Shown here one piece after another: positions 1 to 64,000 of a stretch of 64,000 nucleotides of DNA (the first letter of the stretch is position 1; each line of letters starts with the position of its first letter). The DNA is from Pomacea canaliculata (Eukaryota > Mollusca > Gastropoda > Architaenioglossa > Ampullariidae). The notes under the pieces were generated by a model, which worked only from the letters and a program-made list of their open reading frames with translations, had not been told where the DNA came from and searched no databases. The position numbers were made by a program, and so were the translations under genes. The stretch covers positions 13,268,515 through 13,332,514 of the forward strand of contig NC_037600.1 in NCBI RefSeq assembly GCF_003073045.1, in the 5' to 3' direction.

Positions 1-283
1 CTTGGTATTAAATTTTAAACCTTATTATACATGCAAACATTCATTCTCCAAGCACAGCAGTATGCCGGCATATTCGTGGGACAGAGTGGATGTAACAGAC
101 CTTACCTAAATGTTACTCCATAAAATACCGAGAACATTTTCGCCAACGCATTCAGATATGAAATAATTCTTCTATTTATAAATAATGTGACAGAAGTCTA
201 CAGTATGCAGTGAAGGTATTTAGGCCAGATGACACGAATACAATGTGAAAGTATTTACAATGGGTGTTCGTTTTTTTTCCAGG
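1..283 (+). other. 5' flank and intron end of Cys-rich gene 1
   Basis: No coding signal is seen. The segment ends in a strong pyrimidine tract followed by CAG at 271-282, a 3' splice site immediately before the first usable ATG. A 5' non-coding exon upstream, possibly outside the window, is inferred. Confidence 0.4.
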
Positions 284-1350
284 ATGACCATGCGTGAGGT
301 TAAAAGGGTTTGTGGTGGAGTCGTCTTTGATGCCCTGCTTCTGTCCCTCATCATAAGCCAGTGTTTTGTCACATCAGAGGCTATTGGTGTTGACTTCAAG
401 CGATCTTCGCAGGATCTACCACCGAAATGCTGGGAACAATTTGAGAGAGTTGCAACAGAATGTCCCTCTCAAGATTTACCTAAAGACAAACTGTACTGGA
501 GCAAGTTATCCGCTGTCTGCTGCGGGAGTTACCCAAGAACAACCCTGCATTGCCAGCAAAGTTATACAGACACGGGTGGCCTGGCCATCTTTCCCGCCTG
601 CCTGACCAAAACAACAGTACCGATGGGGCATTACGGGGTGCTCAGAGAAAACGCCAGTGGGTACCCTGAATTTACAACTCAGCCGTGCGGTAGCGACAGT
701 TACGAGGACGTTGACAGACCGTCAGACAGGCTTTACCACCCGTACTGCACCAAGCAACAAAACAAACTGCGGTGGAGAGGGACAGCAACTCTTCTGTAGA
801 GGAGGACCGAGCGAAGACAATCGGTGCGTCTGTGGGGAAGGGTTCAGAACTGCGCCTGACAGCGACACCTGTCGTCGAGGCCACTTCCACAACGGGGGAT
901 GCACGTGCGTGCGGGAGGAATGCCCTCAGGGAAGGACCAGAAATATCTCTGACCCGAACTCTGACCTCAGCTGCGACGACCTGGCGACGGAACCGGATTA
1001 TTCCTGTTACGATAGGGTGAGGCGAGAGCCCGCCAGCGCAACGACCGTACAGAAGACGACTACACGTCCCAGTGTCATCACCAGTCGTCCCCCGTCACCG
1101 GCTCCTGGTGATGGTGGAAATGGCGAAAGCGATGACACTGAAAAGACACCCGGTGAAGGTTTCTTTGACTGGCGCCTCTTCGTGGGTTTGACTGTTATTT
1201 TGGATTGCCCTGGTAGCAGTTGTCGTTGTTGTTGTGTGGTGCACGTGCAAGCGACGGATCTGTCGTGTGCTTGAGTCGCTGAGAGTCAAGATTAGGCGCG
1301 AAACGACACCAGCGCCGCCACCCACAGGGGCAGCTGAGTCGCTTCTCTGA
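284..1350 (+). CDS. Cys-rich single-pass membrane protein, copy 1 (unrecognised family)
   Basis: I do not recognise the family. The start at 284 is the first ATG after the splice acceptor at 281-282 and gives a signal peptide (hydrophobic core ALLLSLIIS, cleavage likely after TSEA). The mature ectodomain has 18 cysteines at the positions shared with the copies at 11584 and 17834: an N-terminal module with the landmarks VCC, LHC, PAC and QPC, then an EGF/TNFR-like module with LFC, CVC and CTC. A Thr/Pro-rich stalk, a Val-rich membrane helix (WIALVAVVVVVVW) and a basic tail (CKRR) follow. Reading the whole protein needs two frame changes. Each is a single extra base relative to copy 2: one near 758 between the two modules, one in a T run at about 1197-1200 at the start of the membrane helix. 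The span is 3n+2 bases, which fits two extra bases. It is a probable cell-surface receptor or ligand; function is unknown. Sequencing error is more likely than decay, because the other modules are intact. Confidence 0.75.
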
Positions 1351-2800
1351 CACATGAATATAAGAAAGATCCAGAAAGTCTTTTTTTTTTAAACCTGTGA
1401 ACACATCTTCGTCGAACCTACAGAACCAGGGAGCTCTTGACATCTGGACACTGTCCAGAAGACAGTTCCCTTATTTTCCTGTTCAGCTGCTTCGGAAGAT
1501 AACAGCAACTACACTCCAGGAAAGTTTGTGTTGAAAAACTTTTATCTATAGCAGGAATTTGGCGATGGTGCGACTTACACGAGGTACTCCTTTTCTTTCT
1601 AAATCAAATGGTATTTGTTTTAGCTACCTGTGTGTTGTAGTTCGCACATGAATAGCCTTGATGTAAGTTTGCTTTTCTTTTTTGTTTTTTTATGATTGTC
1701 AATTGCCCATAACTTTTCTTTTTTCTTTGTTCATATTTTTTATTGTTGACATCTTTGAACGCTGCACCTTTGTAGCGAAATTTAATTTCTAACTTTTACT
1801 TTTGTGACTAGAGCACCTTCCATGTTCAAATTTTCCCATTGGGTCGGATGCTGTTAACGGCTTTCTTTTTTGTGCTTGTGAACTATCAGTGGGCACACAT
1901 GCGTGTACACTCAAATGGGAATAGGAGAGAAAAGAATGTACCCTTGTGTGTGTATGTTTTTGTGTTATTTCTACGAATATATGTGGGCATGTTTGCGATT
2001 TGGAAAAGAACAGTAGAGGGGTGGGGTGGGGAGGCTGCCCAAAACCGGGTCCCCTGGCGAGGAGTTGTTGCGGTCTTATGCTCTCGAGGAAAAACATATA
2101 AACTAACATGTTTGCGATGTATGCAGTGCACGGCTAATGTTAGTAATAAATGTGTGATTGTAAATAGGAAATGAAATATATATGTAAGAGAGAGAGAGAG
2201 TAGTTCGTCATTTCACCATATGAGATTCTGAACATTGACATGCAAATCTGTTTGTATGAGATAAGTATGCTACTGGCATGATCAACCAGAAAAAATCGAT
2301 TTGTATTGTATATATGTATATGTATGCTTTTGTTAATACTTGTATATAAATTCTGACATGGTCATTTTGAGTCTCCTTTTCTTTCTTTTTTTTTTTTTTT
2401 TTTTTTTTATTTTTGGTAGGCTGAGGACCATCTTTATAAGAACCTTCGCCGCATGAATGTTTTCAGTTCAGAAGCCATCCATGTGAAATGATACTGTGTT
2501 ATTATTGTGTAATTTCCTGTGCTGCAAATGACAAAGACTAATAATTGTGTACAAACGATTGGATCAATGTATTTAAAGCTCGTGCTGTTGAAATGTTTTC
2601 TACTGTTTGCTGATACTGGTGGTTATGTTACGAACGTACAAGAAAACAAACTGCATTGCTACACTGTGTAATGAATCAATAAAACTTTTTTACATTTTTA
2701 TCATTGTTATTATAGTGCTGGTATGGATCGGGTCTGGGCTGCAACGCATCGAAAGTACCAAGCACACATTCTTGCGTTTATCAAACTCTTGGTGAATAAA
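1351..2800 (+). other. Probable 3' UTR of Cys-rich gene 1
   Basis: AT-rich non-coding sequence after the stop at 1348-1350. It contains a T-rich run at about 2386-2409, a short GA run near 2190, and AATAAA polyadenylation signals at 2678-2683 and 2795-2800, either of which could end the transcript. ORFs here on both strands are low-complexity and not supported. Confidence 0.45.
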
Positions 2801-5800
2801 CACATTTTCTTTCAGAATGTCTCTTTAGACACCTCAGTTCACCAGGAACATCTGTGACCTTAACACCAATTCTTCTGACTGATTTATTTTTAAGTTAACA
2901 TTAACGAGGAAGAGAATTTGTGAACATCGTCGGCTTTGCATTAAAGAACGGGTATGCAAGTCGATGTGTTACAAACTCGTTCAAAATTACTACATCCAGA
3001 AAACGCAGGACTACATTATTCTAAACAGAGCTGCCAGACTGTTTTCAAACATTCATTCACGTCGTTCTTGCTCGTTATTGGTTGTAACAGCCAACCCCTC
3101 AACGCTTTGCACCGTGGGGTTTCTTTTATTGCCATCGACGCCCCTTGCGAGGATGTTTTTCATTCACGAAAATGCAAAGAAACATGGCCCTGCCCCTACC
3201 CTCCCCAACTAGCACACAGCGGGGATTTGAACAAATGACAGCAAGCAAACACTTCTTTTGTAACCAGATGTTTAGCTCGTTAAACACTTGCTTTGAATGG
3301 TGTGTGTGAACCGCAGCGCTGTTTTAAGGGCCACATAAAGCCATCTTGGTAGGGCACATTACCCTTTCAAGCTTTCTGTGTTTTTTTTTAATTGAATACC
3401 GCTCAACTCTGGCGCCCGCCCTCGCACTCCTCAGCTATCAAAACTTATTGTAAGCGCGGCTTGAGGCACTCATGAAATCATTTTCCCTGCCCTTCATTGA
3501 GTTCGAAATGAACTCTCTCACTCCTCTCTCTCCCATGTATCACACCTGCAATAGCGTTAGCAAAACTCGCGTTGGCATCTCACTTTTAAAGCCTAACTTT
3601 AAATACAAAATTCTTTCGATGTGAATGAGAATAATTCATTGAGATACTCATTTCCCGATCTAAGCGAACCCCCATCCCCCCGTCTTTTCCTTTTTCGAGA
3701 TACACGCCCACTGTTGTGTGAAGAGCTGATACTGTTGTTATTGCCCGTCTCTAATAACTCATTAGCACGTGACAGGTCAAGCCACTTACATCTTACAGGA
3801 GGAAGGCGGTTAGCGCGGCGGGTGGATCGATCTCCTTCCTCCAGCAGATCGATGTCGCTAAATACAAACTTAAGCCGTTATGGACAGTCAATGGCTTCCT
3901 GCGTAAACAACAAGCACTGGAAAAAAAACCTTCCAGGTGACAAAACTAGTCTTGTTACCGCAAGGCGGCAATGGGCTGACAAGAGATGTATACACTCGCT
4001 TGAGTGCCTCTTCATTTCGTCTGATTGCACTGAACGAAATATTTTGAAGCAGTCCGAGGTATGCAGGTATAAAAAAAGATGGAGGTTAGAAGTTTCACTT
4101 CATAAGATAATTTGTGAGATGGAAGCTTACGTTTTATTAACTGGTTATCAAGTGTAAGTAACACTGAGTTAAATGCACAACAACATGACACATCAGTTTC
4201 TTCGCGTGATAATGTTAAGAAATACACAGTAGTTTGTCAATTGTCAATAAAATCCACAACATGTTCGTGGAAGGGCTAGGCTGACTTTATTTCCCTCGAG
4301 ATCGAGGAAGCACAAATTCAAAGCTCGCCTTAGTCTGTGTCCACAAAACATCACATGCCCACACTGCGATTTTTTTTAAAGGGAGGTCAAAGGTTACGGG
4401 ATTGGATTCCACTTTCCAAATGCTGTTTTAGACATAGTAAACCACTTACTGTTCACCACGGACGCACGAGACACCGCCAGGAAGGCGTGGTGTGCGCCTG
4501 TTTGACAAGTGGAGCCGTGGTTATGAAGCGAGCCAATACTTCCTTCGAGGTCAAAATGGGGAACTCAAGCCAAACCACCTCGTTTCCGAAGTTGTAAAGC
4601 AGTGTCCAGAACCCGTAGTCACTACTTCATGTTTCTTGACCCAAGGGCATGTTTGCTACTGATGTATTATTACCACTCCAGTGGTCAAACTGCATCTATG
4701 GGATCTGAACACTGCTGTATAACTTGGGTAACAAGACTCCTTCAGTTCTCAACGTTGCCCTAGGATAACGACTTACCCCTGCTTCATAATACGGCTGTAA
4801 GAAGAGCAATCAATAAAATCATATGTTCACGGAGTCTGGGGGCAGGTGGCACCGGGTCGGCGGTGGGCTGGGGAGATGGTGTGCGTTCGGATATTCTAAC
4901 CAAAGAGGACAACTCCTCTGTATTCTAACTCACTCATCCCCAACCCCCAATTACAACACCCTTCCCACCCCCTCTAGTGCATAATGCCCCTAAGTGGAAA
5001 CACTTTTAAACCAATCAACGAACGTGAAGTCAGCACCTTCCCTGCCCGTTGACCGCGTGACTGGCTCTAGTGTGACGAAATTCACGCCTGCCAGCCCTGG
5101 CTGTCTCTACTCTACGGGCAGTGGCACAGCTCATGCATTCTGCGTAGGTCTGGGCCATGGCTTCACATCGCATCGCGTACATCATCGTGATGTCAATATC
5201 GAATATCGATAGCTGATCCAGCAACAGTTGATAAAAAGGTTCCTGTTTACCAGTTATCTTCAAGCAAGGTGAGGAAAAAAATTTTATTTTCAAAATTTCC
5301 TTTCACAAACTTGGCACTGTGATATACAGATATCTTTTGCCATAAGCAGTGGCACAAACGACAAACACGACGACAGCTGACATTGTCGTCTGATCTCTTG
5401 TTTACCTGATTAGCGTCTCACTCAGAGCTCGGTTCTCAAAGCTAAACTGACAAAAGTCGACAGCAACAGTTTTGCCGGGACGACTTTGTCTTCATCTTTC
5501 GTGCACTCTTGCTAAGTTAGAGGTCAGGGTTCACGTCTACGCCAGCGTCAGTGTCAAACTGCTTTACCAAAGCCTTGTCAACTGTTCTTTATTTACTAAA
5601 TGAGTCCCACACGTTCTGGTAAATAATAGCGTTACTCGTCGTATTGGATGACAGAGTTAGTGCGCCTTTTTACAGCTACAGCCACAGCCATTGAAATCAT
5701 GTTTGACATTTTCATGTTATTAAACAGAGCGCTGGTGGCGCGCGCTCGCGCTCGTAAAAGGTTATTTAGGGAGAGAGAGGAAAGACATCTTATTAAGAAG

Positions 5801-7552
5801 GGAGCTTTCCCTAATAATCACACCACACATCAATTATACTGATGTATATCGCAAGCCACGTACAAACAGAAATTGTTCTCGCTTCATCTCGACTGTCTTG
5901 GTCGAAGCCTCTAGTTCACTGCTTCACATCGGCCCGTTGACCGAAGTTTATGTAGAAGATGGAAGACAGAAGACATTCACTGTTGGAATGGAAAGGCATG
6001 GAAGTACCCTCGTGATCTTATGTGAGGAGAGGTAGCGAACGCGCCACCGTCATTCACAAATGCACCGATCGCTCCCTTACGTCCATTGGCTGGTGTTCCT
6101 TCCACGGCGCGAAGGCCTGCATGCTGCGCAGTATGCCGCGGCCATGACCGAGATTGGTGACGTACAGGGTGTCTCGTCTGTCTGAGTGTGTCGGAGTAAC
6201 CGCCCACGCTTCTACACTTTCCTGAACCAGCCATTTTCAATTGGCGACCTGAGCGGGTTGTGTGTGGAGTGATTCCAGTCGCACACGTTTGACGTTTCTG
6301 GATATCTGAAGGGTTAGTCTTCTCTGCTTACAACAACATTCTTGCGTTATTCCACTCGTTCTGTCGCTCTGTGATCCCTCTGTATGTAAGATGACCTCGC
6401 CCTCCGTTTAGAGAGGAAATTATCAGGAAGACTCAATTCATCTTGAGAATGTACTCATCCATTTATTATCAGTTCTTAGTTCGGTAGCTATAACACCGCC
6501 AACCCGCCAACGCTATAAGTTCGTAAACCAGAAGAAAAAAAAAAAAAGGGGGGGGGGGTAAAGGCTCAATCAGGAGCGTTTGTGGCGTCCAATGTGTACT
6601 TTTCATGATAAATAAGATACCATAATGCTGCTGTACAGTACGTATCTTTCACCCTTTCTCCCTCACACACATTTCCATACTATGCACCAGTTAAGTCAGG
6701 GGTTTAGATTTTTAAAATTTCAAAAGTTCTCCGGTCTTTGTTCCTTGAAGTCGTTTTCTCCGACCGGCAATCAGCTCCTTAGCTGTTTTTCAACGGTAGT
6801 TTGTTGAGTAATTTGCTTTCTGTGGGTTATGTTTCCTTACTGCCATGAAAATCAATCAAACAATTTTCTGATTTCTATTAGTGTAATACACCCTACCTGG
6901 CCTACCATATCAACACATCACACCTTGCAATGTGTCAGCGAGTGACACTGATCGCGCTCGCTTGCTCGCGCGGCCTTCGTCATAGGGCACGTGGTGGGAT
7001 TGAGGGAGTGTCGCCACAACCAGTAGGACTCGATTAGTGCGCGGCTACCGCTGGATTGCAACAACAATGTCGAGAGCCACGTGATCCTACTGCCCTTGTC
7101 ATACCGTGTAACAGTTAATAACGCATCAGATTCATGCTTTTCGTCGTCAACAGCCATCTACGTTTGAGGTGAGTGTCATTCCCGACTTGTAATTTTAATC
7201 CGCAGACTGCTGCACTGTGATCTTTGGAGAAAATTGCAGGTTTTTCAGAGCAGTTAAATATCTATAATTATATGTTGTCGTTGAGCTGGGTGGATGGCGT
7301 GAATTGAGGCTTAAAGGAGACAACGGCGAATTATTCATTAGCCCGGGTCTACTGTTCCCTGCTTTACAACTTCAGCTGACTCGTAGTAACACGAAGGAAA
7401 CACGTGGTCGATCGATCGGTCATGTCGGCCCGACGCCGGCTTCCTTTCCACAACCGACCCACACCCCGACGATCAAAATAGTTCTCGCGGCGAACTGAGT
7501 CTCCCGACAAAACGCAAATACGAAAGGTTACGAAAGATAACGAAGGCGTGAT
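2801..7552. other. Intergenic stretch, no supported gene
   Basis: No ORF has recognisable domains or paired splice sites; the longest (178 codons at 3621-4157) looks like chance. An A/G homopolymer pair lies near 6535-6559. A weak LINE remnant near 2964 is listed separately. Confidence 0.5.
2964..3080 (+). mobile_element. Possible LINE reverse transcriptase remnant
   Basis: The translation IQKTQDYIILNRAARLFSN resembles the block of non-LTR reverse transcriptases that reads roughly LQ-x-x-QN-x-AAR-L-x-x-N. Only about 35 residues are recognisable and there is no second block to confirm it. A chance match is possible. Confidence 0.3.
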
Positions 7553-7560
7553 GTTGCGTG
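7553..7560. repeat. hAT target-site duplication, left copy
   Basis: GTTGCGTG directly abuts the left end of the hAT element and is repeated exactly at its right end (8844-8851). Eight base pairs is the standard hAT duplication length. Confidence 0.85.
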
Positions 7561-8843
7561 CGGGCCCGTTCATAGCCCCCGCGGGGCCCGAGGCAAAGGG
7601 CATGTGCGGGGCCCTCACGCCACGATCACACGGTTTTAGTTGGGATCTACTAAAGTCACTTTTTTCCTCAGGGTTATCTCGTCTTTTATCATTGACAGCA
7701 CGCTGCATACACATTACAACATAAGCCTACGATTAATTTATTTGTATCGTTTGTCAATAGGTTACAACGAATGGAACCCTACAGTCTGCAGTCGTAGTTG
7801 AGGTTGAGTTGATGGGTTTGCATCCGCCATTAAGTAACACACAACACACACACCGACACACGTACATGCCAAAAAAGACATTCAGATTTAGTAACCAAAT
7901 AACATAGCAACACGTAAACATACGGCATAATATAACATGTAAGTTTTCAACACTAAAAAATATTTACAAGGGAACTTTCCTGGCCTTCATTGAAGCAAAA
8001 TCATCAATCAGTTCACTGAAATCTAATTCCCGACAAACACTGTTCTCGATGGAGAGTATGGCCATGTTCCTCAGCCGATCTTGGCACATCGTTGACCGCA
8101 GGTAAGTTTTAATTAATTTCAGCTTCGAGAAACTTCGTTCTCCGGAAGCTACTGTCACAGGTATTGTGAGGGCAATTCTTAAGGCAATCCATAAATTCGG
8201 AAAATCGAATGATCGTCCTTTAATGGAGAGGAAAGTCAACATCTTACGAAGGTCTCCATGCACAGAATCTGGAAAAACATATTTCAATACGTCCATTTCC
8301 TCGGCAAGCATGTATCCATCGACATCTCGGCTTTCTCCATGTTTTAACACATCTTCCTAATTCTTCCCACATGACTTCAGCACCGACTTTGGCAACTCCT
8401 TGAAGTTGTAGATAAATCCAAAAATTTGATTATGATTCCTTAATTGTTCAAATCTTCTTTGAAGAGACGCAGTTGCTGTATCCACTATCATGTTGAAGCA
8501 GTTGATGCGGAAATCCTCCTGGGCATTTCTTCCTCCTACATCTTCTCCTTCGTATTGTTCGTAATCAAACATTCTCCTTCTCTTTCTAATTCGTGTAGCT
8601 TTAAAAACTGGTTCTGTATCCAAATCCTCTGCAATTTCTCTTGCATTAATCAGAGAGCTTGAAAATCCATTTTGACGATAATCTGTCAGCCATGTGCAAA
8701 TGCCCTCCAAACCATTTAGTGCATCTGAAAAATCCGCAGTCGGATACGGCTGACTACACTTCCATATGCCTAGTTACCATATCAATCAAAAGCGCGGGGC
8801 CCTAGGCAGATGCCTCGTCCGCCTGCCCCTAAGCACGGCCCTG
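7561..8843 (-). mobile_element. hAT-family DNA transposon (internally shortened)
   Basis: The element is 1283 bp and is bounded by identical 8-bp duplications (GTTGCGTG). Its ends are imperfect inverted repeats: CGGGCCCGTTCATAG on the left and, on the other strand, CAGGGCCGTGCTTAG at the right, matching at about 12 of 15 positions. Both ends continue into the GGGCCC-rich subterminal sequence typical of ZMYM-type hATs. The minus strand still encodes the C-terminal part of the transposase. At 1.3 kb it lacks the N-terminal two thirds of a full hAT gene, so it could move only if a complete copy elsewhere supplied transposase. Perfect target duplications argue for a fairly recent insertion. Confidence 0.88.
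7964..8710 (-). pseudogene. hAT transposase C-terminal fragment
   Basis: On the minus strand, 8710-8357 and 8350-7964 share one frame and are separated by a single in-frame TAG at about 8354-8356. The N-terminal piece contains the helical segment upstream of the dimerisation domain. The second piece carries the hAT C-terminal dimerisation signature, with VASGERSFSKLKLIK followed by LRSTM and a run of hydrophobic heptads. This domain is found in ZMYM1-like and 52-kDa-repressor-like transposases. The BED zinc finger and the first catalytic Asp blocks are absent, so the protein cannot be an active transposase. It lies wholly inside the hAT ends at 7561-8843. Confidence 0.8.
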
Positions 8844-8851
8844 GTTGCGTG
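8844..8851. repeat. hAT target-site duplication, right copy
   Basis: GTTGCGTG, identical to 7553-7560, begins right after the terminal CTG of the element. Confidence 0.85.
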
Positions 8852-9324
8852 TATTCTAAATATAGCCTCAAAGCAGAACAGGGGCTGTTGCAGTGGAACG
8901 GGCGGGGCGCAACGCAATGGGCAAACACGAGAAGTGTGAAGCTGGATGAATGAAAGCTACAAGATACGATCAATGAGCGGCTGTCAACATCTGCTTATCC
9001 ATACCATTCACTGCTGCGCGCGAAGATTCTCAATTATGATTTCAGGAACTAGGAATTCCTACTGGGTCGGTGGGTAAATGTTTATCAGTCGTCGATGAGG
9101 TTTGTAGTTATTTCACTTTGTTATTTCTGGTCGGCGTTTTTGAAAGAGGGTGAGAAGGAGAGAGAAAGAGAACAAAATCGTCTTGACTTTCCGATATTAC
9201 AAAATTGGAAAGGCTATCAAAAAGGTTCGCTGGCTTGCACGTGAGGTCTTAGCCCACCGGTCTCAATGACCTCAATTCAGATCGTTATAATTGAAGTGAA
9301 CTCGTAGGACACCAGGACCCCCTA

Positions 9325-9556
9325 CTCGCAACAGTCGACCGACTCTGTCGAAGACTGTTCTTCAAGGCACCTTGGACGGAGGCGGTGGTCAGAGGAGAAA
9401 CTGGCTTACGACTGTCAACGACTGGACTGGTCGTTTGTACAGGACCTGCTGACTATTGAGTGAGTGCCGGACCCTGTCAGCTGCAGCGTCTATCCATATG
9501 CTCTCCTCAACAACCGGTACCAGTCAAGGGATGACAGACTGAGTGATGAATAAAGC
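9325..9556 (+). mobile_element. LINE 3' end (reverse transcriptase C-terminus)
   Basis: The translation carries the end signature of a common invertebrate non-LTR retrotransposon: KTVLQGTLDGG, then a QRRNWL block, then NDWTGR and a PQQP-like block. Comparable elements read approximately KTILQGT-(E/D)GG-R-x-x-RQ-x-x-W-x-x-N-x-x-(D/E)WTG. The blocks lie in more than one frame, so the copy is decayed. It ends near an A-rich AATAAAG at about 9549. Upstream sequence is not recognisable, as expected for a 5'-truncated insertion. Confidence 0.65.
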
Positions 9557-9820
9557 CGACTTGCACATGAGACTGGCATAAAATTTGCTTTCACATGCAG
9601 CACAGCCTTGGTGTCTTTAGAACTCTCGTCTGCTTCCTAAAGTCGTACAGTCCATCATTAATCAATCATCGGTCATAATATTCATCCTCCTTCTCATCAT
9701 CATCTCATTCACTTGGTCATCGTCTGGTCATTTTTCTCTTTCTTTTTATAATTTAGTCACCTCCCTGTATTTCATTCCGGTACCTACTAGGCACATCCTC
9801 CCCATTGCACCCAGCACACT

Positions 9821-9828
9821 GTTTTATC
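9821..9828. repeat. Target-site duplication of foldback element, left
   Basis: GTTTTATC occurs here and again at 10518-10525, exactly at the two outer ends of the inverted repeats. Confidence 0.7.
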
Positions 9829-10517
9829 CGTGTGCGGACGTTTTGCCGACGGACGTTTCTCCGCCGGACGTTTCGGAGCCGGACGTTTTGTCGACTGGAC
9901 GTTTCGCCGCTGGACGTTTCGGAGTCGGACGTTTTGCCGACTGGCTTTTCGCCGCCGGACGTTTCGCCGCATTATGTCAGAGAGAGAGAGCTTACTTACT
10001 TCTCAAAGAATGAAAGTAACTACTAGATTACACAATAATTCTTTATTTCAAACAAATTTTACACACAGACTTCACAGACAGTTCACTTTGATTGTCACAG
10101 ATTATGCACAACAGCTTTGAGATACATTGATACAATGGCGAGAGAAATGTGTGAGCTAATGGTTCACATGAGGAGGGATAGTGAGAGAGAGTTCACTGAT
10201 ACATTGATACAATGGCGAGAGAAATGTGTGAGCTAACGGTTCACATGAGGAGGGATAGTGAGAGACAGTTCACTGATACATTGATACAATGGCGAGAGAA
10301 ATGTGTGAGCTAAGGGGCGTCACACACTTGACTTCGGCTAAAGGTCCCGCGTGAAATGCCGAAATGAAGTGCCCCGCGCCGAAACGTCCGGCGGCGAAAC
10401 GCCGGTCGGCAAAAGGTCCGGCTCCGAAACGTCCAGCGGCGAAACGTCCAGTCGACAAAACGTCCGGCTCCGAAACGTCCGGCGGCGAAACGTCCGTCGG
10501 CGAAAAGTCCGTGTACC
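9829..10517. mobile_element. Foldback / long-TIR non-autonomous DNA element
   Basis: About 130-145 bp at the left (9829-9971) recurs inverted at the right (about 10372-10517). Each arm is itself built from roughly 15-16-bp subrepeats of the type GGACGTTTCGCCGCC, so the arms can fold back on each other. The 689-bp element is bounded by an 8-bp direct repeat, GTTTTATC. The interior has no transposase. It holds 2.5 copies of a 77-bp tandem unit. The duplication length fits hAT (also P or Merlin). ORFs crossing the arms on both strands are by-products of the GC-rich subrepeats. Confidence 0.8.
10121..10313 (+). repeat. 77-bp tandem repeat inside the foldback element
   Basis: Units start at 10121, 10198 and 10275, each opening GATACATTGATACAATGG; the third is cut short near 10313 just before the right arm. 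Differences between units are few (for example taatgg versus taacgg). Confidence 0.9.
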
Positions 10518-10597
10518 GTTTTATCGCTGTAGTTCTAGGACTGACGGGTACCAGGCACAGAAACTATTTTTTGAAACAACGTGATGCAAGCAAACGC

Positions 10598-10665
10598 ACT
10601 GTAGCTGTGTGGTTATTGAGCTTCACCGAGGGCTGATTCGAGGCCCACTAGGACCAGAGACTCCG
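10598..10665 (+). mobile_element. Possible tRNA-derived SINE head
   Basis: TGTAGCTGTGTGGTTA resembles a pol III A box and TGATTCGAGGCC, about 35 bases on, resembles a B box. The downstream body is not recognised. Confidence 0.35.
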
Positions 10666-11583
10666 TCTGTTGACCCACCAGTAAGTGGGTTACCTGTTGT
10701 CCTTCAGGCTAAGAGAAGTAGTAGAGGACTGGGTTCTGATTCTCAGCGCGTTGCCCTGATATAAAATTTTCCCCTTTTCTGTGTGTGTGGTCGTTCGTCA
10801 AAATTGTAACGGAAAGTATTTCTTGTTTATTTCTCTCTCTCTCTCCCCATATATATATATGGGATCTCTCAAGTATATCACAGTGAATTTTAAAGGCAAT
10901 AGGCAAACCATGACTCTGCACATTTCTGTGTCTGTTAATATTAATTTTTTCCTGCGTTTTTAAAATTTACTATTACGGCAATTTATAACACAGCAGCGAT
11001 CTTTTTCACCTTTCTCTTTACAGAAGTAATTACAATTAAGGTCAATGCCGTTTATAAGAAGTATTATCAGTAGTCTATTATTTAGCTAACGTGATTTTTT
11101 TTTCAAATTGTTATCATAAAGAAACTGTAATTGCGAGTGTACTTTTACTCTCGAGGTCTTTAATTTCCGAGAAAAATTCACTTGCACATCGGGTAGAGAA
11201 TGTTGTAGCTTCTGGGCCGTACCCATGAACAAGAGGTAAAGCAATAACACCAACAGCATTGCATAAATGCGTACAGATTGTATAATGTTGCTATACTGCA
11301 GATAACCAAAGAGGTCCCACCCACTGCCTGAGGATAGTCCCCGCTTCCAGGCTGTCATTAAAAAGACAAGATGTAATAAAATCTCTTTTCAACAGCTAGG
11401 TTCCCAGATAGAGATTTTGCTATTCAAAAAGGAAGTTTCTGTCTTAGGTTAAAACATTCTATGTGGCTATTTTAAACATCAATCAGTCAGGCTTGCAAAA
11501 TGCAGTATAAAAACTTTTGTCCTGATTTTTCTTTTTGCAGAATAGCTACCTGCAATAAACCAGCCTCCGACAGACGAAAGCAG

Positions 11584-12615
11584 ATGAAAATGAAACAGAT
11601 AACTTTAATTGTTCTTGTTTACTTCGTACATGTGCTCGAGGCGTACGGTGTTAACATTCACAGGACGACACAAGCTCTCACACCTGAATGTCTGCAACAT
11701 CTCCAACAAGGGGAGTGTCCTCTCAGACATTTACCACAAGATGAAGAGTACCGGGTCAAACTGAACCGCATGTGCTGTAGCCAGTATCCCGGGACAACGC
11801 TGCACTGCCAGCAAGGGACGGCTGACACAACTGTCACTGTGTTCCCGGCTTGCCTACCGAGAACGCGCGTGCCTATGGGAAACTATGGGGTTTTGGGAGA
11901 AAAAGGTGATCCAGAATTTGAAATTCTCCCTTGCAATAGGGAAAGTTACGAAATGTCAGATCGACAATCAGACGATCGTAATATAGAACATTGCTCCCAC
12001 CAAAAAACAAGGTGCAGTGGAGAAGGTCAGCGTCTGTTGTGTCGAGCAGGTCCCACCCGAGATGATCGCTGTGTGTGTGACGACGGGTACAGACCCCACC
12101 CTGACAACGCAGATTGTCGGAAGGGCTATTTCACAGACCTCAGCTGTATATGCAGACTGGACCCATGTCCCTCGGGCATGGCGAGGTATATTCCCAGACC
12201 ACAAAACGACAGCTGTGACGACACTGATATTGAAGTGAATTACACCTGTCGGTGGACTGGTGTACCCGGGGAGAAGTCAAGCGATGATGACAAACCGCAT
12301 TCTGCTGTCGACACCGGTCAGTTGCCAGCGAACACGACTGAGGGCAGTAGACAAATGTCTGGCGGTGGTGTGTGTGTCGAGTATTTCGGCATTTGTTTAT
12401 CGGTCGTTATACTTGTGGTCGCGGTGACTGCGCTAGCTACACTACTCTGTTACATTAAACGGAAAAAGATCCGCAGACTCTTTGATGACACTCGGCGAAA
12501 AGTCTGCGAAAGATTTTCGAGATCAGACGCAAGAACGACAGCTAATGATGCTGCAGAGACCCCGGATAGTGAAACAGAAATGTCTTCAATGGTTTCCAGT
12601 TCATCAACACCATGA
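11584..12615 (+). CDS. Cys-rich single-pass membrane protein, copy 2 (intact)
   Basis: This is the only copy readable in one frame: 343 residues from the ATG at 11584. A splice acceptor (TTTTTGCAG, ending about 11540) lies just upstream, so the coding part is one exon. A signal peptide (MKMKQITLIVLVYFV) is followed by an ectodomain with 18 cysteines: singles at PEC and GEC, MCC, LHC, PAC, PCN, then EHC, TRC, LLC, CVC, ADC, CIC, DPC, DSC and YTC. The even number suggests nine disulfides. The second half looks EGF- or TNFR-like (RCVCDDGYRPHPDNADC), but no named domain can be assigned. After a Ser/Asp-rich stalk comes a membrane helix (LSVVILVVAVTALATLL), then KRKKIRR and an acidic/Ser-rich cytoplasmic tail. 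It is a type I surface protein by topology. Ligand and role are unknown. Confidence 0.85.
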   Translation: MKMKQITLIVLVYFVHVLEAYGVNIHRTTQALTPECLQHLQQGECPLRHLPQDEEYRVKLNRMCCSQYPGTTLHCQQGTADTTVTVFPACLPRTRVPMGNYGVLGEKGDPEFEILPCNRESYEMSDRQSDDRNIEHCSHQKTRCSGEGQRLLCRAGPTRDDRCVCDDGYRPHPDNADCRKGYFTDLSCICRLDPCPSGMARYIPRPQNDSCDDTDIEVNYTCRWTGVPGEKSSDDDKPHSAVDTGQLPANTTEGSRQMSGGGVCVEYFGICLSVVILVVAVTALATLLCYIKRKKIRRLFDDTRRKVCERFSRSDARTTANDAAETPDSETEMSSMVSSSSTP

Positions 12616-13057
12616 CATGATCGTTCACATACAGACAGTGTCAAACAGAAGATCCAAGGAGACGCTAAGAGTAAATGTTGTAGGTCATGAAAGCTGACCT
12701 AACCGTTGTTTTGTCGAGCGCCTGCTGAATGTGCTGCCCAAAGGACTGCTGGGATATCACACAAGATAAAAATGGAAACGCTCTGACGTATTCCTAATTA
12801 TTCGATGTGAACTAAAGACTTTAATGCACAAAACATTGACGTACCTTTGGAGATGTGATGACTTAAAGTAATATATTGTAACAATCGTTCATGACAAAAA
12901 CTACATATCAGCATGTGTTAGCTTGTGATGTGAAATGTACTACAGAAGCTGAGTTGTGATCTGATGGCCAGGAATCAAAGTAGACGTCAGTGCATATTTT
13001 TCTCCGCCAATTCTCTGTGTCTCTCTCTCTGACTTTTTTGGGTGGGAGGTGGGGTTT

Positions 13058-13096
<39 letters not shown>

Positions 13097-13978
13097 CAGA
13101 GAGAGACAGAGGCAGAGAGAAAGAATATTGAATGTGTGCCTGTGTTCGCGCAAGAAAAAGTGTGTCCGTGTGTAGGGGTGGGAAGGAGAGAAAGATTGTA
13201 GATTTCGTGAGAGAGAGAAACTGATAGCCAAAGTAAGCTATCGTTTGTAACATTCTCAATAACGCAGCACTGTCAAATTTCCTATGCTGGACCTTGTTAG
13301 TTTTTCCAATTTGATATTAAAAAACTTTTATTTGTAACATCTTATGTCTTTTTTTATTTCTGCAACAGCTAATTTTTACAACAGTTATATATAACGTTTC
13401 GATGTGTATGTTACAGATAAACTACGGTAGTCTGCTATTTCTTTAAAATAGAAGTGGAAATCTTATACCTTAAAAAAGAACATTTTCACGCACGTTCATT
13501 GTATTTCTCCCCACCCACCCACCCTCTACACACACACCGTTATCCTCCTCCACGAGTCGAGGTTCGCCCAGCACAAGGGAGACAACCGCTAACGGAGCTA
13601 AGAGACTTTCATTACGTCGTTAACTCCCCTTGACAACATTATCGGACGTTCCTCAGCTATGAATCAACTCAGATCAACACTTAAAAACGGTCATCAAGGG
13701 TACACTCGAAATAACAAGTCCCACCGCGCTTGGGAAGGCAAGCCCCAAACGACGGACGTGTGCATTTGTCGCGTGTAGCGACAAATCCAGCCGCTCTCAG
13801 TGCCGAACAAACAACACGCACACGAAATAACGCTACAAATACATATTTAATGAAAATAAAATTTAAAAAAACACCCCACCCGAAAAAAAAGAACGAATGC
13901 CTCACAAATGGGTGTTATCTGACCTTACCCACAATTCCATACAGTTCTGTTCTTGCAACAGAATTGAGTAATAATTAA
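12616..13978 (+). other. 3' flank of copy 2 with microsatellites
   Basis: No gene is supported. A GT run at about 13059-13079 passes directly into a GA run to about 13122. The ORFs there on both strands (for example 12908-13259) are microsatellite artefacts. Confidence 0.5.
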
Positions 13979-14112
13979 GTCCCCGTTTCTACAACGGAAA
14001 TATCCACAACACGTCCTCGTTTCTACAACGGAAATAGCCGCAAAACGTCCTCGTTTCTGCAACGGAAGAGTCCACAACTAACACGTCCCCGTTTCTACAA
14101 CGGAAGTATCCA
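13979..14112. repeat. Tandem repeat, four units of 34-38 bp
   Basis: Four consecutive units start near 13979, 14013, 14047 and 14085. Each contains GTCC(C/T)CGTTTCT(A/G)CAACGGAA followed by a short variable part ending in CCACAAC or similar. Confidence 0.9.
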
Positions 14113-17100
14113 GGCAGTCCAACCTTCCTCCATGATGGTCGTTCCTCTCTGCTCACCGGTCTCTGCTTTTTCCTATCTCTACCTCCTTACTTTACCCCCC
14201 TCCACCCACCCACCCCCCCAAAAAAAAAAACGTCACAAAACAAATTTGCATCAGACTTTATTGACGCAACAGCCCCCTCCCTTCCCTCTCGGACTAGAGC
14301 TCTGGCTGAGCCAGCATGCGACACGCGACAGTATTCTTGCCCAAGCTATTGTCACGTGACACATAAAATTGGTCTTCTGCATTATGGGTGAAGTGGAGGC
14401 GGGAAGCGGGATTAACGAAGGAGAATTTCAGCACCGGGCAGTTCGTAACCATCTTCTTTCCGTTGGTCAAAGTGCAATGTCATTTGCGGTCATTTTTACA
14501 CCAACTCTTCCTTTGACACCGCTGGACGTGTTCGACGCCATCATCTGTCGATTCTACATCAGAGCAGTTACAAGGTAAGTGCTATCAAGTAGCTGCTTTG
14601 TAACTGTGGCATTAAGTCTGCAACGCTTGGCCACAGCTGTTAACTGTTGAAAGGAATCTGGTGTGCATACAGAGAATTAATGTGATATCAGGAACACCCG
14701 AGTACAGTCATCACGCCCCCACTCCCTTTTTCCTTCGTGAGGACATGCGTGCTAGGAGAGAAGCAGTTTGCGTATCCTACGGTGTTATTCCAGACTGATG
14801 CGACAGGCAGGCACGTGCGCGCGTTTGGGTGGAGTCACGTACCGAGAGGCACTATTTTACAATCGCGGCTGTGAGACAAGATTCAATTCTGGTGGCAGTC
14901 AAGTGTGAATGATGACGTGGGTGTCGATTGCGGTGTCATAATAACGATCATAACTGAACTCATAAAACGCAGATCTTCGTGGGGATGCGGACTCCATTAG
15001 CTGAACACGAAAGCCGAACTGATCGTCAAGTTTACAATAAACGTTAGTTAACAGATGACAACATGATAAACATGAATTATGTGCCTGGAAGAAGAACTAA
15101 TGTGTCAATATTTGTGATTACTCAGGATATTTCTTAAGGAAGTGGATTATGAAGCCGGATCGGAAGGTTTCGAATGTAGACAGAGTTCGAAGACAAAAGG
15201 GAGAAGAAGGAGCGCTTGTCGAATTTCTCCAATTTCATGGATGGCACAGAGAGGACAACATAATCAGACCGAAGAGAATGATTTGGGTGGTAAGGCTAGG
15301 CAGGTGAAAAGTAGCACAATGTGGCGATCGTGTGATCAATGCCAGTAAAGCTCGCGAGGAAAGGGTGTAGCGTGGTCCGCTTTTCGCCGAGGAGTACAAC
15401 ATCAGCGACATTATTCTGAGCTCTTTCAAGTTTGTCCAGCATGCAGTAAGATCAAAGAGTAAAAATGCAGCCGGTACAATTAAAAAGGCTCAAAGAACTT
15501 TCAGTTTATTACTTTATCTAGCTGTACAGATGTGAATCGCGCACACGCATACGCATGCACATATATATATATGTATGCGCACCTACACAAACGACTTTAA
15601 ATTGGTGGGCGGTGCAAATAACAAAATGAGTCCTCTTTCAATTACTGTAAAAGTCCCTCTCAGATGCATAGTAAACAAAAGGCAGTCGTCAGGGGATGTT
15701 GGAAGAAAAGAAACGTGGGGAAAGAAAACATTTTCCAGCATGAACAGATGATAATGAAACAGTGAGTTGACTGAACGGTCACTTGTTAATGTGAATGACT
15801 ATACAACAACAGAATTTAGATATAGGTTTGTCCTTACGGGAAGTAATAAGCTGTCCTTGGCTGCACTGACATTTCCAGTGTGCATAATATATCTAGCCCG
15901 CCTGCTTCTTGGAAAAGAATCCGGAAAAGAAAATATACTTCCAGGAAGTCGTAAAGCGAAAGTACGATATTCCTCCAGGTAATCTTAGTAATCGCAATGC
16001 ATGCCACATCACTCGAAGTTAAAATGAAAGATTTGATATGTTTTTATCTTAAAAATTTAGTACCCGATATAATGAGATCTTGCTTTAAAATGATCGCATC
16101 TTTGTAGCTTTGTGTAAAGTTTTGTTTCCTAGGACAAAATGCCACAATCTTATAAATCCACATGGTTTAAGGTTCTGATATTTTGAGGTTAAAATATAGA
16201 TCACAGTTTCCTGACACCAGCTATGCAATTAATGCAACATTTTTTAGAAACAGTTGTAGCTTTTACATTCGAAATTCGCGTGATATATCTTCCTTCTTGA
16301 AACAGATCGTTTCCTTTCAGGAATGTCCCCCACCCCCTTTACTATGGCTCACTACATTATTTGAATTGAGGACGTAGATTTATATAGATAAGACACACAC
16401 AGATATACAAAGTACTCACCTAATCCATCAAGAAAGACGATCCATCCTTTACCATTCTTTCACTTCTTTAGTATCCTAGACATGACAGACAAACTTCAAA
16501 TTCAGTGTACTCCGTATGTTCGTGCCTTCAGGTCGACGACGTGGTTTCCCAGAACTGTTCACTTTCGAAATGCTAGAGATGTGTGAGGAATTACTGGATA
16601 TGCCACGCCCGTCCTGATGTCATTCACGATGTGCTCTGTTGTTTTATAATGCCTAACACACGATAAAAAAAGTTCTGGTGAACTTTCATCGTCAGCAGTT
16701 TCAGATCTGCGCGTAAAGATACAACACAACGGTTGCTTAGCTCGTTACAAGGTGGTATTATTATTATGTTAATTTATAGACCACTTTATCCCACTATCAA
16801 AGATTTCTCAAAGCGCTTGAGGACAAAATACAAACAACATATACAGAAGCACGCAACAGAAAACCTTATGCTTGTAGAAGGCCTTATCGCAGGATGGAAG
16901 GTATGTAGTTGGTATTTGCTCCAACTTCCACAACCTAATTTAAGAATTGTAAGCAAGGCTGCAAATGCTCCTGTCCACACCACGGTACAGTAAAGATGGC
17001 TGTATATGGCGCCCTGTCACTGCCTCTCACACAAGGTCAAGGCGCTTCAAAGCTTTTGGCGTGATGTCAGAATAAGCTGACGACATAAAGAATGACGTAG

Positions 17101-17833
17101 GTTGTAGAAGAGTGTGTAGTCCACGTCACAAGGTTGCGAGTACATAATCACATATTATACATAGTACACACAGTAATGTAATAGTGAAGTATATAGAGTA
17201 ATATAATACATATAGTACATACAGTGCATACAGTGCATATAATACACACAGTACACACAATATGTCGTAATACAGTATGTATAGAATACAATATACATTA
17301 TAATATACAAGCACACATAGTACACACCGTACCGCTGCGGGCTTCAGCTACATCAAAAGAACGTGTGCTATTCTTTTACCCATCACCCACACTAACTCTC
17401 TTATTAAAAAATAAATTTCACTTTGCATTTTATAAAAGCTGTACGTTTCGTTAACTCGCTAGCATGTTTGACCTTAACTTTACCTTTGACTCCTGCTAGC
17501 TTTAAAGGTAATTGCTGACAAATTCTGAACAGTGGTGCTTATTAGCTTTGCAAAAAATGCGCTGTGATTTTTAAACCATTATTTCCAGTGCGAATTGCAT
17601 CATGTTCCATAGCTTGTTGCTTTTATAAAACTTGTTGTTTTGTCTTATGAAATTTTCATCCTCTTGGCGAGAGGGGGGGACCCCACGTAGACTCAATGAA
17701 CATGTTTGTGTTCTGTAAGAGAACTGCTTTCGATCTCTGTTTCAGATGCAGCTCTAACTTTAGCACCAGACACGGACTGCACATTACTTCGGGATTTTAA
17801 AAAAATCAGCAAATTGCCTTCCGGCTTCTGATA
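14113..17833. other. Intergenic stretch, no supported gene
   Basis: The only hint of an exon is a 64-codon ORF from the ATG at 14384 that runs without a stop into a good donor (CAAG|GTAAGT, exon end 14574); it has no recognised domain and no partner exon. Other ORFs lack support. A splice acceptor (CTGTTTCAG, about 17744) precedes copy 3 and probably begins its coding exon. Confidence 0.45.
17150..17330. repeat. Degenerate ATA/CA-rich tandem repeat
   Basis: Repeated variants of ACATAGTACACACAGT and ACATACAGTGC fill the segment; the unit drifts in length (about 9-16 bp). ORFs on the complementary strand made of YVLYVLY-like residues come from it. Confidence 0.7.
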
Positions 17834-18860
17834 ATGCCAGTCCTAGTTTTGTTAACATTTATAGTGTGTTGCACAACATTTGTAAACTCCATCATCTCAA
17901 GGACAAGTCAACAGCTGCCGGGAGACTGCTGGTCAGCATTCAAGGGACGCAGTCAGTGTCCTGACTTCGGGACAGACTCCAGCAAGCAGGCATGGGAGAG
18001 ATTAAACAAAACATGTTGCAGCGGTTTCGCAGGTCAGGATCTTCACTGCCAATACAGAAGCTTTCCTAATGGAACAGAAGTTCTGTACCCAGCGTGCGTG
18101 AAGACACGCCGCATTGAGCGAGGGTACACTGTGGAACTCGTCATAAACAATGCAAATTATCCCGAGCTGAAAGTAAACCCCTGCAACGAGGAAATTTTAC
18201 GAGCCTCAGGTGAGAAACTCTTACGAGGTCGTCTCACCAAATGCGTGCTCTTTTCAGAAGCATGATTGCCAGACAGAGATAGGACAAATGCTGCTGTGTA
18301 AGGGGACCACGACAGAGGACAGCATGTGTGTCTGCGACAGCGGTCATGATCCAGTGGGGGAGAGACAGTGCAGGGAAGGTTTCAACCACGATGCAGCGTG
18401 TTCTTGTGCGCCAGCACCTCCTTGCGAGCTTGGCAAAGTTCGGAACATAACCCGCGGGCACCCTTTAGGTGGAAGCTGTGGTGCTGTCAAAGTTGTAACT
18501 GGCAATTACACATGTGTATCAGCTGTGGATGCCAAGACCACCACAACCATCAAAGAAGAATCTACACTTCAGGATGAGAGCTACACGACAACGCTTTCAA
18601 CTTTTAATGTTACTGCTGGGGATATTTCCCACACCATACCTTTCTGTGGAAATGTGTGCTTTCTCCTGATCGGTATTGGAGTAGGAACACTATGTTCAGT
18701 AGTTCTGGCACTAACAGTATTAAAAATCTTGAAGAAGTTTTTTCCGGACTGCCTAAGGCCTCTTCAGAAATTTCTTACAACCCCTGCACCGACTCCCCAA
18801 TGCAATGGAGCAGAAGTCAGAAGAATGACTGAAGACGATGACAACAGCACGGACGTGTAA
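17834..18860 (+). CDS. Cys-rich single-pass membrane protein, copy 3
   Basis: Third paralogue. The ATG at 17834 lies about 90 bases after a splice acceptor near 17744 and opens a signal peptide (MPVLVLLTFIVCCTTFV). The N-terminal module has GDC, SQC, TCC, LHC, PAC and PCN. After a frame change near 18206 the second module continues with NAC, HDC, LLC, CVC, RQC, CSC, PPC, GSC and YTC, giving the same 18 cysteines as the other copies. A Thr-rich stalk, a membrane helix (VCFLLIGIGVGTLCSVVLAL) and a lysine-led tail ending NSTDV follow. The span is 3n+1 bases, which fits one extra base. A GTGAG...TTTTCAG segment at 18210-18257 looks like a 48-nt intron, but removing it would not change frame, so it does not solve the break. 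It is the most divergent of the three. Confidence 0.75.
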
Positions 18861-19229
18861 CCAAATAATTAAAGAAATTTAAGAAACAAATTGGATATGC
18901 GATTACCATGCGTTTGTTTTGCCAATGACTAGCACTCTCCGCAAAACCTTTTTCCCACCCATCAGAAAATGGCTGCCTATGAAGAAAGTACAAGTCAGAG
19001 GTAAACCAGGGTCTCCGTGGCCTTCGACACGATGAAGATTTTACAGTTCAGCCACTATAGCCTTTGATACCTTGTGTTACCTTTGTATTTTTTCTACATC
19101 TTTGTTAATACTTTACAAAACCTCTTGAACATTGGTAGCATATTTATCGTATAGTAGAAACAGAAGACATGTCAGCCAAGCCAGAATGTGCCAGTTCTAT
19201 TGTTAGTTTTTTAATTTTATTTTATACGG
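18861..19229. other. 3' flank of copy 3
   Basis: AT-rich non-coding sequence; I see no feature other than the likely 3' UTR of the copy 3 gene. Confidence 0.4.
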
Positions 19230-19773
19230 TGTCACGGACTAGTCCGTGCCTCCAGTGTTTCTTCGCCTGAGTATGGTAGAAGGAGGTGGAGGGGAGCAGG
19301 GTGGAGTAGCCCGCCCTGTGAGACTGCAGCGAGACTCTCTGGTCCCACTCGTTTCTTGAGTCTCACGACACACCTTGTTCCCGCTAGCAACTTCCAACAC
19401 AGCTTCTTCACTTTTGCACACCGTCTTTACACACCGTCTGTGTTAATCCAAAGATCGCCCCCCTTAGGCTTTCAACTCTCGTCTATATATACTCCTGCCA
19501 CACCCCACTCGGGGTGAGCACTTCATGCCTCGCTCACGAGGTCCACAACTCACGTGGTGCCCAAAAACACACGTGGTGTCCAGAGACCCACGATTTCCAA
19601 CTATAACAGGACAATCACGCCCTCAACCTTCCATCCGTCCTCTCTTACACTGTTGACAATTACATGGCAGAGGGGTGACACACGGCGGGCTACTCCACCT
19701 TGCTCCCCTCCACCTCCTTCTACCATACTCAGGTGAAGATCGAAACACTGGAGGCACGGACTAGTCCGTGACA
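19230..19773 (-). repeat. 544-bp element with long inverted ends, LTR-like (fossil)
   Basis: About 90 bp at the left recurs inverted at the right, and each end opens with the 16-bp palindrome CACGGACTAGTCCGTG. On the minus strand the unit runs TG...CA and is directly preceded by a purine-rich tract (GAGAAGGGAGGAA, revcomp of about 19774-19786). That is how a polypurine tract meets a 3' LTR in Gypsy-type elements. A solo or truncated LTR is one reading; a MITE with long terminal inverted repeats is the other. No matching target duplication is visible, and no second copy lies in the window. The arms differ by a few bases and a short indel, so it is moderately old. Confidence 0.6.
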
Positions 19774-22149
19774 TTCCTCCCTTCTCAAAAAGAAAATGTT
19801 GCAAAACATTTTTCGAAGCCATGGACATCCGTGACATACGGCATATTTGTAAAATAATTGTAGACACACTTATTTGGAAAAAAAAAACATGTATAAAAGC
19901 CTCCATAAATGTAGCTCAATGTTATGGACTCTATGTAAACGGTGGCGTCCTGCCAAACAATTCTACTTTTTATATATCAATTGATCGTGCCTTACTTACC
20001 ATGGCCTCCAGATGTTTCTTCTCTTAAGAAAAATGATGTTTTTGTTGGGTTTTCTAATTTTGTCGGATTGGCGGAGAGTTGCTTGCCTTATCATAGGACA
20101 AATTTGTTCAAATTCTCTTAACAGATTTTTTTTAAACTGTTGTCTTTTGTTTCATGAAGGTACATTACAAACTGCTTCTCAACTGTCATACATGTCTTGG
20201 ATAGTGCCAGAATTCGTGAACTGCTGATAACTTCAGCCACCTTTTACAAATTAATCCAATAAAAAGATTTCATTCTCCTAATAAATATCACTTCTGCAGC
20301 TGCGTCAACGATTGCCTTCAGTTTTCTTTCGAGCTCGACCATGCATGCAACGCTTTCATTGTCTTCCTCTCCTTCGGCGTCGTCTGCTTTAGTTACATTG
20401 CGCACGTGATATCCTTTCGCGGATAAAATAGTCCTGTCATGTGTGATACTTTTTAAGTATATTATTATACTCAAATTATACATATATTACTTGCCATCAA
20501 TAATGCTTATTATTTTACTCCAGTTATTTTACAGCTTTGTTATATTTTGACTATTCTAAAATAATAGTTCCCTATCGAGATTTGTCTTTACCGCGTCGAA
20601 ACTGTATCGTGTAGTGCTCCGCATGCCAAGTACTATTTTCAAGAATCCCCAACACAACCGATTTACAGTTTGTGTTGTTTAAGAACGATATTTCCTCAAG
20701 CGAATTGAACAAAAATTATTTTTATTTGGATGACGGTTAGGGCGAATCAATGAAATATATAGCAACAATCATTACAGTCCAGAATTTCTGTGTATGGAAA
20801 CCATGCACCCACATCGATCGAGCTTATAATTACTTATGCATTTGAGTATTTATTCTCTCTAAAGTAACGACGAAACGGTTTCAGAAATTTCATCATTCAC
20901 ATACCAGTGAAAAGAAGGACAACGAACTTGTATTACTTATACACGTCCGTGAGAGGACTTCTATGATGTTGGTAAGTCTGAGCATGCAGTACTCGGAGAG
21001 AGAGCTGGGGTGGATGGCTCGAATGCGCGTCTGGAGAATGAAGTATTCTTGCTTCTCAGCACTTGTTTTCTATATTCTACCAGCAGCACGTAAATCTCGT
21101 GCATTTCCGCAAAGACTGAACTTTGTCTAGTGTTTGAAAGATTTGCTGCACAAGGAAGACTGACATAGTAACGCCAGCCTCTATAGTGATATTAGTCATT
21201 CTGCTGCTTTGTCATGTAGTTTTAAGTTCTAAATTTCTCCATCAAAATTTGGTCTGGTATTACTCACATTTTTTTAATGAAAAAATAATATACTATAATT
21301 TGTGCTTGACAAATTGCTGGTACTGATCTTCCATCTCTTCAATGTGCCTAACATATGTTAAGCAGGTCTGTAACAATTGTCCAACTTGTATTATCCAGCC
21401 AATGTTTAATGTTCTTCCATTAAGCAAGCCTTTTACTCAAAGTTTTGAATTTCTAAAACTGGTAATCCTTTTGCAACAGTTTGTAAAGCCAAGAATTCTG
21501 GTTCTGAATAAATGCATTTGTCAATTACTGATTTTTAATATGCATACTCGCAGCTTCACAAAATAATCACATACACACTTTGAATAAAACAGACTGATTA
21601 AAATTTATTTCTTACAAGCCAGTATCCAACCAAATAAACAAGATGAAGCATTGTCATTTGTAGTTAAAACAAGTGAGCATAAATATACACATACTGGCAA
21701 CTAACCACACAAACCATACATACACAGTGGAATAGGCAAAATGCTTCTCCTTTAAATAATTTGCTGTTTATATTTAATGATTGTGTGAGTGGGCCATCTC
21801 TTCACATTCCAATAACTGAAAAAGCAACTCCACAACACTGGAGTGACGTGGATGGTTCAAAAACAAATGTTCAATTCATATATATAATGCACAGTCAATT
21901 TTCTTTATGAAATTATTGGCTCCAAGTCTTTCAAGTTATGTTTCTAGCGTGCCATTTTGTCAAAACAGTTCTTAAAGTGGTCTTTAGGCAAATGAAGTGC
22001 TTAAGTAGAAGCTTCAAAGGATAAATGTCCCCAAAATGAAAACTGACATCTAATTTTGCAATACACACACATATTCTCTTAATCATGCATGCATGCATCC
22101 ACATACACCTTTCAATTCTATCTCTCATTGTCCTGTAGACATCAGTGGC
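19774..22149. other. Intergenic stretch and 3' flank of RABGGTB
   Basis: AT-rich. No coding feature is supported; a 79-codon minus-strand ORF at 20244-20483 has no recognised domain. The part nearest 22150 is the likely 3' UTR of the minus-strand RABGGTB gene. Confidence 0.45.
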
Positions 22150-27058
<4,909 letters not shown>

Positions 27059-28762
27059 CTGTACAAATGCAAAACAAATTCCCAATCTGCTTTATTTTTA
27101 CATATCTAGTATTTCAAATATAAAACTTATACATACCCTTAAAAAATCTTATCTGATAGTGCGGATGGAAAATGAAGAAGTGGTAATGGAAACAAGCAAT
27201 CTAATCTGTAGCAAAATGAACAGAACCTATTACAGGGAAACTACCTGGAAACAAATCGACTTTTAGACGAGAACTATCATTATCATCATGCGTTTTTAAC
27301 AGAGAATTTATCGACACAGCATGTCATATATTAATCCGATTAATGGTGAATTAGACTACACAACAAACCATCGTTAGTCGCTTGGAAATCGTGGCCGATT
27401 ACCAGTTGGAGGAGTAACGATGTACAAGCACAATCGTCCAAGAGGCAATACTCGTTCTTGTATAATTGGAGTTTTCTCCCTTTAGCTAGTACAAAGCGCT
27501 CAAATTAAAGACGCAAAAGAAATGGATATCCTTAGCATTAAATATGTATCGTTCGCTAACTTTCCTCTCAGCATGGTACTCAGTAAACTTTGTTTTAACA
27601 TTCAAGTTATGTGAAGAGACGAAAATGAATGCAATGTTTCGCCGGATACACAGGACACTGGGTCAGGATTTAGCTGTCTGTTCTTGACCTCCATAGGGCT
27701 ATCCATTACTCTGACGCCTACTGTCAGGTTAGTAACCCGGGGTCGATTTTTTTAAAGTAAACAGTTTTTGAACTTATTTAAACCTCACAGGTACAGCAGA
27801 GGATATGTACCGTTTCGTTATCATCGTATCGTGCTGGATGACACAGTTCTGTGCGATATGCGATAGTGTAAGTATAACTTGAGGTTTCGTCATGTTAAAT
27901 CGTGTCGTGATTTTATATTCCCACAAGGAGTAATAAATTGTCATTTGTGGAACATCAGGCGACAGAAATGTAAGTTAAAATGGTATTTCCAGTTATTTTC
28001 AGATGCATTAGAATTAAGTGAACTACAAACACCTATTTGGTCCTAAGGGGTGAACACTATCACGTGCTGTATTGTAATGCATCAGTCTAAGAAGATTAAC
28101 AATCACATTTGCTGTGTGTAAATATTATATATATCATTAACTAATTCTTTTGATTTAATAGGATGAATGATTGCATCAATTGCTTATCCGGTAGTCTAGC
28201 ATCATGATTCTACCTTTGTTCTGAACACTGCTATATATATATCCACATGGAAGATAAATAATTGTAAAAACAGTTGCATCCTTTATATATAATATCTAAT
28301 ATATATATAAAGTAGTTATACCAATGAAATTGAGAAATTGTTAGCCTTGACACTCATAAGAATAAGAAAGCAGTCAACTTCAGCTACAACAATGTACTGA
28401 CAGGTTCACAAAGTGGGAAAGATAATATCCAGTGCTAATATATGACTTACAAAAACGGGCTGTGAGAATAAACACTAAACTTCCAGTTTGTCTGCAAGTG
28501 TTAAAAGTAGTCAGACAATTTATATAAATCACTCAGTTGTTATTGCATGTGTAAGCAGATGCCATTAGGTCTAGATTTCATAGCTATTATTTTTCTGCGT
28601 TAGATTCCTCAGCAGCTTAAATATTCCAAGAATGTTAATAGTCTTTTTGTAAGCAAAGAAAAGAGTAGAGAGCTGAAAAAAAAAATTGATGCATTGAATC
28701 GTTATAACAGCTGTGCAGGGCATAGTGTTGTATTTGCTGCATGCAACTGATGGTGATCATTT
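27059..28762. promoter_or_regulatory. Shared upstream region of RABGGTB and the transporter
   Basis: RABGGTB (minus) and the SLC16 gene (plus) are head to head across this 1.7-kb segment. It must hold the RABGGTB start exon, both 5' UTRs and both promoters. No TATA box or CpG-rich core stands out. Confidence 0.4.
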
Positions 28763-31700
28763 ATGCAAGACAACATTCAAAACCCACTTGACATGCCAGA
28801 AAAGACCAGCAGTATTGCTGGTGAAAACCAGCTAGCTGTTGGCCCTCAAGACAATGGTGATGCAACAAGCTCAGAAAAGTTGCCAGAAGAAGAAAACCTT
28901 CTAATTCAGGATAACAAGGTAAAAAACTGCATCAACTTTTTCTTCAAGATAAAAAAAAATTTCCTATGGCATGCGTTGGAGAGCTCTCTTTCTCTGTTTT
29001 TATCTATGCTTTAGTGTGTGTATTTCTGATATATAAATGCAGAAAGGAAGGAAAAGTTATTAATGGGATATTTATTCTTTGCCTGTACCAGATGAGATGA
29101 CCATAGTATATAAAGATATGGTATCAAAGAAAGAATTTACTCTCAAAATTTTATTTCTGTTCTTTGATCCATCTAAAGGTATTCATTCTTTGTCAGATCA
29201 TGTGTTTTTGCATATTTTGTCTTTCTTTATGTTTGTAGCTTGTCTCACAGTATCGCCTTCTCACTCATTTTCTTTCTTTCTCTCTCTCTCTGAGGAGACA
29301 GCTGCCCAATTTTATGTGCACAAAATATGAAAATTACACAGTGCATTTTATTGCATTGTGGAGAAAATAACAGCTTATTTTAAAACAGAAGGTAGTAAAA
29401 AACAATTTTTTTCTTGGCAAACATAAACATAGTTTATATTTATCATCATCGTCTGTTAAAAAATTAGTATTAAGGCTGAGTAGCTGCTACATTAACATAC
29501 ACATTACATTGATTTTACACCTTTTGCAGATAAATCTAACATCAGAGCAAAGTGATGCAAGGGGTGAGGACAATGACAAGAAGAAGATAGAAGATGATGA
29601 CTACAAGGCTTTGCTTCAGGATAGAGGATGGGCCTGGTTTGTCGTGCTGGGCTGTTTTCTATCCCACGTGATTACAGGTTAAAAAAAAACATCTTTTTGC
29701 TATTCTGTCAACTTAGAATGTATTTGAGCACAAATCTGATTTGTTGTTTCAAAACTGCATTTGAGTAAACATGAGTAAAATTATATTATTTTGGGAGTTT
29801 AAAAAAATGTAAGTTCCCACAAAGTTTTTTAAGAATTTTAGATTCCATTTTAACATGTTCAAGTAAAACAATAATAGTGCTTGTTCAGATTCATGAATGC
29901 AGGGCTTGGTGTGCATTACATGAATACTGAATCACAATATTTTAAAAAAAAAAAGTCAAATATATATGCAGAAGAATGAGCACATAGCCAGGTGGTTAGA
30001 ACGCGATATCCAACTTTGAAGAGCCCTGATTCAATATTCATGTGGCAAAGGGAATTTTTTCTATGAACCCAACTATTGAATGGTTGGTTACTTGGCTGAA
30101 TGTTGAATGTAAGGCAGCGATTTTTTTTTCCCCAAAACATTGAAGGCTGGAGCAAAATTCAGGTGGGTAAGAGAGGTATATAGTTTAAGGTAGATGTGTA
30201 GTTAAAACACTTGCTTGTCACCACTGCAGTGAGCAGCTCAGGGTTCAGATCTCATATCGGGACACTCTCAGTCTGTATGTGACACCTATTCACAAGTGTT
30301 CACAATGCCATCAGAGCAGCTTCAAAGTTACAAATATTAACACCAAACAAGGGCAGCTTGCATAGCATAATATACGATCTGCGCTTGGTTTTCTTGTATA
30401 AATAGTCGACTTGGTCTGTAAAAGACAGCCTCGAGTTTAAATGGATGCCAAGGTGCTTACTCACTGCAATGTGCTCAATTTTTTGCCCATAGAAAACTAA
30501 AGAAGCAAACTTGTGCGGAGAGCATCTAAAATTATTGATGATCTAGTTTTTTTTTTTTTTTTTTTTAGTTTTAAATGCGAGGAATTGTTTTTGCATTAGA
30601 AAGCAAAGTTCTCAGCCACTTATTCATAGTCGGACTTGGAGAGATTTCCTGACTTTGCTTATTTTTTTATTCAGTTTTAAGGGCAAAGAAATGGTTTTGC
30701 AGTGAAAGGCAAAGCTTGAAGCCTACCGTTTATATTCAGACATGGAGAAATGACGAGACAGCCATATGCAAAATTGAAGCACTGATGTTTAAAGTTTTGT
30801 TTCCAACATGTTTAGCATATTATTGCATTTTATGTTTTTTATCCCTGGTTAAATTTCAGGAGGTTTCGAGCGGTCTGATGGCGTGCTGTTCTTGCAGTTT
30901 ACTGAAAAATTTCAAGAGAGTGCACAGCTTACAGCCTGGCCAGGGGCTCTGTGTTCATCTGTCCGGCTTTTAGCAGGTACTTTAATAATTAGATGTGTGT
31001 TTTTCTGTCTATGTGCAATACATATTTCAGTAAATATTGATTTACATTCATATGGTGCCAAATGTAAATTTGTTTTGTTTTTTTTTTCTATTTTGATTGC
31101 TTTAAATTTTACCTCTGAAAAACAGCCTAGTTACAGATAAATAAGATTGATTTATGCATACATTTATTCAACAGGTCCAATTGCCACAGCTGTGAGTAAT
31201 CGCTTTAGCGTGCGAACATCTGTTATGGCTGGCACCTTCATCTTTGCCTTAGGGGTTGCTGTTAGTGGACTGGCTCCCAGTGTACCATACCTCTTCTTTA
31301 CTTATGGTTTTCTGCAAGGTAACATATTTTATTGACCACATTATTTTCTTCTTGCTTCTTATAACATTTAGAAGAATACCCTTTAACATTGGCTTGTGCA
31401 ACATTTCACTGTAAGCAGATTATTGCTTTATTAATCTTATTGTTAAATCCAAAAGAGATTTTATCTTAACTTTTTCTTGGTCTTTGTTGTTTTTAGCTGC
31501 AGGCTTATATTCAAGAAGACTTATAATATGTTGAAGAACATTCTCAATTAAACAGATATAAAGTATATATTTTAAAATAATGCTTTATCTTAATAGTTTT
31601 TACTTCCCAGATTGGCCCCTAGTGAGAGAAATTGGTGCCATGTCAGACTGGAAATATAATGTCACAGAAATGGAAGGAAAATATCCACATTTACCTATAT

Positions 31701-34220
31701 AACAGAATTATGCCAATGCATTTTATTAAAAAAAGTTTTAATTTCTTAAATAATATGTATAATTATGAAGTGATTTTTTTTAATTAAAGGGTTAAATATG
31801 AAAGGAAACTTATGCTGTGCCTCTGTTAAAACAGGATTTGGGCGAGGCCTTGTCTATGCTCCAGGTGTAGTTGTAGTTGGAATGTACTTTAATCGCCACC
31901 GTGGTCTAAGCACAGGACTGGGTACAGCAGGTGTGGGGCTTGGAACATTCTTGTTCCCCCCTATGGTGGAGATGCTGTTTGAACAGTTTGGCTTTAGTGG
32001 TGCCTTCCTCATGCTGAGTGGCATTGCGCTGCACCTGTGTATTGTAGCTGCTCTGTTTCGACCTCTGTTCATTCATCGCAGTATTGTTATTGGAGACAGG
32101 TAACTTGTTTTGGTTTTTCAATATTAGTCAAATCTTTAGAGTATAAAGACGTTTGTGTATCACAAAACAGGAAAGTCTTATTTTGTTTTATGCATTTCAG
32201 TGGTCTTTGGAGAGAAAATTACATTTGAAGAACATTTTATAAATGGTCATTAATTTAAATATATTTTTAAACATTCAGCCCTGCGTACTAATATTTAAGA
32301 CTAGAATTCTTTAAAGGGATACTAACCCCTAAATACCAGGTTTTCTCAGGGCCAGCTTTTTGTGAGGGTGGCGCCCAACTCCTCTTCCACTTGTTGCTTT
32401 ACCTTTCCTCAAACCTCTTAGGATCAGGTACCCATTTCCAACAGCTGGGTTGGGTTTGGATGCCAGTGCTCTTGGCCTAGACCACTGGGTTATCCACTTC
32501 CCTTGTACATACTTAGAAGTACTATATTCGTTTTTCTCATCTGAGGGGTTTATATTTCTTGTATTTCAAAGTTTTAACTATTACTAAAATGTTGTCAGCA
32601 TGGGAAACTCCTTCAAAATCAAAACCAAGAATCCAGTGACCTTTTCTACTCAAAGGTTTTGCACTCCTCAAGTTAGAGCTTTTGTATGCATCAGCCAGTT
32701 AAAATAACAGTAAATTTGCAGTTAGTAGTATTTAGCAGTATTCTACCCATATTTAGCATCATTTATGAGTCCAAAAACATGATTTAGTATCCATATTTAA
32801 ATCTTCTTAAATCTTCTCAGAGCCAGTTAGCAAATATGGTTTTTGAGTGAGCTGATTGTATCTATTTTCAGGAAGAAGAAGAGTGTTGCTAAAGACTTGG
32901 ATGATTTAGGAGAGGAAAGAGCTTTTGTTGCTAGCAAAGAAGGTTCACTTGATCTGCCGAAATCAACCAAGAAGGATGCTTCGAGCATAACTATCGAGCT
33001 TTCTCTAGATTCATCAGATCATGACTTTCAGGATGGTGGCTCCAGTGCAGAGAAGTTTCAAGAAAGCCCAAGGTTAAGGAGCAGGTCGAGGATTAAGAAC
33101 TGTTGCAAAAGTGTTATTAGTTCATGTTTTCCTGTGGAGGAGCAAAAAATGGACAAAAAGAAGCAGAAACTCATCGAATGGAGCCTGTTGAAGAACCCAC
33201 CATTCCTTTTCTACTGCTTCAGCATCTGTCTCTTCACAGCCGCTTTCAAGTCTGCTTTCACTTTTCTCCCAGCCTTGGCAGCATCTTCTGGCATTTCCAA
33301 AATAGAAGCTGCCTACCTCTTGTCTATTTCAGGCATTGTGGACACCATAGGGCGAGTTTTGGCTGGTTTCATACTGGACATGCCACGCATCAAACCTTTC
33401 AGACCATTGGCCTATAACGGCATCATCTTTGTCATTGTGGTTCTTTCTTTCCTTTCACCACTGATGAACCACTTTACAGGGTTTGCTGTGCTGTTTGGGC
33501 TGTATGGGATGATGACTGGAGCATATGTTTCACAGAAGTCAGTTGTGATTGTGGACATTCTTGGCCAGGAAAAACTTACCAGTTCATTTGGCCTTTTGAT
33601 CTGCTTTCAAGGTATTGGCACTGCTATTGGGCCACCTTTGTCTGGTAAGTGCCATTCATTTCTGTTTCCCTGTAATTAATTTGCTGATGTGTGTTTGTGA
33701 GTTAGTATGCACATATATGTACATAAGATGGAGTGATGATAAAAACTTGTGTGCATATTGTGCACTTATGTAAAAAAAGAAAATGTGGTCACAAGACAAT
33801 TGGTGGCACAGATATAAATAATAATAAAAATTGTTACAGCACCATGTGTCTAAGTTGTAAATGGAAGAATCATTTCATAACAAGGCAGTGCAGATGTTGG
33901 TAACTAAAAACATTTCTCCATGGGTATCTATCTGCACATGACTTGTCATATCTTTCGTATCTGCATGAAAATAAAAATATTTGATTGTCGTGAAAATGTT
34001 GAGAGGTTTACTATATTTATTTTTTCCATGTAAACTCTTGTTTTACATAGGTTTACTTCGGGACATCTATGGCAGCTTCAAGGAGGCATTCTTTATGGGT
34101 GGAGCAGCTATGGCAGCAGCTGGAGGATTAATGATAGTCTCCAACATATATCGCATTGTTATGCAACATCGTTTAAAAGCAGCCATGAAAAGCACGAAAG
34201 AACATGCAGATGACAACTAG
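28763..34220 (+). CDS. SLC16-type monocarboxylate transporter, copy A
   Basis: Major-facilitator transporter of the plasma membrane; SLC16 members move monocarboxylates or related small solutes, usually with protons. The substrate cannot be told from sequence. Seven coding exons (28763-28918, 29530-29677, 30860-30976, 31175-31318, 31835-32099, 32872-33644, 34051-34220) join in frame to 590 residues. An acidic N-terminus precedes the family signature around TM1 (DRGWAWFVVLGCFLSHVITG). TM2-TM6 include GPIATAVSNRFSVR and GFGRGLVYAPGVVVVGMYF, matching the second SLC16 signature. A long Ser/Lys-rich central loop is followed by TM7-TM12 (SLLKNPPFLFYCF, ISGIVDTIGRVLAGF, GIGTAIGPPLSG). The tail is short and ends HADDN. 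All junctions have GT-AG and compatible phases, with no breaks. It is closest in feel to the MCT9/12/14 branch, with low certainty. Confidence 0.9.
29985..30065 (+). mobile_element. tRNA-derived SINE fragment in transporter intron
   Basis: AGCCAGGTGGTTAGAACGCG fits a degenerate A box and GAGCCCTGATTCAATATTC a degenerate B box about 45 bases later. The body is not defined. Confidence 0.4.
30195..30275 (+). mobile_element. Second tRNA-derived SINE fragment in the same intron
   Basis: TGTAGTTAAAACACTTGCTT is A-box-like and CAGGGTTCAGATCTCATATC is a clear B-box region at the expected distance. Confidence 0.45.
30300..30485 (-). mobile_element. LINE reverse transcriptase fragment
   Basis: The minus-strand translation contains SKHLGIHLNSRLSFTDQVD, followed by YLYKKTKRRSYIMLCKL and PLFGVN. 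This matches the reverse-transcriptase C-terminal pattern LG-(V/I)-x-(I/L)-(D/N)-x-(K/R)-L-x-(F/W)-x-x-H-(V/I)-x followed by K-(K/A)-x-x-R-(L/S)-x-x-L-x-x-L-x-x-FGV. It is a short, 5'-truncated relic between two SINE-like pieces and non-coding sequence. Confidence 0.65.
31835..32099 (+). other. Transporter exon carrying TM4-TM6
   Basis: Exon 5 of the SLC16 gene. It is listed because its counterpart in the inverted paralogue (47284-47551) is nearly the same length and in the same phase, and makes a good anchor for comparing the two. Conserved blocks are YAPG, GMYFNR, GLGTAGVG and FGFSGAF. Confidence 0.8.
32385..32515 (-). mobile_element. Possible tRNA-derived SINE
   Basis: On the minus strand GTGGATAACCCAGTGGTCTA fits an A box and is followed by a GC-richer block; the B box is weak. 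It lies in intron 5 of the transporter gene. Confidence 0.3.
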
Positions 34221-37200
34221 CATTGGTTTTTGGAATCCTTTTATTGATGTTCGCAAAAGTTTTCAAGCATCACTCCATTACAAAATCATGGGAAAATTGT
34301 TCCCTTGTTTCAAGAGCCATGGTGTGTTGCCATGAATTCTTTGTCTTTCAGAGAGAAAGAGTGTGTGAATAAGCAAAGGAAGAGAAAACATTGAACTGTT
34401 ATTTATATCACCCATTTCATTTTACATCACAAATATTAAAGAAAAGTTAATCAAAATGACCATTAATTTACAAAGTCTTAATATACTTCAAATGCAATTT
34501 TGTTCTCAAGGAATAATAATGTGACTTAGATTTGTTTTAAGATGTTTTTAACTGTGAAAGGAAAATCAAGTTTAGAAATGTGTGTTGTGTGATTGAATTT
34601 GTTTTTGTTGTCAGTTAAAGAATCATTCCTGTTTGTTTTTTATTTTTATTATTGAATGTTTTCTTTATATTGTTTCTGGTCATTCCCTTAAGATGGATTC
34701 CTCGTGGGCATTTACTATTACAGTGTCCCATTCAAATTCAAATGCTGTTTAATGCTGTTGGTGTATCATAAACACAGTATTGTGTCTTCTGTGCACTATA
34801 TGTTCATTATTCAGTATTTTATATACTAGTATAGGATTTAAACATGTATCTGTATTGAGTCAACTGAGATTGTGATGAACATAGAGTAAAAGAAGTGAAC
34901 ATTGACTTGGTCTTTAAAGATGGAAGCACCAAAAAAGATTGTTCTGTGATGGAATTTTTCCAATGATGCACATGCTGTTAGACTACTTTTGGATATAGAT
35001 GCTTTTGTGAACTTCATCCAGAAGACACCTAACATTTGTTTGTGTGCATTATCCTTGAGTTATCTTTTTTAACTTTTTTTTTTTTACTTTATTTGTCTCT
35101 AATGAAGATGTCAGTCCCAAAATTTCTTGAAGAATATTTAATTGGTATTTATATATAAACTAAACAGATCAATATGCTGTTAACCCAGTGAATCTTTTTT
35201 GGTTTTCATGGTATATTGGTTTGTGTTGATGTTTCTTTACTTGTTGTTGTGCACACTTATCATGTTAAACATGTCCTTATCTTATTTTATTTTCTCAAGT
35301 GACCAGAACAGAACCAAAAAAAAATTGATGTGACCTTTAAGACTTAATTTTTTGTGGGAGGTTGGGGAGATATTTTATTAATCTGATTAAGAAATAATGT
35401 ATAAAAATATATAATGGGCTTGAATATTTCTGATTAGTTAAGAAATCATACCTGCTTGTTTTTGTATATTGATTGTATTTTTTCTATCTATTATATCTGG
35501 TCATTCCCAGGAAATGTATACTTCATGGTCATCACATCAGAAATAGTCCCATTCAAAGCAGCTTATTTGCTGTTAGCATATGTATTTTTGTATATCTTTT
35601 TATATTTCTGTTTAACTTTTGACAATAAGCACCTTAATGCAAACTGTCCGACAGATATTTAACAGTGCATTTTGGTTATACTTTTTAAGTTTACAATAAT
35701 TTATAAACTATTTAGTGTTCTTCAGAGACTGCAAGGAGTAGAACCAAAATAAACTAACGTGAACTTGTTTTTATAAATCACTGAATGGGATCATTTATGA
35801 TGTGTTTCAGTGATATATATATACTCTCCTTACTTTCCCTGTACCCTGTATGCTAAATGTTAATTTAATTTACAAGACAGTGGTGAGGAGAAACAGATAC
35901 AGGGAGACAGATAAAGGGGGAACAGTAAGAGTGATAAATAGGTCTTCCAGCCTCAAAAAGAATTTTGAAAGGAATACAGTGATGCCTCTTTTTGAGTAAA
36001 TTGTATTGAATTGCATTAAGTTTTATCATAGTAAAAGAGATGGCCAAAATTTGTTGTAAAATTTTGCTATTAGAGTTGCTGTGTCTGATTCATTGAGTAA
36101 AAAACATGACCACACGTCTCTGGCTTTTATTGTAGATCAATTTCTTGTTTTATTTAATGTTTATAACTAAAAACGTTTTCCATGCCCATCACCCTAGTAC
36201 TATTTAAAGACTTTTAAAGTTCAAGTTTTTGTGTTAGTAGTCTCTCATGTAAGATCAGCTTTGGCTATTTTCATTTGATGTGACTTTTGGTCATATGTCA
36301 TGACAGAATTTGTTGTTTTAGGGGAATATTGGGGGCTATAATGTAAGGCTGTAAAAAACAGACTTTCTCATGGCAATCATCTTTATGTCTACAGAGATGC
36401 CTCCAAGCATAATCTGTTATGCCATCTGGCATAGAAAACGTTGCATACATTATGAAAACGTTCATCCTTTTTGGTTTTTTTTTTTTTTTTTGCACTATCT
36501 TCTCTACCCTTCATTTTTCAATTGGAGTTTGTTTTTTGTGTTTTTTTTTGTGGTGATGCTACCCGGTGTATTTATGAATCAAAACGTATTCAGAATTGTC
36601 TCAACATTTTGCTTAACCTTGCACTAGAATGTTTTACTCCTCATAGGTATCATTTTTATCATTTTGTTGCATAGGTAAAATAAGAAAGTGTTCATAGAAC
36701 TGGTGATTAGTTTTTAAAGCTGTTTGTATTTATACAGTAAACTGCTAAAAATTGCACAGATAATGGTGAAAGCATGTATCTGTATAGAAAATATGAATTC
36801 GTACATGAAAGTTTAAAGTTCTTCCCCATCTGTTGTATCTGTACCTGCTGCACAAGCTACTATGACAAATGATCACATTGCCTTGCAGAAAGGAAATGTA
36901 CTTTTACAAAGATGCACACTAAATATATTAGTGAACGAGATGCTTTGGGTAATCTATACTCAAACCTCTCCCACCCTTTTGCCACAGTGGCGTGAGAAGA
37001 AAAGCGTTTGGGAGAAAAAAACAAATCCGGGTTACTCAGTTTTTCCTATATGTGGATTTTCTGCTGCTGGTCAGTGGATGCTCATACAAAGCAGACACAA
37101 GAACTGGGGTTTTTAAAGGTCAGTTTCTCAGGACAAATATGGACAAACATTGGCAAATTTTTTACAAGACAATTGTTTTATATGACTGTAAAATATATAT

Positions 37201-37400
37201 ATAGATTTTACCAGATTTGGTCAAACATTTATCCATATTTTATAAAATCTTGGGTGAGTCTCTCACATACGAGCCAGTGAACCACTTACACAGTTTACTG
37301 CCACCACGCTATAGGAAGTTCATTGTTAACTGAACGTAGACACTATAATCGCCATAAACATTTTTATTCCTTGTTGATCGTGCTTTTAATAAAGTGTATT
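34221..37400 (+). other. Long 3' UTR / 3' flank of transporter copy A
   Basis: AT-rich sequence without coding support. Candidate polyadenylation signals AATAAA are at 35748-35753 and 37388-37393. A degenerate internal duplication is listed separately. Confidence 0.45.
34613..35580 (+). repeat. Degenerate direct duplication in the 3' flank
   Basis: About 34613-34790 and about 35436-35580 are homologous: both run GTTAA(A)GAAATCAT-like sequence, then a T-rich part, then CTGGTCATTCCC, then GTCCCATTCAAA. A further pair of GAACCAAAA blocks lies near 35312 and 35741. The copies are diverged by substitutions and small indels. Confidence 0.65.
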
Positions 37401-37499
37401 AAACAACTATATATATTTTATGGTTAGATGTCTTTTTAAGTCATGGAAACATTTCATAAACTTGTATGCGCATACGCTTATACATACACTTACCAGTTT

Positions 37500-37590
37500 A
37501 TCAGGCCTGGCGAGAGGTGAGGAGGGGGGACGGGGGATGCTGTACCTTGGGCCTACCGCGGCTGTAAAGGGGGCCTGGCTTTTGGTCAGT
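37500..37590. mobile_element. hAT-like terminal remnant
   Basis: CAGGCCTGGCGAGAGG, followed by a G-rich run and a GGGCCTACCGCGG block, resembles the subterminal GC-rich ends of the hAT elements seen at 7561-8843 and 59718-59908. The opposite end is not identifiable. Confidence 0.35.
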
Positions 37591-37837
37591 GGATTTTTTC
37601 TCCATTTTGATGTACATCCTACTGCACTTGCCCTAATATGTTCAGTCTTTATTATGTTACTGAAGGAAATGTAGATATTGACAATCGAATTGTAAGCATA
37701 TTATTATATACTGGGAAAATAATTTACGATTACAAGGGGCCTCGAGAGGTCGTCTGCCTCTACAGCAGGCTCTGTTACAGATACACGCTCACGTGAACTG
37801 AACAAGAGAAAATGTGCTGAGGCAGGTTGTAGGGGAT

Positions 37838-37961
37838 TGGCGAGTTTTGGTTAGTGTCATACTGGACATGCCAAGCATCAAACCTTTCAGACCACTGGGC
37901 TTCCTGTCATCATTAATGACCACTCGCAGAGTTCGCCTTGGTGTTCGGTGTGTATGGGATT
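37838..37961 (+). pseudogene. Decayed copy of part of transporter exon 6
   Basis: The sequence matches 33350-33515 of the SLC16 gene, starting GGCGAGTTTTGG and continuing through the block that encodes FILDMPRIKPFRPL, then skipping the middle of the exon and resuming at the part encoding VLFGLYGM. The first 60 bases are about 88% identical. There are stops, an internal deletion and no splice context. It is a partial duplicate left by the event that made the second transporter or by a separate local duplication. Confidence 0.85.
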
Positions 37962-38918
37962 AAACTCTCTCTGGACGTAGTGCCTCCTTTCCAGGCTGGA
38001 CTTCTGATACATAACCAGAGAAGAGACAACACCAACCTCCTCTGCTACACTTCCACTTGTCTACAAATATATTTTTGGACGCAGTTATAGCACAGAGGAT
38101 GTTCTCATTATTCAAAACCATTTCCAATCTTGCTTTGTTCAGGGAAAGCTTATCTCTCTCCAAATGAGATCGACGTTTGCATACTACGTTCTTTAGACGT
38201 AGACGTGATAAACGTTATCAGTGACGTCACATAACGTTTAAAGAACTTTTCATTACCACTTCATTGTCACATCAGATCCTTGATTGAGCTTAATTCCAGT
38301 CGGAGAACACAGGTAGGCTGCCTTTCCTTCCCTTGTGCCACCGGAGTTATTTTATACCTGACGACAGACGTTTTCAGAATAAAGTTCCGGACGTTGAATT
38401 CCAACGATTGATTCCTGTACAAAAGTAATCATCAAAGTTTTATGATGGAAGCGACTTAACTGTAATGTTTGTCTCGTTACGTTTACAGAGTGTATAACAG
38501 TTTTCGTGACTCGATTCTGGTCTCAGCAGTAATTCTAGATCACGAAAAAATTATAGTAATTGATGAAAAATTTGCTGAGGATGTATAATTGGAGAGTGAA
38601 TGGGTAGACGATCGCTATGTCAATAAAACTGATATTCAGAATAAACATAATACAAATTTTAAGACTGTTTATTGGTGGTTGTGAGGGAGGGAAGGAGGGA
38701 GAGAGAGTGAGAGAGAATTTTTCAGAGTGCAAGAGAATTCATGGTCGCAAAAACGGCTCAACGTTCTTCAAGTGCAGGAACAGCCGGAGGATCCACGATT
38801 GTGCTTGGACGAGGCAGGGCAGTGAAAGATCACGTTGTTATCGTGTCTGCGAACTAGCGCCATCTGCAGGTGACCATGGTATTCATTCTCCTCGACCTTA
38901 AAGCTTGCAAACTGCTGG

Positions 38919-41900
38919 ATGCTTGACAAGGGCCTCCTTGACCTGTGGGAATCGTGTCCTGACGAGCCGCCTGACGAGGGCTTCAGCTGCTTTTGGGCCG
39001 CGAGGACTGAGAGAGCGGCAGCCATGTATGCGAATTCGGTCGGCGACGTGACGATCCTGGCTTTGATGGTGACCTGCTACATGTTCTTTGGCCTGCTGGG
39101 CAACATCCTGGTCATCTACGTCTACCTGCGAGCGTCGGGGGTTCTGCCCTTCAGCAACTTTGTGGTGTGTCAGGCCGTGCTGCACTGCCTGGTGCTCGCC
39201 ATAGTAGCGCCGTACAGCGTGGCCTACGAGTACCATGCCGTCACGCTCAGCGGCACGTGCATGTCCTTCGAGTTCTTGCGCCACAGTCTGGTGCTCATCG
39301 CCAGCATGTTCATGTGCGCCACGGCCTTACACTGCTATCACTCCCTTCAACGTACAGTGGTAAGTTTTGTATACTGAATCCTCCTCATCCTCCTCATCCT
39401 CATCCTCCTCCCCATCATCATCATCACACCATCACCATCTATTCGCCATCTACATGATGTTTGTCTAACTCCTTCACCACCTGCAGTTTGTTCCATTGAC
39501 CTCCCACACCTGCAGGCTCCAGGTGAACCTGCGCAGTTCCGCCAAGCGCTGATGACGACCATCGTGCTGGGGGTAATCCTGTCTGCCCCCTCCCCAACCC
39601 TGTTCACGTCCGCCAACTTCGACGGCCTGGCGGAGGCGGAGGTGGATCTGGCGTCGTCCCTCATCAACAGCTACGAGTACTCCACCTACGGACCCTCCTA
39701 CTGCCGCTTTACAGTCGCCGTGCTGGGCCTGGCCTGGGCCATTGTGTATGAGGGCGCCCTCTTCCTCACCTTCGTCATCACCTTCAGCGTTGCTCTGGTC
39801 CTCTACACCCTCTCTATTCTCAAGGTTAGCAGTTGCCTGATCTTAACCGCGTTTGGCTATATTTAAAGGGCAGCACGAGTGCAGCATTTTTCTTTATGAT
39901 CTTGCTAATAAGAAAAAAAAAAAATCAATTTCCGGCCAGGACTACTATCTGCTGGGAGTTAACTCACTCTATGACTACGGGGGTTAACTCTGGGTACCCG
40001 GTCTCTCCCTACATGTTTAGTCTTTATTTAGAAGCTTGGTGAATATTTGTGACCAAAACATATACCGTACAGACCTTGGTTTTGTTTTTCAGGTATATCT
40101 CTTACTTTATAGTAAAACTGGTTTTGTTTTACTTTGCTCACGCCTTCCGCCCTTCTGTTGCTATAGCTACGGCGCGACCTGCAGCACGGCGAGAACTCCG
40201 CGCAAGCTCCGTTCATCAGTGGACTGGACGGACGCGTGCTGGAGGCTTCGCACGTGCACAGCGCCTGCGTCATGCTGACCATGGCCACCGGCCTGACCTT
40301 CCTGCTGTGGTTGCCGGTGTGGCTATGCATCTTCGGCCGCCTGAACCTTCTGGCCCTCAGGTACTGCTTCCTCTTCTCCTCCATGCTCTTCCCCTTCGTC
40401 TACGCCATCTTCAACAAGCAGTTCCGCAAGGAGGTGTCGCGGCACGTGCCTTTCTTCCAGTGGTGCTGCATGGTTGGCAGCGTGGACAGCGACGTGGGGA
40501 CCAGAAGGGAGGAGTCCGCGGATTATAAGCAATATCTGCAAGAGATGGCGGCCCGAAACAAAGAGACGGAGGAGAGATTATGTCGCGAGAGAGGGACGAG
40601 GAAACGCAGAGGATGCAGGTACATCGGCTTCTACAGCTGCAGGAAAAGCAGCGTTTGAATCAACTAGCCGAGATCGAGAGGAAGGAGAAAGCGAGGCTCC
40701 TGCAGGAGCAGCAAGAAGAAAAAACAATGGAAAATGCAACGAGGTTAAAGCTGGAGGTAGATTTGCTGATAGAAGATAGGGAGAAAGCAAGCAGCGAGGA
40801 ACAGGAGAGGGTGGAAAGAGACCAACAGGAGCGAGAGAGGCTGACCAACAGGCCAGGGAGGCGCTTGAAAGACTGGTCAGAGAGAAAGAGGCACAAATGC
40901 TGCAAGAGGCAATGGAACGGCAAGCTAGAGAGGAGGCAGAGAGACTGAAGAGAGAAGAGGAGGAAAGAAGGAGGAAAGCAGAAGAAAACAGCGCGGATGG
41001 AACAAGATCGCCAGATCGTCAACGCACAGATAGATCAAAGAGGCTTGGAGAGGATCCGACTCGAGATGGAAGAACGCGAAAGACATGATATTGAAGAACG
41101 GAATCGGTTGGAGAGACTGAAAAAAGAGAGGAAGGAATATGAAAGGGTAGAAATGGTAAAACGTGAGAGGATAGAGAGGGAAGAGCTAGAGTGGATAGAA
41201 AAAGAACGAGAGAGACAAGAAAAAGAAGAACTCGAGAGACAAGGAAGAGAAGCACTCAAGAGACAGGAAAGGGAAGAACGAGAGACAGGAAAGAGAAGAA
41301 CGAGAGAGACGCGAGAGACAGGAAAGAGAAGAACGCGAGAGACAGGAAAGAGAAGAACGCGAGAGACGGGAAAGGGAAGAACGAGAGAGACAAGAGAGAG
41401 AGCGCGAGAGACAACAAAGAGAAGAACGCGAGAGGCAAGAGAGAGAAGAATGCGAGAGAGAGAGAGAAGAGCGCGAGAGACAAGAGAGAGAAGAGCGCGA
41501 AAGACAAGAGAGAGAAGAACGCGAGAGACAGCAAAGAGAAGAACGAGAGAGACAACACAGAGAAGAATGCGAGAGACAACACAGAGAAGAATGCGAGAGA
41601 CAAGAGAAAGCAGAGCGCGTGAGACAGGAAAGAGAAGAATGCGAGAGACAGGAAAGGGAAGAACGCGAAAGGCAAGAGAGAGAAGAGCGAGAGAGACAGG
41701 AAAGAGAAGAACTCGAGAGACGAGAGAGAGAAGAGCGAGAGAGACAACACAGAGAAGAGCGAGAGAGACAACACAGAGAAGAATGCGAGAGACAAGAGAG
41801 AGCAGAGCGAGAGACAGGAAATGGAAGAACGCGAGAGACAGGAAATGGAAGAACGCGAGAGACAAGAAAGAGAAGAACGCAAGAGACGGGAAAGAGAAGA

Positions 41901-44011
41901 ACTCGAGAGACGATGGAGAGAAGAGCGAGAGAGACAACAAAGGGAAGAACGCGAGAGACAAGAAAGAGAAGAACGCAAGAGACGGGAAAGAGAAGAACTC
42001 GAGAGACGATGGAGAGAAGAGCGAGAGAGACAACAAAGGGAAGAACGCGAGAGACAGGAAAGAGAACTCGAGAGACAAGAGAGAGAAGAGCGAGAGAGAC
42101 AACACAGAGAAGAATGCGAGAGACAACAAAGAGAAGAATGCGAGAGACAAGAGAGAGCAGAACGCGAGAGACAGGAAATGGAAGAACGCGAGAGACAGGA
42201 AATGGAAGAACGAGAAAGACAGGAAAGAGAAGAACGAGAGACAGAGAAAGAGAAGAACGCGAGAGACAGAGAAGAGAAGAACGCGAGAGACAGGAAAGGG
42301 AAGAACGTGAGAGACAAGAAAGAGAAGAATGCGAAGGACAAGAGAGGTCAGAGTGCGAGAGACGGGAAAGAGAAGAACGGGAGAGACAGGAATTAGAAGA
42401 ACGAGAGAAAAGGGAAAGAGAAGAATGGGAGAGGCAAGAAGAAGCTAAACGAGAATATTTGTTGAGTGACGAGTTCTGGAAGCAGGATCGGGAAGAACTT
42501 GTTAGGCAAGAACGAAAGGTAGCCGATCAGATGGTGGACGACCAGCACGATGTCGTTGTGAGGGCGCAGATAGAGTTCCGGCGGGGTGGTCACGAGTCCG
42601 GTTGCCCGCTGCGGGAGGAAGAGCGCCGGCCGGAAGACCAGACGGCGAACGAAGACCTGAGAGAGGAGACACACGTTTGGCAAGAGCAGCATGGTCGCCA
42701 TATTTCCCACACCCCAACCTCTCATACCCGCGAAAAGTCAGAGTCCAGGTCGCGATCCTCCTCCCCGGGTGGCCACCGAAGCCGCCCGCGGCGTCGTGAG
42801 GTCTTCGAAGTGGTGGTGGTGGAGCGGCGCGGCGCCCCCCCGCGGGTTGAGGTGCAGGCGGAGACCAGCCGTCACCAGGACGACGACGATGACGAGGATG
42901 ACCACCGCTTCAGCAGCTCCTCGAGGCGCTTGAAGGAGGAGGTGGTGGAGCTGCATCTGAGCGAGCAGGCACGCAAGGGGGACCTGGCCTACACCCTGGA
43001 CATGCAGAGGGAGAGCAGGACACAGAGCAGAAGCTCCCGGGAGACTTCATCCTCGCGCACTGGCGTGCAGCGGCTGGAGGACGAGCTGCTGGAATGCAAG
43101 CAACGCCAGAAGATGCTGGAGGTGGGTACTTCATCTCCCCCTCTCCCACCCACCCCGACATACCTTGCATCTCTAAAGTTAGAAAAAAAAAAATAGTGTT
43201 CGATCCTTGTGTAACAGTCTTTTTTCGTTGTTGCCGGTTATTTTCTTTTATCGACAATAAAAAGCAAAATAATGATGATGTACCCGTCATCACAAACTGC
43301 GTTATGCAGGAAAAACTTCAGCAACACTCGAGCTACGAACAGCGCCGTCTGGAGGGTGAATGCAGCGACATTCGACGTCACCGGCGCGCTCGCTCTGAAA
43401 GCGCGAAACGTCACGCTTTCCTGCGCGTGCAGCTGGATAGTGAGCGCGAGAAGGAGGAGCACGTAAGGATAATTTCTTTCAGTTGAAACTGATGAGAGAA
43501 TCCTTCGAAAAATGGTTGGTCAGTTTTGGGGAAATCTCCTTTATTGTCTATAATCTGTTGCATGCTGGGAATCGCCCTCCGCAAACGAGCAAAATAAAAC
43601 CCAGGGGAAAAAAATCTCTGTTCAATTCACCTGTAGTTTTTTTTTTACTGGCATTTATTGTTGTTTTTCCACCCTGTCTAAAAATAATTAATTAATAATT
43701 AATTAATAATTTAAAATATAGTTATTTAAATATAATTTTGCTTAACATTTGATGAGGTATACATTCACAGTTTAAAGATGTAGAAAGTTTCAGTTTGGAA
43801 TGACATTTTTGTGTAACTTCAAAATGCACGTTAAGGCTTCGGGAGCATGGAAAAGTCAGTTTTAACCCTCGAGGAACAGGATTTTTTTAGTCACGTGATA
43901 TGCTATGCGCAGATGCTGTTGGAGTTGGAGAAGGCGCAGCGTGAGACCGAAGCAGGTGTATCCACAAAAGAGGATGACCGCGAGAAATCTCCTAAATCAT
44001 CAGATACTTAG
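38919..44011 (+). CDS. Rhodopsin-like 7TM receptor with giant charged-helix tail
   Basis: Five coding exons: 38919-39359, 39516-39824, 40167-43121, 43310-43462, 43913-44011. The start could also be the ATG at 39024, which has a better context. Exons 1-3 encode seven helices: TM1 with GLLGNILVIYVY, TM3 cysteine in SGTCMSF pairing with ECL2 SYCRF, TM6 LLWLPVWL, and TM7 FPFVYAIFNKQFRKEV (an NPxxY variant). DRY is replaced by HCYHSL, so G-protein coupling is uncertain and the subfamily is unassigned. After helix 8 the exon runs into coiled or single-helix sequence (YLQEMAARNKETEERL, then QEREERER repeats, about 41286-42435), then a less repetitive end (LLELEKAQRETEAG). The tail needs about six frame changes, near 40575, 40838, 40990, 41285, 41814 and 42243; start and end frames agree and the exon totals exactly 985 codons. 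The fusion could be real or two genes mis-joined. Confidence 0.65.
41286..42435 (+). repeat. 24-bp minisatellite encoding QEREERER octads
   Basis: About 47 copies of a 24-bp unit of the type CAGGAAAGAGAAGAACGCGAGAGA with A/G-rich variation (CAACACAGAGAAGAATGC and similar). In the coding frame it gives eight-residue Glu/Arg repeats predicted to form a long single alpha helix, as in trichohyalin. Shifts between frames occur where a GA dinucleotide is lost (CGAGAGACAGG instead of CGAGAGAGACAGG). The opposite strand yields long Ser/Leu/Phe ORFs that are artefacts. Confidence 0.88.
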
Positions 44012-45473
44012 ACACACACACAAATTCTGATCCACCAAAGCTTTCTTACACCTTCAATGAAAAAACAAAAAAACAAAAACAACAACAAACAAACATGTCG
44101 AGCACATAATAATGAAGAAAGAAACTTTGTCGAGGTCACTACGCCAACAGTGACCACAAACAACGCTAGGAGACAAGGTAACATCCGGTCTCACCTGGTC
44201 TAGAATCTGTTTTTATTTTTAAACCAAACATGAGGATGAATAGCACAAGCTTTATCAACTGTTGATGTTTACTATGTAAGCTGCTAGCAGTTGTAATGTG
44301 CAGGTCAGAGGAAGTGGCTCAAAGGTCATCTTTGTTTATTAATTCATTTTAGCAGGACCAATCTCATCATCGAAGATTAGATTTTCATCTGAATACTTTG
44401 TCAGAAATTAATGCACTGACAAAAAAATATAATTCTGAAATTTAAATTTTTTTTAGTAAATTCTGCCATAAAATAAAAGCAATATTGTAAACAGTAGGAG
44501 GCACTAACTCCGTTGAAAGCTGTCCAAGGGTTATCATATTGCTTTTTGAACTTAAATGCTTAAGAAGGATTTCACTTCATTACATAAAAAGCGAATGAAA
44601 AAAAAAAGAGATAAGATAAATGAAGTGTAAAAGGATCAAGTGACATTTCAGGATAAATTCAGGTAGAACTTTGATCAAAGTATGGTGTGTACGCGCTGAG
44701 TACACTTATCTAACTGTTCCTAACATTTAAAAACACTAATTAATGTCGCAAACACTCCGAGATTTTCATCCTTCCATCAATAAAAATTGAACACCACATA
44801 GCTGCTTATTGAACTCTGTTTTCTTTCCTTAAAAATGGATGAACCCTTCTGAAAACAAATAAAGCTGTCTTTAACAATGACAAGTTTTTAAGATAAGTCT
44901 CGTCTGTTGATTTGTTGATACTGATGTTCATGCAGCGTAGAAAATAAACATTTTATGATTTGGAAAGAAATTTTGAAGAAGAGGCGTTTCACTTGATGAT
45001 GGTATAATTTCTTGTGAGATAACTTCAAGGAACATTAGGTTCTCTTAAATTAATTGCAATTTAAAAAATTTCAAACAAGTGTTTAAAAACATTCTAACTT
45101 GAAGTTTTTGTTTATTACCTTCATATTCCATTAAAAGAAAAATAAAGTTTGAGAACCAAATTGCTGTGTTAAAATATATTTGAAACAATAAATGACTATG
45201 TGAAGTTGTTGTTACTTCAGTTCGCAATTTTACACACACACACACACAGAAAAACAACCAAACAAACAAATCCCTTTGGTCTTGACTCTCAGTTTTGTTC
45301 ATGATGGGGATTAGTGGGAAAAAAGGAAATATTATAGTTAACTGACATTATGAGGCTGACCTTTGGTTCAGGTTGTCACAACTATGCGAGGACGAGAGTC
45401 AGATTTAAGGCTTGGGGCAAGAAACTCGGTCAGGTTAATATTCCCCCACAGAGTGGTCAGCTCAGATTAAAAT
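44012..45473. other. Convergent 3' flanks
   Basis: Between the stop of the receptor gene (plus) and the stop of transporter copy B (minus). AT-rich; no ORF is supported. A CA run lies at about 45233-45247. Confidence 0.5.
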
Positions 45474-48400
45474 TTATAAGAATTTGCAAGAGACTATCTG
45501 GGCTTTATCCAAACTTAACTTTGGGACTTGCGGGCTTTTTTCGATGCTGTGGATTTTGATTGTTGTCTTTAACACGTCAGGCATTTGTAATAAGGTGGGC
45601 ATCTTTTTTTTTTTAATCAAGTGTACTGTCGATAACTTTTTATTCGGATTCCCCTGCTTTAGGGAGCTGTCCGATTTGTTCGGACAGATGTCAAACAATT
45701 CTCTGCCTGGCCTGTGGGAGACTGTGTAGACGTTGGAGATGACCATGAAGATTCCCGCCACAGTCATCGCTCCTCCGCCCAAATAAAAAGCTTCATCGTA
45801 CTGATCGAACACATCCTTCAGAACACCTGGAACACAAAAATTAGGTGGACTTGACGACAGAGGCAACAACCTACCTCCCCTTGCCCCTCTTCTCTAGTTT
45901 GGAAATTTTTCCAAAACTGTGTTCGCGTTACAAAAAAAAAAATTACTCTTATGACTCTAGCTACGATAGTCGGGTAAAACCTTTGCCAAACATAGTCACA
46001 TATTCGTCAACCTTTTCCGGTTTAGAAGATCCGGTACCTGAGAGAGGGGGTCCCACAAAGTTGCCGACGCCTTGAAAGAAGCTCATGATCCCGAAGGAGG
46101 ACGACAGGGTTTCCTGTCCCAGCAGGTCGACAAGGATGACGGACTTCAATCCCGCGCATGCGCCAGTGAAAAAGCCGAAGAAGGCGAAAGCGAGGGTGAA
46201 GTGTGGAAAGGTAGACAAAAAGGTGAAGCGAAGGCCAGCGCCCCGATGGCGAAGAGGAAGGAGCTGAAGGCCATTGGTCGGTAAGGTCGTACTATGCTCA
46301 GCTCGAGAACCACACCGGTAAGTACTCGACCCACGGTGTCAGCCACACCTGCAACAATCTACTGATATTTATATATATTTTTCAACGCGCGCAAGCACAC
46401 AAACAGGCTGTCTTCATATCAGTAAAGAGTAAAGTAAAGAACATTACTCACCTGAGATGGAGAGCAGGTAAGCAGCGTTGGTCTCCGACACTCCTCGAGA
46501 CTTGGCCAAGGGCGGTAGGAAGACGATGGAAGACTTCATGGAAGCCGTGAGGAGACACATGCTTAGGCAATAGAGAACAAACGCTGGCTGCTTCAGCAAT
46601 GACCAGTGCATCAGCTTCCGCCGTTTCGAGCCAGTCGCCTGCTTCTCCACAGGAAAGCAGGTCCGAAGAAAGCTCTTCAGCAAATGACTTTTATGACTTG
46701 AGACCGAAGAAACACAGACAGTATCGTCCATCATACTTTCGCCTTTGGCACTGAAGCGGCTGGGGTTACCAAGAAGCTCTCCTGCTGGGGGAGGTGTGTG
46801 AGATGCATTTCTAACAGGGAGGGGTTCACTGTGTTGTGCTCGCTTTTATCATAGACAGTCTGCGGTAATTCAGCAACATCTCTCCGCTTCTCATTTTCGA
46901 GTAAAGCCTCAGTCTGACATCTGAAAATATTGAGGTTCTAGTGACACTTCCATTTAAATCCTTGCAAATGACAAGTAAAATGGCAATTTAACGGTAATCC
47001 GTGCCTTAAACTCGTATATTCAAATTCTTAGTTTCCGACAACCAGTTTATATTATACGTTCGCTCACGTTCTTTGATTATTTTCTTTCTCATTCTTTCTT
47101 TTATTCATTCATTCATTCATTTTTTTTCTTTCTTTATATCCTCACTGTAGCAGATATGCCAACCAATTCAGGTTTTGTAATCCATGACTTGCGAAGTAGA
47201 GATAGATCCGCTTCAATTGTCACTTGCATTTTTTTTTTTTTGCGAAAAATGTATGGAAAATGTTCAACGAGAAAGAATTTTACCTTCTTCCGGTTAAAAC
47301 GATCTTTCTGTGCAGAAACAGGGGGCGATAAAGGAAGGCGACGACAAAAAAGTGCAGGGCGATTCCGCCGAGGATAAAGAAGGCCCCGAAGAACCCGTAT
47401 GTTTCAAAGAGCATTTCCACGACGGGAGGGAGGAGAAAGGTCCCGGCCCCCACCCCCGCTGTGCTGAGTCCTACGGCCACGCCTCGTAGACGGTTAAAGT
47501 ACATCCCGACCAGAATGAGACCCGGGGCGTAGGCAAGGCCACGACCCAAACCTGAAATGATCATCATCGTCGTTATCACCAGTTCCTCTATCGTACAGAT
47601 AGTTTAATTGCTAAGGAACATCTGTGAGGTTGAGGAATCATGTCCGACCTAGACGTTTAGTTACGCCATCGGAATAATTTCAACCCACCTCTTTTTTCCT
47701 TCTTATGATGTTATCATATATATCGTATGAATCCCCTTCGTTCTTATGTTTATCTGACCTCTGAATACTTGTGCTTGTTTGTGTGTGGGTGAGCACGCAA
47801 TGAATTATGACTTTTTAATGTTTCTTTGATCTGTCGATGAAGTGGAGAGGGAGAATTCTAAGTGGATACAAGCTGCTATAAATGCATCTCGGAAAAAAGA
47901 AAAGAAAAAAAGAGAGTTGCATCGTACTGTATGGTAGTGTTCGCGGATAATAAGGAGATCGCTCCTATTACGAGGTGGCATTGCACTCACCTTGCACTAC
48001 TCCGAAAAAGAAGAGCAGGGTCGGCATGTTGGGGGCCAGGCCACTGAACACGAGCCCGGCGGTGTAGAGGACCGCACCAACCATCACCGATGCCCGGGCA
48101 CTGAAGCGGCTGCACACTGCCCCAGCCAGGGGTCCTGTGGAAAGGCAGTAACTCGTTTTTAAACCCTCAACATAGTACTGAGTATAAGTGCTGTCAACAT
48201 ATACAAGCTGAGTGTAATCTGACCTGTGCAAACAACACGTATCAACTGAACTAATGTTGATAGCAGTCAATGTGGTAAAATTTTACCCGTGTGCAAACAA
48301 TTACATACCTTAATGCGATACGAAAAATAATCACGTGACAACTTTGCGATATAAATCTTCCGCGATGTTTGCGTTCCCGTTGCTAGAGTATCATTTCATT

Positions 48401-49678
48401 ATGGTGTTTTGGGTCGTTTGGCTTCGTGTCTCAAAACAGTCTCTAATTTTTTTCTTATTCTTTTCTTCAGACGGCTACGGATGGAAACCTTACCCATGGA
48501 AAGCATGACGGTGGCCGTCAGTGCACCCGCCCACGCCGTGACCTGGCGCTGGACTGGAAGTGTGACGTCAGCTTGATGAAGAACACCCCGTCGGTTCTCT
48601 CGAGTCCGCCTGTCACGTAATCACACAAGGGTTACTACTATTTCAGTACGGTGTCAGCAGGCGCTTTTTGAAACTGGTCCATCACACAGTAAATAATTCT
48701 ATAATGTACTGCCGAAAGGTCATTTAGCATTTACATGAGAAAGGAGTGACTATGTAAAACAAACAAAAATTTCAAATGAAATAAAGTTATTAGTGTTTGT
48801 TTAAATTAACCAGATTCACGAAAGTGCTTTTTTTTTAAAGTCAAGGGCCCTGCATGAGACAACATACAACGCACGCAGTACACCTAATAAAGCGGTCTTA
48901 TTCAAGGGACATAACACCATTTTTAGTCGTTAGTGTGCACGAGTTACTTCCCATGCACTGGAAGGCGAGAAAAAGCTTCACGCTCTCAGCACGACGGAAA
49001 TAAATACAGAATTTGAATGCAAATGTAAAAACTATTGAGATAATTTGTAATGCAGTTCATTTAATCGTTAATTGTCAACAAGGTGATGCATTCAGCGGCG
49101 TTCTCCAACGCACCAGTTATGACGTGCGACAAGAAGCAGCCGAGAGCCACCAACCACGCCCACCCGCTGTCTTGTAGTGATTTCTCCAGGTCCTCGTCAT
49201 CCTTTTCCAGAACTATAGTTGGACTGACACTGGTTTCACTTTCATCGACGTTATCCATGCTATCATCAGTCCTTCTCGATGGACTGTAATCCAAATGATC
49301 GTTGACCACAATTTTCTGCACACCAAGTTACGTAACCTTTACTGATTAAACGACGGTATCGCAAAATAACCTCTAATCCCCTGAAACTGTCTCAGTAGGG
49401 CAATTGATTATAAACGATTGCTCTTTGGAATACATGTATGTGTATGAACACGTACCGGTAATATCACATATAAATAAATTGCACTTGGTCCGTGTTCATG
49501 AATCATGATCACAAATACTCACGTCTACATCCTGGCTTTCAGACCACAGCAACGAAGATTCACCTTTTCCTCTCTTCGTGTGTTCACCAGTGCATTCATT
49601 TTCGTCCTCCATGATCCAGCTGTTTTGAGATTTTAGCCGAGCTAGCTTAACTTTCGCCTTCACCTCCGAGCACGACAC
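45474..49678 (-). CDS. SLC16-type monocarboxylate transporter, copy B
   Basis: Paralogue of the gene at 28763-34220, in opposite orientation. Eight coding exons on the minus strand: 49678-49523, 49315-49114, 48609-48494, 48134-47991, 47551-47284, 46920-46452, 46348-46038, 45826-45474. The signature around TM1 is SGWAWLVALGCFLSHVITG, then GPLAGAVCSRFSAR, GLGRGLAYAPGLILVGMYF and SLLKQPAFVLYCL. Intron phases match copy A, but copy B has an extra intron (46349-46451) splitting the counterpart of exon 6 at SISG|VADTVGR. Three single-base frame changes are seen: one base missing near 48545 (SSA-QVTAWAG), one T missing in the run near 46217-46221, and one between the start of exon 46920-46452 and SHTPPPAGE. 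The tail is longer than in copy A (about 80 residues after the last helix). The gene is either functional with consensus errors or newly disabled. Confidence 0.85.
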
Positions 49679-50364
49679 AGCAAAGAATCACTTTCCGCTG
49701 ACCTTCGTTCAAAGCTGCTTGCAGCGCGCGACATCCGTCTACTGAAAACATTACATCAGCCACACACAAACACGGATAAATGAAACTCTCATGACCTTTG
49801 TAATTCTCATGTAGGGTTCATCGAACCGAGTGCTCAATTTCGCCAACACGGACTGGGAAAATAAATAAAAAAATCGGAAAATATGTAGCGAAACCTGCCA
49901 GACCAGCGTATGGAAAGAATATCGCAATATAGTTAACTTCTGAGTTTTCCATTCAACCAGCATGTCGTCTCTCCAGGGCATCAGATTTCTTCAAAAATTG
50001 ATTTTACTGGTGTTGTTATTACTGTAATACAAGAAACCGTGGACTATATTACTGTCCAAGATGTTCCTGCTCAGCAGCTCACACCTCTCCGCTAACATTG
50101 GTGTGTACATACCCTCGGAAAGAAAGCTTTTAAGTACAAAAACCGCTAGTGCATACAAGGAAGCCGCACAAAGACTGAGCAAGCAAGGAAGTTGGTTACA
50201 GGGAACGGTCCTTTTGTTTCTCAACAAGCAGTCTTACCTGTTCACTGACATAAACTTAGTTTACTCACAAATTTTCACATTCAGAGCGCAACTGGGTGTG
50301 GAAGGTAGTGCAGCCAGCAAATGAGGCTAAATCACGGCAAAGTAGACAGCCGGTAATCATTCTA

Positions 50365-50475
50365 TATGCAGAGAAAGAACATCATGCCTAAAACAAGATC
50401 TGAACCCAGGACAACCCATCCTCACTCTATTGTGACAAGCTCTAACCATTGCACTACCAGAGGTCGGTTGAGGGA
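50365..50475 (-). mobile_element. tRNA-derived SINE
   Basis: On the minus strand CTGGTAGTGCAATGGTTAGA is a good pol III A box (plus 50446-50459) and GGTTCAGATCT is the B box (plus 50396-50406), spaced as in a tRNA. The body continues with a TTCTTTCTCTGC block shared with the copy at 52852. Confidence 0.75.
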
Positions 50476-50499
50476 AATGTTTTATTCCTAGCCACCAAA

Positions 50500-50605
50500 G
50501 GCTTTATCACGGCAAGCCCTGAAAACAGAGACGAGAGCTGAACCCAGGACAGCAAACCCACTGTATTGGTGACAGGCTAACCATTTTGCCCCCACTGAGT
50601 ATTGG
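50500..50605 (-). mobile_element. tRNA-derived SINE, second copy
   Basis: Minus strand: GGGGCAAAATGGTTAGCCTG as A-box region and GGGTTCAGCTC as B box (plus 50535-50545). The part between the boxes (CCTGTCACCAATACAGTG) resembles the neighbouring copy, so the two are one family inserted next to each other. Confidence 0.7.
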
Positions 50606-51282
50606 GAGTACCTCGCCTAATGGGCAGCTCTTGAGTTTTGTCTCCTGTATTAGTTTTACAGCATTAGCTTTTGGCTCTTTTATACTCATGTTTACTACCT
50701 CTCAATTGGATCTGGCTTTTCCCTCATGAAGGGAACAGATGGGATCAAAATTTGACAGGTCTCCGTATCCTGCCACTTCCTTCGCGGTCAGTTACTTGTC
50801 CCATTCACTTCTTCAATTGTGCGTCCAGATAGTGATGAGCAAACTCGTTAGTTAAGTTCAACTGGATGCCTTGATTCGAAGTCTGATGACATCTCCCTTT
50901 TGTTGTGTGAAGATGACTTTCCTACACTGTATTCTTCAAGCCAACCTTGCTTGATCTTACTATTCTAAAGCAAACTGGCTGCGGTTTATCACTCCTTTCT
51001 TCCTATGCAGTACACTAAGTTTATTCTGACAACGACACACTACAAGTGCAAGGTGCTTTTGGTCATGTCATCACCGGACAAAGGTGCCAACTTTCAAAGT
51101 ACAAGTGTATAAGGCACTAACTTGTCCAAGATATTGTTTAAAGCTTCACACATCCACCACATGTCACTGCAGCTAATTAAACTTTAACAAGTAAGATAAA
51201 GACAACGGACAACATTCTTCAGCACAATACAAAAAACAATGCAAAAGCAAATGCTGTCCACAACTCATTTTATACTTGTTTA

Positions 51283-53432
<2,150 letters not shown>

Positions 53433-53715
53433 ACTGAAAAATAAAATATATGGTCATTGTTTTTCATTAATTTACGAAAAGCATTTCTTTCCCACGTTAG
53501 TCAGGAACCCTCACCACCGACATCACATTGACAGAAGTTTAATTTTACAAAATCGTAAGTTATTTACAGAAAAAAATTAAAGCACAACAGAAGATGAAGA
53601 AAAAACTACAATGGTCATACACCAAAATGAAGGATTATTCTAACAGAAGTTACAAAATATCGAAATATTTGATAATATAGTAAGCATCGTGTTTCTTACT
53701 TTGACTACCCAGCGT

Positions 53716-53724
53716 GAAAGGAAG
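53716..53724 (-). promoter_or_regulatory. 5' TOP transcription start of RPS5
   Basis: Minus-strand CTTCCTTTC followed by ACGCTGGG and a donor (CAAA|GTAAGAAAC, about 53697) forms a short non-coding first exon beginning with a terminal oligopyrimidine tract. That is the usual start of ribosomal protein mRNAs and implies mTOR/LARP1-type translational control. Confidence 0.65.
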
Positions 53725-54220
53725 TTCACAAGCGAACGGGGTCCACTTCCGTTGCACGGGGTCCCAAGGATTGTAACTCTTCTCAAAGTTGGGGAAGGGA
53801 CGTGAGAGAACTAGCAGACGAAATATTTACGCAGCAACTTGCAAGCATTTAGCGTAGCTGATTTTTTTAGGCAATTGTAAATAAACAAACAAGAAAATAT
53901 GTAGATTATGAACATGTTGGTATAGTTAGTAGAAAACAAATCTGTGGTAATTAGTTAGAAAATACTTTATGTTGTTCCACTGTGCGATGACTGAAGTGTG
54001 CAAAGGCGTTTAACTATTTTAAAAAAAAAACCAGCATAGCTGCTCAATATATAAAATCACACAGTTACAAGTCAACACAGAACTATTGAAAAAAAGTGCT
54101 AAAACTAGGCATGGACACACAAAATGCCCAATGATAACGAGCAAAGGGAAATGAATCCGTGTCAATAACAATGACTTTGTACAGAATAGCATCCCCTTAA
54201 TAACACGTGTGTCGCGAAAC
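53725..54220. promoter_or_regulatory. Shared RPS5 / DDX31 promoter region
   Basis: Fewer than 500 bases separate the inferred RPS5 start (minus) from the DDX31 ATG (plus). No TATA box stands out. The arrangement suggests a bidirectional promoter for two ribosome-related genes. Confidence 0.5.
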
Positions 54221-57200
54221 ATGGACGAAGATATAAACATATCTGTCAACTTGACTGGAATAGATTCTTTTCCTGCTACTAAATTGAAATCTAAACAGAA
54301 AGTTTTTGGGAACAGGGTAAGACTTGCGTTGTTTAATCACTGATAATCGGTTACAGTGTTGATTTTTTAATTTTCGCACTTCTACAGTATTTCTCGTCTT
54401 TCAAGATTAGATGTTGTCCATTTAATATCATTATTTATTTGCGATAATTTAGTTTTTCATTAGAGTTAGCCATAAAACAGTGACGTTGAAATAAGAACAC
54501 ACACAACATCACATCACATTAGGTAATGTACTAGGGAATAAAAATGCTACAGTGATGCATTGTGGAACAGCCTCTCTCTCCAAGCAATTTAAACAATTTA
54601 ACTCCTGAACTGCTTTCGACGCCATCTACCTAAATACATTCAAGAAAATCAGATGAGGCTTAAAGAGATACCTCCCAACTCCAGGAAACTTTGTAAATGT
54701 ATGTTTTTCTTAACATTCACTTTGGTACATATTCACCTTCCACTCTCCTTTGATACCTTCCTTGTTCTTATTACTAATTATTCTCATAGTACTTAATTAT
54801 TCTTTTTTTCCCGTAAAGGGTGAGGGCTAAATGGAAAAAAAGCATTTTCTTGCTTGTTTTACCTCTCTTTAATAAAGAATTGTCAATGTGAAACAATTTA
54901 ACAGATAAAACTTACACTAAATGGAAACCATTTGTGGGTAGCAACGATATAAGAAAATTATGTCATGTGTAAATGTGATTAAACTAAGTTAAACAGTGTT
55001 TTACTTCTAAACAGTGATGTTTCTTGAACTGAAGAGAAATTGTCTCTAATGTTATGTTTGCATGAATATTGAAGTCTCAATGTTCATTTGTTCTCAATTG
55101 GAGCATTTACTTTGTTGTTTTTGAGAAAAGCAGATTTGTACCCAGGCAATTAAAAAAAAATGATGCTCAGTTCAGGGCTTCATGTGAAATTGCAGAGCTG
55201 ACCATGGTTTTTCTTTTGATCTAAATAGTCATAATACCTCTACCTACATCATGAGATTTAGAGGACAACTCCTCTCCGTGAATATTGACAGCCTGCATTA
55301 TTATTATGTGTACCATGTATGATGACTGAACTAATATAAAATAATGAAAATCAAAATACATTTTAGACTAACCCAATGTAAAAATGTTTTAAGGCCTATT
55401 TGTTTTGTATACTTCTAAAACCGAGAATGCATTTAGCATGTAATTCATTTATTTAGCTTGATCAAATATAATTTTTGATACCAGGCTCAACGAATCAAGC
55501 AGAGAAGGTCTCTGAAATTAAACAAGCTTCGTGAATCAGAATCAAACATCCCCAAACAGGAATTTAAGAATTCCAAAGGTTTTGGTAAAAGGACAGCTGT
55601 CAACGAGGAGCAGAAACAGTCTGAAGAATCTCCTGCTAAGAAGCAAAAATTGAATGGAAAAATAAACGAGAAACATGCATATTCAGCAGAAGGTGCATGG
55701 GGAGCCTATTTCCTCTTTGTTTAAACACAACCCTGAGATACCTTCTGTGAAAAGGTTAGATAAAAGAGGTGTCAAAATTGTCTAGTTTTAAACTTAAGGT
55801 AAATTATGCTGTTAAAATTTAAATTAAATTTATTTTAAAAAAGCTTAAACAACATTTATATTCCAATAATTTTTTTTTTTTTGTTTTACAAATTTACATT
55901 GAAATATATATAAACCAATGTGTATAGCAGGGTTGTAGAACCTTTTTTCCTCTGAGGGTTATTTATATATTATAAGATAATTTGCATGCTATACAAAATT
56001 ACTGGAAAAATATCCTTCTGTATTTGGTCAAGCCACAGATGTACAGTATGTACGTATGCTACTTACAGCTAAAATCGGTTTACGGCGCGACGTGGGAATG
56101 GAACAACGTCGTAAGTCAAGGACCCCCTGTATGATTTTGATTAGTAGTAAATAGTCTAAGCCTTGGCAATCATCAATTTTCATCTCCTTCATCTGTATTT
56201 TTTTACTTTTAAAGTGCAAATGTACCAGGGATCAAGGAGGAAGTCTTTGCATCAACAAAATTCCAAGACACTTCACTTCATCCTCATTTAGTAAGATATG
56301 TGGGGCAAGAGAACAAAATATATGTAATCTGTTTGTGTAGTAATGTTGTAAATATATGGGGAAGTCTGGGGATATTACACTTAAGTAAAAGAAGATTGCT
56401 GGTTCTAATTCTTTGTAGCTGGAAAACTTTCCCTGTCCACCAGTAACAGAATAGCAAAAATGAATATCTGATTTGTTAGATGGTAGAAAGAGCATGTTAT
56501 GCTTTTTAAATTTTTTTCATGGACATGGTGATATAATCGTGTTCACTGTTCCTTGGACCACTATGCTATGGGTCATTTTTAGCTTGTTTCCTTATGTGCC
56601 TGTGTTTATGTGTGTTTTCATATCTGTTTCTGATCATGTCTAGAAATCAGAGGTTGAAGTGGGGAGGAGGTAAGAGGAGAATTAAAATTTGATAAAAAAT
56701 TTCTTATATCTGCATGTGAACTTTTTACAGATCTCCACACTGGAGCAACGTCTTGGGTTAACAGTCATGACTCGGGTACAGCAGCTGACTATTCCAGTGA
56801 TACTGAAGAATAATGATGTTCTTGTGAAATCACAGACTGGATCTGGTATAAATCTCTGTCCAAATGTTTCTATAAAATATCCTTACTTGATGAAAAAATA
56901 GCCTTATTTTCAGTAATGCTTTATCTCTCTCACACACATACAAATAAATATTAATTTTCTTTTCGTTGCCACTCCTGTTACTATTAATATTACTGCTGTT
57001 GGCATTGCTAATAATGCATCAATAAAATACTAAGATTTATGTTTCACAGGTAAAACCTTGGCATATGCTATGCCTATTATTAACTGCCTCATGAACCGTG
57101 CAATAAAAGTCGGTCGAGATGATGGTCCATATGTCCTGGTGGTTGTGCCCACACGAGAGGTATTGCTTCAGTTATCATCTTGACACATGTTTGCCTTAAT

Positions 57201-60200
57201 TACATAGCATTTCTTCCAATTAGTTGTGGATGCAGTTTAAGTCACAAGGTTTGTCATTAATTTAAAGGAAGTTTGTGCTCTGAGTTTCTTTAATTATATT
57301 TTGTCATATTTTCAGCTTGCTGTACAGACTTTGGAAACATTTTCAACAGTATTGCAGGTAACAAAACTGGAATTTTCAATATTTCACTCCTGAACTATTT
57401 GATAAAAAAAAAAAAAATGCTGAAGAAGTGGTACATGTATGTTTTTACACCTCAGATGTCTTTAGCTGAGGAAGAATTATTTTCTTATCTGATTCTTTTG
57501 CTATGTTCTTGATTTATTTGATCTGCTGGAGGAGATACAAGAAATTTTGCAAATTATTTGTCTTTGATGTTGTTGGGCCTAGATTTGAAGTTACCCCTAC
57601 TTTGCAGAGTGCTGTTTGGATAGTTGCTGGATGTTTAATGGGAGGAGAAAAGCGAAAAACTGAGAAAGCAAGGTATGTTTGTCATGTTTTATGCAATGAA
57701 AAATGTTATATTGTATCATTTTTAGTCTTATATCAAAATAAAGTGAACTTTAGCAACACTTCTTTATGGTTTACTCTTGCTATTTTCCATTATAAAATAT
57801 TACTTTGCTTTTCTCTAGTATTCATTTTTGTTTATCTGCAACTTGAATTTTAATTTTACAAAATATTAGTACGCAATTGGTTTCAGATTACAAGTCTGGT
57901 TCTGTAACTGACACGAGAATACCAGAATGATTGAATTCATGAATAATTTAGTTGTTGACTGTTCTAGGATCCGCAAGGGTATCAACATACTTATTGGGAC
58001 ACCAGGTCGCCTTCTGGACCACATACAGCATACAGATTGTTTGTCTCTGTCTAAGGTGGAGTGGTTGGTTCTTGATGAAGCAGACAGGTATGTGAGGTTT
58101 TTTCTTCCTTTTTTAGGTGGTGGCATGGAGGGTGGTAGGAGAATAAGTGACCTGATGATTATGGAAGGTTGAAAAGAAGTTGATGACAGCATTCTTAAAA
58201 CTGCAAGTGAAAAATAGTTTGACTATGATATGAAAATATCTGGTTGCAGTGTATATTAATCCTAAAGTGAAGAGGGAGTATGCATGCATTTGCAATGATA
58301 TAATTTGCATTAGTAGTTAATAGTGATATTCTTTTTCAAACAGAATTATGTGAGATTATTGTGATTGGACTTCGTATATATATATAGCAGGAATTTGTGT
58401 GTGTAATAAATGACAAAAGTGTGGATTGAAATCTAATTGAATTTTTTGTTCTTATGCTATAAGAATTTTGCAGGGTTTATTTAAAATACTTTAAAAAAAA
58501 TGCATTTAAAAGAACATTGTGTTATTTGTATCTGCTCAAATTCATGTTTGTTGCTTTTAAACTCTTTAGAAAAGTAATTTCCATTAAGGTGTGATAGTTG
58601 TAAACTGATGTATAATATAGTTGAGAACCATTTGTACTAGCTCAACAACCACAGGAAGTAACCTAAAAAAAAATCCACATAATCATATACATGTGGACAA
58701 CACATGTGTGTGCATGCATACACATACATTTTTTCTTAGTTTCTTTAGTGCTAGACATAATGACATGCGCTACATTTGTTATCATGATCAGCAGACTGCT
58801 TGTATTAATTACATTTATTTGGCTCTCAGGTTGTTAGATATGGGATATGAAAAAGACGTCGCTGAAATTGTAACAGCCCTCAACACAAAAGGAAATGAGC
58901 ACAGGCAGACTATACTGTTGTCAGCTACTCTGACCACAGGTAAGTCCGGCACCAGAGTTGTGCTTGTATTATAAGTTAGTAATCCTGTATTTGTGCCATT
59001 AATGATCCTGTGTTTGTACTGTGTTAGTGATCTAGTGTTTGTGCAGTTTGTGACCTGTGTTTGTACAGTAAGTTAGTGATCCTATAGCAGTCTTGCTTTC
59101 TTTCTGCTAATGGTTTCTTCTGGAGAGACAGCAACTTATATTTGAGTATCTGTTTAGTTGCGTATATGTATGAGCATTTACCAAACGTAAAAGTTGTTTT
59201 TTCTTGTAAATATGTGCTGTGATTTGGACTGTGAGGTTTACATGAACTTGCTGACTTTCAGCCTCTTCATAAGCTGAAGTTTAAAATAAACTTCTAAATG
59301 TAACATAAACCATATTCCTCCTTGTGACACTTCTTGGTTGTAATATTCGCTTAGAAATGACATATAAAAGGATCTTCTCAACCTTAACATCAGTAAAATC
59401 TTACTTGACAGGGGTTGAAAGACTTGCTGGAATGGCACTAAGAAATCATGAAATGATTGATGCCTCAAGCATGGAGCATGAAGGTTCAAAATCAAAGAAT
59501 GTCCAAGATACTGTCAGCATATGGCCACAGTCCAGTGCAGACAACCAGGCGTTTGCTCTGCCTGAAAAACTCAAGCAGTATTTTGTAATTGTTCCTTGTA
59601 AACTTCGTTTGGTCACTTTGGCTGCATTTATCCTTTGGAGGTGTAAGGTAAGCAAAGCAGTTTAGATAATTCTGATTGTTTAGTCTATGATTGCATTTCG
59701 TTTGCCAGACATTTGATCAGAGCCGGCTCTAAGGAGTGGGGTGAGCAGGGGCAACCGCCCAAGGCCTTGTGCTTGATGGGGACCCTATGCTAACAAGTAC
59801 TCTGTCAGGATGAGACATTTCAGAATTTTCCATTGCCCTGCTACGTATGTTGTGCTGGCTTCCAATTCTATTTGCCAAAGGCCTCGCATCCCCCTAGCGC
59901 CGGCTCTGATTTGATGTAAGTGAAGATAGATACTGTGCCATTGTTCACACACCCTTTCACTTCACATTTCTCGTCCATTAAATTTCAACTAACTCTATTA
60001 TTAGGGCTTGTTTATGGATTCTTTTTTTAACCCCCTTAGTGGCTAAAATCTGTAGCAAACAGGGAAGGGTGCTGCAAGAGACATTTTTTCAGTTTCATAA
60101 GGTTTGTGAATCTGACTAGTTTGGGAACAGCCCTCAGTGAGTTTTCTGATTATTATAAATATATATAATGATATGCAGTTATTTTCTCTAAGATTCTACA

Positions 60201-63200
60201 ACTTTTGACTTTTTTAAAATGATAACAGCTTGTTTAACAATAGAAAGTGATTTACTAAGGGAGCTAGGAAACTTCAGCATCAAAGTTTCTTGCAGATGCA
60301 GAGCAAAAAAAGCAAAATGGTGGTGTTCTTGTCCACACAAGATTCGGTAGAGTTTCATCATCGGCTGTTTAGTCAGGTGCTCATTTCTGGTGCCAAGAAG
60401 TCTTCTCACCTCACTGAAGATGAAGATAATGTGCTGCCTGGCACCAAAGATGAATCGGAAACAGCTACACTTTTTAAGCTGCATGGTGAAATGTCACAAA
60501 AGGTTAGTTCCTTGTTTTCCTTCATCATTTACTCAAAATGTTATGCTTCATTTTCAGGATTTTTAAACATGTTGGTTTTCCTTGTGGTGCATTTTACCAT
60601 TCACTGTGTTGATAGATTGGATTGTGAAACTGTATGTCAGTGAAAAATAAACACTTAGACATCTTGGCGCAGTTATTTTGCTTTAACTTTCTTGGGGATT
60701 TACAAATTCACTAATATGCCTTGAGATATGTGTTGTTATTTATAATCTTTTTCTTTTACCAGGAACGAACGAAGGTGTTTCAAGACTTCAGTGCAGCTCA
60801 GCAGGGTGTTTTGTTGTGTACAGTAGGTGTCTACATTTTTCTAGTCATGGAGTTTATGTGTGTGACTTGTTTTGGAGGCTACATGTTTATATTCATTACT
60901 TTGGGATGTGAGATATATTTGTTAAAAAATAAATAGTGTTGAATTAAGCTTGAAAGGATATTCACACACAAATATGTGAATAAAAGCTTTTTACAAAACT
61001 CACAAACACTTACCAGTTCAATCAAAGTACATGGCTGGTTTTGCTTTTTAAAAAAATATCTTTTGATACTTTTCTTTAATTTACATCAACAGGATGTCGC
61101 ATCCAGAGGACTGCATTTGCCAAAGGTTGATTGGATAGTACAGTATACTACACCAGGTGCAACTGTTGACTACATTCATCGTGTAGGCCGCACAGCAAGG
61201 GCTGGAAAACAGGGAAATGCTCTTCTGTTCCTGATGCCGGCAGAAGCAGAGTACATCAAAGAACTCAACAATCACAAAATAAGGTTTGTTGACTAAGGAG
61301 AGATTCAGAAACGAGGTTCAAAATCTTTCTGAGTTATGAGTCATTATCTACTGTGTTAAATTTTAGCAAACATAATTCCTTTTAAACGCTCATGCATACA
61401 TGTCTTTGTTCCAGGGTTGGGTCTTAAATACTTTGGTATAATGTCAATGTATTGCAGTTTCCTGACATGGGGATTTAAGGCCTGTTGTTAGGTTGCGGGA
61501 GTGGAGAGTTGTATTAATCTTTAGGAGCTATAGTGTGGCTTGTAGAAAAACACTACACCTATTTATATTACTAAACAGTGGTAGAGGGGTTGTTTCAGTC
61601 TTAGTAACTATCTGTAATTCCGTGGAAATATTAGTTATATATGTGAGTTATCTATCACTTAAACTGTCCCCTTCTGTATGTTCTGATTTTTGTGCAGCCT
61701 CAGTGAAGTACCGATAAAGGACGTGCTCCTCACCCTCTTGACAGCCGTATATGAACTTCCCTTGCCGCCAGTTCTGACGAAAGTATTTATCCCCCATTTT
61801 TTTTTTTTGGCACACTTTTCCTGTTAGTTTCAGGCTTAGAATAGTGCTAAGGGAGGGAATTTCAGTTTGAGGGAAAATTTCCTTCCTTTTGTTATTGAAA
61901 CACAGTTTACATTTCATGTACTTGGAGCTTATTGTTTTTATTGTTGCAGCACCATATTCATCTCCATGTATTTTTTTTTTAGTGGCTATAACTAGTCCAT
62001 TGTTCAAGCTTGTAGGCATTTGTTCATTCTCGAAGTCTTAGGCAGACTTTGCAAAGAATAGAGTAAGATTGGAAGCTTACCTAGCTTGAGTTAGGAGTTT
62101 TGTTTATGAAGAAAAGCAATACCGTTTCTTGCAAGAAAAGAGCAACATTCAGTGAGTAGCTGGTAGCAGTAAATAATTGAAAGTGCTCAGCATCTAGCTC
62201 TATTTATCTTGTGCTGTCGCTTTCTCTAGCTGTTCCGACATGTCACTGTTGTATGGTTAGGGTTCATATATTGTGAAGAACAGGCTTTTAGCAGGACAGC
62301 AGGCTACTGTTGTTTTACCAATGATTATTTTGAAGCTTAATGAAGCATCCTTGCTGTGTGAACACAAAAGAACAGCTGTTTCCTGTCTGTTCAGTGGGGT
62401 GAGTGACTAATGTGAAATCTTTCTTTCCTAGAGACAGGATCCTCGCACATATGAGGAAGCAGCCACATACCTGCAGGACAGATTTGAAGAATGTGTGTTA
62501 AGGGACCCAAACATGCAGACTTTGGCAGCAAAAGGTTGAAGAGCAAGTCCTTGTTTGTAAATTCTTAACTGTTTAATGATTGCCTTTTCTCTGTGAAACA
62601 TTAGTTGTCTTCATCCTTTTATTATAATTTTCAGATAGTTTAAAAGTAGCATTAACTAAAAGGCATATGGTTTCAAATTTTGAAAAGAAGAGATGTTCAT
62701 GAGATCAGTCTAGTCTTTAACCTGAACTGGTAGCTGTTGCGGAGGGAGACCAGTATATGTAGCGATTATGCAAGGTTTACCATGGCTAACAAAACTATGG
62801 CTGCTATAAAGTGGTTCATTGATTTTTTTTAATATTTAGACTTACATGTAGAATATGAGAATCAGGTTGTTTTTTTTTTTTGGTTCCGGTGTGGAGGGTA
62901 GGGGTAGTGGTAACCTAATTTTGTTAGCATGCTTTAATATACACATTGGTAATGAAGCTTTCACTTGATTTCTTTTATTGATTGATTGACATTTTCTTAC
63001 CAAGCATAACTGCTTACAAACATTTAAAGCAAAGGCTTTGGTTAGATCATGAATAAACCTACTGACATAGTAGTCTGGGTGTTGTTCAGGGTACCAGTCA
63101 TTTGTGAGAGCCTATGCTACTTACACCACTAGCCTCAAGAAGATGTTTGCCATCAAAGACCTTCACCTTGGCCATGTGGCAAAGAGCTTTGCTCTGCGAC

Positions 63201-63866
63201 AGACACCATCACATCTGAGCAACTTAGCAAACAGGCCTTTGAGCAAAGCATTCAACCCTGGCTTTCGATTCCGAGCAAAAGCAGATTTAGCAAGAGAAGG
63301 TAGGTGAACTCTGAGGTCTGACTGCAGAAGTTGCCTCCACTTACCTAATTCTAATGGATGGAACCTGGCTTGCACTGCTTGAAGCTGGCTTGCCTTTTGG
63401 ATGGTGGTTTGCTCATGACACCACGTTAGAAGGTCTCATTAAGCCTGCATACTGCCAGGAAGTGGATAACCGGGTCGCGTGGTGCATTGAAATTAGTCTA
63501 CACCTAAATATGTCTAAGATCAAAGAGATAGTAGTTGACTTCCACAGGAAATGAGGCTTTTTGCCATTAAGTTATGATTTTTTAAAACCATTTTATATAT
63601 ATATATAAACAACTTTTGTATACTTTCATTAGGAGGTTTTTCCTTGAAACGTATTTATTTTAATGGTTATATATACATGCATATAAAGAGTTAAGTGTGT
63701 AAGTGCAAGTGTCAGCATATTTTATACATCATTTTATACATTAATTGCTTGACTTTTCAGGCACGACAGCAGGAAGTTGCCCTTTTCTGCTACCGTGTCA
63801 GAGTTCGGCAGTGGCTTAGGACCAAACAGCAGTTTTGTCAAGAAAAAGGCAACCAAGAAGAAGTGA
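54221..63866 (+). CDS. DDX31: DEAD-box RNA helicase DDX31 / Dbp7
   Basis: Nucleolar helicase for 60S ribosomal subunit assembly. Seventeen exons: 54221-54316, 55485-55754, 56215-56290, 56731-56845, 57050-57159, 57316-57357, 57608-57672, 57968-58087, 58830-58939, 59412-59647, 60296-60502, 60763-60822, 61093-61283, 61698-61782, 62432-62534, 63090-63303, 63761-63866. After allowing for one extra base they join to 734 residues. Motifs in order: SQTGSGKT (I), PTREL (Ia), GGEKRK, TPGRL (Ib), DEAD (II), SAT (III), MVVFLST (IV), [12 protein letters not shown] (V) and [10 protein letters not shown] (VI). The DDX31-specific end includes [13 protein letters not shown] and [14 protein letters not shown]. 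The extra base is in exon 2 (GAAGGTG, about 55692), before [14 protein letters not shown]. The exon ending 63303 has two donors (63300 and 63304); only the later gives the basic C-terminus VKKKATKKK. The donor at 61783 (GTATTT) is the weakest. Confidence 0.94.
59718..59908. mobile_element. hAT-type MITE in a DDX31 intron
   Basis: A 191-bp element with inverted ends (CAGAGCCGGCTCTA on the left, GCGCCGGCTCTG on the right), internal subterminal G-rich and C-rich blocks, and a 7-bp ATTTGAT direct repeat on both sides (59711-59717 and 59909-59915). It is too short to code for anything. The ends resemble those of the hAT at 7561-8843, so a related transposase may have moved it. Confidence 0.82.
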
Positions 63867-63950
63867 AGGGTGACCAGATCAGAGAGCAGGCTCTTGTGTA
63901 TTACTGACGTTGATCGTATATGTGCAAAGTTGTGTTGGATTGCATGAAAT

Positions 63951-63956
63951 AATAAA
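63951..63956 (+). terminator. Polyadenylation signal of DDX31
   Basis: AATAAA 85 bases after the DDX31 stop codon, in a suitable AT-rich context; the first such signal downstream. Confidence 0.7.
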
Positions 63957-64000
63957 AATTCGTATCCAAAGGTTGCTTTTATTTATATGTACATATATTT

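What the first reader, a model, noticed from the sequence alone, without database searches (positions are those of the whole stretch)
284..18860. Tandem family of three 18-cysteine, receptor-like membrane proteins
The genes at 284-1350, 11584-12615 and 17834-18860 share a signal peptide, 18 ectodomain cysteines in the same order, one membrane helix, a short tail and a single coding exon behind a splice acceptor. The number and order of cysteines are kept while loops, stalks and tails diverge strongly. This is the pattern of surface proteins under selection on exposed loops, for example recognition or ligand-binding proteins. The module pair (CC...LHC...PAC...PCN, then LLC...CVC...CxC) matches no domain I can name.
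Basis: partly seen in the sequence, partly recalled or inferred. Interest (0 to 1): 0.78.

Follow-up and report, generated by a model that had tools for sequence, protein, structure and literature searches.

The report
Tandem TNF-receptor-like snail gene cluster
The three snail genes are one end of a run of about 22 neighbouring genes for surface proteins built from a TNF-receptor-like part, an unrecognised cysteine-rich module, or both; what they do is untested.

Summary
Real, with three corrections. (1) Only copy 2 (11584-12615) is one open frame; copy 1 changes frame twice, copy 3 once. Assembly error seems likelier than decay, unproven. (2) The three are the right end of a 211 kb, one-strand array of about 22 genes on one contig of Pomacea canaliculata: 11 with both modules, 7 with the N-module only, 4 with the C-module only. 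(3) The C-module can be named in part. A copy-2 ectodomain model (pLDDT 88) lists TNF-receptor-superfamily chains in 50 of 50 shown PDB rows (best CD40, E 1.4e-4). A profile comparison with canonical TNFR repeat pairs of the same genome scores 25.1, reached by 0 of 180 permutations. But single TNFR repeats score only 16.9, EGF 18.1-18.5, and Pfam's TNFR model misses the family. So: TNFR-like, not a proven member. The six-cysteine N-module matched no Pfam or PDB sequence; its fold was not searched alone. Three recent two-module pairs show purifying selection (dN/dS 0.27-0.44). No death domain seen; tails 0-55 residues. Best guess: short-tailed ligand-binding or decoy receptors.

The parts
281..282 (+). 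putative splice acceptor AG before copy 1
   Evidence: pyrimidine fraction 0.87; 3.8% of random places reach 0.86
284..766 (+). copy 1, first frame: hydrophobic start, N-module (404-685) and start of the C-module
768..1187 (+). copy 1, second frame: rest of the C-module (TNFR-CRD-like) and stalk; frame change near 750-768
1198..1350 (+). copy 1, third frame: membrane helix and short tail; frame change near 1187-1200
11539..11540 (+). putative splice acceptor AG before copy 2
   Evidence: pyrimidine fraction 0.80; 10.6% of random places reach it
11584..12615 (+). copy 2, intact 343-aa gene: hydrophobic start, N-module, C-module, stalk, membrane helix, 55-aa tail
11665..11931 (+). copy 2 N-module with its linker: six cysteines C-C-CC-C-C, no relative found in Pfam or PDB sequences
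11929..12255 (+). copy 2 C-module: TNFR-CRD-like (cysteines 7-18)
17834..18193 (+). copy 3, first frame: hydrophobic start and N-module
18213..18860 (+). copy 3, second frame: C-module, stalk, membrane helix, tail; frame change near 18190-18213

Best explanation
A tandem array of TNF-receptor-like membrane proteins in the apple snail Pomacea canaliculata, found only on one contig of its genome. The two-module ectodomain has a six-cysteine N-terminal module, not recognised in the libraries searched, followed by about two TNFR-type cysteine-rich domains, a variable stalk, one membrane helix and a tail of 1-55 residues in which no death domain was found. Shown: homology within the array, its size, coding constraint in three recent pairs, predicted fold. 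Inferred: descent from TNFRs. Inferred and untested: they bind TNF-superfamily or other ligands at the cell surface and, lacking a recognised signalling domain, act mainly as decoy, competing or co-receptors; turnover of N-only, C-only and two-module copies would retune binding.
Against: PF00020 hits none of the members scanned and 0 of 49 genome matches lie on C11. Against single TNFR repeats the profile scores only 16.9 over 11 columns (0 of 60 permutations), below the EGF profiles (18.1-18.5). VIA Z stays under 8; Foldseek TMq is about 0.3 with large rmsd. The nematode TNFR model reaches only E 0.12 in 1 of 13 rows, while EGF-type models and TIL reach 0.03-0.07 in 1-2 of 13. One member alone gives weak PDB sequence hits to factor H and heregulin, not to TNFR. 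The CxxCxxC core of canonical CRDs is reduced to two cysteines. No ligand, expression or binding data.
Confidence: 0.66

Rival explanations
1. The C-module is EGF-like (in copy 2 C-x6-C-x8-C-x9-C-x-C-x12-C fits an EGF spacing), so these are EGF-type surface proteins.
For: Weak Pfam matches to EGF-type models: EGF_2 E 1.6, EGF_4 0.034, FXa_inhibition 0.053, cEGF 0.066; heregulin E 0.02 for one member. hhalign against EGF profiles scores 18.1-18.5, above most of their own controls and above the single-repeat TNFR profile.
Against: None of the Pfam matches reaches its curated cut-off. No EGF structure among the 50 shown Foldseek rows.
Confidence: 0.14
2. A snail-specific cysteine-rich family whose resemblance to TNFR is convergent, used as recognition receptors (immune, gamete or self recognition) with no tie to TNF signalling.
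For: Searches of 5.8 billion proteins returned only Pomacea proteins and proteins from unnamed contigs (word-limited search); the N-module has no recognised relative; tandem gain and loss of copies.
Against: The profile match to canonical snail TNFR pairs involves non-cysteine columns.
Confidence: 0.16
3. Copies 1 and 3 are pseudogenes, so two of the three genes in the window are dead. (Not exclusive of the others.)
For: Two frame changes in copy 1, one in copy 3; 4 of 11 two-module genes have frame changes. The change in L013 goes the other way from those in the window, which one-sided insertion errors do not explain.
Against: All three changes in the window have one direction, and the 18 cysteines and membrane helices survive. 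L010 differs from L013 by nine 1-2 base gaps, all extra bases in L010 within 145 bp of an 873-base span with 848 identical positions, which looks like insertion errors. The paper on a matching assembly reports PacBio reads, smartdenovo and Pilon in a highly heterozygous snail (PMC6129957, passages).
Confidence: 0.3
4. Signalling receptors that recruit adaptors through the short tails, rather than decoys. (Not exclusive of the others.)
For: Tails of copy 2 and of L002-L005 are 19-55 residues, with a tyrosine-containing stretch in L002-L005.
Against: No TRAF motif recognised by eye (motifs recalled); L009 and L011 have a one-residue tail, and 4 of 7 N-only genes examined 0-12 residues.
Confidence: 0.3

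Closest known systems
TNF receptor superfamily ectodomains, nearest CD40/TNFRSF5; also HVEM, Fas, 4-1BB, TNFR1
   Same: Membrane topology, tandem cysteine-rich domains, cysteine order of the form C..G(Y/F)..C..C..G....D..CxC..G(Y/F); best structural matches
   Different: Extra N-terminal six-cysteine module that does not match the TNFR profile; reduced CxxCxxC core; not recognised by PF00020; no death domain found; coding part apparently in one exon
Canonical TNFRs of the same genome (C3:37.797-37.839 Mb, C1:15.391 Mb)
   Same: A profile of their repeat pairs aligns in register with the C-module
   Different: Those at C3 carry about ten PF00020 matches each and lie on other contigs
Expanded TNFR set of the Pacific oyster (PMC4346834, passages read)
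   Same: Molluscan TNFR gene number raised; the paper speaks of receptors with and without a death domain
   Different: Those are recognised TNFRs; no N-module is mentioned in the passages I saw
TRAIL decoy receptor cluster of mammals (recalled, no call)
   Same: Tandem TNFR paralogues, some without a signalling tail
   Different: Ligand known there, unknown here; no N-module

Membership tests
TNF receptor superfamily | CRD fold of the ectodomain | tested here: met
TNF receptor superfamily | match to the curated CRD profile PF00020 | tested here: not met
   No match in the family members scanned and none of 49 genome matches on C11
TNF receptor superfamily | profile similarity to canonical TNFR repeats above controls | tested here: met
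   Repeat pairs: score 25.1, E 4e-4 for one comparison, 0 of 60 full and 0 of 120 cysteine-preserving permutations; single repeats: 16.9 over 11 columns, 0 of 60
TNF receptor superfamily | canonical six-cysteine CRD spacing with CxxCxxC core | tested here: inconclusive
   Order fits but the core has two, not three cysteines
TNF receptor superfamily | death domain or TRAF motif in the tail (present in many, absent in decoys) | tested here: not met
   Tails of 0-55 residues, no Pfam death domain in the proteins scanned; TRAF motifs sought by eye only
TNF receptor superfamily | binding of a TNF-superfamily ligand | not testable with these tools
   needs a binding assay; the genome search for TNF ligands did not complete
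EGF-like domain proteins | match to an EGF profile above its cut-off or clearly above controls | tested here: not met
   Pfam EGF matches all below cut-off; hhalign 18.1-18.5 over 12-28 columns, reached by 2 of 60 and 3 of 60 permutations
Any named family, for the N-module alone | match in Pfam or to PDB chain sequences | tested here: not met
   its fold was not searched alone, so a known fold is not excluded

The most novel reading that the evidence does not exclude
The N-module is a new six-cysteine domain (C-C-CC-C-C) that a snail lineage joined to TNFR-type CRDs and also uses alone on short membrane-anchored proteins, and the array is a gain-and-loss recognition locus. In addition, C-only genes carry a long, apparently coding part before their CRD, which could make TNFR-like receptors with an intracellular N-terminal domain (this needs a first hydrophobic segment that I see by eye but that stays under my threshold).
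Probability: 0.25. Interest if true: 0.72.

Novelty: new variant of a known kind. Interest (0 to 1): 0.5.

Why it matters
Molluscs lack antibodies (general knowledge), and how they diversify surface recognition is open. An array of about 22 diverged genes built from TNFR-like domains and an unnamed module, of which the one protein that came with a name is called 'uncharacterized' (LOC112575090), is a concrete, testable locus. It may also show a blind spot: Pfam's TNFR profile misses receptors whose CRD core has lost a cysteine.

Full report
Where it is. The window is G000:C11:13268515-13332514 of a 440,159,624-base, 24-contig genome. A protein on a contig of the same 24,344,826-base length is named 'uncharacterized protein LOC112575090 isoform X3 [Pomacea canaliculata]' (P0006); its 317 residues agree by eye with L004 of the array. 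The species is therefore taken as the golden apple snail. The published assembly of that snail has 440,071,717 bases and a longest chromosome of 45.4 Mb (PMC6129957, passages); C1 here has 45,418,568 bases.

The observation. Translation in three frames shows copy 2 (11584-12615) as one 343-residue open frame, copy 1 in three frames and copy 3 in two. Homology between the copies is far beyond chance. Eighteen cysteines in the same order are found in all three when the frames are read piece by piece. Copy 2 has a hydrophobic start, a membrane helix at 270-288, three N-glycosylation motifs and a 55-residue tail. At the same hydropathy threshold copies 1 and 3, L002, L003 and N-only gene 13153217 also show a hydrophobic start; L004, L005, L009, L011, P0002 and three other N-only genes show only the later helix, their start being hydrophobic by eye. 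Splice-acceptor-like sequence precedes copies 1 and 2, not clearly copy 3; that the 5' exons are non-coding is inference.

Are copies 1 and 3 dead? Seven of the 11 two-module genes are open; copies 1 and 3, L010 and L013 are not. L010 carries nine 1-2 base gaps against L013, all extra bases in L010 and within 145 bp, in an 873-base span with 848 identical positions. The three changes in the window all shift one way; the one in L013 shifts the other way. The paper on a matching assembly describes PacBio reads, smartdenovo and Pilon in a highly heterozygous animal. I judge assembly errors more likely than decay, without proof.

The array. Scanning 264 kb with 11 queries gave 20 places, all on the + strand. 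Profiles of the two modules over 304 kb (13028515-13332514) found the N-module in 16 open frames at E 2.6e-17 or better, in 13110612 at 2e-4 (its translation has the six cysteines and a hydrophobic end) and in fragments of L010 (3e-4, 9e-4), and the C-module in 15 open frames at E 3.8e-11 or better; apart from these genes no hit was better than E 0.27. This gives 11 two-module genes, 7 N-only and 4 C-only, 22 in all, the last ending at 13287371. Whole-genome searches with copy 2, an N-only gene and L009 found only this cluster, apart from one C13 place at E 0.1. A block of at least 62 kb (it starts at the edge of what I compared) is present twice, about 100 kb apart: 16 of 22 aligned pieces of 600 bases or more are 87.7-95.5% identical, the other six 76.8-83.2%.

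Constraint. Three pairs of open two-module genes have dN/dS 0.27, 0.44 and 0.41; the ectodomain 0.20-0.37, the rest 0.48-0.72. Pooled, 52.5 amino-acid changes at 2128.8 sites stand against 40.5 silent ones at 598.2 sites, one-sided Fisher P 2e-6. Four N-only pairs give 1.09, 0.75, 0.33 and 0.64 and a C-only pair 0.97, on few changes. In C-only genes the long frame before the CRD may also be coding: 13086216/13186224 have equal length and dN/dS 0.37 over 193 codons, on only 14 changes; the other pair gives 0.55 over 381 codons that include a repeat, so its alignment is uncertain.

What the N-module is. Twelve aligned copies share six invariant cysteines, C-x8-C-x18-CC-x9-C-x14-C in copy 2. It is predicted as two helices and beta hairpins with good confidence. 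It occurs without the C-module in 7 genes; the 4 of these examined end in a membrane helix. It matches no Pfam model significantly, no PDB sequence and not the TNFR profile.

Mechanism. Shown: cysteine-rich ectodomain, membrane anchor, short or absent tail (sequence only). Inferred: ligand binding through the CRDs, capped by the N-module. The absence of a recognised death domain, the tail of one residue in L009/L011 and of 0-12 in the N-only genes examined point to decoy, competing or co-receptor roles; copy 2 and L002-L005 keep 19-55 residues and might signal through adaptors. No call bears on ligand, tissue or phenotype.

Disulfide hint. Cysteines 10 and 17 are present together in 7 of 13 C-module rows, absent together in 6, never mixed. 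This fits a bond between them, though the rows are related and two of them are short.

Novelty. TNFR expansion in molluscs is known (oyster, PMC4346834, passages). In the passages found, the genome paper mentions TNFR only as part of apoptosis, and the 2026 Pila/Pomacea paper has no 'TNF' in its main text (PMC13336756, word search). I found no report of this array, in a library that lacks most subscription journals. Hence a new variant of a known kind.

Noticed in passing
window 7964-8350, - strand: Remnant of a hAT transposase (Pfam Dimer_Tnp_hAT, E 7e-15); the genome paper's abstract reports a recent explosion of hAT-Charlie elements.
   Followed up: partly
window 32843-33679, + strand: Open frame of a major facilitator transporter (MFS_1 E 3.5e-16), probably one exon of a longer gene.
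   Followed up: partly
window 38919-39377 and 40236-40658, + strand: Two open frames that look by eye like parts of a rhodopsin-type receptor; Pfam gave no match at E 0.01.
   Followed up: partly
window 41292-42440, + strand: About 48 copies of a 24-base repeat (79% matches) in Arg/Glu-rich open frames.
   Followed up: no
window 9835-9970 and 10379-10511: A 46/15-base minisatellite that seems to be present twice in opposite orientation, around a 77-base tandem repeat.
   Followed up: no
C11:13086216-13087256, 13186224-13187264, 13104827-13106530, 13211661-13213907: C-only genes with a long in-frame part before the CRD; the last two carry a short repeat whose number differs between the two copies.
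   Followed up: partly
C3:37796784-37797944 and 37837823-37838986: Two neighbouring canonical TNFR genes with about ten PF00020 matches each in one open frame (the second read).
   Followed up: no
P0002 (345 aa, contig of 4075 bases): Intact relative of copy 2 (45% identical) of unnamed origin; the similarity begins upstream of the start codon of copy 2.
   Followed up: no
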